This document shows, one piece after another, positions 1 through 64,000 of a stretch of 64,000 nt of DNA. Positions within the stretch are counted from its first letter, which is position 1, and every line of letters begins with the position of its first letter. This DNA is from Gammaproteobacteria bacterium (GTDB lineage: Bacteria > Pseudomonadota > Gammaproteobacteria > Ga0077536), in NCBI GenBank assembly GCA_021773835.1, contig JAJFJQ010000073.1, positions 310,001 through 374,000 on the forward strand, given 5' to 3'. The notes under the pieces were generated by a model that did not search any database, was not told the origin of the DNA, and saw nothing but the letters and a program-made list of their open reading frames with translations. A program made the position numbers and the translations under genes.

Positions 1-1382
1 GTTGTACGTAATGTTTCGTATTGAGATTCGCTGACTTTAGGTTGTTCCTTACCCAAGTTGTTCACGTAGTTCACCGCTGCTTTTGCTGCGATCCGGCCTT
101 CTGCGAAAGACCCGGACGAAAACTTATGAGCGGTGCCGCCGATAGTGTCGCCCGCACCAAAAAGGCCATCGACAGTCATCATACGGTTGTACCCCCACTG
201 ATACTCGTCAGGGGCATAATCCTCTGGTCCGCTCGCCCACGCGCCAGAACAGGTGGCGTGGGAGCCCATGACGTAAGGTTCGGACGTCGTCAACTCAGGG
301 TTTGTGTGTTTGGGATCGATGTTCTGTGACGCCCATACTACCGCTTGCCCAATCGTCATGCCGAGGAAGTTCTCCCAGCCGATAGTCTCCTTGTGTGAAT
401 CTTGGAAGGCTTCTTTTGTAACCATGCGGATCGGACCTCTACCGGCTTTCATCTCCTCAAGAAATGCATGGTTACGCAAACAAGTCGGTACCGGATGACG
501 GTCAATGTAATCACCAACAAGCTCCTTGGTGTGGTCATACCATGTGGATTCATACTCATTGCCGTAGGCATTTTCGGTGTAAGTCTTCAAGTGTAGGAAG
601 TACGCGCCTACCGGGCCGTAGCCGTCTTTGAATCGAGTGAGGACGATGCGATTCTCCATCTGCATCATCTTGGCGCCGACTTGGATCGGTAAGGCGTAAG
701 CCGAGGCGCTGCTCCACGGTGCATACCAAGTACGTCCCATGCCCTCGCCAGTTGAACGGGGTTTGTAGATATGCGATGCGCCGCCTGCCGAGACAATCAC
801 AGCCTTGGCGCGGAACACATAGAAATCCCCCGTGCGAACGTTAAAGCCAACGGCCCCTGCGACCCGATTCGGCTTGCTCTCGTCCATCAATAGGTGCGTC
901 ACCATGATTCGGTTGTAGACTTTCGTGGCTGCTTTGCGCGCGGCTTCGGCTACGATTGGCTTGTAACTTTCGCCATGGATCATGATTTGCCATTTGCCTT
1001 CGCGCTGATAGCGCCCGGTTTCTGGGTCTTTCATGATCGGCAAGCCCCACTCTTCGAACTTATGTACGGTGGAGTCGACGTGGCGGGCGATATCGTAGCC
1101 AAGGTCTTCGCGCACTAATCCCATCAAATCATTGCGAGCGTACCGAACATGGTCTTCGGGCTGATTTTCGTCCCATTGCATGCCCATATAGCAGTTGATC
1201 GCGTAGAGGCCCTGAGCGACGGCGCCGCTACGATCGATATTCGCTTTCTCAACGCAAACAATATTGAGGTCACGCCCCCAATATCTCGATTCGTAGGTAG
1301 CGCCACAGCCAGCCATGCCGCCGCCGATAACGAGAATATCGGAATCCACAAAAACCGTTTTACGGCGTGAGAACAGGCCCAT
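1..1382 (-). CDS. aprA: Adenylylsulfate (APS) reductase, alpha subunit (partial, C-terminus outside window)
   Basis: Flavoprotein subunit of dissimilatory APS reductase; in sulfur oxidizers it works in reverse, making APS from sulfite and AMP. I translated the minus strand from the ATG at 1380-1382. The N-terminus carries an FAD-binding dinucleotide motif (ILVIGGGMAGCGA, about residues 16-28), followed by VEKANIDRSGAVAQGLYAINCY, typical of AprA. I found no stop in this frame in the stretches I checked down to base 1, so about 460 of the usual 620-660 residues are present. The start overlaps the aprB stop by one base (TAATG), so translation is probably coupled. The downstream aprB and aprM partners support the call. 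Confidence 0.93.
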   Translation of the reverse strand, partial: MGLFSRRKTVFVDSDILVIGGGMAGCGATYESRYWGRDLNIVCVEKANIDRSGAVAQGLYAINCYMGMQWDENQPEDHVRYARNDLMGLVREDLGYDIARHVDSTVHKFEEWGLPIMKDPETGRYQREGKWQIMIHGESYKPIVAEAARKAATKVYNRIMVTHLLMDESKPNRVAGAVGFNVRTGDFYVFRAKAVIVSAGGASHIYKPRSTGEGMGRTWYAPWSSASAYALPIQVGAKMMQMENRIVLTRFKDGYGPVGAYFLHLKTYTENAYGNEYESTWYDHTKELVGDYIDRHPVPTCLRNHAFLEEMKAGRGPIRMVTKEAFQDSHKETIGWENFLGMTIGQAVVWASQNIDPKHTNPELTTSEPYVMGSHATCSGAWASGPEDYAPDEYQWGYNRMMTVDGLFGAGDTIGGTAHKFSSGSFAEGRIAAKAAVNYVNNLGKEQPKVSESQYETLRT

Positions 1383-1843
1383 TAGACCACTCCTTGTTTG
1401 AAGTTATTTGTGCTCAAGGTGGGTAAACTTTCGATGTGTAGTGCATCGGGTTCGTGAGCGAGCTCTTGGTTCTTGAAATCTTCCGCACTCGGCGGGTCGT
1501 AATCGGCCGGTGATTTGATCGATCCCCACTGGGTGGTTCGGATCGGCGACACAAAGTTCTTCTCGCGGCCATCACGAAATTTAACCTTCCAGGAGACAGT
1601 GTTCTTATCCTCTTCCCGTAACACCCGCACACTGTGGCCTAGCGGTGCAAAATCCGCATAGCCGCGCACGTCTATAGCATTCTGTGGACACGCCTTCACG
1701 CAGGAATAGCATTCCCAACAAAAGTTTGGTTCGATGTTATACGCGCGCCGATAGGTTGTATCGATGTGCATGATGTCCGAAGGACAGATATCGACACATT
1801 CGCCGCAGCCATCACAGCGTGTCATGTAAACAAAAGTTGGCAT
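1382..1843 (-). CDS. aprB: APS reductase, beta (iron-sulfur) subunit
   Basis: Electron-transfer subunit of APS reductase, 153 residues, the usual size. Two ferredoxin-type 4Fe-4S clusters are visible: C10-x2-C13-x2-C16-x3-C20-P and C42-x2-C45-x2-C48-x3-C52-P. The tail after residue 70, with a WKVKFRDGREKNF segment and an acidic C-terminus, fits the AprB extension that wraps AprA. The open frame runs further upstream, but that part overlaps aprM and does not resemble AprB. The ATG at 1841-1843 has a GGGAGA Shine-Dalgarno 6-7 bases upstream and gives the family N-terminus MPTFVYMTRCDGCGEC. It lies 5 bases after the aprM stop in an aprM-aprB-aprA operon. Confidence 0.95.
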   Translation of the reverse strand: MPTFVYMTRCDGCGECVDICPSDIMHIDTTYRRAYNIEPNFCWECYSCVKACPQNAIDVRGYADFAPLGHSVRVLREEDKNTVSWKVKFRDGREKNFVSPIRTTQWGSIKSPADYDPPSAEDFKNQELAHEPDALHIESLPTLSTNNFKQGVV

Positions 1844-1848
1844 ATCGA

Positions 1849-2604
1849 TTATCTCCCTTCGTTCGTGATTGCCGGCGACGGTAAACTGGACGATCCGTCT
1901 GCCTCTTCCACCCGACGCCGATAGGCCATAACAGGCTTGTAAAACATGTGTGGCAATTTTGACCAGGCGACAGAGCCAAATAGTGCGGTGGTGAACAAGA
2001 GATATAAACCAAGGGCTATCTTGGTCGCCATCAGATTGCCGGTGCTTTGGACAAATTCCCAGATCAACGCGAAGGTAACACTCGCGAGTAGGGTGACTAT
2101 GAACAGATCCGCGCGCACTAGATGGAATACCGGTTGCCCGTCCTTGGCAACATTCACCCTGAGGAAAAAGAAAAACCAGTAACCACCAATAAGAACCATG
2201 ATCGCGCCAAGGTTCCACAGGATCGGTAATACAACCGGGGTTGGCGTCGCCGTGGTGGGATAGCCAAAGACCATTGCGATGGTTGTCGTGCAATAGAGTA
2301 TAAAGCCGTAGAACATGAACAGGTGCGAAACTCTTCTTTGCGGATTACAAAATTCGGCGGAGGTGGCGATCTCCACAGCGAGTGTTTTGACAGCGATCGA
2401 TGCCTTGTCGCCACCCGTGAGCGGCCGCGTTGCGGCCGCCTCCGACCGCTCCAAATACATGGCGTAAAATTTTGCGCTGCTCTTATGCAGCATGTCGAAC
2501 AGCGTGCCCGCGGCGACCGCGATGATGACCAAAACGATGTAGACCTGCATGCTAAGCGGCGACAGAAAAACGCCTAGCTCGGCGAATGGATTAGTCGTGA
2601 ACAT
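1849..2604 (-). CDS. aprM: AprM, membrane anchor of APS reductase
   Basis: A 251-residue integral membrane protein found beside aprBA in many sulfur-oxidizing Proteobacteria that lack the Qmo complex. It is thought to anchor AprAB and pass electrons to the quinone pool; that role is from the family literature. Hydrophobic segments are visible at about residues 20-37, 94-115, 125-147, 163-185 and 190-212. The spacer after the first helix is polar and charged. It starts with ATG after a GAGGGGAGA ribosome site and is first in the aprM-aprB-aprA operon, divergent from sat. No qmo genes are visible in the window. Confidence 0.88.
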   Translation of the reverse strand: MFTTNPFAELGVFLSPLSMQVYIVLVIIAVAAGTLFDMLHKSSAKFYAMYLERSEAAATRPLTGGDKASIAVKTLAVEIATSAEFCNPQRRVSHLFMFYGFILYCTTTIAMVFGYPTTATPTPVVLPILWNLGAIMVLIGGYWFFFFLRVNVAKDGQPVFHLVRADLFIVTLLASVTFALIWEFVQSTGNLMATKIALGLYLLFTTALFGSVAWSKLPHMFYKPVMAYRRRVEEADGSSSLPSPAITNEGR

Positions 2605-2845
2605 TAATCTCCCCTCAATGGTTAGCCGGCCAGTTGAGAACCAAGCTTAAGACGGTATGCCGCCGAAAGTCATTGCACCCATTGCACTTATATGGTCTTT
2701 GATACTACGATCATTTTTAGTTATATGCTTATAATTAAATATTATAAGTCTGTTGGCGGTAGGCCTGGGTAGCAGGTAGTTGTAGCCGCTGCACGTTTAT
2801 AACACGCTCGCCAAACCGTTTGCAGAAGCGCAGGAGGAAAGCGTC
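2605..2845. promoter_or_regulatory. Divergent aprM / sat promoter region with palindrome
   Basis: AT-rich 241-base spacer between the start codons of aprM and sat. A perfect inverted repeat, CTTATAAT-TAAAT-ATTATAAG, lies at 2728-2748. It contains a TATAAT hexamer on the plus strand (2730-2735, toward sat) and another on the minus strand (2741-2746, toward aprM), so the palindrome could be two mirrored -10 elements and/or a regulator site. A tandem octamer CATTGCAC is repeated at 2671-2678 and 2680-2687. I see no good -35 for either direction, which would fit activator dependence. The repeats are seen directly; promoter function is inferred. Confidence 0.5.
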
Positions 2846-4027
2846 GTGGCAAAGCTGGTTGCACCACACGGGGGAAATGACCTAAGAGCCCTATTGGCTC
2901 CGCCAACGATCCGGGCGGAGCAACTTGTCCACGCTCAAGGTTTGACTAAGGTCCCACTGAGCAGTCGCGAGGTGTCCGACCTGCTGATGCTCGCAATGGG
3001 TGCCTATACGCCGCTCGAAGGTTTTATGGGAGCTGCCGCTTGGCGTCGCGTGAGTCTTGAGATGCGCCTCGAGAACGACGTTTTTTGGCCGATCCCGATA
3101 ACGCTCTCGTGTACCGCCGCGCTAGCCCAAACCATTGATCCGGGAACGGAGATTGCGCTTGTCGATGGCGACAGTGGCGAAATTCTTGCCACAATGGCGG
3201 TGACCGAAAAATACACGCCCGATAGGGCACTCGAATGCACGCAGATATACCGGACGACAGATGCTGCGCACCCTGGAGTGCAAAAGGTCTTGGCACAGGG
3301 CGAGGTAAATCTCGCGGGACCCGTGACTTGTCTATCCGAGGGAGAATATCCGGACAAATACCCGGAATTGTATTTGCGACCAACCCAATCGCGGGCTTTG
3401 TTCCGCAAAAATGGGTGGATGCGCGTAGCCGCCTTCCAAACGCGCAATCCAATGCAACGCGCACATGAGCACCTGGTGAAAATTGCAATTGAGGTCACCG
3501 ACGGCGTTTTTATCCACCAAGTTCTCGGCAAACTAAAACCCGGAGATATTCCGGCCCCAGTGCGGACACAAGCGATCCAGGCGATGATCGACAACTACTT
3601 TGTGCCGGGCACTGTGGTCCAGGCTGGTTACCCGATAGAGATGCGTTATGCGGGGCCACGAGAGGCCTTGCTGCATGCGTTGATCCGCCAGAACTTTGGT
3701 TGCTCACACCTTATAGTCGGGCGCGACCATGCTGGGGTCGGGAACTACTACGGACCGTTCGATGCGCAGGACATATTCGACACCCTGTGGGAGGATGCGC
3801 TCCAAACGCAAGCCTTAAAGATTGATATCACCTTCTACTGCAAAAAGTGCTATGGCATGGCGACCGGCAAAACTTGTCCCCACGGTGACGCCCAACGGAT
3901 CCATATTTCCGGAACAGAACAGCGCGCGATGCTAGCAAAAGGCGCGCCGATACCGCCCGAATTCAGTCGTCCCGAGGTCGTCGAGATATTGCGCGACTAT
4001 TATCAGCATCTCGACGAATCGGCATGA
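2846..4027 (+). CDS. sat: ATP sulfurylase (sulfate adenylyltransferase), dissimilatory type
   Basis: Converts APS and pyrophosphate to ATP and sulfate, the last step of sulfite oxidation through APS. It has 393 residues, the size of single-domain dissimilatory Sat. Family motifs are visible: QTRNP near residue 200, the GRDHAGVG-YYGPFDAQ block near residues 291-310, and a cysteine-rich patch (FYCKKCYGMATGKTCPHG) near 332-350 that is common in bacterial and archaeal Sat. The HxxH of the first ATP-binding motif reads Q204-R-A-H207, so the first His is Gln. The start is GTG, chosen because AGGAGG lies at 2832-2837. It is divergent from aprMBA. Confidence 0.95.
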   Translation: MAKLVAPHGGNDLRALLAPPTIRAEQLVHAQGLTKVPLSSREVSDLLMLAMGAYTPLEGFMGAAAWRRVSLEMRLENDVFWPIPITLSCTAALAQTIDPGTEIALVDGDSGEILATMAVTEKYTPDRALECTQIYRTTDAAHPGVQKVLAQGEVNLAGPVTCLSEGEYPDKYPELYLRPTQSRALFRKNGWMRVAAFQTRNPMQRAHEHLVKIAIEVTDGVFIHQVLGKLKPGDIPAPVRTQAIQAMIDNYFVPGTVVQAGYPIEMRYAGPREALLHALIRQNFGCSHLIVGRDHAGVGNYYGPFDAQDIFDTLWEDALQTQALKIDITFYCKKCYGMATGKTCPHGDAQRIHISGTEQRAMLAKGAPIPPEFSRPEVVEILRDYYQHLDESA

Positions 4028-4069
4028 TCTAGCGTCACTTCGGCACGGCTTTGCGTTGTGCCAGGATCG

Positions 4070-4924
4070 TTAGCCTTGTTCCAGACACGTGGTCAATTTA
4101 GCGGCCAAAGAAGCGTATTGTGCGGCTTCTCTATAGCGGCCTCGCTTCAGCGCGCCGGCCTTGTAAATTCGAGTTTTATCCAACAGCGTCGCGCTGGCCT
4201 GGCGCCGTTGGCGGGCATCGAGTACACCGGAATCAAGCAACAATGTGAGCGACCGTATGCGGTATCGATCAAGTGCATGCGTGCGGCGCGAGAGTTGATC
4301 GTCGTGCCCGCCAAACTTTTGCACGAGCGGCCGATCGATGAATACGACAGGCTCGCGCGCGCAATATCTGAGCCAAAAATCATAGTCTTCGCAGGCCTTG
4401 AGTGATTCGTTGAATAGGCCGATGTCGGTAAATACGTCACGTCGGATCACTGCGCTGGATGGTGAAATCACGCAGAGCGGCAGGCAGCGTTCAAAGATCA
4501 TGCCGCCAAACTTTTGATGGTGTTTCTTCTGTTGAATCTGCACTCCGTTTCGGAGCCAGGTTTCATTTGTGTGAATCAATCTAACAGTTGGGTTATCACG
4601 TATCGCAGTTGCCTGCGCGCTCAGTTTGGCGGGTAGCCAGGCGTCGTCGGAATCCAGCAGCGCGACCCATTGCGATTGGGCTTTTCGGATCCCGTGGTTG
4701 CGCGCAGCGCTAACACCAGCATGCCGTTGGTAGCAGTAACGGACATCGGGAAAGTTTTCGTGCAATAGGCGCGCCGTACCATCTGATGATCCGTCGTCTA
4801 CAACGATAATTTCCCGAGCCGCACAGGATTGCATTAGAATCGAATTCAATGCTCGGCTAATCAAATGCGCGCGATTGTAGCTTGGGATCACGACTGAAAA
4901 TTCGATACGGATCTGCTGTGTCAC
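4070..4924 (-). CDS. Glycosyltransferase, family 2 (GT-A fold)
   Basis: A 284-residue cytoplasmic glycosyltransferase that probably transfers a sugar from a nucleotide sugar to a surface glycan. The N-terminal GT2 pattern is clear: FSVVIPSYNRAHLISRALNS at about residues 9-28, IIVVDDGSSDGT near 39-50, and the metal-binding DxD region as LLDSDDAW near 88-96. A QKFGG/DDQLSRR region follows in the acceptor half. The start is a GTG (4922-4924). It is a single gene with no glycan cluster around it, so the acceptor cannot be named. Its stop is about 40 bases from the convergent sat stop. Confidence 0.85.
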   Translation of the reverse strand: MTQQIRIEFSVVIPSYNRAHLISRALNSILMQSCAAREIIVVDDGSSDGTARLLHENFPDVRYCYQRHAGVSAARNHGIRKAQSQWVALLDSDDAWLPAKLSAQATAIRDNPTVRLIHTNETWLRNGVQIQQKKHHQKFGGMIFERCLPLCVISPSSAVIRRDVFTDIGLFNESLKACEDYDFWLRYCAREPVVFIDRPLVQKFGGHDDQLSRRTHALDRYRIRSLTLLLDSGVLDARQRRQASATLLDKTRIYKAGALKRGRYREAAQYASLAAKLTTCLEQG

Positions 4925-4960
4925 ACCGGCTTACCAACCTCTAATGGCAATAATTCCAAT

Positions 4961-5146
4961 ATGAGCGATACAGTAAATGTGGTCTCGGCGATTGCCATCT
5001 CCATATTGCTGGTTTTTCTTATTCGATTTTATCGAATCCATATCGCGCCGGGCTTGCATCGTGGGAGGCTGACACAGACGCTCGTTGGTCTGACAATCAT
5101 TATCGGATCGGTCGCGCTGAGTATTTGGTGGAGAAGAAATTTTTAG
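4961..5146 (+). CDS. Small membrane protein, unknown function
   Basis: Open frame of 61 residues with two predicted membrane helices (about residues 5-23 and 38-55) separated by a basic loop (RFYRIHIAPGLHRGR) and ending in a basic tail (WWRRNF). The regular pattern suggests a real two-helix inner-membrane peptide. It fits exactly between the divergent glycosyltransferase gene and the convergent uspA gene, 6 bases from the latter's stop. I do not recognise a family. No strong ribosome site is visible upstream of the ATG. Confidence 0.55.
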   Translation: MSDTVNVVSAIAISILLVFLIRFYRIHIAPGLHRGRLTQTLVGLTIIIGSVALSIWWRRNF

Positions 5147-5152
5147 ACAATT

Positions 5153-5587
5153 CTAGGCGCGAACAGTAAGCACCGGCACGGTCGCATGCTTAATTACTCG
5201 CGTCGCAGCACTACCAACAAAGAGTTGTGATAGTCCAGCACGGCCATTGCGCCCAATGACGATCATATCGACTGACAATTCTTTAGCTTTGCTAACGATC
5301 CGTTCCCATGCGGGACCTTCCGTCAATACGCCTTGTATCTGTACATTGAAGTCTTCATAACTGGTGATGATTTGATTGAGCTGCTCGTGGTAGTGCTCGG
5401 TGATCTTATCTTGAGTGGGAGCTCGCGATCGTTTCGAGAATGTGATCGCATTACCCGCGGTACGCTGATAGACGTGCAGCAATTGAACTTCCGCGTGCAA
5501 ACTTTGCGCTAGCATAACCGCATGCGCTAGCGCACGTTCGGAGCTCGTGGAAAAATCTGTCGCACATAAGATGCGCCTTACATGCAT
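5153..5587 (-). CDS. Universal stress protein, UspA family
   Basis: Single-domain universal stress protein of 144 residues. The N-terminus (RRILCATDFSTSSERALAHA) and the C-terminal nucleotide-binding pattern (VIGRNGRAGLSQLFVGSAATRVIKHATVPVL, about residues 110-141; G-x2-G-x9-G-S/T type) are typical of ATP-binding UspA proteins. Such proteins help survival under starvation or respiratory stress; the exact role here is unknown. The gene stands alone, convergent with the small membrane-protein gene. Confidence 0.9.
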   Translation of the reverse strand: MHVRRILCATDFSTSSERALAHAVMLAQSLHAEVQLLHVYQRTAGNAITFSKRSRAPTQDKITEHYHEQLNQIITSYEDFNVQIQGVLTEGPAWERIVSKAKELSVDMIVIGRNGRAGLSQLFVGSAATRVIKHATVPVLTVRA

Positions 5588-5678
5588 AAGCTGGAGTCCA
5601 CTATAATCACCTCAAGACCTATCGAAATAGTCTCCGAGCACTTGCCAAGCATCGCCGCAAAACCGTCTCGAGTCGAAA

Positions 5679-6272
5679 TCAATGATCGGTATGGACCGGG
5701 CTGGCAACGAAACCAAACGCAGTCGGAACATCGGCCATCTTAATCGCCTGCACCACTATCGGCTTGCCGTACCAAAGGATCTCAGTGGAATCCTTTGACT
5801 TGGCCTTGAGGTTTGCCAGACGCGTCGCGACGTCATCATCCACAATATCGCCGTTTGCTTGCCGCCCCATAATTTCCATAAACCTTGCCAAATCACGATC
5901 TTCGAGTAAACCAATTCCGTATTCGGTCTCGATGAGGATGTCTCCTACATCGTCGACCACTACGCTATACATTTCCAATGCACGTTTCTCAGTATGGGTA
6001 TATAGCTGGTCGGTACCGTCAAGCCGATAAATCCATGGCGTGTAATCGAGGTCGCAATACGCGCGTTGGGGGCCATTTTGCACGAACCAACGGCCGTGTT
6101 GGTCACATCCGTAATTACGCGCGAGAAATTTGATTGCGCCACTATGGGAAATGGGCTGTCCTTGAATCAACCAACGTCCGCGACGGTTCAGGCGTAGCCA
6201 GCCGTAGCATGCCGGTACATTCGGCCATTTTTCGAGCGCACGAATTACTTGGTTATCAAATTGATGCTGCAT
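5679..6272 (-). CDS. Conserved proteobacterial protein, DUF2946/DUF2944-like
   Basis: Soluble protein of 197 residues. The N-terminal pattern (VIRALEKWPNVPACYGWLRL, then RGRWLIQG, GRWFVQNGPQRAYCDLDYTP) matches, from memory, a conserved proteobacterial family annotated as DUF2944/DUF2946; the exact Pfam number is uncertain and no function is established. The open frame extends upstream, but that extension lies inside the next gene. The ATG at 6270-6272 gives the family N-terminus and sits 8 bases after the Lrp-type regulator stop, so the two are probably co-transcribed. Confidence 0.7.
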   Translation of the reverse strand: MQHQFDNQVIRALEKWPNVPACYGWLRLNRRGRWLIQGQPISHSGAIKFLARNYGCDQHGRWFVQNGPQRAYCDLDYTPWIYRLDGTDQLYTHTEKRALEMYSVVVDDVGDILIETEYGIGLLEDRDLARFMEIMGRQANGDIVDDDVATRLANLKAKSKDSTEILWYGKPIVVQAIKMADVPTAFGFVASPVHTDH

Positions 6273-6280
6273 TAACGTGT

Positions 6281-6742
6281 TTATCGGATGGGTAGCTCTG
6301 TTTTTTTGACGACCGTGCGCAACGAAAAACTCGAATGTACCCGTGTAACGCCCGGTAGTCGCGTGAGGTGATTGGAATGTAGTTGTTCGAAGTCCGCAGC
6401 ATCCGACGCAACAACGCGCAGCAGGAAATCTGCGTCGCCGGTCATGAGGTAGCACTCCATGACTTCGGGCACCTCGGCTACAGCGCGCTCAAATTTTTCA
6501 AGATCCTCGCGTTGTTGGCGATCAAGGCTGATTTGCACGAACACCGTACTGGGGTAGCCGGCCTTGCGCTGGTCGACGAGCATGGCGTAGCCGCTTATCA
6601 CACCCGTCTCCTCCAGGTTTCGGACACGGCGCAAGCAGGCCGATTCGGACAAATTAATACGTGTTGCCAATTGCACATTGCTAAGGCGCCCATCGAGCTG
6701 CAGCTCATGCAGGATGGCACGGTCAATTCGGTCCAAGGTCAA
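6281..6742 (-). CDS. Lrp/AsnC-family transcriptional regulator
   Basis: A 153-residue feast/famine regulator: N-terminal winged helix-turn-helix (DRIDRAILHELQLDGRLSN, then LATRINLSESACLRRVRNLEETGVI) and a C-terminal ligand-sensing RAM domain (about residues 65-145, VFVQISLDRQ and ECYLMTGDADFLLRVVA). An upstream in-frame start would add about 20 unrelated residues; I prefer the TTG at 6740-6742, preceded by GGGAG and giving the normal family start MTLDRIDRAIL. It is divergent from alanine dehydrogenase, as are AldR-type regulators of ald, so control of ald is likely. A 10-base perfect inverted repeat lies between the genes. Confidence 0.9.
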   Translation of the reverse strand: MTLDRIDRAILHELQLDGRLSNVQLATRINLSESACLRRVRNLEETGVISGYAMLVDQRKAGYPSTVFVQISLDRQQREDLEKFERAVAEVPEVMECYLMTGDADFLLRVVASDAADFEQLHSNHLTRLPGVTRVHSSFSLRTVVKKTELPIR

Positions 6743-6794
6743 AATAACGCTCCCATGGCAGAATATTGAGCAATTTAGAGAAAAATCTACGGAT

Positions 6795-6824
6795 AATTGC
6801 AAATTAAGCGAATTATTTGCAATT
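6795..6824. promoter_or_regulatory. Perfect inverted repeat, candidate Lrp-type operator for ald
   Basis: AATTGCAAAT at 6795-6804 and ATTTGCAATT at 6815-6824 form a perfect 10-base inverted repeat with a 10-base spacer, so the half-sites are 20 bases (about two helical turns) apart. It lies in the AT-rich divergent region between the Lrp-type regulator and ald. The repeat is seen directly; binding by the neighbouring regulator is inferred from the known AldR-ald arrangement. Confidence 0.6.
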
Positions 6825-6919
6825 TTAGCAGATTAATACAACGGATCTAGAATTATCCTTCTACTACGAAATACTCGACGCCGTCGTGGCTTGGCATTGT
6901 CAATATTAGGTGGAGCACT

Positions 6920-8041
6920 ATGCGTATCGGAATTCCAACGGAGATCAAAGCTAACGAATACCGTGTCGCGTTGGTCCCAGAAAGTGTGTCGGAACTCACT
7001 CATGCGGGCCATGAGGTGTTTGTCCAAAGTGGGGCAGGGGCTGGTATCGGTGCAGCGGATACAAGCTACAAGGACGCGGGCGCCGCAATACTGAGCACCG
7101 CTGCCGCAGTTTTCGAGGGCAGCCAACTCATCGTCAAGGTGAAAGAGCCCCAGGCCGTTGAGTGCGACTTGCTGCAAGCTCACCATGTGTTGTTTACCTA
7201 TCTGCATCTTGCCGCAGATAGAGCTCTGACCAATCGTCTGATGCAAAGCGGCGCGAGCGCAATTGCCTATGAAACGGTGTCAGCCGATGATGGGAGCTTG
7301 CCGTTATTGGCCCCGATGAGTGAAGTCGCAGGTCGTTTATCGATCCAAGCCGGCGCACATGCATTAGAGCGTGAACAGGGTGGGTCAGGCGTGCTACTTG
7401 GCGGTGTCGCCGGCGTGCGACCGGCGCAAGTGGTAGTTATCGGTGGCGGAGTGGTGGGTACGAATGCCATCCAAATGGCGCTTGGAATGCAGGCGTCGGT
7501 AACTGTATTGGATAAGTCATTACCGCGACTACGTGAACTAGAAGCGATTTTCGGCGGTCAACTCAACACAATATATGCCACTGAACAAGCGATCGACGAC
7601 TACGTTACAACGGCGGATTTAGTGGTCGGAGCGGTCCTTGTCCCAGGCGCCGCTGCACCGAAAATTGTGAGTAAAGACATGATCAAACGCATGAAGCCGG
7701 GTGCGGTCGTTGTAGATGTCGCCATCGACCAAGGCGGCTGTATCGAGACGAGCCATCCGACGACGCATGCCGACCCGACCTACATTGTCGATGGCGTCGT
7801 ACATTATTGTGTTGCAAACATGCCGGGTGCGGTGCCACGGACGTCGACTTACGCCTTGAACAACGCAACGCTACCGTATGTACTCAAACTTGCCGAGCTA
7901 GGTTGCCCGCAAGCTTTGTTGGAGGATCGTCATCTGCGTGCCGGATTGAATGTGTACCGAGGGGAGATAACCGAGGCTATCGTTGCCGAAGCCGTCGGGG
8001 TCGTGCATCGTCCGGTTGATGAGGCGTTGGCGGCGGCATAG
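6920..8041 (+). CDS. ald: Alanine dehydrogenase
   Basis: NAD-dependent L-alanine dehydrogenase (alanine to pyruvate plus ammonium), 373 residues, the normal size. The N-terminus MRIGIPTEIKANEYRVALVP and the substrate-site segments with Lys (VKVKEPQ, about residue 74) and His (FTYLHLAAD, about residue 96) are as in the family. A Rossmann motif (VVVIGGGVVGTNA) is at about residues 173-185. The C-terminal VANMPGAVPRTSTYALNNATLPY block is highly diagnostic. A GGTGGAG ribosome site precedes the ATG. It is divergent from an Lrp-type regulator. Confidence 0.96.
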   Translation: MRIGIPTEIKANEYRVALVPESVSELTHAGHEVFVQSGAGAGIGAADTSYKDAGAAILSTAAAVFEGSQLIVKVKEPQAVECDLLQAHHVLFTYLHLAADRALTNRLMQSGASAIAYETVSADDGSLPLLAPMSEVAGRLSIQAGAHALEREQGGSGVLLGGVAGVRPAQVVVIGGGVVGTNAIQMALGMQASVTVLDKSLPRLRELEAIFGGQLNTIYATEQAIDDYVTTADLVVGAVLVPGAAAPKIVSKDMIKRMKPGAVVVDVAIDQGGCIETSHPTTHADPTYIVDGVVHYCVANMPGAVPRTSTYALNNATLPYVLKLAELGCPQALLEDRHLRAGLNVYRGEITEAIVAEAVGVVHRPVDEALAAA

Positions 8042-8057
8042 CCGACCGGAATGATGA

Positions 8058-9368
8058 TCAAAGTAGTGGCGGATCGGTTAATACGTCGATGATTGCATCT
8101 GTAACATGCGATAACGCTTGATCGGTGATCGTATACGGCGGCATCACGTAGACCAGGCGGCCGAATGGCCGTACCCACACCCCCCGGTCGACAAAAGCCT
8201 GCGGTATCCGGTGCATGTCCACCGCACTTTTCAGTTCTACCACACCAATCGCGCCGAGCACGCGTATCTGATCAACTGCCGGCAATTGCGCGCACGGTGC
8301 GAGATTTTTCTGCAAGAAAGCTTCAATCCGGGCGATGTTGTTTTGCCAGGGTGAATCGAGCAACACCTCGATACTCGCAATTGCCGCGGCACAGGCCAAT
8401 GGATTGGCCATAAACGTTGGTCCATGCATGAACACCCCAGGCTCTCCTTCGGAGATGGACGTTGCGACGTCCGTACTCGTTAGCGTCGCTGCAAGGCTCA
8501 TATAACCGCCGGTGAGTGCCTTTCCTAAACACATGATGTCGGGCGCAACACCGGCGTGTTCGCAAGCGAATAATTTTCCGGTGCGGCCGAATCCGGTCGC
8601 GATTTCGTCGAACACGAGTAGGACGCCAAACGCATCGCATAGCGTGCGTATTTGGCGCAGATACTCGGGATGATAAAACCACATACCACCGGCGCCTTGG
8701 ACAATGGGTTCGATAATTACCGCGGCGAGTTCAGCACAATGTTCCCTTAAGTTTCGCTCAATACTCGCAATCGCGTCGCTGGACCAGCTTGCACCGAATG
8801 GAATAGTTGGTCGGTCGGCGAAGATATGTTGGGGAAGGACACTCGTAAACAGGCCATGCATACCGTTTACCGGATCGCATACTGCCATGGCCCCGAAAGT
8901 GTCGCCGTGGTAGCCGCCGCGAACGGTGAGTAGTTTTTGTTTAGCCGGCTGATTACGAGACGCCCAAAATTGAATCGCCATTTTTATTGCTACTTCAACC
9001 GATACCGATCCGGAGTCGGCAAAAAAAACGCGATTTAGCGGATCCGGTGTGATTTCAATTAACTGTGCCGCGAGCTGCGTGGCCGGGCGATGGGTAAACC
9101 CGCCGAACATGACATGCGCCAGCTCGTCGATCTGATCATGCAGGGCCTGGTTGATACGTGGGTGGTTATATCCATGAATTACGGACCACCATGAGGCCAT
9201 CGCGTCGATCAGTGTGCGCCCATCTTCAAGTTCGATTTGAGTGCCGTTGGCGCGAGCGACGGGAAATACCGGCGGTGGATTTATTACGCTGCTATACGGG
9301 TGCCAAATGTGCTCGCGGTCAAAGGCGAGCATCTCCTCAGTGGTTGCTAAGGGAGCCGGTGGCGACAT
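8058..9368 (-). CDS. bioA: Adenosylmethionine-8-amino-7-oxononanoate aminotransferase
   Basis: PLP enzyme of biotin synthesis that converts KAPA to DAPA using S-adenosylmethionine as amino donor. About 436 residues. Diagnostic segments: DREHIWHPYSS near the start, SWWSVIHGYNHP, the PLP aspartate in VFDEIATGFGRTGKLFA, and the Schiff-base lysine in CLGKALTGGYMSLAATLT. The ATG at 9366-9368 overlaps the pyrC stop by one base (TGATG); a TTG one codon earlier is possible. No other bio gene is in the window, so biotin genes are dispersed. Confidence 0.95.
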   Translation of the reverse strand: MSPPAPLATTEEMLAFDREHIWHPYSSVINPPPVFPVARANGTQIELEDGRTLIDAMASWWSVIHGYNHPRINQALHDQIDELAHVMFGGFTHRPATQLAAQLIEITPDPLNRVFFADSGSVSVEVAIKMAIQFWASRNQPAKQKLLTVRGGYHGDTFGAMAVCDPVNGMHGLFTSVLPQHIFADRPTIPFGASWSSDAIASIERNLREHCAELAAVIIEPIVQGAGGMWFYHPEYLRQIRTLCDAFGVLLVFDEIATGFGRTGKLFACEHAGVAPDIMCLGKALTGGYMSLAATLTSTDVATSISEGEPGVFMHGPTFMANPLACAAAIASIEVLLDSPWQNNIARIEAFLQKNLAPCAQLPAVDQIRVLGAIGVVELKSAVDMHRIPQAFVDRGVWVRPFGRLVYVMPPYTITDQALSHVTDAIIDVLTDPPLL

Positions 9369-10420
9369 CAAGTCTGGTCAACTTCGGCATGCCAGCAAAC
9401 GGGCGTTTCCGGGAGGAAGTGCTGGATCCGGGCGCCTTCGACTGCCAGATCTGGGGGGTGAGCGAGTGCGTCCGACCGGGTTAGCGTTAGGACTTCCGTG
9501 TTACGCGGTAGTCGATAAAAATCAGCGCCATGATGCGCAGCGAATCCGGCGAGCTGATCCAGCGATCCTTCCTCATCGAAAACCTGTGCATAGCAAGACA
9601 TCGCTGTTGCCGCGTTGTACACCCCGGCGCAGCCGCAGGCGCTTTCCTTATCTGTAGTGAAGTGTGGTGCCGAATCGGTACCTAGGAAAAATTTCGGGTT
9701 ACCCGAGGTTGCCGCCGAACGCAGCGCACGGCGATGGTGCTCGCGTTTTGCCACGGGAAGGCAATAGTAATGCGGGCGTAGACCACCATTGAAAATGGCA
9801 TTCCGATTAATCATCAAATGGTGCGGCGTGATCGTCGCGGCGACATTGGCGTCGGCTGCCTCGACAAACGCGACACCTTCGCGAGTTGTCACATGCTCAA
9901 ATACTATCCTCAGATCCGGATAGCGTTGGCACAACGGGACTAGCGTGCTCTCGATAAATACCGCCTCGCGATCGAATACATCCACCTGCGGATCGACGAC
10001 CTCTCCGTGTATCAACAGTGGCATCCCGAGTTCTTGTAGTGTTTCGAAAACGCTATCTAAGTTCAAGATCTCCGTGACCCCCGCATCGGCGTTTGTCGTT
10101 GCGCCAGCGGGGTAAAGTTTCGCGGCAGTGAAAACTCCCTCGTTCCAACCAGCCCGCAGATCGACGGGATCGGTCTTATCGGTGAGGTAGGCCGTCATCA
10201 ACGGCGTGAAGTTCGCCCCGACGGGAACGAGCGCCTCAATGCGGGAACGATAAGCGGCCGCAGCGCTCGCGGTAACTATTGGAGGTTTTAGGTTCGGCAT
10301 GATCACAGCGCGGGCGAATATGCGTGTTGTATCTGGAAGCACAGCAGCGAGCACGGATGTATCCCGGAGATGCAGGTGCCAGTCGTCCGGTCGGGGAATG
10401 GAAATTGTGTGAATCGACAT
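9368..10420 (-). CDS. pyrC: Dihydroorotase (class II)
   Basis: Zinc amidohydrolase that cyclises carbamoyl aspartate to dihydroorotate in pyrimidine synthesis; 350 residues, the size of E. coli-type PyrC. It shows PDDWHLHLRD (HxH metal ligands) near the N-terminus, YPAGATTNADAGVT (the region of the carboxylated lysine), LLIHGEV, FEHVTT and FLGTDSAPH (metal ligands and catalytic Asp). The open frame begins 26 codons earlier, but ATG 10418-10420 gives the family N-terminus MSIHTISIPRPDDW. Overlap with bioA indicates co-transcription. Confidence 0.96.
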   Translation of the reverse strand: MSIHTISIPRPDDWHLHLRDTSVLAAVLPDTTRIFARAVIMPNLKPPIVTASAAAAYRSRIEALVPVGANFTPLMTAYLTDKTDPVDLRAGWNEGVFTAAKLYPAGATTNADAGVTEILNLDSVFETLQELGMPLLIHGEVVDPQVDVFDREAVFIESTLVPLCQRYPDLRIVFEHVTTREGVAFVEAADANVAATITPHHLMINRNAIFNGGLRPHYYCLPVAKREHHRRALRSAATSGNPKFFLGTDSAPHFTTDKESACGCAGVYNAATAMSCYAQVFDEEGSLDQLAGFAAHHGADFYRLPRNTEVLTLTRSDALAHPPDLAVEGARIQHFLPETPVCWHAEVDQT

Positions 10421-10629
10421 GTGTAGGAATTTAACATGGCGGGCGCTGTCTGTGGGGATCGCCCGTGCGGTTGTCGATCTAGCCGAAATGTTAATCAAGG
10501 CGTCGATAAAAATTCCCGGCCGACGATTGTTCGCAACAACGGTATCCGCGCGCTACGCGTCATCTGCCGTGATAACCTAGCGCGAATAATTGAATCGCCG
10601 ATTTTTACGACCGACCGCCGGAGGTGTCA

Positions 10630-12273
10630 ATGCAAGGACTAATGATGGACGTACCGCTGTTATTGACGGCAATCATGAATCATGCTGATCAAAATCATCC
10701 GAATCAGGAGATTGTTTCGGTCACGGCCGATAACCCACTGCACCGCTACACGTTCACGGACTGCTTTTCGCGCGCGCGCAAACTAGCGAATGTTTTCAAC
10801 ACACTTGGAGCGGGCGCGGATGCCAGGATTGGTACCTTCGCGTGGAATGATTATCGGCATATGGAATTGTATTTTAGTATTTCCTGCAGCGGTCGTATTT
10901 GCCACACGATCAACCCACGCCTATTTGCAGAACAACTGATCTATATCATCAATCACGCCGAAGACGAATTTATCTTCGTCGATCCCATGTTCGTTGAATT
11001 ACTCGAGGAAATCGCGGCTGATTGTCCGCAAATCAAAGGCTACATCGTGTTGACGGATGCTGCCAATATGCCGGAGTCAAGTCTGCCGAATGTGATGTGC
11101 TATGAAACCTTGCTCGCGGCTGAGTCGGACGCTTTTGAATGGCCCGAGCTGGAGGAGAATACGGCGGCGGGTTTGTGTTACACGTCCGGTACTACCGGTA
11201 ACCCGAAAGGTGCGCTGTATAGTCATCGCTCCACGGTGTTGCATACCTACGGGCAAGCGTTACCCGATACGATGGGCATATCCGCACTTGATTGCGTATT
11301 ACCCATTGTGCCGATGTTCCACGTCGGCGCATGGGGCTTCCCGTTTGCAGGCGCGATGGTTGGAACGAAATTCGTAATGCCAGGTGCAAGCTTGAGCGAT
11401 CCGAAGATGCTCGTTGACCTCATTAACGACGAAGGTGTCACCATCTCGGCGGGCGTGCCGACGGTATGGCTGCCAGTCCTCAAATACGTTAAGGAGACCG
11501 GACGTAACCTAAAGCCCTTGCGCAAGACCGCTATCGGAGGATCGGCTTGTCCCCTGTCGATGATGGAAGAGTTTCGCGATCTATACGGAGTCCAGGTGGT
11601 ACATGCATGGGGCATGACCGAAACAAACCCATTGGGAGCGGCAAATAACCATAAACCAGCGACAGCCACATTGACGGGGGAGGCGCTGGAACGGCATTTG
11701 CAAAGTGCCGGGCGGGCGGTCCCAGGCGTGCAGCTTAAGATCGTCGACGATGATGGCGAGGAATTACCATGGGACGGCGTCGCTTTTGGTGCGTTGAAGG
11801 TTCGCGGACCGTGGGTGTGCGCAACGTATTTCAACCTTGACCAACCGAGTGAAGCGCATGCGGAGCCGGGGTGGTTCGACACCGGTGATGTGGCGACTAT
11901 TGATGCAGAAGGTTTTATTCGCATTACGGATCGGACCAAAGATGTGATCAAATCAGGTGGTGAGTGGATCAGCTCGATTGACCTTGAAAACGTAGCAATG
12001 GGACATAGCGCCGTCGCCGAAGCTGCAGTGATTGGCATTCATCATCCGAAATGGCAGGAACGCCCGTTGCTTGTCGTCGTGAAGGTCGATGGCGCGGCAG
12101 TCGAGGCCCGTGAGTTAATCGATTATTTCGACGGAAAAGTTGCGAAGTGGTGGATCCCCGACGATGTCGCCTTCGTCGATGAAATTCCGCACACGGCGAC
12201 GGGAAAAATCAGTAAGCTGGCACTGCGTGGAATGTTCGCTGAATACGTATTACCTGAGACCAGCGCGCGTTAA
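10630..12273 (+). CDS. Medium/long-chain fatty acyl-CoA ligase (AlkK-like)
   Basis: ATP-dependent acyl-CoA synthetase of the AMP-binding family, 547 residues. The P-loop-like motif [19 protein letters not shown] is near residues 179-197. The A5 motif [12 protein letters not shown] and the ATP-binding aspartate segment [11 protein letters not shown] follow, with [14 protein letters not shown] and the C-terminal catalytic lysine region [14 protein letters not shown]. The overall pattern is closest to AlkK-type medium-chain ligases; the substrate is not proven. The ATG at 10630 lies 5 bases after GGAGG (10620-10624). It probably feeds the CoA-ester pathways further along the window. Confidence 0.92.
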
Positions 12274-12354
12274 ATCGAGTCGCCAGGGCAATGCGTCGCA
12301 TATTGTTAGCTGCTCGAATTCGTCGATGGCCGGTTTCCAGCCTACGAACGTTGC

Positions 12355-12807
12355 TTAGTTACTATGCGTAAGGATTTGCTCCAGGTGCCGGCGGATATCG
12401 GGCGGAATAGGACACGGTTTCTCCGCTTCGCGCTTGACGAAAACATCGATGAAGTAGCCTGTCGCCGTCACCTCGACCTCACCGCGAGCAAACAATCCGA
12501 GTTCATAGCGAACGCTACTGCTGCCGATCCGAGCGGTTCGTAAACCGCATTCGACAACGGCGGGGTAGCGAAACGACCGGTGGAAGCGACAAAGATTCTC
12601 GACCGTGAATGGCACCACCGGTCCATCGAGCAAATCGAAGCCACCGTCAACGGTCAAGTACTGCATGATCGCGGTGTCGTAGAAGGCATAAAAACGTGCG
12701 TTGTTGACATGCCGATAAGGGTCCATGTCATTCCAGCGTAATTCGACCGAATGAAAGTAATTAAAATCTTCGCGTCGTTCGGCCTCAAAGTGTTTGGATT
12801 CAGTCAC
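12355..12807 (-). CDS. Acyl-CoA thioesterase, 4HBT/YbgC-like hotdog fold
   Basis: A 150-residue single hotdog-domain thioesterase. The pattern VELRWNDMDPYRHVNNARFYAFYDTA (about residues 22-47) contains the conserved Asp-Tyr/Asn helix of the 4-hydroxybenzoyl-CoA thioesterase family, followed by the central strands (ECGLRTARIGSSSVRYELGLF). It would hydrolyse an acyl-CoA in the cytoplasm; chain length is unknown. The start is a GTG. It is convergent with the acyl-CoA ligase gene. Confidence 0.85.
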   Translation of the reverse strand: MTESKHFEAERREDFNYFHSVELRWNDMDPYRHVNNARFYAFYDTAIMQYLTVDGGFDLLDGPVVPFTVENLCRFHRSFRYPAVVECGLRTARIGSSSVRYELGLFARGEVEVTATGYFIDVFVKREAEKPCPIPPDIRRHLEQILTHSN

Positions 12808-13085
12808 CAGGAAAGTTCCTTAGGTTTGAGTATGTAAGGTGAGAAATATTTACGCTTTATTACGCAACTCTGGGTGGCATATCGTAGCAGGGCAGCTAAA
12901 ATGAGGGCTAGTAAGCCCGGTTTATGGAATATTTCGAGAATCGATCGGTTCTCAACCAAAACTTACGCGAATTTTATTGGTCGAAAACGGAAGGTTTCGG
13001 CGAGATGGGCGACCGGCACACACTTGCCGTAGGCCGACATCTCATTTGCTATCCTTGGAGCGCCGTCAAAATATGAGTTTGACTA

Positions 13086-14033
13086 ATGTCTAGCGATCAA
13101 AGCACCAACAATGACGAAGCAACAATTGCCACGGTCGAAAACGGCACCGTTGCAATCGTTAACGACACCGAATGTGTCTACTACGACGGTTACTGGATCC
13201 GACGCTACGAAGTTCCTAGCGACGAAGGATCTGCGCGCCGAGAATTAATTGATGGCCTAACGAAGCGGGTGTTTCACCACACCGAACCGGGGATCAATAC
13301 ACCAAGTCATAAATTGGATGTTGCACGCGCGGCCTATGACCGTGAGCAAGATCCAGAGCGTAAGCGAGTCAATGCAGCAATGCTGGCGGGCGCGTTATTG
13401 AATCGCGGCAGCACCATTTTCGGTATGATTTTTCAGTTGCAACAACGCGGGATAGAAATTACGGAAAACAACGAGTTGCTACTTGAATGTGAATCATGTT
13501 TTCTCGAAGCACTGGATTTGGGTAAACAGGTTCGCCATTACAGTGGTGAGGAGGGGCTCGACGAACTATGGGGTGAGCCTTTGAAGGTCTTCTCTACGCC
13601 AATTGCAGACTACTACGAATCGCGTTACATCAAAATTGCGCAAACAATGGCGGCTATCGATGAAATCACCGATAAAATTACTGAGGTCATCCAAACTAAT
13701 CCAGCACTCGAAGGCGTAGAAAAGTTACTGAATGACTTTGCTATTGCCGCGAATCATGAAATTGAAACGATGAAGACCGACCCGGCTATCTTTGAGGTGT
13801 GGCCCCAGTTTGTGGCGACGGGAAATATGCTATCGCGATTCGAGCCTAACCGCGGCTCATCTGCGGCTAATTCCGAATTGATAAAAGAAGGGCGCGACCT
13901 CATTCGCGAAGGTAAAAAGCTAATACAGTGGATCGCTTTTGCCCGGGTTCCGATGCCGACCACAACGGAGAATTTCATCGCAAGCTGCAACACCTACATC
14001 ACCAAGGCGAATAAAACTGTGATTGCGGCGTAG
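13086..14033 (+). CDS. Hypothetical helical protein, family not recognised
   Basis: Intact acidic 315-residue frame with codon use like its neighbours. No signal peptide or membrane segment is visible. A short N-terminal beta-rich part includes ECVYYDGYWIRRYEVP (about residues 28-43). The rest is mostly helix-forming, with TPR-like hints (MLAGALLNRGSTIFGMIFQLQ; CFLEALDLGKQV) but no repeat I can defend. It is flanked by a 278-base upstream gap and the 2-hydroxyglutarate dehydrogenase gene. Function unknown. Confidence 0.75.
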   Translation: MSSDQSTNNDEATIATVENGTVAIVNDTECVYYDGYWIRRYEVPSDEGSARRELIDGLTKRVFHHTEPGINTPSHKLDVARAAYDREQDPERKRVNAAMLAGALLNRGSTIFGMIFQLQQRGIEITENNELLLECESCFLEALDLGKQVRHYSGEEGLDELWGEPLKVFSTPIADYYESRYIKIAQTMAAIDEITDKITEVIQTNPALEGVEKLLNDFAIAANHEIETMKTDPAIFEVWPQFVATGNMLSRFEPNRGSSAANSELIKEGRDLIREGKKLIQWIAFARVPMPTTTENFIASCNTYITKANKTVIAA

Positions 14034-14101
14034 AACATCGAAGTCGATTGGCCGCCACGCCCTTGGCAATGCCATCACTGAAGCTGTAAGGATCGCGGAC
14101 T

Positions 14102-15511
14102 ATGCACGAATCCTTAAGCAAGCTTCACTCAATCGTTGGAGACGACGGTTTCGTAACGGATCCGTCGGTCGCGTCTACCTTACTCAACGATGAACGCGGC
14201 CTGTATAGCGGCCGCGCCGCAGCGATCGTTAAACCCCACTCCACCAAAGAATTAGCCGACGCCGTGCGGGTGTGCTTTGAGGCGGGGATTGCCATGGTCC
14301 CTCAAGGTGGCAACACTGGATATTGTGGCGGTGCGACGCCGGATGAGAGCGGTTCGCAAGTCCTGTTCAATCTATCGCGGATGGACCGCGTTATCGGTAT
14401 CGACGAACAGGGTTTCACCATGACCGCGCAGGCCGGCGTCATACTTGCTGCCGCACAGCAAGCGGCAGCCGAGCATCAGTTGTTGTTCCCGTTGAGCATG
14501 GGATCGGAAGGTAGTTGTCAATTGGGCGGCAACGTTTCGACAAACGCTGGGGGACTTGCCGTGTTGCGCTACGGTACGGCGCGTGAATTAGTGAGCGGAC
14601 TTGAGGTAGTACTACCCGACGGCCGCATTTGGAGTGACCTAAAAGGTCTACGCAAGGACAACACCGGCTATGATCTAAAACAGCTGTTTATGGGCGCGGA
14701 AGGGAGTTTAGGGATCATATCTACCGTCGTGTTTCGACTGTATCCCATGCCTCGGGTGCGAATAGCGGCGTGGTTGGCAATAGATAATATCGGTGAGGCG
14801 GTTGCCGTTTTAGCGCTACTTCGAAATCAACTTGGCGATTGTATTACGTCTTTTGAATTCATCTCGCGTGAGGCCTTAGGATTAGTATTGCGATCCATGC
14901 CGAGGACGCAAAATCCGATCGATACGGTACATGGGCATTACGCGCTGGTTGAACTTGCGGCCTTTGACGACGGTGGCGCGCTTAATTCAGATTTTGAGCA
15001 AGCCTTGCTAGAGGCCATGGCAAACACCGGACTTAGCGATGCCGTGATCGCGCAATCCGAGCAGCAACGTCTTGCATTTTGGCAATTGCGGGAAATGATC
15101 CCGAGCGCCGAAAAACAAATGGGAGGCTCGATAAAGCACGATGTATCAGTTCCGATCAGTCAACTTTGTTCTTATTCGGAGAGCGTTGTTGCGGCGATGG
15201 AGAGAAAATTTCCGGCATGCAGGCATTCAATTTATGGACATGTTGGCGACGGCAATATTCACTTCAATGTGCTGGCGCCGGAACTCATGCAAGCCGATGC
15301 GTACAGGCGGGAAAATGCCGATGCGATCTCGGACCTTATCCATGGCATGGCGATGGCGTGCAACGGCAGCTTTAGCGCCGAACACGGGATCGGGATGCTC
15401 AAACGTAGCGAGCTGGCGAAATTTGGTGACCCAGTAGGACTCGAATTGATGCGCCAGATCAAAGCAACACTTGATCCAAAGGGCTTGATGAATCCGGGTA
15501 AGGTGCTTTGA
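14102..15511 (+). CDS. FAD-linked oxidoreductase, D-2-hydroxyglutarate dehydrogenase-like
   Basis: A 469-residue flavoenzyme of the GlcD/D-lactate/D-2-hydroxyglutarate dehydrogenase group. The FAD-binding PCMH domain fills roughly residues 35-215 (VPQGGNTGYCGGATP; GGNVSTNAGGLAVLRYGTARELV; MGAEGSLGIIS). The C-terminal FAD-oxidase domain has GHVGDGNIHFNVL with metal-binding His and SAEHGIGMLKR. The length and the neighbouring L-2-hydroxyglutarate oxidase favour D-2-hydroxyglutarate as substrate, but D-lactate or glycolate cannot be excluded. Confidence 0.87.
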   Translation: MHESLSKLHSIVGDDGFVTDPSVASTLLNDERGLYSGRAAAIVKPHSTKELADAVRVCFEAGIAMVPQGGNTGYCGGATPDESGSQVLFNLSRMDRVIGIDEQGFTMTAQAGVILAAAQQAAAEHQLLFPLSMGSEGSCQLGGNVSTNAGGLAVLRYGTARELVSGLEVVLPDGRIWSDLKGLRKDNTGYDLKQLFMGAEGSLGIISTVVFRLYPMPRVRIAAWLAIDNIGEAVAVLALLRNQLGDCITSFEFISREALGLVLRSMPRTQNPIDTVHGHYALVELAAFDDGGALNSDFEQALLEAMANTGLSDAVIAQSEQQRLAFWQLREMIPSAEKQMGGSIKHDVSVPISQLCSYSESVVAAMERKFPACRHSIYGHVGDGNIHFNVLAPELMQADAYRRENADAISDLIHGMAMACNGSFSAEHGIGMLKRSELAKFGDPVGLELMRQIKATLDPKGLMNPGKVL

Positions 15512-15518
15512 GTTCCGA

Positions 15519-15656
15519 ATGAAGAAAAACCAAGTCCAGTTCAGTGCCGCCGCTCCTACTGTGGATCTGTACGCGACGATCTGCGCCACTATCTTGTACA
15601 ACTTCGGTCCAATGATAATAACGATTATTGCCGTGGTAAGACTCGATAGCAGTTGA
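15519..15656 (+). CDS. Possible 45-residue membrane peptide
   Basis: Small open frame from ATG 15519 to TGA 15656, lying neatly in the 151-base space between the D-2-hydroxyglutarate dehydrogenase-like gene and lhgO. The peptide begins MKKNQ and has one hydrophobic stretch (about residues 17-40: LYATICATILYN then GPMIITIIAVV), ending in a short polar tail. No clear ribosome site is visible. It could be a single-pass membrane peptide or a chance frame. Confidence 0.3.
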   Translation: MKKNQVQFSAAAPTVDLYATICATILYNFGPMIITIIAVVRLDSS

Positions 15657-15662
15657 TGCCCC

Positions 15663-16853
15663 ATGTCAAAAAATGATTTTATAATTGTCGGCGCCGGTAT
15701 TGTCGGGCTCTCAATCGCGACGCGACTTCAACAACTGCATCCGCGAGCGCAGCTCACCATTATCGAAAAGGAAAACGACGTCGCAGCCCATCAAAGTGGG
15801 CACAACAGCGGCGTAATCCATGCCGGCGTCTACTACGAACCAGGCTCACTCAAAGCTCGCCTGTGCCGGTCAGGGCTGGTGGACACGATTGCTTTCTGTC
15901 GGGCGCACGACATCCCATTTCGCCAGTGTGGGAAATTAATTGTTGCTACGAATGCTCGTGAACGTGAGCGCTTGCTTAGACTTCATGAACGCGCCCGTAG
16001 TAACGGGGTTGAGTGCCATCGAATAACCGGGCGCGAGCTTACCGAATTAGAACCGAAAATCAGCGGCATCGCGGCGCTAAAGGTCGTCGAATCCGGGATT
16101 GTCGACTACGCGAAGATTTGCCGGAAGCTTTTCGAGCTGTTGGGCGAGAATGGCGCTGTATTCAAAATGAATGCGGAGGTGATGGGGATCCGCGAAAGTT
16201 CCGATTTCGTCGACGTGGAAACCACCACTGGCGCAGTATCCGGGAAGCATCTCATCGCATGTGCCGGATTACAGTCCGATAGGGTCGCGAGACTTGCGGG
16301 ATTGACGGCGGATTTTGCGATAGTTCCCTTTCGCGGGGATTTCTTCCGCTTAGATGCAAAGCGGGCCGATATCGTCAAGCATCTCATCTATCCAGTACCA
16401 GATCCGGCGTTGCCATTTCTTGGGGTCCATCTCACCCCGACGATTGATGGGGGGATGACGGTCGGACCGAGTGCAATGTTAGCGCTGCATCGCGAAGCGT
16501 ATAGAAAATTTGCGGTGTCGGTATCAGACGTGAGCGACATGATTCGCTATCGCGGATTGTGGAGATTGCTGCTGCGATTTCCACACGCTGGGGTCAGTGA
16601 ATTTGTCCACACCGTTAGTCGCCGTGCATATCTAACAGCGATCCGGAAATATTGCCCGACACTTGGGTTGCCTGATCTCGTTACACACCAATGCGGCATA
16701 CGTGCTCAGGCCGTGAGTCCGGATGGCTACTTGATCCACGACTTCATAATTAAACGCACGAATAGAACGACGCATGTATGCAATGCACCGTCACCAGCGG
16801 CAACAGCAGCTCGGCCTATTGCAGAATTTGTCGTTGGTGAATTAGCAGACTGA
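15663..16853 (+). CDS. lhgO: L-2-hydroxyglutarate oxidase/dehydrogenase
   Basis: FAD-dependent enzyme that oxidises L-2-hydroxyglutarate to 2-oxoglutarate at the membrane; 396 residues, the family size. The dinucleotide motif DFIIVGAGIVGLSIATRL is at residues 5-22, and the signature AAHQSGHNSGVIHAGVYYEPGSLKA at about residues 41-65 is diagnostic. The PFRGDFFRL segment and the C-terminal GIRAQAVSPDGYLIHDF region also match. Next to a D-2-hydroxyglutarate-type dehydrogenase, it suggests that both enantiomers are recycled. Confidence 0.93.
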   Translation: MSKNDFIIVGAGIVGLSIATRLQQLHPRAQLTIIEKENDVAAHQSGHNSGVIHAGVYYEPGSLKARLCRSGLVDTIAFCRAHDIPFRQCGKLIVATNARERERLLRLHERARSNGVECHRITGRELTELEPKISGIAALKVVESGIVDYAKICRKLFELLGENGAVFKMNAEVMGIRESSDFVDVETTTGAVSGKHLIACAGLQSDRVARLAGLTADFAIVPFRGDFFRLDAKRADIVKHLIYPVPDPALPFLGVHLTPTIDGGMTVGPSAMLALHREAYRKFAVSVSDVSDMIRYRGLWRLLLRFPHAGVSEFVHTVSRRAYLTAIRKYCPTLGLPDLVTHQCGIRAQAVSPDGYLIHDFIIKRTNRTTHVCNAPSPAATAARPIAEFVVGELAD

Positions 16854-16969
16854 AAGGCCGTCATCGGGGTCGGCGTTTAATTAAATGCAGGCGCAAGCTT
16901 GCTAGGCAAGAGGCAAAATTCCCGTGATAAACTGCCGCGCAATTGAACAAAAATTTGGAGATCCAAACC

Positions 16970-18154
16970 ATGACCGATGACGTCGTAATTGCTGGACTGG
17001 CGCGTACCCCGATGGGTGGCATGCAAGGCGCACTGGCATCTGCTACAGCACCTGACCTGGGCGCCGTTGCAATTAAAAGTGCACTCGAACGTGCAAACGT
17101 TGATGCCGCGGCGGTGGATGAGACGATCATGGGGTGTGTGCTTGCAGCCGGGTTGGGTCAGGCGCCCGCGCGCCAGGCGTCTATTGGGGCCGGTATCCCG
17201 AAGGCAACTGGATGCACCACTATCAACAAAATGTGTGGCTCCGGTATGAAGGCCGTGATGTTTGGGCATGACGCCATCAAGGCGGGTTCGGCCGATATTG
17301 TCGTCGCCGGGGGCATGGAGAGCATGACCAATTCACCTTATATGCTACCAAAGGTCCGCGATGGCATGCGTCTCGGCCACGGCGAGATGCTGGATCATAT
17401 GTTCTACGACGGCCTTGAAGATGCGTTCGAAAAGGGCCGGCTTATGGGTACGTTTGCGGAAGATTGCGCGAGCAAATATGCGTTCACGCGTGAGGCGCAA
17501 GACGCGTACGCGATCGAATCATTGACCCGCGCGCGTCAGGCGGTTGCCGATGGGATCTTCGCCCGCGAAATCGCGGCGGTAACGGTACAGTCACGTAAGG
17601 GCTCTGCGACAATCGATACAGATGAACAACCCGGAAAGGCGAAGCTGGATCGGATCCCGGAGCTGCGTCCTGCCTTTGCTAAGGACGGGTCCGTAACGGC
17701 TGCAAATTCGAGCTCAATTTCTGATGGGGCCGCGGCACTAGTGTTGACTTCAGCGGCAAACGCAAAGACGCTTGGGCTTAATCCGCGTGCCAAAATAATA
17801 GGTCATTCAACCTTTGCACAAGAGCCCGGCTGGTTTACCACAGCGCCGGTGTCGGCGGTGCGAAATCTGCTTGAGCGAGTCGGATGGACGATCGACGACG
17901 TTGACCTTTTTGAAATCAATGAAGCCTTTGCCGTCGTCCCCATGGCGGCCATGCACGACCTTGAAATTCCTCACGCAAAACTGAATGTTCGTGGCGGCGC
18001 GTGCGCATTAGGCCATCCGATTGGTGCGTCCGGCGCTAGGATTTTGGTGACCTTGGTGCACGCGATGGAAGACATGGGACACAAGCGTGGGATCGCTAGC
18101 CTGTGCATCGGTGGTGGAGAAGCGACGGCAGTCGCAATTGAAATTGGCGAGTAG
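16970..18154 (+). CDS. Acetyl-CoA C-acetyltransferase (thiolase)
   Basis: Type II thiolase of 394 residues, catalysing acetoacetyl-CoA formation or thiolysis of 3-oxoacyl-CoA. The nucleophilic cysteine lies in TINKMCGSGMKAVM (about residue 88), the His in FEINEAFAVVPMAAMHD, and the C-terminal catalytic Cys/His region in GGACALGHPIGASGARI and SLCIGGGEA. The frame is open 9 codons upstream; ATG 16970 is chosen for its GGAG ribosome site and normal N-terminus. It could serve beta-oxidation, ketogenesis or PHB metabolism. Confidence 0.93.
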   Translation: MTDDVVIAGLARTPMGGMQGALASATAPDLGAVAIKSALERANVDAAAVDETIMGCVLAAGLGQAPARQASIGAGIPKATGCTTINKMCGSGMKAVMFGHDAIKAGSADIVVAGGMESMTNSPYMLPKVRDGMRLGHGEMLDHMFYDGLEDAFEKGRLMGTFAEDCASKYAFTREAQDAYAIESLTRARQAVADGIFAREIAAVTVQSRKGSATIDTDEQPGKAKLDRIPELRPAFAKDGSVTAANSSSISDGAAALVLTSAANAKTLGLNPRAKIIGHSTFAQEPGWFTTAPVSAVRNLLERVGWTIDDVDLFEINEAFAVVPMAAMHDLEIPHAKLNVRGGACALGHPIGASGARILVTLVHAMEDMGHKRGIASLCIGGGEATAVAIEIGE

Positions 18155-18752
18155 AAAAGCCAATCGAATTCAATTGCCGTCGCGTTGCCCCTGGGTTGAC
18201 GTTACTAAACCAGGTTACCCCGAATACCACGACGAACAATGGGGTGTGCCGGTCTATGATGACCGTACGCTGTTTGAGTTCATCACGCTCGAAGCTGCCC
18301 AGGCGGGTCTGAGCTGGTATACGGTGCTGCGTAAACGTGACAATTATCGGCGCGCCTTTGCCGGCTTTGACGTTGAAAAAGTCGCTCGCTTTAATGCCCG
18401 CAGCGTTGCGCGTCTGATGAACGATCGAGGCATCATCCGCAATCGATTAAAGATCGAAGCCGCAATTTCAAACGCGCGTCAGTTCATTAAAATTCAATCG
18501 GAATTCGGATCGTTTTCCGATTACTTTTGGCGTTTCGTCGACGGCAAACCAATTGTAAACCGGCTACGCAAATTGTCAGAATACCAAGCAACCACCCCAC
18601 AGTCCGATGCTGCGGCAAAAGACTTGAAGGGCCGTGGGTTTAAGTTTCTAGGCTCGACGATAATCTATGCGCACATGCAAGCCACAGGTCTGGTAAATGA
18701 CCATTCACTTGATTGCTTTCGCCGACAGGAAATTATTAAGGATTACGCCTAA
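18144..18752 (+). CDS. tag: DNA-3-methyladenine glycosylase I
   Basis: Base-excision repair enzyme that removes 3-methyladenine from alkylated DNA. About 190-202 residues depending on the start. The Tag pattern is clear: RCPWV...YPEYHDEQWGVPVYDDRTLFEF, then EAAQAGLSWYTVLRKRDNYRRAF with the base-binding Glu and Trp. The zinc ligands are visible as an N-terminal Cys and His plus a C-terminal H-x3-C (NDHSLDCF). There is no ATG in a sensible place: TTG at 18144 (overlapping the thiolase stop) or TTG at 18174 are the candidates, and the choice is uncertain. Confidence 0.9.
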   Translation: MASRKANRIQLPSRCPWVDVTKPGYPEYHDEQWGVPVYDDRTLFEFITLEAAQAGLSWYTVLRKRDNYRRAFAGFDVEKVARFNARSVARLMNDRGIIRNRLKIEAAISNARQFIKIQSEFGSFSDYFWRFVDGKPIVNRLRKLSEYQATTPQSDAAAKDLKGRGFKFLGSTIIYAHMQATGLVNDHSLDCFRRQEIIKDYA

Positions 18753-18824
18753 GATTTTCTGACGATGTGTCACGCACTAGCCCCAGCAGTGGTGAATGGG
18801 GACGCGTACGGAGTCGCAATAAAA

Positions 18825-18851
18825 AAAACGGCGCTCGATGAGCGCCGTTTT
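18825..18851. terminator. Bidirectional Rho-independent terminator
   Basis: A 12-base perfect stem (AAAACGGCGCTC / GAGCGCCGTTTT) closes a GAT loop, with A-runs on the left and T-rich sequence on the right. It lies between the convergent tag gene (ends 18752) and the YCF48-like gene (ends 18875) and would work on both strands. Confidence 0.88.
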
Positions 18852-18874
18852 CGTTCGTCTTTGGTGTCTATAGC

Positions 18875-20113
18875 TTATTCGACGTCGACAGGAACTCGTG
18901 TCCATATGCCGTCTTTGAAGCTAATTGCAGTCGAGCGGCCGCCTAGCATCAACACGGACCCGTCGCCGAGCGGCACCGGGTTTTTTAACCACGATAGGAG
19001 TTTCAAACGGGTGCGATCCGCGAGCGTCCATTCACTGCCATCGAACTTACCAATCAAACCAACCGCGCCGGCGATTAAAGGGTCGCCGTTATCAAGTAAG
19101 GTGATGCCGAAGATGCCTTCGTTACCTGGCCGTGGTTGGACACTCCAACTGGCACCGCCGTCATGACTGATTGAGCTGACCCCAGCCGCCCCGGTAAGGA
19201 TGATCCTATTCCCGTCCTGTACGCCAGCAAGCCAGTAAGCCGTTTCCGGCTCGTGGTCGACCAGGTGGGTATCGCGCCGGATCCAGGTCTCGCCACCGTC
19301 AGTGCTCTGTAGTACTAAACCGAATTCGCCGGCAATCAGGACCGAGTCGCCATCGAGTAAGACCACGTTCCATGTCACGTCGCCGGGACGGAACGGAGGA
19401 CCCGGGTTAAATTTGAATTCGATCATCGGCGCCGGTTCCATATCAAACGCGTCGGAATTTTGCAGATAACCTTCTTCGATAAATATTTCATAGTGGTCGT
19501 CGGTTGCAGGTTCGCCGCCTACCGTGGCGTTGAATTTGATGGAGTCGGAGTCGAGGTTCGAGACGCCAAAATACCAGCTTCCGGGATCTCCTCTGTCCCA
19601 CACAATCGGCGGCTGAACGACATCGACGATTTCAATCTCTTCCCAGGTTTTGCCGTCCGCACTCTTGGCGACCATGCCGCGACCACCGACGGCCCACGCC
19701 TTGCCGTCTTTCGCGACAATACTCAGGATCGGTTCTTCGTACTCCGATAGCTTCCCGAGTTCTGTGAGTGTGGTGCCGTTATAGGAGTAGATGGTTCCCG
19801 TCGAACTCCCAATCAAGGCCTCGGTGTCCGAAAAAGCGGCGACCGAGGTAAAGTCCACTTTCGGCGGGTTCGGCAAGCGGTGCAACTTTAATGTTCCGCC
19901 TTCGAGTTTGAGCAACCCGACCATGCCGTAGTGCCCGGCGACGGCGATGCCGTCATGGCCCGGTAGGTTCGCAGCCCCAATAAAGTCAACCTGCTCTACT
20001 AGGCGTGTAACTGGTTGCGCGGCGTCTTCTGCTAACGCCAGCGGCGCAGCTAAGAGGCTTAAGGCCAACATGGTGGCTACGGCAGCGGTGTGTTTCCAAC
20101 GATAGTTCATCAT
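18875..20113 (-). CDS. Exported YCF48-like / BNR-repeat beta-propeller protein
   Basis: About 412 residues with a signal peptide (basic MMNYRWKH, hydrophobic core TMLALSLLAAPLALA, cleavage near ALAEDA). The mature part has repeated Asp-box/BNR motifs such as TDGGETWIRRD, SHDGGASWSVQ and SADGKTWEEIE, as in YCF48-related propellers. In many lipid- and terpenoid-degrading Gammaproteobacteria such a gene sits with MMPL, DUF1302 and DUF1329 genes; here those lie on the opposite strand from 22927. Start: ATG 20111-20113, with a second ATG directly after it. Function is unknown but probably envelope transport. Confidence 0.82.
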   Translation of the reverse strand: MMNYRWKHTAAVATMLALSLLAAPLALAEDAAQPVTRLVEQVDFIGAANLPGHDGIAVAGHYGMVGLLKLEGGTLKLHRLPNPPKVDFTSVAAFSDTEALIGSSTGTIYSYNGTTLTELGKLSEYEEPILSIVAKDGKAWAVGGRGMVAKSADGKTWEEIEIVDVVQPPIVWDRGDPGSWYFGVSNLDSDSIKFNATVGGEPATDDHYEIFIEEGYLQNSDAFDMEPAPMIEFKFNPGPPFRPGDVTWNVVLLDGDSVLIAGEFGLVLQSTDGGETWIRRDTHLVDHEPETAYWLAGVQDGNRIILTGAAGVSSISHDGGASWSVQPRPGNEGIFGITLLDNGDPLIAGAVGLIGKFDGSEWTLADRTRLKLLSWLKNPVPLGDGSVLMLGGRSTAISFKDGIWTRVPVDVE

Positions 20114-20527
20114 GAATGGTCCCGTTTTACATTGCATAGGTTAGGTACGAATTATTGCAAAACTACGGCGGTTCGCGCGGTAGCTCTAACGCTGTTTTGT
20201 TTTCGAGCGATCCTTTGAAATAATTGTCTCAGGCCACGCGTCGGGGAGGGCATGCGCATCCGATGCGCGTAGTGGCTAGATTCTCCCCCTAGGTGCTTCG
20301 AAGCCGGATCGGTCTACGCCGCTGAACCCGCATCGAGGCACTGCCCAGGGGCAAATAGTAAGGTCATTTCAAGGTGAAATCACACCGGAATCTCGCCCGG
20401 TTAACAGCCATTCACAGAAGCTGACCATTACCCCCTTTAATCAGCCGCATAAAATACCAATAAGCGGGCCTGTTATACAAGTCGGAAATGCGCTGTGAGG
20501 ACCCAGGATCACGGTCAAGGCGCATCG
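20114..20527. other. Intergenic region, no gene recognised
   Basis: This 414-base stretch lies between the flavin reductase stop and the YCF48-like start. I see no convincing coding frame and no tRNA-like arm. A short palindrome, GCGCATC-C-GATGCGC, is at 20254-20268; its one-base loop argues against a terminator. The stretch probably holds the promoter of the YCF48-like gene. Confidence 0.4.
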
Positions 20528-21022
20528 CTAGTCGGCAAGACTCGCGTATCCGCCACCATAAAACAGTAAGGGTTTCGCGGTCGAGTCGCTATCTACGGTG
20601 ACAATTTGCACGACCTCACCGACCACAATTTTATGGTCGCCGCCATCGTGGACCGCATTCACTCGGCAGTCGATGCTCATCAACGCACCGCCTAGTTGCG
20701 GTGCGTCCGTCGCGCCTGCGCTGTAGTCGACGCCGTCAAACTTGTTATCCCCTTTTTTGGCAAATCGGTTGGACAGCTCCTGCTGCCCTTCCGCGAGCAC
20801 GTTGATACAGAACGAGCCACTGTTCAGCAACGGTGCAAGCGTATCGGAACCGTTATCGACATTGACGATATACAGGGGCGGGTCCAATGACAGGGAGGTC
20901 ACGGAATTCATCGTAAGCCCGAACGGCTCGCCGTCTGTGTCAACGGTGGTAACAATCGAAACGCCGGTCGCCCAGCGGCCGGAAGCTTTGCGGAAGCCCT
21001 CGGGCGAAATTTTTTGTGTCAT
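20528..21022 (-). CDS. Flavin reductase (FMN reductase-like domain)
   Basis: A 164-residue split-barrel flavin reductase of the HpaC/DIM6 type, which supplies reduced flavin to partner monooxygenases using NAD(P)H. The opening SGRWATGVSIVTTVDTDGEPFGLTMNSVTSLSLDPPL is the family signature, followed by FCINVLAEGQQELSNRFA. It lies 82 bases downstream of the luciferase-like gene on the same strand, so the two probably form a two-component flavin-dependent monooxygenase. Confidence 0.9.
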   Translation of the reverse strand: MTQKISPEGFRKASGRWATGVSIVTTVDTDGEPFGLTMNSVTSLSLDPPLYIVNVDNGSDTLAPLLNSGSFCINVLAEGQQELSNRFAKKGDNKFDGVDYSAGATDAPQLGGALMSIDCRVNAVHDGGDHKIVVGEVVQIVTVDSDSTAKPLLFYGGGYASLAD

Positions 21023-21104
21023 AGCATAGGTGCGCAGTGTTGGGTGGGGCCGAGGGATTTTAACGGCCCCGCGATCTTAAATAAAGTTCATGCTACGGGG
21101 ACTC

Positions 21105-22538
21105 TTAGCTGCTGCGATCCATGAAGTGAACGTTGTCCGCGGGCGTGACCTTAGCGCGGACATCGTCGAAATTGGGAATCGGAAATTCGGACTTGTAGTT
21201 TGGACGTCCGCCGCATAGTCGATAAAGCTCCGGCATACATTCCTCGGCGAAATATTGCATTTGGGCTTCTGTTTCCTCGGTATTAAAGCCGGCGAGCTCA
21301 AACCATGAATGGAACATAAAATCTTCGTAACCAACCTCCTCTTTGAGGTTCATTACTTTCCCGACGATCTCGGACGGGGTTCCGAACAGGGCAATTTCCT
21401 TACGCAGTAGGGTTTCGGGTTCGACCTTCGCCGTCAAATTGGTGAACTCCTCGCCGGCTTCAGCGACCATCGCGGCGAAGCCGAAAGGGCCGTAGTAGTC
21501 CCACTGTACCTCGAGCGCACGTTTGAATCGCTCCAGCTCGCGGTTGCGATCGTGGCCCGGCAAGACGAGATGGATGTAACGGCAGGTTACTATGCCGCGT
21601 CTTTTTTCGGCATCCCAACCGTATTTGAACGCACCTCGATTTAAGCGGTCGGGCCAGCCGCACTTTTCCGCGTGGGTGTAGTACAGGTCAATGTTTTGTT
21701 TCAAACGCGAACTCGGTTCGACAATGAAATAACCGTTCACCCCCTTTTCGGCGCAAAACTTTATCGAGCGGGGGCTTGTCAACGGTTCCCATATTTGTGG
21801 GTATGGCTTTTGTAGCGGTTGCGGGAATACGCTGATTTGTTTCAGGGTGGTTGTCGTGGCCATCACCGGGTTGCCGGCCGAGTACATATCAGGCGGCCCA
21901 ATATCGAGAACCTCATCGACTGCTTGGTTGACTTTGTCCATGCCGAAGTAGGCGATGGTCTGCTTGTGATTCCACTTGGTATAACGTGGCGGTACCGAGA
22001 AGAACTCATCACGATGGCTAAATGATTCCTCGGTCCAACACTTAATCAGCAGATCGAAGGCTTCGGCGAATGCGACTCGATTACGCTCCTGGTCTTGGAT
22101 CGTCGAACCAAACGGTTTCCCAAGGACTTCGCTTTCCCGTGGTTGATAACCGCGGCCAACCCCGACCTCGACCCGGCCGCCGCTCACAACGTCGAGCATC
22201 GCGGCCGTCTCCGCGATACGCACCGGATGATGCCAAGTGATGATGTTTGCGGCCTGCCCAAGCCGGATACGTTGAGTGTTCGCCGCAATCGCCATCTCGC
22301 TTGCCAGCGGGTTTGGACTCATCTCGGCACCTTCGGGCTGGAAGTGGTGCTCGGTTTGAAACCAATAATCGAAGCCCAGCTTGTCTGCTAGGATCCCCTG
22401 GCGAATTTGGTTGACAATGGTGCGCTGGGCACTTCGGTGTACTTCATGTAGCGTCCCATCGTTACACATCACACCAGATGCGGTCCTCACGGGCGGTAAA
22501 TCACTAGCGCCGTTATGGAATACCCCGATTTCAATCAT
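21105..22538 (-). CDS. Luciferase-like (LLM) flavin-dependent monooxygenase, long form
   Basis: TIM-barrel bacterial-luciferase family protein. At 477 residues it is about 100 longer than usual; the extra length is in the middle and C-terminal parts. The family pattern is clear: LGFDYWFQTEHHF, IRLGQAANIITWHHPVRIAETAAMLDVVSGGRVEVGVGRGYQPRE at about residues 91-135. The ATG follows AGGAGA. The flavin reductase directly downstream makes an FMNH2-dependent oxygenase more likely than an F420 enzyme. The substrate is unknown; the neighbouring outer-membrane and MMPL genes suggest a hydrophobic compound. Confidence 0.88.
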   Translation of the reverse strand: MIEIGVFHNGASDLPPVRTASGVMCNDGTLHEVHRSAQRTIVNQIRQGILADKLGFDYWFQTEHHFQPEGAEMSPNPLASEMAIAANTQRIRLGQAANIITWHHPVRIAETAAMLDVVSGGRVEVGVGRGYQPRESEVLGKPFGSTIQDQERNRVAFAEAFDLLIKCWTEESFSHRDEFFSVPPRYTKWNHKQTIAYFGMDKVNQAVDEVLDIGPPDMYSAGNPVMATTTTLKQISVFPQPLQKPYPQIWEPLTSPRSIKFCAEKGVNGYFIVEPSSRLKQNIDLYYTHAEKCGWPDRLNRGAFKYGWDAEKRRGIVTCRYIHLVLPGHDRNRELERFKRALEVQWDYYGPFGFAAMVAEAGEEFTNLTAKVEPETLLRKEIALFGTPSEIVGKVMNLKEEVGYEDFMFHSWFELAGFNTEETEAQMQYFAEECMPELYRLCGGRPNYKSEFPIPNFDDVRAKVTPADNVHFMDRSS

Positions 22539-22926
22539 GAGCTGGTCTCCTATCGGTAGGCGAGCACTGCAAAACGGGGATCCGGTCGAACCATCCTAAA
22601 ATCCAACGGTGTTCCAATCCCGCGTCGGCTTGAGTATACGGCAGTATTTCCGGCATTTTGGACGTGAGTCGATAACCAGGTCCGAGCTGCAGCCCCGCCA
22701 ACTGCCGTACCCGACACCGATTGATGTATCCAAAACGCCGAAATCGAGTGGTGAAAATCCAATTGGTAAAAAAACGACTAAACCGAAAATTCAAGTTCGA
22801 TCCCGGGAATTAGGCTTGTGCGGTCGGCGATAGTAGTGAAATAACAACAAAACAGTTGTTTACGTTTCCTTTACACCGTGGCAGAATGCGCCTCCGTACC
22901 CGAACAATTTTTATAAAAACTCGCGG
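22539..22926. other. Divergent intergenic region, probable promoters
   Basis: This 388-base region lies between the divergent LLM monooxygenase and MMPL genes. Open frames here are short and have no recognisable protein. The last 100 bases before the MMPL start are AT-rich and contain a weak repeat AACAAC...GTTGTT (about 22844-22862). It probably carries the promoters and control sites for both operons; no specific site can be named. Confidence 0.4.
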
Positions 22927-25392
22927 ATGAGGAGTACTACGGACTTGGCTGAAAGCACAGAAGAAGGTTCAAGAACAGGACAACGCATCGCCAATTGGAT
23001 GTTGGATCACCGGGCGGTGACGTTCCTCTTTATCATCGTGCCCACGATCGTGCTCGCCTATGCGCTACCGAACATCGAAGTGTATTCGCGCTTTGCCGAC
23101 CTGTTACCTGCCAAACACGATTACATCAAAAACTACAACCGAATGAAGCAGACCTTCGGTGGTGCAAACGTGGTGACGATGTCGCTTGAGGTGCTCGGTG
23201 AAAACGAGGACCTGTTTACGCTTGAGACGCTCAATAAAGTCAAAATGTTGACCGAAGAGGTCGATAAAATCGGCGGCGTTAATCACTATCAAGTCGCGAG
23301 CATCGCTCATCCAAAAATTCGCCGGATCCGCACAACAGCCGGCGGACTGATAAAATCGGAATCCGTTCTACCCCAAGTGCTCCCGACGGACGCCGCGGGA
23401 CTAAAGAAACTGCGAGAAGAATCGTTCAACAACGATATTGTCTATGGCACCTACATCTCCGCAGATGGCACCTCAGCGCTTATCCTTGCCGGGTTTGACG
23501 AGGAACGTCTTGATTACAACGATATCTTCACTCGCCTACAGACACTGAGACAAGAGGTCGAGGCGGACGGGAAGACGAAGCTTTACATCGCCGGCGAACC
23601 CATGTTGAAAGGCTGGATTTACTACCACGCCGCAGAATTAAAACTCATCTTTACGGTAACACTGGGCATCGTGGGACTCCTCCTGTTTCTACATTTCAGG
23701 TCCGTTGCCGGTGTGCTGATACCGATGATCGGAACCGGCACCGCCGCAATCTGGGGTCTTGGATTGGTCGGCTGGCTCGGCTACAACCTCGACCCGTTGA
23801 TTCTCGTGGTGCCGATCCTGATCTCTGCACGAACCGCAAGCCATTGTGTGCAAATGATGGAGCGCTATCACGACGAAATCCGTAAAGGAAACTCTCGCGA
23901 TGCAGCGGTACGTACCAGTATGGGCGAACTCATCGTGCCGGCATCGATCGCAATTTTCACCGATGCGGCCGGACTACTGGTGCTCGCGGTATCGTCCATC
24001 CCTATCATCGCGAAACTCGGGATCTTCTGCAGCTTTTGGTCGCTCAGCAACCTGATCACGGTGACGATACTGGTGCCGCTGGTGTTGTCCATCCTACCCA
24101 CACCGAAGATAGAGGTGGTAGAAGGCGACCATTACGACCACAAGAACCTGCCGTCCCGTATCATGTCGGCATGGGCCACATTCCTCGTTGGCCCGAAGGC
24201 TTCGCTGCCAGTATTCGGATTTGCCGCAATCATCATCGTGGTCTCGTTGTTCCACGCGAAGGACGCGGTGGTCGGAGAGAATAAACCAGGTTCGCCAATC
24301 CTGTTCCAAGATTCCGATTACAACATCGCGGCTTCTCGCATTGCGGGTAAATTCGCCGGGGCAAATCAGCTCAGTATCTATTTCGAAGCCGAAGAAGCGC
24401 ACAAGATGAAAGACCCAGTCGTGGTCGATGTCATGCAGCGGTTCGGACGCCACATGGCGAGCGTCATCAATTATGGTGGCACCCGCGACATCCCAGACCT
24501 CGTCCGTTCGATCAATCGGCTGTATCACTACGACGATCCGCGTTGGTCGTTGGTGCCGAACACGCAACGCGACGTTGGTAACACCCTCTTTATGTACGAA
24601 GCCGGCGCCGCTATCCCCGGTGTAATCACCGAGTACATGGACCTTGAAGGCCGTGTCGCTAACTTCGTTGTGTTCTTTAAGGACGCGACCGGTGTCACGG
24701 TACATGCCGCAATAGCCGCCGCCGAAGAATTTCTCGAGGCCAATCCGCTAGAGGGCGTCACGCCACAATTCGCCGGCGGCATTATCGGGACCACGGCCGC
24801 CGGCAACCAGGAGGTCGAGCGCTCTGAGCTTATTCAGACGATTTTAATCATGATCGTCGTCATGCTATCGGTCATGTTGACCTACCGCTCCGTTACCGCC
24901 GCCTTGTTGGTGTTCGTGGTGTTGGCCATGGCCGTCCTGATCAATCGCGCGTATATGGCTTTCCGCGATATCGGTCTCAACATCAACACCCTGCCGGTAA
25001 CCGCTGTCGGTATCGGGATCGGCGTCGATTACGCCATCTATATGCTTGACCGCATCAGAGAAGAGGTCCGCCATCGAAATATCAACGATGCGGTACACGA
25101 GGCATTAGCAACAACCGGTGCGGCGGTACTATTTACAGCTGTGACAGTGGTTGCGGGAATCATTTATTGGATACCGGGATCATCGCTCCGGTTTAACAGT
25201 GAGATGGCGATGCTGCTATCGTTGCTGATGATTAGCAACATGATCGGATCGGTCACCTTGCTACCGCTGTTAGTGAAAGTATTTAAACCAAGTTTTGTGA
25301 TGAAGTCCCATCTCGACGACGAGGTCAGCCATGTGGAAGGCCACGACGCAATGGGAGATAGTGCACTTGCACAACAATCGGCTAATAGTTAG
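22927..25392 (+). CDS. MMPL/RND-family transporter
   Basis: An 821-residue inner-membrane transporter of the MMPL (hydrophobe exporter) type. A first helix lies at about residues 36-54, a large periplasmic loop at 55-235, and a helix bundle at about 240-400 (GLLLFLHFRSVAGVLIPMIG; ASIAIFTDAAGLLVLAVSS). The second half repeats this: a helix near 425-440, a loop, then TM8-12 with VTAVGIGIGVDYAIYMLDRI. It lies immediately upstream of DUF1302, an outer-membrane partner family, and the set probably moves a hydrophobic substrate across the envelope. Direction and substrate are not known. Confidence 0.9.
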   Translation: MRSTTDLAESTEEGSRTGQRIANWMLDHRAVTFLFIIVPTIVLAYALPNIEVYSRFADLLPAKHDYIKNYNRMKQTFGGANVVTMSLEVLGENEDLFTLETLNKVKMLTEEVDKIGGVNHYQVASIAHPKIRRIRTTAGGLIKSESVLPQVLPTDAAGLKKLREESFNNDIVYGTYISADGTSALILAGFDEERLDYNDIFTRLQTLRQEVEADGKTKLYIAGEPMLKGWIYYHAAELKLIFTVTLGIVGLLLFLHFRSVAGVLIPMIGTGTAAIWGLGLVGWLGYNLDPLILVVPILISARTASHCVQMMERYHDEIRKGNSRDAAVRTSMGELIVPASIAIFTDAAGLLVLAVSSIPIIAKLGIFCSFWSLSNLITVTILVPLVLSILPTPKIEVVEGDHYDHKNLPSRIMSAWATFLVGPKASLPVFGFAAIIIVVSLFHAKDAVVGENKPGSPILFQDSDYNIAASRIAGKFAGANQLSIYFEAEEAHKMKDPVVVDVMQRFGRHMASVINYGGTRDIPDLVRSINRLYHYDDPRWSLVPNTQRDVGNTLFMYEAGAAIPGVITEYMDLEGRVANFVVFFKDATGVTVHAAIAAAEEFLEANPLEGVTPQFAGGIIGTTAAGNQEVERSELIQTILIMIVVMLSVMLTYRSVTAALLVFVVLAMAVLINRAYMAFRDIGLNINTLPVTAVGIGIGVDYAIYMLDRIREEVRHRNINDAVHEALATTGAAVLFTAVTVVAGIIYWIPGSSLRFNSEMAMLLSLLMISNMIGSVTLLPLLVKVFKPSFVMKSHLDDEVSHVEGHDAMGDSALAQQSANS

Positions 25393-25413
25393 TCGAATTT
25401 TTAGGGGGAAACA

Positions 25414-27771
25414 ATGAGAGATAACCCAATGAGAAGCTCTTTTAACGCGTCGTTTTGGACGCTCGGGGCGCTTGTACTGACCATCGCATTAGCGATGCCG
25501 GCGCACGCGCGTATTTCGGTCCAAGGTCTCGGTGGTGACATTGAAATCGAAGGCTTTTTGTCTTCAGAGGCACGCGCCAACGTTGGTAGTGGTAGGACGT
25601 ACCTAACGCAGTGGATCCAACGCCTCCAAATCGAGGTGAACTTGGGCTACACCGACGTCGGTATGTTCGACGAATTGAGCTTCACGGCAATCATCCGACC
25701 GGAGTTCGACGTCGCTTACTACAACAATCTAGGCGGCGGGTTGAACCGGGATGGCGGTAACGACTCCTACTATTCCACAGGTGCGCTCACGAATAACACG
25801 TATCCTACGGGGGCTGGTGGGTTAAGTTACGCATTTGGCGGCGGACAAGACGTCGATTTCCTATCCACCGGTGGCATAAACCAACTCGTCGCCCACGGAT
25901 TGGAACAACCGGGGTGGTTAGAGAACAATTTCGAAACGATTACGGCGCGAAGCGGTATAAGCGGCCAAAACTGGAGTATCGCAAGTGCGCTCGCCGGCGG
26001 CCCCTCAGCGTTTCCGATGTTTGGTACCACGGGCCAGCAAGAACTGAATTGCAAACGTTGCACAAACCTGGACAATTCACACCTCGAAGTCGCCATGAAC
26101 AACACGGATTCCAGCGGCGAGCTGTATCCGTTCCGCGAACTCTACGCGGACGGTATCATTGGTGACTGGTGGATCCGCCTTGGTAAGCAGCAGATCGTCT
26201 GGGGTAAGACGGATTTCTTCCGGCTCCAGGACGTTTTAAACCCTGTAGATTTCGGACAGCATTTCTTCTTCGATTCGTTCGAGGATATTCGAATCCCGCA
26301 ATGGATGCTATCCGTCCAATGGAAGGGTGGCACGTGGGGTCCGTTAACGGATAACGCCGTTCAGTTCGTCTGGAACTTCGACGAATTCAAGAGCGTCGGC
26401 CTCGGCAATCCGTCAGCGGCGTGGGCGCACCCGTTCTCAAAGATCACGTCCACGTTTGCCGGCTTTAACGAGTATTTCTCGCCCGAGCCATGCATTGGGC
26501 CCGGATATGCACCGCGGGCTGGGCAGTGGGCAACCGGAGCCGGTGGGGCCGGTAGCGTCGCGTCCGTCAATGCTACGCTCGCAGCAAATCCAAATCTACG
26601 TTGCGGTTTCGGTGGTCCAGGAGACTCGCGATCGCCGTCAGGCTTCGGCATACACTCCGGCCTGGCTGGCGGTAACCAGCGACCGGACTGGGATATCGAA
26701 CATACCGAACCGGCAATCCGTTGGGAATTTCGTTTTAAGGCTGTGCGGATGGCATTTACCCATACCTACGGCTGGAACGATATTGCGGCCGTCCGGTTCG
26801 ATGGTATCTACGTCAACGAGTCGGATATTCGTCAAGCGACGGCTAATAATCCAGGGGATACCCGAGGCGGCGTCGCTGGATTTGATACGGGCGCACCAAT
26901 GGGCCAAGACGCACTCGTGTTCGACTTAATGGCACACGCGGATGGCAATTTCGGCCAAATCCCCACGCGTCTTATGAATCCGTATGAAGGCGTATCTGCC
27001 GTCGCTAACGGAGGCGGCCCGTTCGCCGCGCAAGCTGCAGCGGCGATAGCTAGCGGCAATTACGAAACATTCTATCGTGCTGGGTCGCTGGCTGGTGGAC
27101 CGACGTCGCTTCAATACAAGCAATCGCACACCACCGGTATGGCCATCGATTATTTCGAGCCTTGGTCTGGTCTTGTCTTCCGGATCGAATCATCGATTAC
27201 GCTTGATCAAATCGTAACCAACACCACACGAGCCGATTGGATTGACGAAAGCGACGTCATGCAATGGTCGATTGGTCTTGATCGACCAACGTTTATTCCG
27301 TGGTTAAATAAGGACCGTACGTTCTTCCTGTCAATGCAGTTGTTCGATACCTGGTATATCGATCACCAAGGGGATAAGAACTCCGGCTTCTTGGCAGATG
27401 AACACAACTTCATCTGGACGTTCTTCTTCGTCGGTAATTACATGCGTGATACCTTGAAACCAGTCGGGTTTATCGTATGGGAAGAAATGGCCAATTCATG
27501 GACTGCCGGACTAAACCTTGAGTGGTTAATTGACAACCATTGGTCTGTTAAGACCGGTCTTCACACCATATGGGGTGGCGACAATAATTACACCCACTCC
27601 GCGGGTCCTTACACTTCGTTCGGGCAGAACGGTGCGTTACCGCTGGCCGACGGTATTCAGGGCGCTGGCAGGTACCCATACGACAACGGCCCACTCGGCG
27701 CCGCACACGAAGGTATTGGCGCGTTACGTGATAATGACGAGGTGTTCTTACAGCTCAAGTACCAATTCTAA
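25414..27771 (+). CDS. DUF1302 outer-membrane-type protein
   Basis: A 785-residue exported protein with a signal peptide (TLGALVLTIALAMPAHA, cleavage about residue 33) and an aromatic-rich beta-strand pattern ending in Phe (LQLKYQF), typical of outer-membrane beta-barrels. DUF1302 family marks include the strand block GDWWIRLGKQQIVWGKTDFF (about residues 249-268) followed by LQDVLNPVDFGQHFFFD. A strong GGGGGAAAC ribosome site precedes the ATG, and the gene starts 21 bases after the MMPL gene. The family is often near fatty-acid, steroid or terpenoid genes. The role is inferred. Confidence 0.88.
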   Translation: MRDNPMRSSFNASFWTLGALVLTIALAMPAHARISVQGLGGDIEIEGFLSSEARANVGSGRTYLTQWIQRLQIEVNLGYTDVGMFDELSFTAIIRPEFDVAYYNNLGGGLNRDGGNDSYYSTGALTNNTYPTGAGGLSYAFGGGQDVDFLSTGGINQLVAHGLEQPGWLENNFETITARSGISGQNWSIASALAGGPSAFPMFGTTGQQELNCKRCTNLDNSHLEVAMNNTDSSGELYPFRELYADGIIGDWWIRLGKQQIVWGKTDFFRLQDVLNPVDFGQHFFFDSFEDIRIPQWMLSVQWKGGTWGPLTDNAVQFVWNFDEFKSVGLGNPSAAWAHPFSKITSTFAGFNEYFSPEPCIGPGYAPRAGQWATGAGGAGSVASVNATLAANPNLRCGFGGPGDSRSPSGFGIHSGLAGGNQRPDWDIEHTEPAIRWEFRFKAVRMAFTHTYGWNDIAAVRFDGIYVNESDIRQATANNPGDTRGGVAGFDTGAPMGQDALVFDLMAHADGNFGQIPTRLMNPYEGVSAVANGGGPFAAQAAAAIASGNYETFYRAGSLAGGPTSLQYKQSHTTGMAIDYFEPWSGLVFRIESSITLDQIVTNTTRADWIDESDVMQWSIGLDRPTFIPWLNKDRTFFLSMQLFDTWYIDHQGDKNSGFLADEHNFIWTFFFVGNYMRDTLKPVGFIVWEEMANSWTAGLNLEWLIDNHWSVKTGLHTIWGGDNNYTHSAGPYTSFGQNGALPLADGIQGAGRYPYDNGPLGAAHEGIGALRDNDEVFLQLKYQF

Positions 27772-27833
27772 GGTACTATCCCGTGGTAATGCAGCCATTT
27801 AGCCGGCTGCACTACCCCGAACAAGCTATATTC

Positions 27834-27860
27834 ACGGGCCGCATTGCGGCCCGTTTTTAT
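27834..27860 (+). terminator. Rho-independent terminator after the MMPL-DUF1302 operon
   Basis: Stem ACGGGCCGC / GCGGCCCGT with an ATT loop followed by TTTTTA, 62 bases past the DUF1302 stop. It separates the MMPL-DUF1302 unit from the HEAT-repeat gene. Confidence 0.9.
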
Positions 27861-28010
27861 TTTCAGTTATAAAATTATTTCAGCTGGCTCGCTTACCGCT
27901 GTCGGGAATGAGATGCTTAGAACTTCCGGAGTAACGGCATGTCGTAGTAAGAGGTCGAATAAACCGATAAGCGCTGTAATATATTCTTTACCTAAACCGA
28001 GGACTTCAAC

Positions 28011-29192
28011 ATGGCCTTAAGAAAGAGGACTGTCCGACTTCTATCTGACTTTGCGGTGCATGCACTGCTTATATTTTCGTTTGGTACGGTTACTTCAAAT
28101 GTCCTAGCGGATGATTCGCTCGGCGTGGTTAACAAGGCGATCCGAATAGCAGCTGAACTCCTTCAGTCCGACAATTACTACGACAGAATTCTCGGCGCGG
28201 GCACGCTATCAGATATCGGTAATCAGACAGCCCTAGAAGTACTTGAAGAGTTTGCTACTGGCGGTGATATCGTCTATCAAAGATCCGCTATCGATACATT
28301 AATCGGCGTCCAGCACCCGAACGGGCTGGACTTAATCTACCGGCTCGCATCTGAAAACCAATCGTTCACCCAATTTCTAGTCCAGTCGTTAGCGACAAAT
28401 CCACGCGACGACATGAGTGAGTTTCTCCTTGGGGTTTTGCGGGAAGGTAGACCCGATGTGCAACGATATGCAATGCAAGCTTTAGTGCACATGAAGGACG
28501 CAGACAACGCCGTTCAAGTGGTCAATTCCGTTGTCGATTCCCCAGAATACGAAGCGACGACTAAGGCCTACGGCTATTATTTTCTGGCCGTTCGTGGGTA
28601 TGCTAATGAGGTCGAAGATAGAATGCTTAAGCTGGCGGCAGCAGGAGACCTCTATCAAAGAGAGGTTGTGGCCGTCGCGCTGAGGCATCTAGAAACGCCG
28701 CGTTCAAAAGAAGCGTTAGCTATACTCCAGAAATCGACCGATCCGCGTGTTTCACTCGCGGCACTGTCTAGTATTGCAGCACACGGTGATAAGAAACGTA
28801 TAGATGAACTAGTCGACGTCATTGCGCGGGGTAAGGAGTTGAATGCAGAAGTCGGTGCCAGTGCATTGCGCCGTCTCCCTGCAGAGCTTGCCCACCGATT
28901 GTCGTTAGAATTGTTTGCCCTAAAAATACGGCCAGTCCCGGGCGCGCGCTTGCTCGAGTCTTGGCGTGGGATCGATTGGGACCCAACGGATGTTTATACA
29001 TGGGGCCTGGCCCATGAGGATATCGACGTGAGATTGCAAACGTTGTGGCTCATTGGTCAGCGCCACGACCGCAGTAAACTCGAACTATTAGCTAAGTATC
29101 TCGACGATGATAATCCGCGGATCCGTGGCATGGCGGCGTGGGCTATCGTGCGCATCGCCCCAGAGGAATTCGTTCCCGGGACCAAGGTCTAG
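28011..29192 (+). CDS. Exported HEAT-repeat protein
   Basis: A 393-residue protein with an N-terminal signal sequence (basic MALRKRTVR, hydrophobic core about 14-31, possible cleavage near VLADDS) and then helical repeats of HEAT type, e.g. NYYDRILGAGTLSDIGNQTALEVLEEFA, PDVQRYAMQALVHMKD and NPRIRGMAAWAIVRIAPE. It is likely a periplasmic scaffold. It stands between the DUF1302 and DUF1329 genes, so it may belong to the same envelope module, but a terminator separates it from DUF1302. Confidence 0.78.
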   Translation: MALRKRTVRLLSDFAVHALLIFSFGTVTSNVLADDSLGVVNKAIRIAAELLQSDNYYDRILGAGTLSDIGNQTALEVLEEFATGGDIVYQRSAIDTLIGVQHPNGLDLIYRLASENQSFTQFLVQSLATNPRDDMSEFLLGVLREGRPDVQRYAMQALVHMKDADNAVQVVNSVVDSPEYEATTKAYGYYFLAVRGYANEVEDRMLKLAAAGDLYQREVVAVALRHLETPRSKEALAILQKSTDPRVSLAALSSIAAHGDKKRIDELVDVIARGKELNAEVGASALRRLPAELAHRLSLELFALKIRPVPGARLLESWRGIDWDPTDVYTWGLAHEDIDVRLQTLWLIGQRHDRSKLELLAKYLDDDNPRIRGMAAWAIVRIAPEEFVPGTKV

Positions 29193-29235
29193 ATGACTAT
29201 TTGGGTCGCTCCCAGCAATCGTTTAGACTTTGCTA

Positions 29236-29835
29236 ATGACCCCTGATGACGATATCGAAAATACCAGCGAATGGGAGATCATTCGCTCCGACGAACTGTA
29301 TAGCACGCCATATTTTCGATTTCGCCGAGACACCTGCGCTTTGCCTGACGAGCGGGTCATGCCGGCATACTATGTGTGGGAGATGGTGGATTGGGTCAAC
29401 GTCGTACCATTAACCGATGACGGTCACATTGTTCTAGTAAATCAATATCGCCATGCAGCTCAGCGGCGGTTCTACGAATTTCCCGGCGGCACCACCGAGC
29501 CGGACACGGACGAGTCCCCAGAGTACGCCGCCCGTCGCGAGCTACGGGAGGAAACCGGGTACGAACCGGGCGATCTAACCTATCTCGGCCACCACTACCC
29601 AAATCCGGGAATCCAGAACAACAAGATGCATGTTTACCTCGCGACTGGTTGCGTTCATGTTGGTGATCCGCGACTCGATACCTATGAAGATATTGAGGTC
29701 GAATCGGTGGAGATACAAGAATTCGTGCAGGCCGTGGAGCAAGGGCGGCCAATGCATTCTTTAATGATGGCCTCGTTAACGCTTGCATTGCCCGCCATCA
29801 AGAAGTTTTATTCGTTGTCATCGATGGCGCTCTAA
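29236..29835 (+). CDS. Nudix hydrolase, ADP-ribose pyrophosphatase-like
   Basis: A 199-residue Nudix protein. The Nudix box is visible as GGTT...DESPEYAARRELREETGY (about residues 83-109): the REL-REETGY half is canonical, while the G-to-E spacing is about three residues longer than the standard five. The N-terminal YSTPYFRFRRDTC and VNQYRHAAQRRFYEFPGG segments match ADP-ribose pyrophosphatases. ATG 29236 is preferred to the TTG two codons earlier. It lies 20 bases upstream of the DUF1329 gene. Confidence 0.88.
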   Translation: MTPDDDIENTSEWEIIRSDELYSTPYFRFRRDTCALPDERVMPAYYVWEMVDWVNVVPLTDDGHIVLVNQYRHAAQRRFYEFPGGTTEPDTDESPEYAARRELREETGYEPGDLTYLGHHYPNPGIQNNKMHVYLATGCVHVGDPRLDTYEDIEVESVEIQEFVQAVEQGRPMHSLMMASLTLALPAIKKFYSLSSMAL

Positions 29836-29855
29836 CGCTCTATAGGAATATTGTC

Positions 29856-31178
29856 ATGAACAATTCCACGTCGACAGGTATCCACACCCCTAAACCTACA
29901 ACCTGCGTGCAACTGGGTTTATACGTAGCGCTCTTGTTTCTCGTTGCTGCCGCAAGCGCCGACGAGTTCGACGTCGATCTAGCGGCCATACAAGAGGTCG
30001 CGCCGCCCACTGGCACCATAATTGGGACCGATAACGTGAAGGATTACATTGATGTTATCGATCCGGACCTCGCGTCTTTAATCGCACAAGGCTGGATAAC
30101 AATAACGGTAGGGGAACCGCTGTCGTTTCGCCCTCACGAGTCGTATATCACGGCAACCGCGCAGTACGGCGGACAGGCCGAATTGGGTAGTAATCCCGGC
30201 GAACTCCTCAACTATACGGCCGGCAGGCCGTTCCCTGGTATTCCGAGCCTCGATGATCCTCGCGCGGGGGATAAGCTTTCATGGAACATGCGCTATCCCT
30301 ATTCAGGCGATGGCGGCGAGATCCCGGAGATGTACTGGCACTACATCGATATGAGAAGCCAGGCGGAAGAGCGTGAACTAGAGTTTATTGCTAGCCAAAT
30401 GCGCTTTAAACATCGCCATGTGATCGACCCTATTCCCGAAGTGAAGAAGAATCCACACAACGTATACAACGCCATCACCTTGGAGGCACTGGACCCCGGT
30501 GATGTGGCCAAAACCAAGTTGCTGATTTTTCAAAACAGCGACGATACGAAAGAGGAACAGGGGTGGATGTATGTACCGTTACTGCGTCGGGTGCGCCGTG
30601 TTGCAACGACCGCCCGTACCGATTCGTTCCTCGGCAGCGACGTTATGATCGAGGACTTTCTCGGCTACAGCGGCCGGATCATGGATATGGAGTGGGAATT
30701 CAAGGGCGAGACGTATACGTTATTACCGATGTACGACCGTACGCAGATAGAGCAATCAGACCGCAAGGCGCGTAAATACGATTTCCATTTTGTTGGTTTT
30801 CATGGCCATTCTGGCTGCTTTCCGAATGTAACCTGGCAGTTGCGCAAAGCGTACATTCTGGTGGCGAGTCCCAAGCGTCCTAGTCATCCGATTGGACGGC
30901 GCTATTTTTATATCGACGCGCAAACGATGTTTCCGGTGTTCGGCAAGATCTACGATAAGGCCGATGTCTTATGGAAATATTTAATGGGCGGATTGGCACA
31001 TCCGGACACACATGTGAAGAACAACCAAGGATCTGGCGTACCCATGCTCGACAGCTCCATGGTGATCGATATTCAGAACATGCACTGCACGGCAATCCAG
31101 TTTTTGACCTTAACCAATTTGAAGAAAATAAAGCGCACCGAATTTCAACCGTCTGCATTGAACGTCGGCGCGCGCTAG
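29856..31178 (+). CDS. DUF1329 exported protein (LolA/LolB-like fold family)
   Basis: A 440-residue periplasmic or outer-membrane-associated protein with a signal peptide (LGLYVALLFLVAAASA, cleavage near ADEF). DUF1329 features: MRSQAEERELEFI, a WMYVPLLRRVRRVATTARTD segment (about residues 237-256), and the C-terminal block with RRYFYIDAQTMFPVFGKIYDKADVLWK. The family nearly always travels with DUF1302 and MMPL proteins; a lipoprotein-sorting or lipid-carrier role is inferred from the fold. Here it is separated from DUF1302 by HEAT and Nudix genes. Confidence 0.88.
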   Translation: MNNSTSTGIHTPKPTTCVQLGLYVALLFLVAAASADEFDVDLAAIQEVAPPTGTIIGTDNVKDYIDVIDPDLASLIAQGWITITVGEPLSFRPHESYITATAQYGGQAELGSNPGELLNYTAGRPFPGIPSLDDPRAGDKLSWNMRYPYSGDGGEIPEMYWHYIDMRSQAEERELEFIASQMRFKHRHVIDPIPEVKKNPHNVYNAITLEALDPGDVAKTKLLIFQNSDDTKEEQGWMYVPLLRRVRRVATTARTDSFLGSDVMIEDFLGYSGRIMDMEWEFKGETYTLLPMYDRTQIEQSDRKARKYDFHFVGFHGHSGCFPNVTWQLRKAYILVASPKRPSHPIGRRYFYIDAQTMFPVFGKIYDKADVLWKYLMGGLAHPDTHVKNNQGSGVPMLDSSMVIDIQNMHCTAIQFLTLTNLKKIKRTEFQPSALNVGAR

Positions 31179-31390
31179 CGGTAGCCACCGGCGCCTTTTT
31201 CGACGCAAGCGCCGATCGTGCTCGGTAACATGCTGTAGGCGAACGCCCGTCGCGCGAATTCCAGGTTCCAAGGGGATCCGCGTGCGCTGGTATATTTGTA
31301 CTGCTGCCGCAGCACCGAGCGCTTACCACAAAATGCCCCAATGTCCATCGACCAGCGGCCATCAGCTCCGCCGATTCGACTTAGCACCAC
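31175..31390 (-). CDS. Small uncharacterised ORF, possibly the 3' part of a broken gene
   Basis: A 71-residue frame from a GTG. It is open further upstream to about 31471 without an ATG, giving a longer stretch whose translation (TFTLTGERVVYYKVVLSRIG, then a WSMDIGAFCGKR region) looks protein-like. An ATG in another frame at about 31445 would read MLVAVNIYADR before a stop, so a frameshifted gene is possible. The stop shares the CTAG palindrome with the DUF1329 stop. No family recognised; it may be a chance frame. Confidence 0.3.
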   Translation of the reverse strand: MVLSRIGGADGRWSMDIGAFCGKRSVLRQQYKYTSARGSPWNLEFARRAFAYSMLPSTIGACVEKGAGGYR

Positions 31391-31501
31391 TTTGTAATAA
31401 ACTACCCGCTCACCGGTCAGCGTAAATGTTGACCGCGACGAGCATAACGCCCGGGCAACGTATCGGTTGCCTTAATTCAATTACATCGAGGCATCTAGAC
31501 T
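31391..31501. other. Spacer upstream of the HSL-type hydrolase
   Basis: With the small minus-strand frame above, this completes a 323-base stretch between the DUF1329 and HSL-type hydrolase genes that lacks a confident gene. The last 50 bases are AT-rich (CCTTAATTCAATTACATCGAGG) and could hold the hydrolase ribosome site (GAGG) and promoter. Nothing else was recognised. Confidence 0.35.
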
Positions 31502-32410
31502 ATGGCAAGTAAACAAGCGGACGCGATCAAGGTTCTCTATGGCAACTGGTTGGAGACGATGGGGGCGAACCCCGAGATGTCTCTTGACGAGACGCGTGCC
31601 ATGTTCGAGCAGTGGGGCGATATTACCGGTGAGCCGGGCGGCGTCGATTACATTGAAGAGGACTGTAACGGTGTTCCGTGTATGTGGGCTAACCCGAAGG
31701 GCGCAAAAGCGGACCGCGTCTTGATCTGTACCCATGGTGGGGGTTATGTCTGCGGGTCGATGTATACGCATCGAAAAATGTTTGGGCATTTGGCCAAGGC
31801 GATAGGCTGCCGGGCGCTGATCCTACATTATCGCCGCGCGCCGGAAGATACCCATCCAGCGCAAGTCGAAGATGCGGTCACCGTCTATCGCTGGCTGCTC
31901 GATCAAGGCATCAAGCCGGAACATATCGCGACCACTGGCGACTCTGCCGGCGGTGCGCTATGCACGACCATGTTGATAGCGATCCGGGATCAAGGGTTGC
32001 CGGTGCCTGCGGCTGGTATGCCGATGTCGCCGTATTACGATATGGAGTTCACTGGGGAGTCGATGCAGACCAAGGCCGACGTCGACTGTCTAGTTAGCAA
32101 AGAGATTGCACAAACCATGGCTGCTACCTTCTTGGGCGATGCGTCGCCAAAGGATCCGTTGGCCAATCCATTTTATGCAGACCTGACGGGCTTGCCGCCG
32201 CTTTATATCCAGGTTGGGGGGGATGAAACCCTGCTTGACGATTCCGTGCGCTTCGAGGCCAAAGCAAAGGCGGCTGGGGTCGAGGTGAAAATGGATATCT
32301 ACCCGGAGATGCAACACGTATTTCAGTTCATGGCTGGTATGGCGCCAGAGGCGGACGAGGCGATCGCCCAAATGGCAAGCTGGTTGCGTCCGAAAATTGG
32401 TTTGGCGTAA
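31502..32410 (+). CDS. Alpha/beta hydrolase, hormone-sensitive-lipase (HSL) family esterase
   Basis: A 302-residue carboxylesterase of bacterial family IV. It has the oxyanion-hole motif HGGGYVCGS (about residues 78-86), the nucleophile elbow GDSAGGA (about 148-154), the acid region VGGDETLLDDS and the catalytic His in PEMQHVFQFM near residue 282. It has no signal peptide, so it is cytoplasmic. It would open an ester or lactone. A terminator follows, so it is probably monocistronic. Confidence 0.92.
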   Translation: MASKQADAIKVLYGNWLETMGANPEMSLDETRAMFEQWGDITGEPGGVDYIEEDCNGVPCMWANPKGAKADRVLICTHGGGYVCGSMYTHRKMFGHLAKAIGCRALILHYRRAPEDTHPAQVEDAVTVYRWLLDQGIKPEHIATTGDSAGGALCTTMLIAIRDQGLPVPAAGMPMSPYYDMEFTGESMQTKADVDCLVSKEIAQTMAATFLGDASPKDPLANPFYADLTGLPPLYIQVGGDETLLDDSVRFEAKAKAAGVEVKMDIYPEMQHVFQFMAGMAPEADEAIAQMASWLRPKIGLA

Positions 32411-32427
32411 CTCAGACGGCTAAGACC

Positions 32428-32463
32428 ATCACAGTCCGCATCTGCGGGCTGTGATCTATTTTT
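32428..32463 (+). terminator. Rho-independent terminator after the HSL-type hydrolase
   Basis: ATCACAGTCCGCA (32428-32440) pairs with TGCGGGCTGTGAT (32443-32455), with one G-T wobble, and is followed by CTATTTTT. It also covers the upstream alternative start of the SDR frame, which supports a later SDR start. Confidence 0.82.
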
Positions 32464-32525
32464 CGCACCGCCTTACGCGAAAATTCTTTGGTGCTCAATT
32501 TTACATAGTGGTGGATCTAGCCTCG

Positions 32526-33308
32526 ATGAGTGAACTAAATGCATTTGTTAGCGATCTTTTTAGTCTTGAGAGTAGGCGGGTGTTGCTGACTGGTGCGTCC
32601 AGTGGTCTTGGCAGACAATTCGCGCCAACACTCGCGCGTGCTGGTGCGCACGTGGTGCTGGCTTCGCGAAGTGTCGATAAAATGCGCGAGGTTGCAAAAA
32701 ACATCGAGGGATTCGGCGGAAGCTGCGAGGTCGTGGCGCTGGATGTGCGATCTCGTGATGCGATCCGTGCATGCATCGAAGCACTCGAATCGACGGCACC
32801 GCTAGATGTGTTGATCAACAATGCGGGCATCGCGGTGGTGAAGGCGCCGCAAGATTTGACCGATGACGATTGGGATGCGGTATACGAAACGAACCTACGC
32901 GGGGCCTGGGTACTTGCGCAGGAACTCATTAAACGGCGGCTCGGCGACGGACGCGAATGCAGTATCGTCAATATTGCCTCCGTACTCGGACTACGTGGCA
33001 TCGGGCACGTCGCACCCTATGCCGCCGCAAAGGCCGGTTTGATGAATGTTGGGCGCGATTTATCGACCGATTTGGCTAAGCAGGGGATCCGTATCAATGC
33101 CATCGCTCCCGGTTATATTGAGACAGAAATGAACCAAGATTGGCTGAAAACCGAAGGTGGAGAACGCCTGCGTAAAAAGATCCCGGCACGGCGCTTTGGG
33201 CAATCCCGCGACCTTGATGGTGCGCTGCTATATCTGGCGTCGAATGCGTCTCGGTATACGAATGGCACCGTACTGACGATAGATGGCGGCTTTTCAGCGG
33301 CGCTTTGA
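32526..33308 (+). CDS. Short-chain dehydrogenase/reductase (SDR)
   Basis: Classical 260-residue SDR: cofactor motif TGASSGLG (about residues 22-29), NNAGIA (about 99-104), catalytic Ser in NIASVLG and Y-x3-K in YAAAK (about 160-164), then the IAPGYIETEMN block and C-terminal LTIDGGFSAAL. It probably oxidises or reduces a hydroxyacyl or ring alcohol in the surrounding CoA pathway. The frame is open to 32451, but that part lies in a terminator; ATG 32526 gives the normal length. Confidence 0.92.
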   Translation: MSELNAFVSDLFSLESRRVLLTGASSGLGRQFAPTLARAGAHVVLASRSVDKMREVAKNIEGFGGSCEVVALDVRSRDAIRACIEALESTAPLDVLINNAGIAVVKAPQDLTDDDWDAVYETNLRGAWVLAQELIKRRLGDGRECSIVNIASVLGLRGIGHVAPYAAAKAGLMNVGRDLSTDLAKQGIRINAIAPGYIETEMNQDWLKTEGGERLRKKIPARRFGQSRDLDGALLYLASNASRYTNGTVLTIDGGFSAAL

Positions 33309-33335
33309 GTTGTCAGCGGCTGAATAGTCTAGGCG

Positions 33336-34358
33336 CTAGGCCGCCCACATCGTTAAACGCCAATCAAGAACCTTTTGCTCCTTAAGGTCTTCAGTTCCAT
33401 CTTCGGCTCTGGCGGCAAAAGACTCCACATGTAGATCAACGAGCTCGCCCCCAATTGCGACCGCGCGCTTGTCGATCACTTTGAATTGCGTCCGAATCAA
33501 ATCCTCTTCAACAACGGGCCCTGTGTGATCACAACCCGACCAGCCGACCACCGTTATCATCGATGGCACGGCACGGGTTACCTGAGCGAGTGCAAGCGAT
33601 ATGGTATGGCCGCCATAGACTAGGCGTTTACCAAAATAACTTTTTGTTGCATCGGTATGGGTATAGGCCAAATTTAAGGTCAGGCGCACGAGTTCCGGCG
33701 CACAGGTAATGGTGTCCCGTGGAACGATGGACACTTCATCACCGACTTCCAGCTGAATTGGCTTAAGGCCGGTTACCTTCGACTCGAGTGGTGCCAAGTT
33801 CCAATTTGTCGGCAAGGCCTTGTGCATATCGTTCTCGGTGATTTCTGCCCCGATCGTCGCGAAATCATCATCATGCCCGGTCGTCGCTTCCGGGTCGCGG
33901 CAGGCTATCATCGGGCACCGCCAGTACTGCATCACGACGTCGTTGTCTTGATCCGTAGTAACCATCTCTAAGGCGACCATCCCCGTCGCCGCACGGCCTG
34001 GTTTCGGTCGGTTTTGTTTCAAGCCAACGACTTTAGTCGTAGTGCTGAGCGTGTCTCCAAGGTAGACGGGCTTACGAAGAATTAGTCCGCGATAGAACAA
34101 ATTCCCCTTGACGTGCTGCGAGGGATAAGTCGTTTGGCCGTTTACGACATTAATCACTAAATGCGGGTGTGCGACCGGTGCGTCGTTGCCGGTTATCTGA
34201 CGCGAAAGGTGATGGTCGAGTGGCAGCCGCATACGGTCGGCAGTAACTGCTTGGTACAGGGCGGCGTAGCCATCAGTTAAGGTAACCGAAGGGGCGGAGA
34301 ACTGTTGGCCGATGGTGAAGTCTTCGAAACAAGGTCCGTCAATCTCGATCTTTGCCAT
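33336..34358 (-). CDS. Double-hotdog MaoC-family hydratase, mesaconyl-CoA hydratase-like
   Basis: A 340-residue protein with two hotdog domains. The N-terminal half resembles mesaconyl-CoA (2-methylfumaryl-CoA) hydratases from memory: FEDFTIGQQF, LTDGYAALYQAVTADR, then GDTLSTTTKVVGLKQNRP (about residues 104-121). The second domain has RLTLNLAYTHTDATKSYFGKRLVYGGHTISLALAQ, the usual MaoC H-dyad region. A general 2-enoyl-CoA hydratase role is safe; the specific substrate is inferred. It is last in a four-gene unit with the CoA-transferase, ALDH and acyl-CoA dehydrogenase genes. ATG 34358 gives the family N-terminus. Confidence 0.8.
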   Translation of the reverse strand: MAKIEIDGPCFEDFTIGQQFSAPSVTLTDGYAALYQAVTADRMRLPLDHHLSRQITGNDAPVAHPHLVINVVNGQTTYPSQHVKGNLFYRGLILRKPVYLGDTLSTTTKVVGLKQNRPKPGRAATGMVALEMVTTDQDNDVVMQYWRCPMIACRDPEATTGHDDDFATIGAEITENDMHKALPTNWNLAPLESKVTGLKPIQLEVGDEVSIVPRDTITCAPELVRLTLNLAYTHTDATKSYFGKRLVYGGHTISLALAQVTRAVPSMITVVGWSGCDHTGPVVEEDLIRTQFKVIDKRAVAIGGELVDLHVESFAARAEDGTEDLKEQKVLDWRLTMWAA

Positions 34359-34488
34359 TGTATTGGTAATCCACAGGTTGTGCGCAGGGAACAATCGCGC
34401 ATTGATATGGGTTATGAGTTGTCGAGGTAGTCGTTGCTACGCGTAAGATGATTCAGCAACGCGTTGCCTTTTGAGTCGCGCGGCCGAG

Positions 34489-35610
34489 TCAATCATCGTC
34501 CGTAGCCAGAAACTCCGCGCGAAGCCTGTCGGTATGCTCACCAAGTTCAGGTATTGCGCGTGCCTCGGTTTCGGCATCACACACACGACGGACAAAAGTA
34601 GCAGTATTGTCGCCAGAGACCACTTGTTTCGTTTTCAATGCCGGGTGTTCCCAAACATCGTGGCAGTTGTTGAGGTTGCCGTAGGCGATGCCGCCGGCTT
34701 CCATCTTCTGCGCGATTTCGGCTCGCGTGAATTGTTTGGTGAAATTCTCGATCTCTACCGTTAACTCGACTCTATTGTCGACGCGTAACACGTTGGTTGT
34801 GAAGCGCGGGTCTTCGGCCAAGTCAGGCCGGTCCAGCACCTTCTTGCAAAGGTCTTGCCATTCACCCTGGTGTTGGACGGCGATAATGAATGGTCCGTCG
34901 GCCGCTTGATGCACGCCGTAAGGTGCTATTTGTGAATGGTCCAGCCCGGTACCCGACAATAGCCGGTCACCATACTTGTAAACCACCAGCGGCACGCTCA
35001 TCCACTCGGTCATTACGTCGAATAAGGACACGTCCAAATGGGCACCCTTTCCGCTGTGTTTGCGTTCCAGCAATGCGCGTAAGATTTCACTATAGGCGGT
35101 CAATCCAGTCGATATATCGCATACTGAAATACCGACGCGTGCGGGTTCGTCAGGTGCCCCGGTGATTGAGCATAGTCCTGTTTCGCCTTGTACCAGAAAG
35201 TCGTATGCCTTTTTCTGCGCGTACTCACCCTCGCTGCCGTAGCCAGAAATGCTGCACATAATCAGCGTTGGATTTGACTTGATTAAATCCGAATAGCCGA
35301 AGCCTAGCGCGTCTACCGCGCCGGGGCGCAAATTTTGAATAAACACATCTGCTTTTGCCACAATGGCCGCCAACAAGAGTCGGTCTTCATCGTTTTTGGC
35401 ATCCAACAACAACGACTCTTTGCCATTGTTGAGCCAGACGAAATAGGCGCTCTCACCGTTGACGATAGTGTCATAGTGCCGTGCGAAATCGCCGCCGGGA
35501 CGTTCGACTTTAATAACACGCGCACCTGCTTCCGCTAGCAGACGGGTACAGTAAGGTGCGGCAACGGCCTGTTCTAGGCTGACGACGAGGGTGTCGGATA
35601 GTGCGCCCAT
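34489..35610 (-). CDS. Family III (CaiB/BaiF) CoA-transferase
   Basis: A 373-residue CoA-transferase that would move CoA between acids. Fold features: VVSLEQAVAAPYCTRLLAEAGARVIKVERPGGDFARHYD, NNGKESLLLDAKN, FIQNLRPGAVDALGFGYSDL, ISGYGSEGEYAQKKAYDFLVQ with the catalytic Asp in AYDFL (about residue 156), and GKGAHLDVSLFD. The start is 10 bases after the ALDH stop, so they are co-transcribed. Donor and acceptor are unknown; the acceptor may be the acid made by the ALDH. Confidence 0.9.
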   Translation of the reverse strand: MGALSDTLVVSLEQAVAAPYCTRLLAEAGARVIKVERPGGDFARHYDTIVNGESAYFVWLNNGKESLLLDAKNDEDRLLLAAIVAKADVFIQNLRPGAVDALGFGYSDLIKSNPTLIMCSISGYGSEGEYAQKKAYDFLVQGETGLCSITGAPDEPARVGISVCDISTGLTAYSEILRALLERKHSGKGAHLDVSLFDVMTEWMSVPLVVYKYGDRLLSGTGLDHSQIAPYGVHQAADGPFIIAVQHQGEWQDLCKKVLDRPDLAEDPRFTTNVLRVDNRVELTVEIENFTKQFTRAEIAQKMEAGGIAYGNLNNCHDVWEHPALKTKQVVSGDNTATFVRRVCDAETEARAIPELGEHTDRLRAEFLATDDD

Positions 35611-35620
35611 GGATACCTTG

Positions 35621-37114
35621 TCAGCGCATTACAAAGGGGTTAGGAACGTCACTTGCAGTCGAGATCCAAACACTTTTCGTTTGTAAATACTCGCGAATGG
35701 CCTCGATACCGTTTTCGCGACCTAATCCACTCTGCTTGTAACCGCCAAACGGCGACATGAAACTCACCGCGCGGTAGGTGTTGACCCAGACGGTACCGGC
35801 ACGGATTGCATTCGATACTTTTATTGCTCGTTTTATCGACTGCGTCCAAACGCCGGCGGCGAGCCCAAACGCAATATCATTGGCGATAGCGATGGCCTCG
35901 TCGTCTTCGTCGAAGCGGATAATTGACAACACAGGCCCAAACACCTCTTCTTGGGCGATGCGCATGTTATTTGTCACGCCGCCAAATATTGTCGGTTCAA
36001 TAAAATATTGACTGTCGCCACACTCGGGCCGGTCGGTTGCTGGGCCACCACCGAGGAGCACCTCGGCGCCTTCATCTTTGGCAACTTGAACGTACTGTAG
36101 GATCTTCTCGTATTGAGGCGGTGTTGTAACCGGACCGACTTGGGTGTCCCGCTGCATCGGATCGCCCATCTTCGCGGTAGCGGCGAAATCGACCAACTTG
36201 CGGACAAATTCGTCGTAGATGCCGTTTTGTACGAGTAACCGTGAGCCGGCGATACAGGTTTGACCGGTTGCGGCGAAGATGCCGGAGATTGCACCCTTCA
36301 CGGCGTCGTCCAGATCAGCGTCGTCGAAAATGATATTTGGCGATTTCCCACCGAGTTCCAGCGTACACTTTTTGAGGCCGGCTGCCGCGGATTGGTAAAC
36401 GCGCGCGCCACTATCGGAGCCGCCGGTGAATGCCACCTTCGCAACTTTTGGATGTTCGACCAACGCAGCGCCAACTTCTGCGCCGTAGCCGGTTACAACA
36501 TTGACTACCCCAGGCGGAAATCCAGCCTCGGCGAAGAGTTCGACGAAGCGCAACGTTGAGGTTGAGGTAAACTCCGACGGCTTGATGACGACCGTGTTGC
36601 CGGCTGCCAGTGCTGGGGCTAGCTTGAAGGTAAGCAGCATCAAAGGTGAGTTCCAGGGGGTTATGGCAACGACAACCCCAAGTGGTTCTTGGCGCGTATA
36701 ATTGAAGATATCCGGCTTGTCGATCGGCAAAACAGACCCCTCGATCTTGTCCGCAAGCCCACCAAAGTAGTAATACCATTGTGGGATGTAGCCACACTGC
36801 GGTCCCATCTCGCTGATTAACTTACCGTTGTCGCGGACTTCATATTCGGCCAGCTCATCGGCGTGCTCGGCCAGAAGATCACCGAAGCGACGGAGTAGGG
36901 CGCCGCGTTGGGTAGCGCTCATTGCCGGCCACTCACCAGTCGTAAACGCACCGTAGGCCGCTTCTATCGCGTCGTTGGCATCGGCTTCATTACAGCGGGC
37001 AACTTCTGCCCAAACCTTTGATGTATAGGGATTTACCGTTTCGAAATAGGTATTGGTTCGTGGTGGCACGGAAGCCCCATTGATATAGGCATTGAATTTT
37101 GGCAGGTCGGCCAT
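35621..37114 (-). CDS. NAD(P)-dependent aldehyde dehydrogenase
   Basis: A 497-residue ALDH superfamily enzyme. It has ITPWNSPLMLLTFKLAPALAAGNTVVIKPSE, the catalytic Glu in LELGGKSPN (about residue 260) and the nucleophilic Cys in ATGQTCIAGSR (about residue 294), then EEVFGPVLS and the C-terminal FGGYKQSGLGRENG. The open frame runs a few codons further; ATG 37114 has a GGAG ribosome site and starts a normal N-terminus. It would oxidise an aldehyde to the acid, which the adjacent CoA-transferase could activate. Confidence 0.92.
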   Translation of the reverse strand: MADLPKFNAYINGASVPPRTNTYFETVNPYTSKVWAEVARCNEADANDAIEAAYGAFTTGEWPAMSATQRGALLRRFGDLLAEHADELAEYEVRDNGKLISEMGPQCGYIPQWYYYFGGLADKIEGSVLPIDKPDIFNYTRQEPLGVVVAITPWNSPLMLLTFKLAPALAAGNTVVIKPSEFTSTSTLRFVELFAEAGFPPGVVNVVTGYGAEVGAALVEHPKVAKVAFTGGSDSGARVYQSAAAGLKKCTLELGGKSPNIIFDDADLDDAVKGAISGIFAATGQTCIAGSRLLVQNGIYDEFVRKLVDFAATAKMGDPMQRDTQVGPVTTPPQYEKILQYVQVAKDEGAEVLLGGGPATDRPECGDSQYFIEPTIFGGVTNNMRIAQEEVFGPVLSIIRFDEDDEAIAIANDIAFGLAAGVWTQSIKRAIKVSNAIRAGTVWVNTYRAVSFMSPFGGYKQSGLGRENGIEAIREYLQTKSVWISTASDVPNPFVMR

Positions 37115-37137
37115 CGGTAGCTGCTCCGGGTAGGTAA

Positions 37138-38301
37138 TCAATAAGATCGGGGTAGATCTAGTTCGCGCTCGGCGATGTACGACAATATTAAGTTGGTCGA
37201 AATCGGTGCGATGCGGTAGAGACGCGCCTCGCGAAATTTCCGCTCGACATCGTATTCCTCAGCGATGCCGAATCCGCCGAAGGTTTGCACACAGACATCT
37301 GCCGCTTCCCACGAGGCCTCAGAGGCCAGCATTTTCGCCATGTTGGCCTCGGTCCCGCAGGGTTCGCCGCGGTCGTATAGCTCGGCCGCTTTGCGTAAGG
37401 TCAATTCAGCGGCGACGGTTTGTGCATACGCACGTGCTATCGGGAATTGTATGCCCTGGTTTTGTCCGATGGGGCGTCCAAATACTTTTCGCTCCCGTGC
37501 GTAATCGCTTGCCTTTTTTATAAACCAACGCGCGTCGCCAATGCATTCGGCCGCGATCAGAATGCGCTCTGCGTTCATTCCAGAGAGGATGTATTTAAAA
37601 CCCTTACCTTCTTCACCGATCAAGCTATCGGCGGGTATCGACAAGTCGTCGTAGAAAATTTCTGTGGTCGAGTGATTGATCATGGTACGAATGGGATTAA
37701 TCGTCATGCCGTTGCCCAAGGCATCACGCATATCGATGAGAAATACCGAAAGTCCCTCGGATCGCTTTTTGACTTGGTCTTTCGGAGTTGTACGAGCGAG
37801 CAATACCATTAGATCGGAATGTTCCGCGCGCGATGTCCAAACTTTCTGCCCGTTGACCAAATAACCGTCGCCACTGCGCACCGCCATCGTAGAAATGCTG
37901 GTGGTATCCGTACCGGCGGTCGGCTCGGTAACGCCAAAGGCTTGTAGGCGCAGGTCTCCGCTCGCGATACCCGGGAGATAGCGCTGTTTCTGTTCGTCGC
38001 TACCATGACGCAATACCGTGCCCATGGTGTACATCTGTGCGTGGCAAGCGCCGGCGTTACCCCCAAATTCGTGAATTGCTGTAAGGATTTCGGCACCCAT
38101 CGATAACGGCAAGCCGCTGCCGCCGTATTCCTCTGGAATCAATGAGGCCAAAAGGCCAAGTTCAGTTAGCGCGTTGACAAATTCAGTCGGATATTTTCTA
38201 GCGCGGTCTTTTTCACGCCAATACTCGCCTGGATAGTCGTCGCATACTTTTTTTACGGTATCCCTGAGCTGGGATATCAATTCGATATTTTCGGTCGACA
38301 T
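37138..38301 (-). CDS. Acyl-CoA dehydrogenase family protein with atypical active site
   Basis: A 387-residue ACAD with the FAD-binding segments FGVTEPTAGTDTTSIST and VNGQKVWTSRA, and ARERKVFGRPIGQNQGIQF. At the C-terminus, where MCAD-type enzymes have the catalytic Glu in YEGT-x-EI, this protein reads RIAPISTNLILSYIAE, so the usual base is absent. Many proteobacterial ACADs have this variant, and the real base may lie elsewhere. It starts the ACAD-ALDH-CoA-transferase-MaoC unit. Its start codon lies 12 bases past a terminator-like hairpin that ends the upstream hydrolase gene. Confidence 0.9.
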   Translation of the reverse strand: MSTENIELISQLRDTVKKVCDDYPGEYWREKDRARKYPTEFVNALTELGLLASLIPEEYGGSGLPLSMGAEILTAIHEFGGNAGACHAQMYTMGTVLRHGSDEQKQRYLPGIASGDLRLQAFGVTEPTAGTDTTSISTMAVRSGDGYLVNGQKVWTSRAEHSDLMVLLARTTPKDQVKKRSEGLSVFLIDMRDALGNGMTINPIRTMINHSTTEIFYDDLSIPADSLIGEEGKGFKYILSGMNAERILIAAECIGDARWFIKKASDYARERKVFGRPIGQNQGIQFPIARAYAQTVAAELTLRKAAELYDRGEPCGTEANMAKMLASEASWEAADVCVQTFGGFGIAEEYDVERKFREARLYRIAPISTNLILSYIAERELDLPRSY

Positions 38302-38312
38302 AGACCACTCCC

Positions 38313-38344
38313 ATAAAAAAAACGCCCGCTTGAGTACGGGCGTT
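38313..38344 (-). terminator. Terminator hairpin directly before the ACAD ribosome site
   Basis: On the minus strand the stem AACGCCCG / CGGGCGTT (8 pairs, 8-base loop, 38321-38344) is followed by a run of eight T (38315-38322). The ACAD ribosome site GGGAG (38308-38312) begins 2 bases later and its ATG is at 38299-38301. The hairpin ends the SCP2/hydrolase transcript, or acts as an attenuator controlling read-through into the ACAD unit. The structure is seen; regulation is inferred. Confidence 0.8.
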
Positions 38345-38400
38345 GAATCTCAACTAACGTTTATATATTTTTATCGTGGTGTGGTTTTTATTATTCAGCG

Positions 38401-39246
38401 CTATGCGGCCAGTATCTTCTCTAGTACTGGCATCAGGTAATTGTTAAATACGTCGGGGTTTTCCGACATCGGGAAGTGTCCAATCTCTTCCATGATGATG
38501 CACTCGGAATTTTTCGATTTCTTTGCAACCTCTTCGGTCATATCCGGGGTGCAGGCAAAGTCGTAGACGCCGGTCATGTAATACATCGGGACCTTGCCAG
38601 AAAGTTTTTCGGTCTTTCCTCGGAAGTCATGATCGACGCTATAGAAATATAGATCGCCCTTGAATACGCCCGGACCGCCTTGGGAGTAATACCACCATGT
38701 TTCCCAGCGATATTTGTCTGGGCTTTGCGGCGCCATCAGTCCAAATATGGATGTCGCACAGGTTTCTCCACCATGGATATGGGAGTGCCGCAGCCAATCT
38801 AAGTGCCAACCCGGTGAATACTCGCAAGCCTCGATAGCGATCAAAGCACGCAACTCGTTTTCGTATTGTTCGGCGAGGTGTAGGCAGATATTACCGCCCA
38901 TAGAACTCCCCATGATGACGGGTTTGTCGAGTCCGAGTTCGCGACAAAATGCCATCAAAATGCCGCTATAGAATTTTGCGGTCAGCTTGTACTCTTCATC
39001 CTCTTTGTACCAATCATACGGTGGGATTGATTTCCCGTGTCGAGGTAGGTCAAGCGCAATCACGCGGAAATTCTTATTGATTTTTTCATCGCACAATTGA
39101 TGACGCCACTCGCGGCCGTCGGTGCCGGCGGTGTGCAGACAGACCATCGGGATCCCTTCGCCGGCTTCCTCGTAGTAGATCCGGTATTCCTCGCCCTCAA
39201 AGGGGACCCAAATATAGCGTCCAACTATCGGTTCAATCTTCGCCAC
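38401..39246 (-). CDS. Alpha/beta hydrolase (module B)
   Basis: A 281-residue alpha/beta-hydrolase: oxyanion-loop CLHTAGTDGREWRHQ, LDLPRHGKS, nucleophile elbow GSSMGG (about residues 113-118), acid in TGVYDFACT and catalytic His in EEIGHFPMSENP (about residue 260). The CLHTAGTDGREW opening resembles the second hydrolase at 40622 (CIHTAGACSLEYQ), indicating paralogues. It starts 24 bases after the SCP2-like gene at 39271. It is probably cytoplasmic and hydrolyses an ester, lactone or C-C bond. Confidence 0.87.
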   Translation of the reverse strand: MAKIEPIVGRYIWVPFEGEEYRIYYEEAGEGIPMVCLHTAGTDGREWRHQLCDEKINKNFRVIALDLPRHGKSIPPYDWYKEDEEYKLTAKFYSGILMAFCRELGLDKPVIMGSSMGGNICLHLAEQYENELRALIAIEACEYSPGWHLDWLRHSHIHGGETCATSIFGLMAPQSPDKYRWETWWYYSQGGPGVFKGDLYFYSVDHDFRGKTEKLSGKVPMYYMTGVYDFACTPDMTEEVAKKSKNSECIIMEEIGHFPMSENPDVFNNYLMPVLEKILAA

Positions 39247-39270
39247 AAAAATTCTCCAAACTGTTCCTGC

Positions 39271-39678
39271 TTAAATTTCGCGCATGCGGTCGAGGGCCCA
39301 GGTGAAGGCACGCATGTTCTGCCACATCACCATTTGGTCACCCTCTAATGTCACCCGGCCATGCAACGGATGGCCCATCGCCCAAATATCGTTGTACATC
39401 GGCGGCGGTACAGGTTGGCAAAACTTTTCCCAGCTAGCAGCGGGGCCTTTTACGGCGAGTTGATAGCAGCTCTCAGGACCTATCTCGTCAGAAAAATCGG
39501 CGATTTTGCCCTTCACGAATGAGACGACGAAGTGTTTGTCGCCAAATCCAAGCAGCATATCGGCCGTGAAATGCTTACCAATCCAGCTCATCGGTCCGTT
39601 GTTATTGACGGCATCCTGCCAACGCTTCATCCATTCTCGATCAAACATTACTAGGTCCTCTACGTTTTCTGCGGTCAC
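39271..39678 (-). CDS. SCP2-like small lipid-binding protein (module B)
   Basis: A 135-residue protein with the feel of an SCP2/sterol-carrier fold: a helix (MFDREWMKRWQDAVN), then strands (LLGFGDKHFVVSFVKGKIADFSDE), SCYQLAVKGPAASWEKFCQP, and WAMGHPLHGRVTLEGDQMVMWQNMRAFTWALDRM. The pattern matches the SCP2-like protein at 40183 (ILLQVDADQLWLKIYKGKVIDHD; KLSGTEASWNLLLEG). It is upstream of a hydrolase in the same order as that second pair. A hydrophobic-ligand or acyl-CoA-binding helper role is inferred. Confidence 0.7.
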   Translation of the reverse strand: MTAENVEDLVMFDREWMKRWQDAVNNNGPMSWIGKHFTADMLLGFGDKHFVVSFVKGKIADFSDEIGPESCYQLAVKGPAASWEKFCQPVPPPMYNDIWAMGHPLHGRVTLEGDQMVMWQNMRAFTWALDRMREI

Positions 39679-40182
39679 CCCAGACGGGGGGCAGATGAGA
39701 CCATGAGTGCCGAATCGCTGTCAATACTCATCCGGACTAGTGTTCGGCTTTAACATTAGCGTTTGTGCGAAATGTAAACGAAACGAAACGCAGTGTATTA
39801 TTTTGTTCAAATTAGAACTCCTATAATTTTTAATGTGTTAGGTGATTGACTGTATCTAACTTGTAATCATGTACTCGATCGGTCCTCGGATATCGCCACG
39901 TATTCGGGCGCCGAGCGCGACTCGAAGTGTCATCTTGGCCGACGCTGGAGCGAGGAGGTCCGAGGGGCTTTCCCCCGGGAATATTGCACAGCGGTCCCCA
40001 GGTCGACGTCGATGGATTCTGTGATCGTCACCCTCGAAACCCTTCAGATCCGCTGGGCCCGTCGAACCTTGAAATTCACTTGCAGCACGTGGACAATGCC
40101 GCCCGGCGTTTTGCACTGCAACCACGCAAGACCTCAACGTTCACACACGATTACAGAACCAACCCGTTAGGAGCTGGGGCAC
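39679..40182. other. Divergent 504-base region between two SCP2-hydrolase modules
   Basis: No convincing gene. The left part (about 39740-39870) is AT-rich with TATAAT-like sequence (CCTATAATTTTTAATG near 39822-39837) and probably holds promoters. The right part (about 39880-40180) is GC-rich; overlapping open frames on both strands there have no recognisable protein and look like an untranslated leader. GGAGC just before 40183 is the ribosome site of the next gene. Confidence 0.4.
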
Positions 40183-40608
40183 ATGTCTTTCATTGCAGAT
40201 CCCGCTTTGCAACAGCGCTTCATCGAAGCGCTCAATGCCAGCGAAGAATTCAATATCCAAGCCCTCGCGTTCGACGGATCCATCCTATTGCAGGTCGACG
40301 CTGATCAACTGTGGTTAAAAATTTATAAGGGTAAAGTCATTGATCACGACCAAGCCGCGCCGGTCTTCGGCTATACGTTTAAACTGTCCGGAACAGAGGC
40401 CTCATGGAACCTGCTACTCGAAGGTAAACGTCGATGGGCTGATCTAACGTTCCCGGGAACGCGTTATTTCGACAATGACCCTGAGCTGAAGACGGTCGGT
40501 CAGGTGCATGTCGATATCGCAACAGAAGGTAATCTGCTTGAGGCCGCGCGGTTGACAGAGGCGGTATTCGTTTTGGCATATGCGCTGCGTGACGTAGCGA
40601 ACCCGTAA
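40183..40608 (+). CDS. SCP2-like small lipid-binding protein (module A)
   Basis: A 141-residue protein resembling SCP2 domains: helix LQQRFIEALNASEEF, strands ILLQVDADQLWLKIYKGKVIDHD, FTFKLSGTEASWNLLLEGKRRW as the core, and a helical tail RLTEAVFVLAYALRDVA. It is 13 bases upstream of the hydrolase at 40622, and the pair mirrors the minus-strand pair at 39678-38401. I infer that the SCP2-like protein presents a hydrophobic substrate to the hydrolase or neighbouring oxidoreductase. Confidence 0.7.
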   Translation: MSFIADPALQQRFIEALNASEEFNIQALAFDGSILLQVDADQLWLKIYKGKVIDHDQAAPVFGYTFKLSGTEASWNLLLEGKRRWADLTFPGTRYFDNDPELKTVGQVHVDIATEGNLLEAARLTEAVFVLAYALRDVANP

Positions 40609-40621
40609 GGAGGCAAGCACT

Positions 40622-41458
40622 ATGGCAACCCCTGAAGACATCCGCGGGCACTACATTAAGGTCAACGGGACGCGTACCTTTTTTGATGAGATTGGTGAAG
40701 GACAACCGCTGGTCTGTATTCACACGGCTGGCGCGTGTTCGCTTGAATACCAATATGTGTTGCCACTTTATGCAGAACAGGGATTTCATGCGTTTGCCCT
40801 GGATTTGCCCGGGCACTCACGATCTTATCCAGTCGAGTGGAAGGCCCACCGTTCAATCCATGAGCATGCGGAATTTGTCCACGCATTCATCACAAGCCTA
40901 GGCTTACAGAACCCAGTGATCGCGGGATGTTCTATCGGCGGCGATATCACCTTCGATTATGCAGTGCATCATTGGCCTGAAATGGCGGCGGGTATCCCAA
41001 TGGAAGGACTCGGCCGATCACCAACATTTCCGACGCCGACTCAGCTAACACACCCTTCATGGGGACCGGGCTGGCAGGATCAAATGGAACGTGCCGCAAT
41101 CGAGTCGCTAAATTGGGGCTGTTCCGCAGAGAAGATTGAAGAATTAAGGTGGCAGCATCGCAACGCGCAAGTCAGCGCGGTCGGAGATTTGGAAGCGTGG
41201 TCCAAGCACGACGTGCTCGACCAGCTCAAGCAGGTTGAATGCCCAATGCTGGTTATCCGTGGCGACGACGATTTTTGGGTGCCAAAAGAACTCGTCGATG
41301 AATCGGCGGCAGCCTTACCCAACGGGGAAGCAATTCACCTACCAAACATAGGGCATTATCCAATGTTTGAAGATCCGCAATTGATCGCTGACTTGACCGC
41401 CGACTTCTGCCGCAAGCATGGCATTTTACCCGGCGAAGATGCCGCATCTGTCGCCTGA
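40622..41458 (+). CDS. Alpha/beta hydrolase (module A)
   Basis: A 278-residue alpha/beta-hydrolase: CIHTAGACSLEYQYVLPLY, ALDLPGHSRS, nucleophile elbow AGCSIGGD (about residues 100-107; the nucleophile is Ser in CSIGG), acid in IRGDDDFWVPKEL and His in LPNIGHYPMFEDP (about residue 242). AGGAGG lies just before the ATG. It is paralogous to the hydrolase at 38401 in overall pattern. It is followed on the same strand by an F420-type LLM oxidoreductase. Confidence 0.88.
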   Translation: MATPEDIRGHYIKVNGTRTFFDEIGEGQPLVCIHTAGACSLEYQYVLPLYAEQGFHAFALDLPGHSRSYPVEWKAHRSIHEHAEFVHAFITSLGLQNPVIAGCSIGGDITFDYAVHHWPEMAAGIPMEGLGRSPTFPTPTQLTHPSWGPGWQDQMERAAIESLNWGCSAEKIEELRWQHRNAQVSAVGDLEAWSKHDVLDQLKQVECPMLVIRGDDDFWVPKELVDESAAALPNGEAIHLPNIGHYPMFEDPQLIADLTADFCRKHGILPGEDAASVA

Positions 41459-41576
41459 GTGATCTGCGGTGATCGAAGTATTCTCAGCAATTCATGAACG
41501 CATCGGGAAATCTCCTTGGTAAGGATCCGATGCTAGTTAACAATCATCCTAATTGAAGGTGGTGGAGGATTAAACA

Positions 41577-42647
41577 ATGGATTTTGGTTTCGTATTTATG
41601 GGTGATTGTCACATCCATCCTGAGGTCAAATACGCAGAGGACCATGGCTTTTCCCATGCTTGGCTATATGACACGCAAATGCTTGGCAGTGAAGTCTATG
41701 CTGCGCTCGCGCTATGTGCCGATAGGACTAGTACGATCAAGCTCGGCCCTGGGGTGACCAATCCAGCGTCCCGTATTGCACCGTTGAGCGCTTGTGGCAT
41801 GGCAACGATTAATTCGTTGGCACCAGGTCGGGCCATCATGGGCATTGGGACGGGCAACACAACCCGACGGACAATGGGTATGCCGGCGGCCCGAGTAGCT
41901 GAATTAGAAGACCACGTTCGTGTCTGTCGGGATCTTTTTGCCGGTGAAATCACCGACTACAGCGAAGGCGACCGGCACCGAAAAATTAAGTTTCTAAATC
42001 CGGACCTGGGCTTCATCAATATAGAAAATAAGATCCCGATCTACATCTCTGCGAGCGGACCTCGGGTTGCGCAACTCGCTGGTCGCGTTGCCGACGGCGT
42101 TATCTTGTTTGGTGCGGTGAGTCCCTCGATCGTCAAATGGATGATCGGTCACGTGCGTAAGGGTGCAGAAGAGGCAGGTCGTAATCCCGACGATGTCTAC
42201 GTATTGTCGATGACGGCTTTTTATCTCACCAACAGCGACGAAGAAATTGAGACCCGCGCGGTGCGAGAGGCTGTCGGGCCAATGGTTGCCTCAAGTAGTA
42301 ATATCTTCGCGCTTTCGTGCCATAAAGACCCATCTGCGCTACCTGCTGATCTGCGCGATGAGCTAATGGAGTTTGTTGGCGTTTACCGCGAACCAGATGC
42401 GCCAGTCGAAACGCGCCACCTAAAGCTGTACAGCGGCTATTTGCAGCATCTTAAAGACGAGCATGAAGCGTTGATGACGAAGAAAATCATTCAAGCAACG
42501 ACTCTTACGGGTACCAAACAAGAAGTCATAGGGATGATCGAAGAGATGCGGGATGCCGGGGTTAACCAGATCGCTATCCAGCCGATCCTCGAGACTCGCT
42601 CGGTCGTGGACCAGGTTGCCAAGGAGATCATGCCGAGCTTTAAATAA
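41577..42647 (+). CDS. LLM-class oxidoreductase, probably F420-dependent (Mer-like)
   Basis: A 356-residue luciferase-family TIM barrel. YAEDHGFSHAWLYDTQMLG, IKLGPGVTNPASRIAPLSACGMATINSLAPGRAIMGIGTGNTTRR (about residues 57-100) and PIYISASGPRVAQLAGRVADGVILFGAV are typical of the F420-dependent methylene-H4MPT reductase-like branch. No flavin reductase is adjacent, while F420 biosynthesis genes are 11 kb away, so F420H2 use is likely but inferred. It follows the SCP2/hydrolase module on the same strand. Confidence 0.88.
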   Translation: MDFGFVFMGDCHIHPEVKYAEDHGFSHAWLYDTQMLGSEVYAALALCADRTSTIKLGPGVTNPASRIAPLSACGMATINSLAPGRAIMGIGTGNTTRRTMGMPAARVAELEDHVRVCRDLFAGEITDYSEGDRHRKIKFLNPDLGFINIENKIPIYISASGPRVAQLAGRVADGVILFGAVSPSIVKWMIGHVRKGAEEAGRNPDDVYVLSMTAFYLTNSDEEIETRAVREAVGPMVASSSNIFALSCHKDPSALPADLRDELMEFVGVYREPDAPVETRHLKLYSGYLQHLKDEHEALMTKKIIQATTLTGTKQEVIGMIEEMRDAGVNQIAIQPILETRSVVDQVAKEIMPSFK

Positions 42648-42666
42648 ACGGCGGCGACCCGACTAT

Positions 42667-42702
42667 GTAACCGGAGACCGCGCAAGCACGATCTCCGGTT
42701 AC
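42667..42702. terminator. Inverted repeat between convergent genes, probable terminator
   Basis: GTAACCGGAGA (42667-42677) and TCTCCGGTTAC (42692-42702) form a perfect 11-base stem with a 14-base loop between the convergent LLM (ends 42647) and MIase-like (ends 42719) genes. There is no T-run, so it may act as a weak or RNA-stabilising hairpin. Confidence 0.6.
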
Positions 42703-42718
42703 AGTGGATCACCGATCG

Positions 42719-43039
42719 TTAACCTTTGGATAGGGTCTTTAAGTGCTCTGCCCAATTCGCATAAGGCCGCAGCGGCGTCCATGTGAGTTCCGGTGCGATG
42801 TGTGCGTAACCCAAGCTCCATATTGGGAGGGCATGAATGGCCTCGTCCATCTGGTCACCGTTGTCGAGATCGAGGATTGCGATAACCTCATATTTCCCTG
42901 CGACCTTCCAAATGTGTTTGATGGCGCCAGCTTTTACTGCCTCCAAAGCGGCCACCGATTCCTTACGCCACACCTCAAAAAACTCTGAGTTAGACGCACT
43001 TTCCGGCTTAACGATTTTGGCGTGAAACAATAATTCCAT
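42719..43039 (-). CDS. Muconolactone delta-isomerase-like protein
   Basis: A 106-residue ferredoxin-like alpha/beta protein. MELLFHAKIVKPES, the helix EVWRKESVAALEAVKAG, KHIWKVAGKYEVIAILDLDNGDQMDEAIHALPIWSLGYAHIAPEL and the Pro-rich end match the small MIase domain family (W-x-V-x-G-Y and ALP-x-W/F). True muconolactone isomerase activity is doubtful because no other catechol-pathway gene is near; many relatives are uncharacterised. The frame is open 20 codons further; ATG 43039 gives the family start. Confidence 0.78.
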   Translation of the reverse strand: MELLFHAKIVKPESASNSEFFEVWRKESVAALEAVKAGAIKHIWKVAGKYEVIAILDLDNGDQMDEAIHALPIWSLGYAHIAPELTWTPLRPYANWAEHLKTLSKG

Positions 43040-43139
43040 TGTCGAATCCTCATTGAAAATTAGGGCTGCCAACATACCGCGCAGGTATTGGACGTGCAAT
43101 CGGGGCGTTCAACACGGCCGGCATTGTGAGGGGGCCGTG

Positions 43140-43634
43140 TTAGATCGAATCCAAGATCGCCTGGTTGTCCCGGCGACGTTTCTCGTTCGGATCTTGAACT
43201 GCTGGAACGTTCTGAATTTCGGCGATGTATGCGTCGGGGAATCGATTTAATTCCGTGCCTCTCAGCACGAACGCGTGGTACCAATCGTATGGTTGAAGCG
43301 CGTCGTCAATGTGAGATGGTTCGGCGAGGTAGACCCAGGCCTCGCCAAATCTCGGAAGCTCGATACGGACATCATGGTAGCCCTTGCCGACGCCTTCAAT
43401 CGCATCAAGGCGCTGTTTCCGCTCGCTTGAAAATTCATAGACTGCTCCGTAAGCGACACTCGACGGGTCAGCGATAAGATTGCATTTGCCAGAGCCGTCG
43501 TTGCCATATTTGTGGAAGCGTAAACTCCAGCCAGGTAGCTCTGTTGTTCCTAGCTTGGTGATCGTGCCGAGGCGCGCACTGATTCTGGCGGGATGTAGGT
43601 TTGAACCATATGCAAGGTAGCGGATCGTTGGCAT
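43140..43634 (-). CDS. Gamma-glutamylcyclotransferase-like (AIG2/GGCT fold) protein
   Basis: A 164-residue protein with the GGCT signature RYLAYGSNLHPARI at residues 4-17, the catalytic Glu region LDAIEGVGKGYH (Glu about residue 81) and AWVYLAEP. It would release 5-oxoproline from a gamma-glutamyl amine or peptide. Its partner is unknown. It stands alone on the minus strand next to a 294-base spacer. Confidence 0.87.
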   Translation of the reverse strand: MPTIRYLAYGSNLHPARISARLGTITKLGTTELPGWSLRFHKYGNDGSGKCNLIADPSSVAYGAVYEFSSERKQRLDAIEGVGKGYHDVRIELPRFGEAWVYLAEPSHIDDALQPYDWYHAFVLRGTELNRFPDAYIAEIQNVPAVQDPNEKRRRDNQAILDSI

Positions 43635-43928
43635 GGTTTTTGAAGTAGGCCCCGAAGCATTCGGATGATTGCGGATTATATCGCTACGTCTTTCCGGTGA
43701 AAGCCGGGGTTCACATAACCTATTATCAGCTGGTGCGGTTCGATGGCCGCTACGTGATTGGCGAATTCACCTCAGCATAGATTCCGGCTTTTACCAGCAT
43801 AACGTGGCATGAGCTAAAGGCGGATTTAAGCGGGAATCACTGGCTGATAGCTGCAACTACAACCATACACACCCTCCTTGGCGCCGTGCTAATCTACCGG
43901 CAATTCACAACCATGAGCAAAAAATCCG

Positions 43929-45095
43929 ATGACTGATGCGGCAGAAACATTTTCCGATGATGATGAAAACCAGGTACTTGATGCGATCCGAGTGTGGCTA
44001 GATAAAGAAGTCCGTCCGGAGGTGAAACATTTCGATCACGATGACGAATATCCGCACGAAATCGTCCAGCAGATGAAGGAAATGGGCTTGTTCGGGTTGA
44101 TGTACGCGCCTGAAGACGGCGGCCTTGGTATGTCCGCGAGTGCCTACGCTAGAGTGATCACGCTCATAACGGAGACCTGGATGAGCCTCGCGGGGGTAAT
44201 CAACACGCATATGATGCTCGGCGTATTGATTGGTCGCTTTGGGACGGACGCGCAGAAGGCACATTTTCTGCCGAAACTTGCGAGTGCTGAACTGCACGGC
44301 GTGCTGTGTTTAACCGAGCCCGATGCGGGCACGGACCTACAAGGAATTAAAACGGTGGCCAAAAAAGACGGGGACCAATATGTGCTGAATGGCTCCAAGA
44401 TGTGGATCACCAATGGTATGTACGGCAGCCTCTATGCCGTGTTGACGAAAACCGATCCCAGTGCCACCCCGGCACATAAGGGCATGACATTATTTCTCGC
44501 CGAACGCGGTCCGGGTTTCAATGTTGATGGCAAGCTTAAGAAGCTTGGCTACCGCGCGCTCGAAAGTGTTGCCTTAAGCTTTAGTGACTTTCGAATTGAC
44601 GCCGACCGGATCCTGGGTGGTGAAGAAGGCCATGGCTTCCATCATGCCGTCGGCGGACTGGAATTAGGTAGGATCAATGTTGCGGCTCGCGGGGTTGGGA
44701 TAGCCCGTGCGGCGATGAACGATGCAGTGCGTTACTCGCAGGAACGTACAACTTTTGGTAAGCCAATCTGCGAGCACCAATCGATACAGATCAAGCTTGC
44801 AGATATGGCTACTCGGGTTGAGGCCTCGCGCTTACTGGTCGAACAAGCCGCTGGCAAATACGACCGCGGCGAACGCTGTGACATGGAGGCAGGTATGGCG
44901 AAATTATTTGCATCCGAATCCGCATTGTCGAATGCCACCGAAGCGATGCGGGTGCACGGTGGCTACGGTTACTCCGAAGAATTTGATATCGAGCGCTATT
45001 ATCGCGATGCGCCACTAATGTGCATTGGAGAGGGAACCAACGAGATCCAGCGGGTGCTAATTGCACGGCAACTGGTCAAACGCAACCCAGTTTGA
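43929..45095 (+). CDS. Acyl-CoA dehydrogenase (canonical active site)
   Basis: A 388-residue ACAD with the normal family pattern: CLTEPDAGTDLQGIKT, LNGSKMWITNG, ARAAMNDAVRYSQERTTFGKPICEHQSIQIKLADM, HGGYGYSEEFDIERYYRDA, and the catalytic Glu in CIGEGTNEIQRVLIARQL (about residue 370). It oxidises an acyl-CoA to the 2-enoyl-CoA using FAD and passes electrons to ETF. The substrate is unknown. It is followed by the enolase-superfamily gene on the same strand. Confidence 0.93.
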   Translation: MTDAAETFSDDDENQVLDAIRVWLDKEVRPEVKHFDHDDEYPHEIVQQMKEMGLFGLMYAPEDGGLGMSASAYARVITLITETWMSLAGVINTHMMLGVLIGRFGTDAQKAHFLPKLASAELHGVLCLTEPDAGTDLQGIKTVAKKDGDQYVLNGSKMWITNGMYGSLYAVLTKTDPSATPAHKGMTLFLAERGPGFNVDGKLKKLGYRALESVALSFSDFRIDADRILGGEEGHGFHHAVGGLELGRINVAARGVGIARAAMNDAVRYSQERTTFGKPICEHQSIQIKLADMATRVEASRLLVEQAAGKYDRGERCDMEAGMAKLFASESALSNATEAMRVHGGYGYSEEFDIERYYRDAPLMCIGEGTNEIQRVLIARQLVKRNPV

Positions 45096-45181
45096 GGCGG
45101 GAGACTCTGCGAAGTAGGGCTATGGTGGAGAACACCTCGATCGGTGAACTTGCGTAGGTCTGCGGTTGGATATTGACGCAA

Positions 45182-46321
45182 ATGAAAATAGTTGATCTCA
45201 CCGCCTTCCCGATATCTTGCGCGATACCCGTCGAACACCAAGTCCAACTTGGAATTGGCAAATCCGTTAAGCGCGACGCCGTATTGGTGCGTATCGAAAC
45301 GGCCGGTGGCCTGGTCGGCTGGGGCGAGGCCCATGCGGCGCGCGCGCCTACCGCGATCGCCGAGCTCATCAACACCACCTTGCGACAACTTGTTATCGGC
45401 ATGGATGCAGGGAATATCGATGCAATTTGGAACAACGTCTATCGTATGCAGCTCGCGAGCCACGGTGCCGGTGCCGCGGCGGCGATCGGTTTGAGTGGCA
45501 TCGACATGGCGTTGTGGGACATCCGCGGCAAATTCGAAGACAAGCCCTTATTCGCGCTACTGGGTGGCACTGCGCAACGGATCCCGGCTTATGCCGGTGG
45601 GGTGGCGCTCGGCTACCAGGCGCTTCCGGACTTGCTTAAAGAAATTGACGCCGCTTTAAGCCGTGGCTTTCGCGCACTGAAATTACGTCTCGGCGATACA
45701 CCGAACCGCGATATTGAGTGCGTGCGTGCGGTCCGTCAACACGTTGGCGCGGACATCGATATTCTCAGCGATGTGAACACCGCGTACAGCCTAGCGGAAA
45801 TTGCCGAAATCATGCCGGTGCTTGATGAATGTAAGGTCGGTTGGTTAGAAGAACCATTTCCGGCGCATGACTACAAAAGCTATATCGCGGCCAAATCCTT
45901 GGGCGATACACCGCTCGCAGCGGGGGAAAACCATTACACTCGGTTCGATTTTGAACGTGCCCTAGACGATCGCGCGATCACGGTTTGGCAACCGGATTTA
46001 TCGAAAACTGGCGGAATAACCGAAGCGTTACGGATCGCTCACCTCGGTGATAAAGCCGGCTACGCGATCCACCCGCACACTTCTCATACGAGTCTCAACA
46101 TGGCGGCCTCGGTCCATTTCCTTTCTGCGATAGAAAACCGGGGATATTTTGAAGCGGATATCTCGACCTTCAATCCGTTTCGCAGCGAACTATGTTCTAG
46201 CGGTTACCATGCACACGACGACGGTACGGTAGCGCCTTTGGAGCGTCCAGGCCTTGGGGTCGATGTCGATGAGGCCTTGATCTCATCATTTGCCGTTATA
46301 TCTGGACCCGGCTACGTCTAA
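45182..46321 (+). CDS. Mandelate racemase / muconate lactonizing enzyme family protein
   Basis: A 379-residue enolase-superfamily enzyme. It has the N-terminal capping domain (VRIETAGGLVGWGEAHAARAPTAI) and a barrel with FRALKLRLGD (acid-base Lys on strand 2), metal ligands in ILSDVNTAYS, VGWLEEPFPAHD and AAGENHY, and the C-terminal IHPHTSHTSLNMAASVHF with the His. It would abstract a proton alpha to a carboxylate (racemisation, dehydration or cycloisomerisation). The substrate cannot be read. ATG 45182 is preferred to the TTG three codons earlier. Confidence 0.9.
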   Translation: MKIVDLTAFPISCAIPVEHQVQLGIGKSVKRDAVLVRIETAGGLVGWGEAHAARAPTAIAELINTTLRQLVIGMDAGNIDAIWNNVYRMQLASHGAGAAAAIGLSGIDMALWDIRGKFEDKPLFALLGGTAQRIPAYAGGVALGYQALPDLLKEIDAALSRGFRALKLRLGDTPNRDIECVRAVRQHVGADIDILSDVNTAYSLAEIAEIMPVLDECKVGWLEEPFPAHDYKSYIAAKSLGDTPLAAGENHYTRFDFERALDDRAITVWQPDLSKTGGITEALRIAHLGDKAGYAIHPHTSHTSLNMAASVHFLSAIENRGYFEADISTFNPFRSELCSSGYHAHDDGTVAPLERPGLGVDVDEALISSFAVISGPGYV

Positions 46322-46350
46322 GGACGCAGCGAGGCCCGTCAACGCGCCGG

Positions 46351-47154
46351 TTATTTGCCCTTGAACTCAGGGGTGCGCTTATCAAAAAAGGCGTTTACCG
46401 CTTCCATGTGATCGTCCGTATTCTGCACGATGACCTGCATCGCCGCCGACATCTCCATGATCGTGTCGAAGGTGGAGTTCATGCCGTCGCGCATCAATCG
46501 TTTTGTCATACGCAGCGCCTGCGGCGGCTGCTGAACAATACGTTTAGCGAGTTCATTTGCCGACTCCATTAAGCTAGCTGCGGGTACGATGTCCGAGACC
46601 AAGCCCCAGGACTTTGCTGTTTCTGCGTCCACCACATCGCCGGTAAAAAATAGACGTGCCGCATTCGACCAGCCGATCACACGCGGCAGCAACCATGAAC
46701 CGCCATCGCCCGGGATCAGTCCAACCTTGAGGAAGGTGGCACCAAATTTCGCGTTGTCTGCCGCGATACGAATGTCACAGGTGCAACCGACATCATTACC
46801 CAGTCCGATAGCTGGGCCGTTAATGGCGCCGATTGTTGGCACCTCAATATCCCATAAGGATCGAATGACCCGATGAATGTTTTTGCGGTAGGCCTTATCA
46901 CGCATCTCCAATGGCGAGGCACCGAATGAGCCTTCACGGTCGCGCATGGCCTTGAGGTTGCCGCCTGCTGAAAACGCCTTACCGGCACCGGTAAGAATGA
47001 CACAACGGACGTCGTCGTCGTTGTTTATGCGCTCGGCGGCCTCCGCGAAATTCTGCCCGTCTCCATTCATACCGAGTGGATTGCGGTCATCTGGGCGGTT
47101 CATCGTCAAGGTGACGATGTGGCCATTTTTTTCAAACAATAGATCGTTATTCAT
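46351..47154 (-). CDS. Enoyl-CoA hydratase/isomerase family protein
   Basis: A 267-residue crotonase: LTMNRPDDRNPLG, oxyanion hole GKAFSAGGNLKAM (about residues 58-70) and AINGPAIGLGNDVGCTCDIRIA, with GATFLKVGLIPGDGGSWLLPR (Glu replaced by Gly-Asp-Gly near the second catalytic position, so the exact reaction is uncertain). The ATG follows GGAAGAG. It is the last gene of the long minus-strand operon that starts at 53654. Confidence 0.92.
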   Translation of the reverse strand: MNNDLLFEKNGHIVTLTMNRPDDRNPLGMNGDGQNFAEAAERINNDDDVRCVILTGAGKAFSAGGNLKAMRDREGSFGASPLEMRDKAYRKNIHRVIRSLWDIEVPTIGAINGPAIGLGNDVGCTCDIRIAADNAKFGATFLKVGLIPGDGGSWLLPRVIGWSNAARLFFTGDVVDAETAKSWGLVSDIVPAASLMESANELAKRIVQQPPQALRMTKRLMRDGMNSTFDTIMEMSAAMQVIVQNTDDHMEAVNAFFDKRTPEFKGK

Positions 47155-47249
47155 CTGGTTTACTCTTCCAATGTGTAAGTCCCGTTGCCTTAGGAAATGT
47201 ACGTCGGCGAAATTCTACGAAATTGCTATTTTGGGGCAACGCATCAAGG

Positions 47250-48296
47250 TCAGTTGGTGATGTAACCCCATATATCATCGCCGCCTTGCTGAGTGGCGAT
47301 GTGCCCGAGGTATTCCGCCCATTCGCCGCTGCCACCAAATTCCGCACGCCAGGCCCACAGCCGACGGGTTAAGAAGTGGAGTCCGTACTCATAGGTAAAA
47401 CCAATAGCACCATGAACCTGATGTCCAATGCGCGTGATTGGTTCGACCGCGTCGCTCGCTCGACACTTCGCGGCCGCAATTTCAAATTTAGCGTCGCGTC
47501 CATCCGTCGCGATCCCATGGATATCCATGGTGCGAAATGCACTAGCCGCCATTGCCTCTACCGTTGCCAACGAACCTGCCATTACCGCTAGCTGATGTTG
47601 AATCGCTTGGAAGCGTGACAAGGTGCGACCAAATTGCTCGCGTTCCCCGACATATTGCACGCCGATCTCCAAACAACGGGAACTCGCACCGGCGATTTGT
47701 GCGCTACGCAGTAACGCGCACAACCACCGAATTGAATCGGCGGGGAGGTTAATGGGGGCGCGTTGGACCACTGGTGTTTGATTGAATGTGACAGTATCGC
47801 GCGGATCTTGACCGAGGTTTTCCTCGCCGGTTATGTCAACACCGTCGCGCGCGACCAGGACCAGCTCTTGTGCCGTCGTAATGCCAATAAAGTAATCGGC
47901 GTCCCGCCCCCAAGGTACGCGTGAAATTTGCGCGGTCAAAGTATCTCCAGAGATATTGCTAGCGGGCACAGCATGCGGGAGTATTCCTGCGGCGCCGGCC
48001 GGCAATCCGATTGATGCACGCTCGGCGAGCCAGCCTGCAAGGATCGCTTCCGGTACCGGTAATGGTAAGCAGCAGTATCCGCACCGGCGGACCACCACAT
48101 AGGCGTCCGCCCAGGTGCCGCTCATGCCACCACGCGTTTCATCTACCAAGACCTGGGGGATACCAAGTTCACTAATTGTGTCCCACAATTCTTGCGGCCA
48201 GCCGGTCTCCTCAACCGAGCTTAGAAACTCATTTGTTACTTGCTCGGCGAAAACGCGGGCGACACTTTCTTCAAGGATGTTGCGTAGTTCACTCAT
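47250..48296 (-). CDS. Acyl-CoA dehydrogenase-like subunit (short, 348 residues)
   Basis: An ACAD of 348 residues, about 40 shorter than usual, overlapping the previous ACAD by four bases (ATGA). It has GTLSRFQAIQHQLAVMAGSLATVEAMA and RIGHQVHGAIGFTYEYGLHFLTRRLWAWR, but the TEP-x-x-G-S FAD/substrate segment and the YEGT-x-EI catalytic Glu are not evident. Paired long and short ACAD genes like this form alpha2-beta2 heterotetramers in steroid-side-chain degradation, so this is likely the partner of the 48293 gene. Confidence 0.86.
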   Translation of the reverse strand: MSELRNILEESVARVFAEQVTNEFLSSVEETGWPQELWDTISELGIPQVLVDETRGGMSGTWADAYVVVRRCGYCCLPLPVPEAILAGWLAERASIGLPAGAAGILPHAVPASNISGDTLTAQISRVPWGRDADYFIGITTAQELVLVARDGVDITGEENLGQDPRDTVTFNQTPVVQRAPINLPADSIRWLCALLRSAQIAGASSRCLEIGVQYVGEREQFGRTLSRFQAIQHQLAVMAGSLATVEAMAASAFRTMDIHGIATDGRDAKFEIAAAKCRASDAVEPITRIGHQVHGAIGFTYEYGLHFLTRRLWAWRAEFGGSGEWAEYLGHIATQQGGDDIWGYITN

Positions 48297-49456
48297 CGCA
48301 ATCCAAGGCCTCTGGCAATGATCCCGCGTAATATCTCTGGCGTCCCGCCGCGCAGCGAGAACGACGGCGCAAGCTGTACAAGGTTTCCGAGTACCTGCTG
48401 GTAGTCAATGCCGTGACCGGCCAGCGTTGGTTCCAGGTCAACGATTTCTTGCGCCAACTCCGGCAGTCCTTGCTCGAAACTACATCCAACGTCTTTGACA
48501 ACGGAAGCTTGTAGCCCTGGATCCTTACCGTCATTAAGCATCCCGGCGACACTTAGGGACATATTGCGTAGCGCTACTAGCAGGGCTATCTGTGAGCCTA
48601 TTTTTCGTAACGATGCGGGCGATGCGTCATCTTTGATGACATCGATAAGACTGCTCAGCAAGACGTAGCAAGAGAGATAGCGCTCGGGTCCGCTACGCTC
48701 GAAGGCGAGTTCTTCCACAACCTGTTTCCAACCCGCGCCTTCGGTGCCAATCAAGGCATCGTGGGGTATTACCGCATCTTCGAAAAACACTTCGTTGAAC
48801 TGTGCACGGCCGGTTAGATCTTTGATTGGACGGCAGGTGATCCCGCTGGTTGGTAATTCAATTAGAAATTGCGATAAACCCTCGTGCCGATTGTCGGTGG
48901 CAGGTGAGGTCCGCACCAACGCGATCATGTAATTTGCTTGGTGAGCGTGTGACGTCCATATTTTTTGTCCGTTGACAACCCAACCGTCGTCGCTACGTTC
49001 GGCCCGCGTACGTAACGACGCGAGATCCGATCCAGAATTCGGTTCGCTCATGCCGATGCAGAAACACGCCTCTCCCGCCGTAATCTTCGGCAGTATCGTT
49101 CGCTTCTGCTCCTCCGTGCCGTAGCGTGCGAGTAGCGGACCGCTTTGCCGGTCGGCGATCCAATGAAATCCACTCGGCGCGCCAGCCGCCAGTACCTCCT
49201 CGACCACCACATACCGTTCGAGTGGGCCACGTTCATGGCCACCGTAGGCTTTAGGCAAAGTCATGCCGAGCCAACCGCGCTCGCCGAGCTTGCGTGAAAA
49301 TGCCGCGTCGTAGGCATCCCAGCTGTTACTTCTATGTACAGCACTAAAACTCGTGCACTCAGCACGCAGGAAAGTACGCACCTCCGCCCGTAACGATGCT
49401 AGGGTCTGGGGAAGTTCGTAAGGCTCGAAGCGTAGCGCGTCAGTCTGTGCAGTCAT
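48293..49456 (-). CDS. Acyl-CoA dehydrogenase, large subunit
   Basis: A 387-residue ACAD with ACFCIGMSEPNSGSDLASLRTRAE, VNGQKIWTSHAHQANYM, and RAQFNEVFFEDAVIPHDALIG. The C-terminus FSLRGGTPEILRGIIARGLGLR places Gly-Gly-Thr-Pro-Glu-Ile in the active-site loop. It overlaps the APH-like gene upstream (ATGA) and the short ACAD downstream (ATGA), indicating tight translational coupling. It probably forms a heteromeric dehydrogenase with the short partner. Confidence 0.91.
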   Translation of the reverse strand: MTAQTDALRFEPYELPQTLASLRAEVRTFLRAECTSFSAVHRSNSWDAYDAAFSRKLGERGWLGMTLPKAYGGHERGPLERYVVVEEVLAAGAPSGFHWIADRQSGPLLARYGTEEQKRTILPKITAGEACFCIGMSEPNSGSDLASLRTRAERSDDGWVVNGQKIWTSHAHQANYMIALVRTSPATDNRHEGLSQFLIELPTSGITCRPIKDLTGRAQFNEVFFEDAVIPHDALIGTEGAGWKQVVEELAFERSGPERYLSCYVLLSSLIDVIKDDASPASLRKIGSQIALLVALRNMSLSVAGMLNDGKDPGLQASVVKDVGCSFEQGLPELAQEIVDLEPTLAGHGIDYQQVLGNLVQLAPSFSLRGGTPEILRGIIARGLGLR

Positions 49457-50526
49457 AATCCCGCCTTTCTCGCGTACGCTATGGCAGTTGCAGCAAACGT
49501 ACGTACGATAGTTGCCTCTTTGGGCGCCTCTGGGTTTGCAGCCGTCCCTTCTTGGACGCGCTTAATGATCCCTTGATATATCGCGGCCATGCGCCAAACA
49601 GTATAGGCACGATAGTAATCGAGATTGGATATGTGGCTGCGACCAGTCAATTCACAGTAACGTGCCGTGTATTCGGCCTCCGTAGGTATTCCTAAAGCGG
49701 GCAGGTCCAAGCCGGCGAGGCTGCTAACCCGCTCCTTTACTTGCGGTAGCAACCAGGGGCACAAATGATAGGTAAAATCACCTAACGGGTGCCCAATGGT
49801 GGCGAGCTCCCAGTCTAACACCGCAACTACTCGCGATTCGCCAGGGTGGAAGATCATGTTGTCCATGCGAAAGTCGCCATGAATTAGGCTGACCGCATCA
49901 TCTGCCGGAATGTTTTTTGGCAACCACTCATTGAGCAGATCCATGTCGTCGATTTTCTCCGTCTCAGAGGCGACGTAGGTCTTACCCCAACGGTGGATCT
50001 GCCTCGCGAAGTAATCGGTCGTTTTGCCAAAACCATCAAGTCCTATCGCTTGGTAGTCGATCGACTGAAATTTTGCCAACGTGCTGATCTTTGCGTCATA
50101 GATTGCTGCACGTTCTGCAGGGGATTGATCAGGCAGTGACATATCCCAAAAGACTCGGCCTTCGACCATCTCCATTACGTAGAAAATTGTGCCAACCACC
50201 GTTGTGTCTTCGCACAATAGTAGAGCTTGGGGCACCGGAAAGTCGGTCATGTTCAATGCAGAAATAATGCGAAATTCGCGATCGACGGCGTGCGCAGACG
50301 GTAGCAACTCACCCGGCGGCTTACGCCTGAGCACATAATGCCGTGACGGGGTTATCAGCTGGTAGGTGGGGTTAGATTGCCCGCCTTTAAAGCGCCTGAC
50401 TTCCAGCGGACCTTCGAAGCCGTCGATATGCTGTTTGAGGTACTTCGCCAGGCGCGACTCGTCGAACTGTAGATGTTGCTCGACTTCCTTCGTGCCTGAG
50501 AATGCTGCTTGTTTACTAGAAGTCAT
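49453..50526 (-). CDS. Aminoglycoside-phosphotransferase-fold kinase (ACAD10/LvaA-like)
   Basis: A 357-residue APH-fold protein: RRFKGGQSNPTYQLIT (glycine loop), HYVLRRKPPGELLPSAHAVDREFRI, the catalytic loop LIHGDFRMDNMIFHP (about residues 215-229) and metal-binding VLDWELATIGHPLGDFTYHL (about 237-256). This subgroup is fused to ACADs in eukaryotic ACAD10/11 and is related to LvaA, which phosphorylates 4-hydroxyacyl-CoA in levulinate catabolism. Overlap with two ACAD genes supports such a role; aminoglycoside resistance is unlikely. Confidence 0.88.
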   Translation of the reverse strand: MTSSKQAAFSGTKEVEQHLQFDESRLAKYLKQHIDGFEGPLEVRRFKGGQSNPTYQLITPSRHYVLRRKPPGELLPSAHAVDREFRIISALNMTDFPVPQALLLCEDTTVVGTIFYVMEMVEGRVFWDMSLPDQSPAERAAIYDAKISTLAKFQSIDYQAIGLDGFGKTTDYFARQIHRWGKTYVASETEKIDDMDLLNEWLPKNIPADDAVSLIHGDFRMDNMIFHPGESRVVAVLDWELATIGHPLGDFTYHLCPWLLPQVKERVSSLAGLDLPALGIPTEAEYTARYCELTGRSHISNLDYYRAYTVWRMAAIYQGIIKRVQEGTAANPEAPKEATIVRTFAATAIAYARKAGL

Positions 50527-50612
50527 CCGTTGGGTGATCCTGGTTGTTCATTGTTGTGGACCAACTAAACATACGGTTACGTCAGTGCTGGATTAGACTG
50601 GGTAAGGTGCTT

Positions 50613-51824
50613 CTACCCAGCTACGACACCACTATCGTGGAGTTTTCCAATCTCCGTGTCACCTAAGCCGAGCAAATCGGCGAGTATCTCATCGGTATGT
50701 TGACCTAAGTGGGGCGCTGGCGCAGCGGGCTGCCGCTCAACTGCGGAAAAGGACATTGGTTGCCCCGGGACGAGATAACGGCCGAGGTTGGGTTGTTCAA
50801 CCATGCTGAAAATAGGATTGTCCTCGGAGACGTCGATGTCGTCTTCAACCAGCTCGCGAACCGTTTGGTAGGGTCCCCAGCAGCAGCCGTTTTCATCGAG
50901 TGCACTTTTAATTTGGGTGAACATCGTTGCTCCGGTCCAGCGCTCGACAATCTCACAAATTTCGTCTCGCGCAGCAAATCGATCGCCTTCGCGCGAAAAG
51001 TCTAATTTGAGCTTGGCCTCTAACGTATCCATTTCAGCACCGAATCCTCCCGCACGCTGTAAGCCGGCCCATTGCTTTGGCGTGATGGCGATTATCATCA
51101 TGCGTTTGCCATCGGCGCTGACAAAGTCGCGTCCAAAAGCGCCATATAAATGGTTACCGTAGCGCGGTCGCTCGGCCCCGTTGATTGAGACTTCGCCGAT
51201 AAAACCAAGATGGCCCATCGTCGCCAAGGCGCAATCGGCAAGCGACATCTCGATCTTTTGACCTTCCCCAGTAAGGCGCCGATGACGTTCAGCCGCCAAA
51301 ATACTTAGCGCTGCCATGTAGGCAGCGATGTTGTCCCATGCCGGCAGTACGTGATTTACCGGTCGCTCGTCATCGATAGGCCCCGTGATATTGGGATAGC
51401 CAACCTTTGCGTTGACGGTGTAGTCGAGCGCCGTCCCGCCATGCCGATCGCCGACGATCGCGAGTTGGATCAAGTCTTGCCGATGCGATTTTAAGGACTC
51501 GTAGGACAGCCAACCCTTGGCCGGCAAATTAGTGGAGAAGATTCCGCCGGCCTCGCCGCCGGTAGTGATGAGCTGAGTCACTAGTTCACGCCCGCGGTCC
51601 GACTTTAAATCGACCGCGAAAGAGCGTTTACCTTTATTGAGATCCGCCCAATAGAAACTATGGTTGTTGTCGGTGACCGGCCAACGATGGTAATCGACCC
51701 CGCCGTGAATATTATCGAAGCGGATAACATCCGCGCCCAACTGTGCCAAAGTCATGCCACACATAGGCGCGGCTATAAAAGCCGAACCTTCAATGATGCG
51801 GAGCCCGCTTAGTATCTTTTGCAT
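50613..51824 (-). CDS. CoA-transferase-fold protein, 2-methylfumaryl-CoA isomerase (Mct)-like
   Basis: A 403-residue family III CoA-transferase-fold protein. Its whole length recalls Chloroflexus Mct (mesaconyl-CoA C1-C4 CoA transferase): GLRIIEGSAFIAAPMCGMTLAQLGADVIRFD, WADLNKGKRSFAVDL, IFSTNLPAKGWLSYESLKSHRQDL, DYTVNAKVGYPNITGP, NHVLPAWD, NHLYGAFGRDF and VEQPNLGRYLVPGQP. The similarity is recalled, not computed. Mct moves CoA within one molecule; here the substrate may be a related dicarboxylic CoA ester. It lies between the MaoC and APH-like genes in a long operon. Confidence 0.83.
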   Translation of the reverse strand: MQKILSGLRIIEGSAFIAAPMCGMTLAQLGADVIRFDNIHGGVDYHRWPVTDNNHSFYWADLNKGKRSFAVDLKSDRGRELVTQLITTGGEAGGIFSTNLPAKGWLSYESLKSHRQDLIQLAIVGDRHGGTALDYTVNAKVGYPNITGPIDDERPVNHVLPAWDNIAAYMAALSILAAERHRRLTGEGQKIEMSLADCALATMGHLGFIGEVSINGAERPRYGNHLYGAFGRDFVSADGKRMMIIAITPKQWAGLQRAGGFGAEMDTLEAKLKLDFSREGDRFAARDEICEIVERWTGATMFTQIKSALDENGCCWGPYQTVRELVEDDIDVSEDNPIFSMVEQPNLGRYLVPGQPMSFSAVERQPAAPAPHLGQHTDEILADLLGLGDTEIGKLHDSGVVAG

Positions 51825-51873
51825 GTTCGCGTTCCGATCGACATTAGGTTGCGGCTGTTTGAGTCGTGCATTT

Positions 51874-52731
51874 CTAGTTACTCAATTCTACGTGTCCATT
51901 ATTTAACACTGCCACGTTGCGTTCGTGCGCGAAGCTGCGGAAATAGATGTCTGTGCCATCCTGCCAGATCTCAGTGCGCAGTGTTTCACCCGGTAGGAAT
52001 GGCGCAGAAAAGCGTATGCTGATCGATTTAATGCGGTTCGGATCGTAGGCGCAGCAGGTCTTCAGGATGGCGTGTTGTGCAACACCCATGGTCGATCGGC
52101 CATGAAGTATTGGACGTTCGAATCCGGCAGCGTTGGCGATCGCGGGATCGGCGTGTAAGGGATTCATGTCGCCACATAGCCGGTACAGTAGCGCTTGTTG
52201 CGGGATCGTGGGCAGCTTACACACAGCGTCGGGCTCACGGTCGGGAACCTCCGCCGGTTTGGGTCTGGTTTGTGGATTGCCTCCGCATCCGCCGTCGCCG
52301 CGAGCAAGCGAATTCGAGTAAACCGTTGCGAAAAGCTTGCCATCGCTCTCAGCACGAACTTCCTTGCGTGTGTAGATAAAAACACCCTTATCGGGTCCGC
52401 GGTCCACGATATCGTCGATAACGGTCTCGCCAACCATCGTACCTGCCGGCGGCAACGGGCTATGCACAATCAGGTGCTCTTCGGCGTGCAGCACCTTCTG
52501 CCATTCAACTTCGTACTGTGGATCTTTGAGCCAAAACCCGGGGTAGCCCAATACGAGATTCATCGTCGGCAAGGTCAGGATGTCTTTTTCGTAGACGAAC
52601 CTCAATTGATCTAGGTCTGTCGGATCGGCGCCGAAGCCCAAGCCTAGTGCGTATAGGATGCTGTCTTCGGTGCGATAGGTCGATTCATTTCGCGCAATCA
52701 CTTTGCCTATAATTTTATCTGGATCAATCAA
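51874..52731 (-). CDS. MaoC-family 2-enoyl-CoA hydratase (hydratase-2 type)
   Basis: A 285-residue two-domain hydratase. The N-terminal part (TEDSILYALGLGFG, then VIDDIVDRGPDKGVFIYTRKEV) is the non-catalytic hotdog; the C-terminal part has the hydratase-2 motif YRLCGDMNPLHADPAIANAAGFERPILHGRSTMG with Asp/His (about residues 206-239). It hydrates trans-2-enoyl-CoA to the (R)-3-hydroxy form. The only sensible start is a TTG (52729-52731), 35 bases after the LLM gene stop, with GAGGGGA upstream. Confidence 0.9.
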   Translation of the reverse strand: MIDPDKIIGKVIARNESTYRTEDSILYALGLGFGADPTDLDQLRFVYEKDILTLPTMNLVLGYPGFWLKDPQYEVEWQKVLHAEEHLIVHSPLPPAGTMVGETVIDDIVDRGPDKGVFIYTRKEVRAESDGKLFATVYSNSLARGDGGCGGNPQTRPKPAEVPDREPDAVCKLPTIPQQALLYRLCGDMNPLHADPAIANAAGFERPILHGRSTMGVAQHAILKTCCAYDPNRIKSISIRFSAPFLPGETLRTEIWQDGTDIYFRSFAHERNVAVLNNGHVELSN

Positions 52732-52766
52732 TATTCGGTCCCCTCAATGCCGCAACAATACGTATG

Positions 52767-53654
52767 CTAGGCGGCTTCTGCTTCTATGAGTTCGTCGGCC
52801 AAGCCTTTTAACTCATCCAATACGGCATCTAGCTCGGTTGCCATGATCCACACGATAACTTCATCAACGCCGGCCTGTTCTGCCTCCGTTATTTCGGCGG
52901 CGGTGCGACTCATACCTTCGGTTGCCATCTGTGCGATAGAAATCGATTTCGGATCGCGCCCGGCCTCCGTGCACAGTTCGTTTAGCCGTTCACGCCCTTT
53001 GGCCAGCTCACTGAAATCGTTGGTTAATGGAACCCAACCGTCTCCCCATTTAGCGACGCGTTGCAGTACCCGCGGCGAACCAATACTGCCGAAATAAATT
53101 GGCGGATAAGGATCCTGTGCAGGTTTTGGGTAACAGCGCACGGGTGGAAATGAATAGTACTTGCCAGCGTACCCGGCAGAGTCATTCGTCCATAGTGCCT
53201 TCATTACTTCTACGCATTCGCGTGTCTGGGTCCAGCGATGATCAAAATCGACCCCCAAGATTTCGCTCTCTTCACGATTCCAGCCGGCGCCGATACCGAA
53301 ATTGACGCGTCCGCCGCTGTAATGGTCAAGGGAGGCAACTTCGTTGGCGAGAATCAGCGGATTGTGTTCCGGCACAAGGCAGATCGCCGTGCCCAGCCGT
53401 AGCGTAGACGTTACCGCGGAAGCACGCGCCAAGGCGATCCACGGATCTGGCATTTGCCATAGATAATCCGGTGGTTCAACCAGCTGGGCTTCGAGATCCC
53501 CGGCGTAATTCGAACGGAATTCCACGGGTAAGATCGCGTGTTCTGGCACCCAGTAGGAGGTAAAGCCTAGGTCTTCGGCAGCTCGAGCGACTATCGCCGG
53601 ATCGGCTTTCATGTCGGGCACGGTATGGAACAGGCCTATATTACAGGTCATCAT
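52767..53654 (-). CDS. LLM-class oxidoreductase, probable F420-dependent
   Basis: A 295-residue luciferase-family protein of the short F420-type (TIGR03619-like, from memory). ARAAEDLGFTSYWVPEHAILP, LRLGTAICLVPEHNPLILANEVASLDHYSGGRVNFGIGAGWNREE and PIYFGSIGSPRVLQRVAKWGDGWVPL are visible. The frame opens 24 codons earlier; ATG 53654 follows GAGG. It heads the catabolic operon and is divergent from the cofE operon across 237 bases, the strongest reason to call it F420-dependent. Confidence 0.87.
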   Translation of the reverse strand: MMTCNIGLFHTVPDMKADPAIVARAAEDLGFTSYWVPEHAILPVEFRSNYAGDLEAQLVEPPDYLWQMPDPWIALARASAVTSTLRLGTAICLVPEHNPLILANEVASLDHYSGGRVNFGIGAGWNREESEILGVDFDHRWTQTRECVEVMKALWTNDSAGYAGKYYSFPPVRCYPKPAQDPYPPIYFGSIGSPRVLQRVAKWGDGWVPLTNDFSELAKGRERLNELCTEAGRDPKSISIAQMATEGMSRTAAEITEAEQAGVDEVIVWIMATELDAVLDELKGLADELIEAEAA

Positions 53655-53891
53655 GCTTACCTCACGCTGGATTGATAAGGCGACCCTAAATCGTGCAACT
53701 CTATTCGGTTGTTTGAGTATGGGCACCGATTGGCCGCGATGCGGACGGAATCGATCTTACGCTAGATCGGGAATGCCGCAAACCAATATGGCCGGTGGTC
53801 AGAACATCAAAACAGACAGTAGGACTACGGGCAACGCAAAATTCCCGTTAAACTAATCCCCCTTCGCCATAGCGTCCGCCTCTACATTCCT
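53655..53891. promoter_or_regulatory. Divergent control region of the catabolic and F420 operons
   Basis: Only 237 bases separate the LLM start (minus) from the cofE start (plus), so both promoters must lie here. A six-base inverted repeat CGATCT-TACGCT-AGATCG at 53752-53769 is present, but repeats this short arise by chance. On the minus strand TTGCAC followed 15 bases later by TATCAA is a weak promoter candidate. No riboswitch-like structure was recognised. Confidence 0.4.
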
Positions 53892-54674
53892 ATGAACGTC
53901 CCGACTCCGCCGATTAGCAATCTGCAATTTCTGGTTATTCCCAACATCCCACTGATTAATGCGGGGGACCGCCTAGTCGAGATCCTGCTGCCTGCAATCG
54001 AGGCCTCCGATGTGCAGTTAATCGAAGGAGACATTTTGGTGGTGGCACAAAAAATCGTGTCTAAGGCGGAAGGCCGTCAGGTTTCGTTGAGCTCGGTCAT
54101 GCCGTCGCCCGAAGCCCAGCGTCTGGCACACGAAACGGAAAAAGAGCCCGCGCTGTGTCAACTCATTTTGGATGAGTCGGCTGAAATACTGCGCAAGAAA
54201 CCGGGTGTTATAATCGTTCGCCATCGGCTCGGGCATGTAGGCGCGAATGCGGGGATCGATCAATCGAATATCGAACACGGTGACGGCGATTCCGCGCTGT
54301 TGTTACCACTCGATCCGGATCAAAGTGCGCGCACGCTGCGTGACCAATTTTTTAAACAAACGGGTAAGCGCTTGGGGATCCTGATTTCCGACAGCATGAA
54401 TCGGCCATGGCGATTAGGCACAACGGGTAGCGCGATCGGATGTGCAGCCGTACAGGTGATCGACGATCTCCGTGGCGGCAAGGACATGTTTGGTCGCGAA
54501 CTAAAAGTAGCGATGGTTAACCGCGCTGATTCGTTGGCCGCCGCCGCGACCTTATTAATGGGCGAAACTATCGAAGGTACACCGCTGGTTGTCGTTCGCG
54601 GATTACCGCCATCGGACAGCTGCGAGACTGCCGCCGATATGATCCGGCCCCTTGAGGACGATCTTTTCCGTTGA
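53892..54674 (+). CDS. cofE: Coenzyme F420-0:L-glutamate ligase (stand-alone)
   Basis: Adds gamma-linked glutamates to F420-0 using GTP. It has 260 residues, like archaeal CofE and unlike actinobacterial FbiB, which carries an extra C-terminal nitroreductase-like domain of about 200 residues. Family segments: EGDILVVAQKIVSKAEGR (about residues 44-61), VIIVRHRLGHVGANAGIDQSNIE, LGILISDSMNRPWRLGTTGSAIGCA and ELKVAMVNRADSLAAAATLLMGE. Its stop overlaps the cofD TTG start by three bases (TTGA). It heads the F420 operon. Confidence 0.95.
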   Translation: MNVPTPPISNLQFLVIPNIPLINAGDRLVEILLPAIEASDVQLIEGDILVVAQKIVSKAEGRQVSLSSVMPSPEAQRLAHETEKEPALCQLILDESAEILRKKPGVIIVRHRLGHVGANAGIDQSNIEHGDGDSALLLPLDPDQSARTLRDQFFKQTGKRLGILISDSMNRPWRLGTTGSAIGCAAVQVIDDLRGGKDMFGRELKVAMVNRADSLAAAATLLMGETIEGTPLVVVRGLPPSDSCETAADMIRPLEDDLFR

Positions 54675-55636
54675 AAGCTAAGCCGGAGAAATATCTCGCG
54701 ATCACCGGCGGAGTCGGTGGCGCCAAGCTTTGCCTTGGTTTTTCACACCTGTTGGACGCCGATCAGGTAAGCTTTGTCGTCAATACCGGCGATGATTTCG
54801 AACACCTTGGTCTGCATATTTCTCCGGATCTGGATACGCTAACCTACACCTTGGCAGGCCTCAGTAACCCGGAGCTCGGATGGGGCCGGCAAGGTGAGAG
54901 CTGGAACTTTATCGCGGCACTTGATGCGCTTGGTGGTGACACTTGGTTTAACTTAGGCGACGCCGATCTTGCCACACATGTCGTGCGAACGCAGATGCTG
55001 AAAACGGGTGCAAGCTTGACCGATGTCACGGCCAGTCTGACTCGAAAGCTTGGCATCGATCATCAAGTACTGCCGGTGAGCGATGATCCGGTCCGCACAA
55101 TCGTCCACACGCAACTCGGCCCGCTCGCTTTCCAACATTATTTCGTTCGCGAACGATGTGAGCCGGCGGTTCGCGGTTTCGAATTTGACGGTAGTGGTAG
55201 CGCTAAATTGAGTGCTCAGCTGAAAGCTGTGCTCGCCGACCCAGACCTTGCCGGAGTAGTCATCTGCCCGTCGAATCCGTTTGTCAGTATCGACCCGATG
55301 CTGGCTGTGCCCGCGTTCACTCAAGCTCTGCGGGCACTCGAAGTCCCGATTGTCGCGGTGTCGCCAATTGTCGGTGGAGAGGCAATCAAAGGACCAACGG
55401 CTAAAATGATGCAGGAGCTGTCGGTCCCCAGGAGTGCGTTCGCCGTCGCGGAGCATTACACCGATTTAATCGATGGCTTCATTATGGATCAACAAGATGC
55501 AGCGTTAAGCAATAGCGTCGCGGGCCTTAATATAGAGACTATCGTTGCCCAGACGGTCATGGTAACTTTAGCCGATCGGATCGATCTGGCCCGCACGGCC
55601 ATTGACTTTTTACGCCGTCTAAGGGGTGGGGGATAG
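54671..55636 (+). CDS. cofD: 2-phospho-L-lactate transferase (F420-0 / dehydro-F420-0 synthase)
   Basis: Joins the activated phospho-side chain from CofC to the deazaflavin Fo. It has 321 residues, the normal size, with KYLAITGGVGGAKLCLGFSHLLD at residues 7-29, NTGDDFEHLGLHISPDLDTLTYTLAGLSNPELGWGRQGESW, WFNLGDADLATHVVRTQML and ICPSNPFVSIDPML. The start is TTG, overlapping the cofE stop; no ATG lies nearby before the conserved N-terminus. It is followed 8 bases later by cofC. Confidence 0.95.
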   Translation: MKAKPEKYLAITGGVGGAKLCLGFSHLLDADQVSFVVNTGDDFEHLGLHISPDLDTLTYTLAGLSNPELGWGRQGESWNFIAALDALGGDTWFNLGDADLATHVVRTQMLKTGASLTDVTASLTRKLGIDHQVLPVSDDPVRTIVHTQLGPLAFQHYFVRERCEPAVRGFEFDGSGSAKLSAQLKAVLADPDLAGVVICPSNPFVSIDPMLAVPAFTQALRALEVPIVAVSPIVGGEAIKGPTAKMMQELSVPRSAFAVAEHYTDLIDGFIMDQQDAALSNSVAGLNIETIVAQTVMVTLADRIDLARTAIDFLRRLRGGG

Positions 55637-55644
55637 CTTAGAAA

Positions 55645-56322
55645 ATGTGGGCCGTTGTTCCAAGCAAGCAGTTCGGTGTCGCTAAGAAGCGGCTTGCTGC
55701 ATTGTTGAGTGAAGCAGAGCGGGTTGCGCTGGCGGAAGTCATGCTCAGCGATGTCCTCGCGGCGCTCCACAGCAGCACCGAGGTGAGCGGTATTATTGTC
55801 GTGTCGAAAGAGCCGGCTGCGCAGCGGCTCGCCGAGCGTTACGACGCTTACTTCGTGCCCGAAGCGCAAAATGACCTTTCTCTTGCGGTTGCCCAAGGCG
55901 GGGCATTCGCGGCGACTCTCGGTGGGCGAGCAATGCTGATGGTCCCCGGAGACGTACCGCTTGTAAGCGCGATGGAGATCGATCAGCTGATCCGTCTGCA
56001 TGGTCACGGTGCGGGTCTTACCATGGTGCCCGATCGGGATCGGACCGGAACCAATGGCTTGGTCGTTTCTCCAATCGATTTGATCGCGTTTTCTTACGGA
56101 ATCGACAGTTTCAATATCCATGCTGAAGCTGCTCGCGATACCGGTAGTCCGGTCCAAATCTTAGAGCTTGATGGACTGTCTTTGGATATCGACACGCCGG
56201 AAGACGTCCGTGCCTTGATGGCCTATGAGCAGCCCTCGGCAACACTCGACTATCTTGATGAAATCAATGTGGTATCACGGCTGCCCGGTCGGCATAATGT
56301 CGGCCATGCAGTTGCCGGCTGA
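55645..56322 (+). CDS. cofC: 2-phospho-L-lactate guanylyltransferase family (F420 side-chain activation)
   Basis: A 225-residue nucleotidyltransferase: MWAVVPSKQFGVAKKRLAALLS at the N-terminus (GTP-binding lysines), LMVPGDVPLVS as the metal site (about residues 98-108), MVPDRDRTGTNGLVVSPID, and LDIDTPEDVRAL. Homologues activate 2-phospholactate, phosphoenolpyruvate or 3-phosphoglycerate; which one is used here cannot be read from the sequence. It lies between cofD and fbiC, 14 bases before the latter. Confidence 0.92.
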   Translation: MWAVVPSKQFGVAKKRLAALLSEAERVALAEVMLSDVLAALHSSTEVSGIIVVSKEPAAQRLAERYDAYFVPEAQNDLSLAVAQGGAFAATLGGRAMLMVPGDVPLVSAMEIDQLIRLHGHGAGLTMVPDRDRTGTNGLVVSPIDLIAFSYGIDSFNIHAEAARDTGSPVQILELDGLSLDIDTPEDVRALMAYEQPSATLDYLDEINVVSRLPGRHNVGHAVAG

Positions 56323-56336
56323 GGCCCTCCTTACCC

Positions 56337-58793
56337 ATGTCTGAATTGGATGCGATCCTAGATCGTTCGTTACACGGCGGCTTGCCCTCGACGGCCGAGG
56401 CGCGGGTACTTGCAGACACGGCGCTCAGCGCGCCCTTGCTGCCGGTGGCGTCAACGCTGCGTGACCGTGGCTTCGCGAATCTCATCACCTACTCGAAGAA
56501 GGTGTTTATCCCGCTGACCCACCTGTGCCGGGATGTTTGCCACTATTGCACTTTTGCGCAGGCGCCGAAAAAGGTCGTCGCGCCCTACCTGACGATCGAT
56601 CAGGTCCTTGAAACCACGGCCGCCGCCGCCGAACTGGGGTGCAAGGAGGTCCTGTTTACCTTAGGCGAAAAACCGGAGTTGCGTTACAAAACAGCGCGCG
56701 ACGCCTTGTCGGCCATGGGTTACGAGTCGACCACGGATTATCTACACGACGTGGCTAAAGCGGTATTTGACGAAACTGGATTGTTGCCGCATCTCAATCC
56801 GGGCACCTTGAGCCTGTCCGAACTTGAGCGCTTGCGGCAAGTCGCGCCTAGCATGGGGATCATGCTCGAATCCGCAGCCGAACGACTTACGCAAAAAGGC
56901 ATGCCGCATTACGGATCCCCGGACAAGGACCCGCAAGTCCGCTTGCAAACCTTGGCCGATGCCGGACGCGCCAGCATACCGTTCACCACCGGCATCTTGA
57001 TTGGGATCGGCGAGACGCGTCAGGAACGGGTTGAATCGCTACTCGCGATTCGGGATGTGCATGAAACGTATGGTCACGTTCAAGAGATCATCATTCAAAA
57101 CTTCCGCGCCAAAGTCGGCACGAAGATGGTTAACGCACCCGAGCCGGATCTGGAAGAAATGGTTTGGACCCTCGCTGTCGCCAGGATACTGTTTGGCGCG
57201 ACGATGAGCATCCAGGCGCCGCCGAATCTGAGTCCGGGTGTTCTGCCACGGTTGGTTGAAGCCGGCATCAACGATTGGGGCGGCGTGTCCCCGGTTACGC
57301 CGGATTTTGTGAATCCGGAAGCGCCGTGGCCTGAATTGGAGCGGCTCGCAAGCGAAACGGCGGATGCCGGGAAATACTTGCACGAACGCCTTACTGTTTA
57401 TCCCGACTTCGCTGTCGATCGGACGCGTTGGTTAGATGAAAAATTTCAGACCCCGATTCTGCAAGCGATTGACGCTATCGGCATGCCTCGAATCGACTCA
57501 TGGAGTCCAGGCGAGGCAGAGCCACCGCCACGCGATATCATCGACTTAGTCCGAAAATCGACACCGCTCGTATCTACAGATGTAGCGGCCATCATTGATC
57601 GTGCGCAGGACGGGGCTGATCTCGCGCATGGCGAAATAGAACGGTTGTTTAACGCCCGCGGCGATGATTTCGCCGCAGTGTGTCAAGCCGCCGATCAATT
57701 GCGGTCGCAATGCAATGGCGATGTCGTCACCTATGTTGTCAACCGCAACATCAACTACACCAATGTGTGTTACTTCAAATGCCAATTCTGCGCTTTCTCG
57801 AAAGGGAAACTGAGTGAGAATTTGCGCGGGAAGCCCTATGACTTGAGTGACAACGAAATCCAACGCCGTGTCCACGAGGCGTGGGAGCGGGGCGCGACGG
57901 AAGTCTGTATGCAAGGCGGGATCCATCCCCAATACACGGGCCAGACCTATCTCGACATCGTGCACACGGTAAAAACAGCGGTGCCCGAGATGCATGTGCA
58001 CGCATTTTCACCGCTTGAAGTATGGCAAGGTGCCCAGACCGCTGGTTTGCCGCTTGAGTCGTTTTTGTCCGAGCTCAAAGAGGCCGGGCTCGGTACCTTA
58101 CCCGGCACAGCAGCCGAGGTTCTCGACGACGAAGTGCGTGCGGTTTTGTGCCCCGATAAGATCAACACCGAGCAGTGGCTGTCAGTCATGCGGGCGGCGC
58201 ATACAGTCGGTTTCAATACGACCGCGACCATAATGTATGGTCACATTGACCAACCCCATAATTGGGCGCGTCATTTAATCAATGTTCGTGATCTGCAAAA
58301 AGAGACTGGCGGGTTCACCGAATTTGTACCGCTTCCGTTCGTACATATGGAGGCGCCTCTGTATCTCAAAGGCAAGGCGCGCAAAGGACCGACCTTTCGC
58401 GAGGCGATATTGATGCATGCCGTCGCACGATTGGCCTTAAACCCGTATATCACAAACATCCAGGCGTCGTGGGTGAAAATGGGCCACGCCGGCGTGATGG
58501 CCTGCCTGAATGCAGGGGTAAACGATCTCGGTGGTACCTTAATGAATGAGAGCATCACCCGCGCGGCCGGTTCCGCCCATGGTCAGGAGACATCGCCAGA
58601 GGCAATGATCGCGATGATCGAGTCGGCCGAGCGCACGCCGCGACAACGTTCGACGACCTATGGCGATATCAGTTTGGAGCGCCATCGCGCGAGCTTCCGT
58701 GCAGCGGATCTGATCGCGATAGAAAATACGCCGGCGCGGAAATACGAACGCACTGAGCGCCGCGAACTCGTTCGTCCAGGTATCCGGGCATAG
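56337..58793 (+). CDS. fbiC: Fo synthase, fused CofG-CofH radical SAM enzyme
   Basis: An 818-residue bifunctional enzyme that builds the 5-deazaflavin Fo from tyrosine and the pyrimidine intermediate of riboflavin synthesis. Two radical SAM clusters are visible: C64-x3-C68-x2-C71 in the CofG half and C478-x3-C482-x2-C485 in the CofH half. Both halves have intact TIM-barrel patterns (LFTLGEKPELRYKTARDALS; EVCMQGGIHPQYTGQTYLDI). The fused form is typical of Actinobacteria and of F420-producing bacteria generally, whereas archaea encode two proteins. It ends the cofE-D-C-fbiC operon. Confidence 0.97.
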   Translation: MSELDAILDRSLHGGLPSTAEARVLADTALSAPLLPVASTLRDRGFANLITYSKKVFIPLTHLCRDVCHYCTFAQAPKKVVAPYLTIDQVLETTAAAAELGCKEVLFTLGEKPELRYKTARDALSAMGYESTTDYLHDVAKAVFDETGLLPHLNPGTLSLSELERLRQVAPSMGIMLESAAERLTQKGMPHYGSPDKDPQVRLQTLADAGRASIPFTTGILIGIGETRQERVESLLAIRDVHETYGHVQEIIIQNFRAKVGTKMVNAPEPDLEEMVWTLAVARILFGATMSIQAPPNLSPGVLPRLVEAGINDWGGVSPVTPDFVNPEAPWPELERLASETADAGKYLHERLTVYPDFAVDRTRWLDEKFQTPILQAIDAIGMPRIDSWSPGEAEPPPRDIIDLVRKSTPLVSTDVAAIIDRAQDGADLAHGEIERLFNARGDDFAAVCQAADQLRSQCNGDVVTYVVNRNINYTNVCYFKCQFCAFSKGKLSENLRGKPYDLSDNEIQRRVHEAWERGATEVCMQGGIHPQYTGQTYLDIVHTVKTAVPEMHVHAFSPLEVWQGAQTAGLPLESFLSELKEAGLGTLPGTAAEVLDDEVRAVLCPDKINTEQWLSVMRAAHTVGFNTTATIMYGHIDQPHNWARHLINVRDLQKETGGFTEFVPLPFVHMEAPLYLKGKARKGPTFREAILMHAVARLALNPYITNIQASWVKMGHAGVMACLNAGVNDLGGTLMNESITRAAGSAHGQETSPEAMIAMIESAERTPRQRSTTYGDISLERHRASFRAADLIAIENTPARKYERTERRELVRPGIRA

Positions 58794-58814
58794 TTAAAAT
58801 TTCATCAAAAGCCA

Positions 58815-60035
58815 ATGTCCCTGCCCGATCACATTCTTACTGGTTACAAGATTCTAGATTTTACCCACGTCCTTGCGGGTCCGTCGGCGACCCGACTGAT
58901 GGTGGAAATGGGTGCGGAGGTCATCAAAGTCGAATTTCCGCCTGCCGGCGATGTGTCGCGCGGGCTGCCGATGATAAAAAATGGGCGCAGTGGCTATTTC
59001 TTGCAGCAGAATCGTGGGAAAAAATCGATCTGTGTCAATGGCAAGACGGACGAAGGGCGCAAGATCTTGGATGGACTCATCGCGCAAGTCGATGTCGTGA
59101 TTGAGAACTTCGCACCGGGCGTTGCTGCCCGGCTTGGAATCGGCTGGGACCGGGTCAAGGAAATAAATCCTCGTGCGGTCATGTGCTCGCTCTCCGCCTT
59201 CGGTCAGGAAGGACCATTGTCGCAGCAACCAGGCTTCGACTACATAGCGCAGGCCTACGCCGGGGTAACCGCAATGATCGGCGAACCGGACGGCCCGCCG
59301 TACTTCCCGCTGCTTGGTCTTGGCGATGTCAATACGGGCATGCATGCAGCTTGTGCGATCGGCTTCGCACTACTGCATCGCGAACGTTCCGGTAAGGGGC
59401 AGTATCTCGACATCTCGTTGCTCGACTCCTACTACCATAGCCACGAATTGAATGTGCAGATCTACAGTGCCAGTGGCGGGGAGATCGAACCGACTCGATC
59501 AGGCCTGCATCATTATGCCGTGTGCCCGCTTGGCCTGTTCAAGGGAATCGACCATTACCTGTTCATCATTGCGCTTGATCCACAGTGGAAACAGGTCTGC
59601 GTCGCGATAGAACGCCCGGAGCTATTCGACGAAGAGCGTTATGACTCTAATGCGAAACGGATTGAGCATCGTGAAGAAGTCAACCAAATAATCCAAGATT
59701 GGATCGATTCGAAATCTTCCGATGATGAGATCCTCGAAGCCTTGCAGGCGCAACGCGTGCCTTGCGCTCCTGTGTTGAGCATCGCCGAGACGGTCAAAGA
59801 ACCACACTTAAGAGAGCGCGGTACCGTTAGAACGGTAAGCGACCCGAAATTTGGCGAAGTCGAATTACCGGGAATGCCCTTACGCTTCTCCGACTACCCG
59901 CACAATATTCCATTACAGACGGCGCATCTCGGCGAGCACAATGTCGAGGTGTTAAATGGGATGCTCGGATACAGCGAAGAGCAGGTGCAAGGGTTATACG
60001 ACGCTGGTGTGCTCCACCAGAATCCTGATACCTAG
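58815..60035 (+). CDS. Family III (CaiB/BaiF) CoA-transferase
   Basis: A 406-residue CoA-transferase: GYKILDFTHVLAGPSATRLMVEMGAEVIKVEFP, QNRGKKSICVNGKTDEGRKIL, DVVIENFAPGVAARLGIGWDRVKEINP, SAFGQEGPLSQQPGFDYIAQAYAGV with the catalytic Asp in GFDYIAQ (about residue 169), and GKGQYLDISLLDSYYH. It starts 21 bases after fbiC on the same strand and is probably co-transcribed, tying F420 synthesis to CoA-ester metabolism. Substrates are unknown. Confidence 0.93.
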   Translation: MSLPDHILTGYKILDFTHVLAGPSATRLMVEMGAEVIKVEFPPAGDVSRGLPMIKNGRSGYFLQQNRGKKSICVNGKTDEGRKILDGLIAQVDVVIENFAPGVAARLGIGWDRVKEINPRAVMCSLSAFGQEGPLSQQPGFDYIAQAYAGVTAMIGEPDGPPYFPLLGLGDVNTGMHAACAIGFALLHRERSGKGQYLDISLLDSYYHSHELNVQIYSASGGEIEPTRSGLHHYAVCPLGLFKGIDHYLFIIALDPQWKQVCVAIERPELFDEERYDSNAKRIEHREEVNQIIQDWIDSKSSDDEILEALQAQRVPCAPVLSIAETVKEPHLRERGTVRTVSDPKFGEVELPGMPLRFSDYPHNIPLQTAHLGEHNVEVLNGMLGYSEEQVQGLYDAGVLHQNPDT

Positions 60036-60068
60036 CCGAAGTTGTCGGTGCACGGAAGCCTCGCGGGC

Positions 60069-60833
60069 CTATTCAATCCACCCGATTTCGCGCGCCGTCA
60101 TGCGACCGACAACGGTCTCGGCCAGCTTGCTCGGCATTTTTGATTCGTTTTCGTTGATTGGAATTCGGCCGGCCATCAGTTCTGCGTGCTCTTGTGGATA
60201 AAGCGACGTTCGGTTCGGCTCGGCAAAGCCATCCGGATAGCGTGCTTGGTTCGTTCGAGGGTCATATTTATCCGAAGCGCCTAGTGTATGCAGCATCTCG
60301 TGAGCCAGCACAACATTATTTCGGCCAGCGTAAGCCGCATCACCGTAGGCGTTGACCACCCCTAGGAACCCTTTTTGCAGGCCGAGCGAATGGGCCAGCC
60401 GCGAATGCTCTTCCGGATCGTAGTAGATCGTAAATAAACGCACGTCATGGGGTCCATCAAAGGTGTCGTTACGCCATGCCCATAGTCTCAAGCTAAGGCT
60501 CCAATAGGCTATTTTTAGCGGGTTTGATGAATTCGGAGGCGATGGCGGCACAGATTCAACTGCCGGTGCGAACCTAATGTCGACCGGCTTCTCGAGCGAT
60601 ACGCCCCAAGCTTTGGCTTGTTCGGCCATGACTGTTTCTATAGGACGAAATTGATCTTCGGACAGTGTTTCGATGTAGGTGCGAGTCGTCTCGCTCCCGT
60701 CGCCGTTGATTGGATAGACGACTACCCACAATGGATTGTTCCATTCGGTGTTGCGCGCGCGCGCGGACCAGGTCGTCATTGCCACGATAAGCAATACGTA
60801 GAGCAACAAGGAGATACGTAAGATACGGAACAT
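60069..60833 (-). CDS. Exported or membrane-anchored putative zinc metalloprotease
   Basis: A 254-residue protein with an N-terminal hydrophobic segment (about residues 6-22: RISLLLYVLLIVAMTTW) acting as signal or anchor. The motif NNVVLAHEMLHTLGASDKYD (about residues 176-195) is a gluzincin/metzincin-like HExxHxxGxxD zinc site, so a periplasmic peptidase is plausible. The rest does not match a family I know. It is convergent with the CoA-transferase gene. Confidence 0.7.
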   Translation of the reverse strand: MFRILRISLLLYVLLIVAMTTWSARARNTEWNNPLWVVVYPINGDGSETTRTYIETLSEDQFRPIETVMAEQAKAWGVSLEKPVDIRFAPAVESVPPSPPNSSNPLKIAYWSLSLRLWAWRNDTFDGPHDVRLFTIYYDPEEHSRLAHSLGLQKGFLGVVNAYGDAAYAGRNNVVLAHEMLHTLGASDKYDPRTNQARYPDGFAEPNRTSLYPQEHAELMAGRIPINENESKMPSKLAETVVGRMTAREIGWIE

Positions 60834-60968
60834 GGCGTAGGCGACGGAAGTAGATGGTCAGGTCGGAAAATCTAGCGTGCGAGCTATCGACGGGGCAGCT
60901 GCGCGACGAAACCGCCGGCACACTGGTAGTATAGGCAGCTGGCACATAACCTAAGGATCGGCCTACTC

Positions 60969-61517
60969 ATGAGTGACAAAATCATAATGCGCGTGGGCGA
61001 ATGTCTCGTCGCCGGGGGGCCGCCAGGTACCGCCGCTGAACCCGAGGTTGCGATAGGGGAGATGGATGGTCCAATGGGTGTGGCGTTCGGCACCTTGCTG
61101 GGAGATCAAGTTAAAGGCCACTCACGGGTCCTCGCGATACTAAATACTGACATTATGGTCCGTCCGGCGACATTGATGGTGAGTAAGGTCACAGTTAAGA
61201 AAAGCCGCTACACCAATATTTTGATGGGTACGGTGCAGGCTGCAATTGCCAACGCGGTCCTTGATGCGGTTCGTGCCGGCGATATTCCGAAGGAAAAAGT
61301 AGACGATATCGGGATCATTGTTTCCGTTTGGCTAAACCCCTCGGTGGCTGACGACGACAATCTAGACCATAAAAAATTATTCGAGATCCACCGCGAGGCG
61401 ACGGCTAAAGCCATTCATAAGGCCATGAACAACGAACCGTCGATCGACTGGTTGTTGGAAAATCAAGATAAATTGACGCATAAATATTTTCAGATGGGGC
61501 TCGACGGTAAAATCTAG
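60969..61517 (+). CDS. Formaldehyde-activating enzyme (Fae)-like protein
   Basis: A 182-residue protein with clear Fae-family structure: VGECLVAGG near the start, VLAILNTDIMVRPATLMVSKVTVKKSRYTNI (about residues 55-85), GTVQAAIANAVLDAVRAGDIPKEKVDDIGIIVSVWLNP and the C-terminal REATAKAIHKAMNNEPS. True Fae joins formaldehyde to tetrahydromethanopterin using a conserved N-terminal His; no His occurs in residues 1-50 here and Glu24 appears at the aligned place. No H4MPT biosynthesis genes are in the window. It may be a Fae paralogue with another role. Confidence 0.82.
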   Translation: MSDKIIMRVGECLVAGGPPGTAAEPEVAIGEMDGPMGVAFGTLLGDQVKGHSRVLAILNTDIMVRPATLMVSKVTVKKSRYTNILMGTVQAAIANAVLDAVRAGDIPKEKVDDIGIIVSVWLNPSVADDDNLDHKKLFEIHREATAKAIHKAMNNEPSIDWLLENQDKLTHKYFQMGLDGKI

Positions 61518-63364
61518 TCCGCGGCTGAATTATCGTCAGCTTCCGGCTGCATATCGAACGTAAATGACCGCGCGAGCTGGGTCAGCGACGGCTGAGTATT
61601 CGGCGATACTTTAAGCAAGCGTGCGTAGTTCACACTAAGCCCATTTGCCTGCTCAAACGCCTCAGTAAGATCCTGTTCGCAGAGGTCTAAGACCGGTTGA
61701 GCGCGGTTTACAAGTTTGGCGATCCGCTGATTTGCGTCATCCAACTCTGGTGCGAGGGCCGTGGCACACAAGGTATTCGCAAATGCCGCAATAAACGCAA
61801 TTTGGGCATCGTCGTCGTGTGCTTGGGTTAATTCCCCCCGAGGTAATGGCCGCATCGCTTGAATGATGCTGCCGGGAAACTTCCAGCTATGGGCGACATC
61901 CGCGCCAACCTCGTAGTAGGGGATGCCGAGAACGTGGCGGGACGCGGTGAGTTCGTCGGTTGGCCGCGTTTTGGCGTAGTTCAAGATCGCTTCGTATTCG
62001 TCTTCGAAGTAATGGATCGTGAGCGTCCGCCCAAGGTCGTGAAACATAGCGCTCGTGAATGCATCCGCACTCCGACGAAATCCAATTTTAACTGCGATTA
62101 CTTTGGCGAGAACCGAACTATGGAACGACCGGATCAGCGCATCGTGAAGGAGTGGACTGCCGTCGTTGAATTGCTGTTCGATAAGCGCCTTCGTTACGCA
62201 CATGCGCATTTGCTCAAGTCCGAGCAACACGATGGCACGCGGCAGTGTCGTAATTTCCGTGTTGCCATAAAAGGCCGAGTTCGCGGCAGTCAAAACGCGC
62301 TGCGACATCGTGATGTCCTTCGCAAGGATATTCGCAATGCGTTCTGCGGTTGCAGTGCTGCCGTCTGCGGTTAACTCCAATACCTTACTAATGTGACCGG
62401 ACAGTGCGGAGAAGCCCTTCGTATGCTGCATTCGGCGGAGCAAAAATTCGGCGGTACTGTGACTGGTCGGTTGGCTAAGATCTGCGCTGTCACGTGGCAC
62501 CCGAAACGTGTCCAGGTCTGCTTTCATTTCCAGGGCCGATGGATAGCGCATTTTGACTGGACGTTGCAGTGCCTTGTTGATCACTTGCTTGACGAATGGA
62601 TCGCAATCGAGATCTGCCGTCGCGCTGTCAGCGTCGCCGTTGGCGATGTTATAGATGATCGTCTGATTGCCTGACCAGTGCATTAACCGTTTGCCGGCTA
62701 GTAACTCGTAGAAGATCGAACCAAGGGTAAACACATCCGAGTGTGGTCCCAGCGGCGCACCGACGAAAGGCTCTGGAGACATGTAGGGGAGAGTGCCGCT
62801 TATTTCGCCTTCAACGACTTGATCCTGGACCAAGGTTGAAATACCGAAGTCCGTGACTTTTGGAATCCCTTCGCGAGTTAGCAGGATGTTAGCCGGACTT
62901 AGGTCACGATGGACGACGCCTTGACTATGAAGGTAGGCGACGCCAGCGAGGATTTGGCTAAAGAGTATGACTGCATCTGTAACACTCAGCTTTCCCTCGC
63001 GCTTGATTCGGTCTTTGAGCGATTCGCCGTCGATTAATTCGAATACCAGGTAACGCAGGTGGTGATAGGTGCCAACTTCGTACAAGGTAACGAGATTAGG
63101 ATGCTGCAATTGGCTTGCTATGCGGGCTTCGCTAGCGAGCTGATTTTCGTCAACTCCGAGCTCCGACGGCCGTAGAAGTTTTAGCGCAACCTGACGCGAT
63201 AGCCGTTGATCGGTGGCGAGGAGCACCGTGCCTTGCGAACCGCGGCCTAGGCATCGCTCGATTGTGAACCGATCGATTTGTGCCGGGATCGGGCGGCCGG
63301 CCGTTGAATTCGCTGCCGGACTGGAGGTTGAGGATTGAGCTTCCACCTTACTAGAGCGGCACAT
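61514..63364 (-). CDS. Ser/Thr protein kinase fused to HDOD domain
   Basis: A 616-residue signalling protein. The N-terminal Hanks-type kinase (about residues 33-290) has the glycine loop CLGRGSQGTV, K62 in VALKLL, the catalytic loop H152-R-D154-L-S-P-A-N, D172-F-G and SGTLPYMSPEPF. The usual Lys after HRDL is Ser156. The C-terminal part (about 310-520) is an HDOD domain (FSALSGHISKVLELT, LAKDITMSQRVLTAANSAFYG, LPRAIVLLGLEQMR, AMFHDLGRTL). No transmembrane segment. Its stop shares CTAG with the fae-like gene stop. Confidence 0.92.
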   Translation of the reverse strand: MCRSSKVEAQSSTSSPAANSTAGRPIPAQIDRFTIERCLGRGSQGTVLLATDQRLSRQVALKLLRPSELGVDENQLASEARIASQLQHPNLVTLYEVGTYHHLRYLVFELIDGESLKDRIKREGKLSVTDAVILFSQILAGVAYLHSQGVVHRDLSPANILLTREGIPKVTDFGISTLVQDQVVEGEISGTLPYMSPEPFVGAPLGPHSDVFTLGSIFYELLAGKRLMHWSGNQTIIYNIANGDADSATADLDCDPFVKQVINKALQRPVKMRYPSALEMKADLDTFRVPRDSADLSQPTSHSTAEFLLRRMQHTKGFSALSGHISKVLELTADGSTATAERIANILAKDITMSQRVLTAANSAFYGNTEITTLPRAIVLLGLEQMRMCVTKALIEQQFNDGSPLLHDALIRSFHSSVLAKVIAVKIGFRRSADAFTSAMFHDLGRTLTIHYFEDEYEAILNYAKTRPTDELTASRHVLGIPYYEVGADVAHSWKFPGSIIQAMRPLPRGELTQAHDDDAQIAFIAAFANTLCATALAPELDDANQRIAKLVNRAQPVLDLCEQDLTEAFEQANGLSVNYARLLKVSPNTQPSLTQLARSFTFDMQPEADDNSAAD

Positions 63365-63415
63365 CGGAGCGAAATCTTGAGAACCGCACGGGGAACCCGG
63401 CGGCCGGTACTGGAA

Positions 63416-63994
63416 TTAGTTGAGTGAGACGCCGAACCTGAAGCCGGCGCCGCCGTGGCGAGCGCCTCGATGACTCTGGCGAAAGCGGCTGTTACGTGCT
63501 CGATTTTGCGAGCGATGGCTAAGGCGTCCATGGCCCGGTTGTACGTGGTGCGGACCGCGTCGGAAGTTTGTGTGGCGATCGTCTTGAAACCGGCGGCCTC
63601 GCAGATTTCCACGATGGCCGGGGAAGCCGTAGATTGGAAAATAGTCACGGTAACCCGTCTGCGCTACTGGCGGCTGGGTGTAGGCCAGCGCGGCAGATTT
63701 CTCGGCTTGGATCCGGGCCTTCTCAAGGCTTAATTTATTTTTTGCCTCGCGTTCCTCACGCATGCGGTTCCACTGATTTGCGATGGAATAGTACTCGGCT
63801 TGTGCGTCGCGTTGGGGCGGATAGTTGTCGTCGATCTCGACGGTTGTTGCGCCATCGATTTCCCCTACCGGCGGGGCATCCGAGAAGTGGGTCACCCCAT
63901 CGTCATCGACCCAACTATGGATCGTCGTGGCCTCTGCAGGGTTAAATATGCTGCAAAGCAGCAGAAAAATCCAATGATTCGGTTTGCGCGGCAT
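63416..63994 (-). CDS. DUF4124 periplasmic protein
   Basis: A 192-residue exported protein: a signal peptide (NHWIFLLLCSIFNPAEA, cleavage about residue 22) followed by the DUF4124 domain (TTIHSWVDDDGVTHFSDAPP, about residues 23-42), a charged helical middle (RMREEREAKNKLSLEKARIQ) and a long Arg/His-rich low-complexity tail from about residue 120. DUF4124 is common in Gammaproteobacteria and its function is not known. The tail could bind metals or nucleic acid or be disordered; this is inference. Confidence 0.8.
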   Translation of the reverse strand: MPRKPNHWIFLLLCSIFNPAEATTIHSWVDDDGVTHFSDAPPVGEIDGATTVEIDDNYPPQRDAQAEYYSIANQWNRMREEREAKNKLSLEKARIQAEKSAALAYTQPPVAQTGYRDYFPIYGFPGHRGNLRGRRFQDDRHTNFRRGPHHVQPGHGRLSHRSQNRARNSRFRQSHRGARHGGAGFRFGVSLN

Positions 63995-64000
63995 AATAGG

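Follow-up and report, generated by a model that had tools for sequence, protein, structure and literature searches.

Across a largely uncultured gammaproteobacterial family, a kinase that groups with the kinase domain of ACAD11 is encoded directly upstream of two acyl-CoA dehydrogenases (ACADs, here alpha and beta) which look like the two subunits of a heteromer. Our leading reading, to which we give a probability of about one half, is that this kinase, the alpha/beta dehydrogenase and an ACAD with the HCMR motif acting in trans serve a single hydroxyacyl-CoA catabolism. In the manner of ACAD11 and LvaA, the kinase would phosphorylate a hydroxyacyl-CoA on its hydroxyl, C4 being the most likely position; the CoA ester and the C4 position are both part of the proposal, C4 specificity not being readable from the sequence of the kinase. 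Alpha and beta would together form one alpha2beta2 acyl-CoA dehydrogenase, with alpha providing the active site (Glu253 as the base) and the isoalloxazine side of the FAD, and beta providing the ADP side. Within the same catabolism, this enzyme would act on a bulky or branched acyl-CoA by ordinary alpha,beta-dehydrogenation, without eliminating phosphate. The elimination would instead fall, in trans, to one of the two HCMR-type (LvaC/ACAD11-like) ACADs of the same genome, encoded on contigs C68 and C69.

The features of the window, by which we mean the whole 64,000-nt stretch of DNA that was analysed, are listed in Table 1. The minus-strand genes are transcribed in the order LLM oxidoreductase, MaoC-type protein, Mct-like protein, kinase, alpha, beta and crotonase. 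Kinase and alpha overlap by 4 nt, as do alpha and beta, and since the downstream starts are ATG, both overlaps read ATGA, as the sequence-only reading had noted; the three overlapping genes are confirmed as real. The CoA-transferase III scores below the cut-off of TIGR04253, '2-methylfumaryl-CoA isomerase', and is therefore called Mct-like here, while the LLM oxidoreductase scores above the cut-off of TIGR03619.

Table 1. Features of the locus; coordinates are positions within the 64,000-nt window, and (-) or (+) gives the strand.
Feature	Position	Strand	Length or basis
Crotonase-family enoyl-CoA hydratase, gene four of the conserved unit	46351..47154	(-)	NF006699 397 bits, cut-off 354
ACAD beta, predicted non-catalytic FAD-ADP-side subunit	47250..48296	(-)	348 aa; Pfam acyl-CoA dehydrogenase domains
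ACAD alpha, predicted catalytic subunit of alpha2beta2 acyl-CoA dehydrogenase	48293..49456	(-)	387 aa; Pfam acyl-CoA dehydrogenase domains
ACAD11/LvaA-type APH-fold kinase, predicted hydroxyacyl-CoA kinase	49453..50526	(-)	357 aa; Pfam APH
CoA-transferase III, Mct-like	50613..51824	(-)	TIGR04253 558 bits, cut-off 725
MaoC/hydratase-2-like protein	51874..52731	(-)	family scan
F420-dependent LLM oxidoreductase	52767..53726	(-)	TIGR03619 244 bits, cut-off 167
F420 biosynthesis genes cofE, cofD, cofC and fused CofG/H	53892..58793	(+)	Pfam F420_ligase, CofD, CofC
Fused radical-SAM CofG/H (FbiC-like) protein, 818 aa	within 53892..58793	(+)	Radical_SAM and CofH_C

The best structural and sequence matches of the ACAD pair are the steroid ACADs ChsE4-ChsE5 (FadE26-FadE27) and Tcur3483-Tcur3481, at identities of about 20–30%. 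Compared with solved structures, alpha is matched best by ChsE4 (4x28_A) and Tcur3483. A fold search with the predicted structure of beta (pLDDT 90.7) ranks Tcur3481 and ChsE5 chains first; the predicted structure of alpha is of moderate quality (pLDDT 74.9), and its matches to Tcur3483, ChsE4, LCAD and others have about equal scores. The motifs ERSGPERYL and LRGGT are present in 13/13 alpha rows, and the FAD-ADP motifs in 0/13. Among the 17 beta rows, FQAxQ and QxHGxxG are found in all and RxxFG in 15, and none has a catalytic Glu motif. The FAD-ADP motifs, which hold the ADP part of FAD in homotetrameric ACADs, are thus absent in alpha and kept in beta, a pattern of complementary losses that would fit one FAD bound in different parts by the two predicted subunits. 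The second ACAD, beta, is short and was already suspected of lacking the usual active-site loop; indeed, it lacks the Glu of the catalytic loop as well as that of helix G. In alpha, the putative catalytic residue, Glu253, aligns with residue 247 of ChsE4, which we take to be the catalytic base. In heteromers of the ChsE4-ChsE5 type, alpha holds the Glu and FAD is shared between the subunits (PMC11153573). The window shows the same layout as both steroid pairs: the subunits are adjacent and unequal, only alpha has the catalytic Glu on its helix G, and beta has no base. By these features, alpha and beta appear to form an alpha2beta2 heteromer of the ChsE4-ChsE5/Tcur3483-Tcur3481 kind, in agreement with the heteromer that had been supposed earlier. 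The pair differs from the steroid ACADs in its linkage to kinase and F420 genes.

ACAD11 and ACAD10 are mammalian proteins, whereas LvaA-LvaC belong to the levulinate pathway of Pseudomonas putida. The window's kinase shares 42% identity with the kinase domain of mouse ACAD11 (E 6e-81) and 51% with PDB entry 3dxp (E 4e-116), and it matches Pfam APH with 180 bits. It has the HGDxxxxN motif and downstream Asp of the APH fold, and D218, N223 and D238 are present in 15/15 kinases linked to alpha/beta genes. The same 15 kinases also keep the equivalents of ACAD11 D220, N225, R176 and the helix-C Arg-Glu pair, the roles of which are described in PMC12440821; in the window's kinase the conserved residues are D218, N223, R175, R83-E84 and D238. 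As judged by alignment, the catalytic and CoA-anchoring residues are intact, the catalytic ones being the same as in ACAD11.

Kinase trees were built from 62 rows with the ACAD11 kinase domain as reference; for a second tree, three rows on long branches were removed (the genome's own paralogs L130 and L131, and L202). The kinase belongs to the 48-row group holding the ACAD11 kinase domain, which is supported at 100/99 without the three long rows and at 95/83 with all 62. The sequence-only reading had offered kinase phylogeny as a check, and run against ACAD11 it came out in its favour; bacterial kinases whose genes overlap or adjoin those of LvaC-type ACADs fall in the same group. No recognisable lva operon turned up for the placement of LvaA. 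In the 62-kinase tree, the 15 alpha/beta-linked kinases form one group (100/99) that spans several genera and is nested in a 32-row group (99/98), where every other member whose ACAD neighbour was recognised has one of the HCMR type. Some deeper forks within the ACAD11 group are weak (84/45, 85/73), so that any exact sister group is tentative. A class sample of 229 genomes gave 36 kinase matches in 28 genomes. Of the 29 kinase loci fetched from it, 15 have an ACAD with HCMR and DGP within 1.5 kb, two have a homologue without the motif, two have alpha/beta (both from the window's family) and ten have neither. Given this nesting and these neighbours, a single change of partner is the simplest history, and the kinase seems to have joined the operon in a single event, its source being kinases that usually have an HCMR ACAD as partner. 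Plasmids of Novosphingobium, Sphingobium, Haematobacter, Blastomonas and Acinetobacter carry such pairs, with kinases of 48–53% identity and overlapping or adjacent genes like those of the window; their ACAD, however, has HCMR and DGP, which the window's ACADs lack.

The alpha/beta-linked clade also has changes of its own. Residues Q154 (nearly always His in HCMR-partnered kinases) and W311 (nearly always Phe there) are found in 15/15 alpha/beta-linked kinases, and the Gln at position 183, likewise nearly fixed in HCMR-partnered kinases, has been lost. These changes may mean that the substrate has changed, and they favour a reading in which the kinase acts on another alcohol, such as a tertiary or ring hydroxyl, with CoA optional, and alpha/beta acts on the resulting side chain. 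There are precedents for both halves, as PMC8449060 describes a 25-hydroxysteroid kinase, of the phosphotransferase type and reversible in its action, and alpha/beta ACAD pairs of this kind act on steroid side chains (PMC11153573). Although we take this reading seriously, we consider it unlikely, given that the CoA-anchoring R175 and helix-C Arg are retained, and that no steroid-specific family name scored above its cut-off when the catabolic genes of the window were scanned.

Of the 29 fetched family loci with both genes (counting the window's own locus, L006, and leaving out L001), 27 show the overlap of alpha and beta, so that the arrangement is not a matter of chance. Among these loci, overlap of kinase and alpha is confined to the window's genus (L006, L008), with a short gap in other genera. 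The order kinase-alpha-beta-hydratase is found in nearly every fetched family locus whose contig extends far enough, and L023 and L025 each have three of these four genes within the fetched stretch. A search of 58 genomes for beta relatives gave a match at E<=0.001 in 47, the strong ones coming nearly all from the window's family; none was found in the viral contigs searched. Named genomes were scanned as well, and of the 500 loci confirmed there, the best 80 were kept for gene content. The kinase is present in 17 of the 80; in five others, from the window's family, the contig ends before its place. Among the remaining 58 loci, 53 extend 600 bases or more upstream of alpha, with the kinase there in 0/53. 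At one locus (L068) a 25% kinase match lies about 3 kb off. A phylum sample of 299 genomes yielded beta relatives at 13 loci in 12 genomes besides the window's own, all outside its family, with the kinase within 1.5 kb of none of the 13. The alpha/beta pair is thus widespread without the kinase. Flanks of the kinase-less pairs (isocitrate/isopropylmalate dehydrogenase, MmgE/PrpD, SDR, histidine-kinase-type ATPase) show no common function. Outside the family the pair as a rule lacks the kinase, which would suit mere co-location, with the kinase working in an unrelated reaction and no pathway common to the operon genes; yet among the best 80 of 500 loci the kinase lies directly upstream of alpha in 17/17 of those that bear it, and a single kinase clade spans several genera, which makes this explanation improbable.

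The part played by alpha and beta is where the earlier proposal has to be revised, as it had assigned both ACADs to phospho-elimination. Elimination of the ACAD11 type requires R626, H634, R637 and D753 (PMC12440821). With R254 of alpha set as the family-wide ACAD11 R631 (a register set by hand; the MAFFT alignment placed a gap in the helix), the places of R626, H634 and R637 are taken in alpha by E249, P257 and Y260, and the loop position by G370. HCMR is present in neither of the window's ACADs, and the upstream Arg and catalytic Asp of the ACAD11/ACAD10 and LvaA-LvaC systems are absent too; those systems, moreover, have one homotetrameric ACAD chain where the window has two unequal subunits. 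On these residues, alpha and beta are not predicted to be phosphate-eliminating enzymes of the LvaC/ACAD11 type. Furthermore, the 18 kinase-linked and the 67 kinase-less rows of alpha that were compared all have E253, R254, G256, P257, R259, G370 and G371; the comparison leaves out rows with fewer than 330 aligned residues and family rows ending before the kinase. An active site common to the kinase-less rows argues against chemistry tied to the kinase, and since it is unchanged without the kinase, the pair probably does ordinary dehydrogenation.

Elimination of phosphate in cis by the heteromer, through an active site unlike that of ACAD11, would fit the gene order held across the family, and the closest kinases outside it likewise overlap or adjoin their eliminating-type ACADs. 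Nevertheless, with equivalents of the four required residues absent, an alpha site that 67 kinase-less rows share and no such kinase near the 13 loci of the phylum sample, it is distinctly improbable, and was given up as the leading idea for the first two of these reasons. We give least credence to an F420-linked pathway of this family in which the ACAD11-type kinase marks the hydroxyl and the heteromeric ACAD processes the phospho-intermediate, which, if true, would add a second and independent way of dehydroxylating acyl-CoAs with the help of phosphate, one without an HCMR ACAD. Of the 4-hydroxyacyl-CoA phosphorylation route as the sequence-only reading had it, the kinase grouping and the probable heteromer are supported, and elimination by the adjacent ACADs is not.

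Judging from gene content, ACADs with genes at other places in the genome more likely complete the phospho-step, as our leading reading of elimination in trans proposes. The genome has two HCMR ACADs (C68:25899-27149 and C69:44435-45511), each with HHCMR and ADGPD; no window-type kinase was detected in the 18–19 kb around them. HCMR and DGP are present in 30/30 fetched relatives of these ACADs (best per genome, own included), of which only L155, from another family, adjoins a kinase; in the 28 family loci, own included, no kinase of the window's type lies beside the HCMR ACAD within the stretch of up to 1.5 kb shown per side. An HCMR ACAD is found at E<=1e-60 in 33 of 35 other family genomes, the remaining two being 57% and 62% complete. 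Within the window's family, then, presence in the same genome, and not linkage, is what suggests the trans partnership. The best hint that kinase, alpha/beta and HCMR ACAD share one pathway comes from a plasmid of Sulfitobacter pontiacus, where a kinase (48%), an alpha/beta-type ACAD pair and an HCMR ACAD occur within about 22 kb. The HCMR ACAD lies about 14 kb on and is 74% identical to the C68 ACAD; the pair, at 35% and 24% identity to the window's, appears to be of the same type and can hardly be orthologous. Another kinase of the genome, on C12, is 34% identical to the window's and belongs to the second group of HCMR-associated kinases (95/73). The window's kinase is therefore not the sole candidate partner, and the C12 kinase could serve the HCMR ACADs in its place.

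The operon is divergent from F420 genes across the window's family: cofE lies divergently upstream in 12/12 kinase-bearing loci with enough contig (among the best 80 of 500). The CoA-transferase III is kept upstream of the kinase in relatives, the MaoC-type protein in part of them and the F420 LLM oxidoreductase in some only, and the combination with an Mct-like protein and an F420 oxidoreductase is as it had been described. Among the best 80 of 500, eight of the 12 loci reaching that far have an ACAD match between cofE and Mct. Six of these ACADs were translated and one, from L099, was compared with solved structures; it is methylsuccinyl-CoA dehydrogenase-like, with a match to 8ciw (E 1e-171). 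Clusters of some relatives share such a protein with a pseudomonad itaconate/methylsuccinate cluster, for which PMC12290011, as far as consulted, mentions no kinase. The idea that the shared function is a methylsuccinyl-CoA route was dropped because the window's genome holds no close Mcd-like copy (best 34%).

The mammalian 4-hydroxy-acid route was worked out only in 2024–2025 (PMC11342911, PMC12440821); how widely it occurs in bacteria, and on which substrates, is little known. Both kinds of enzyme met here are familiar: an ACAD11-type enzyme helps mammals to burn 4-hydroxy fatty acids, and the two-part kind of ACAD is used on bulky, cholesterol-like molecules. We found no description, in open-access titles and abstracts, of a hydroxyacyl-CoA-type kinase paired with a heteromeric ACAD, and what is new is the lasting partnership of the two beside F420 genes. 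The cluster shows that the kinase is separable from its usual eliminating ACAD and is kept, family-wide, beside a two-part ACAD and F420 genes. It thereby offers a concrete set of proteins for asking whether kinase and eliminase work from different loci, and which substrate ties them to F420.

A kinase of one genome from a family other than the window's (G052, contig C2; loci L207 and L208) lies ∼16 kb from an alpha-beta-hydratase set, and in the kinase tree it is sister to the clade of kinases adjoining an ACAD alpha/beta pair. This arrangement is perhaps an intermediate stage. The kinase cluster is present in four loci (L043, L047, L049 and L055) from records titled Klebsiella pneumoniae MAG; the tree places the L047 kinase with the window's largely uncultured family, and all four titles look misassigned.

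The source genome of the window has two HCMR ACADs, of the predicted phospho-eliminating type. On contig C68 (locus L132, 7337-10150), a cytochrome P450 gene is followed by one of them, and the P450 might introduce a hydroxyl group. The other, on contig C69 (locus L133, 8430-11704), is adjoined on the same strand by genes for an ACAD-like protein and an HpcH/HpaI aldolase/lyase. Parts of the window's second catabolic block are found again in relatives near the kinase cluster.

Further features of the window
Feature	Position	Remark
Second block: mesaconyl-CoA hydratase-like protein, CoA-transferase III, aldehyde dehydrogenase, ACAD	33336-38301	
Second LLM	41577-42647	
F420 biosynthesis genes	53892-58793	divergent from kinase operon

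Among the best 80 of 500 confirmed loci, F420 biosynthesis genes divergent from the kinase operon were found in every kinase-bearing locus that reaches far enough (12/12). F420 may be a cofactor of the operon's catabolism.
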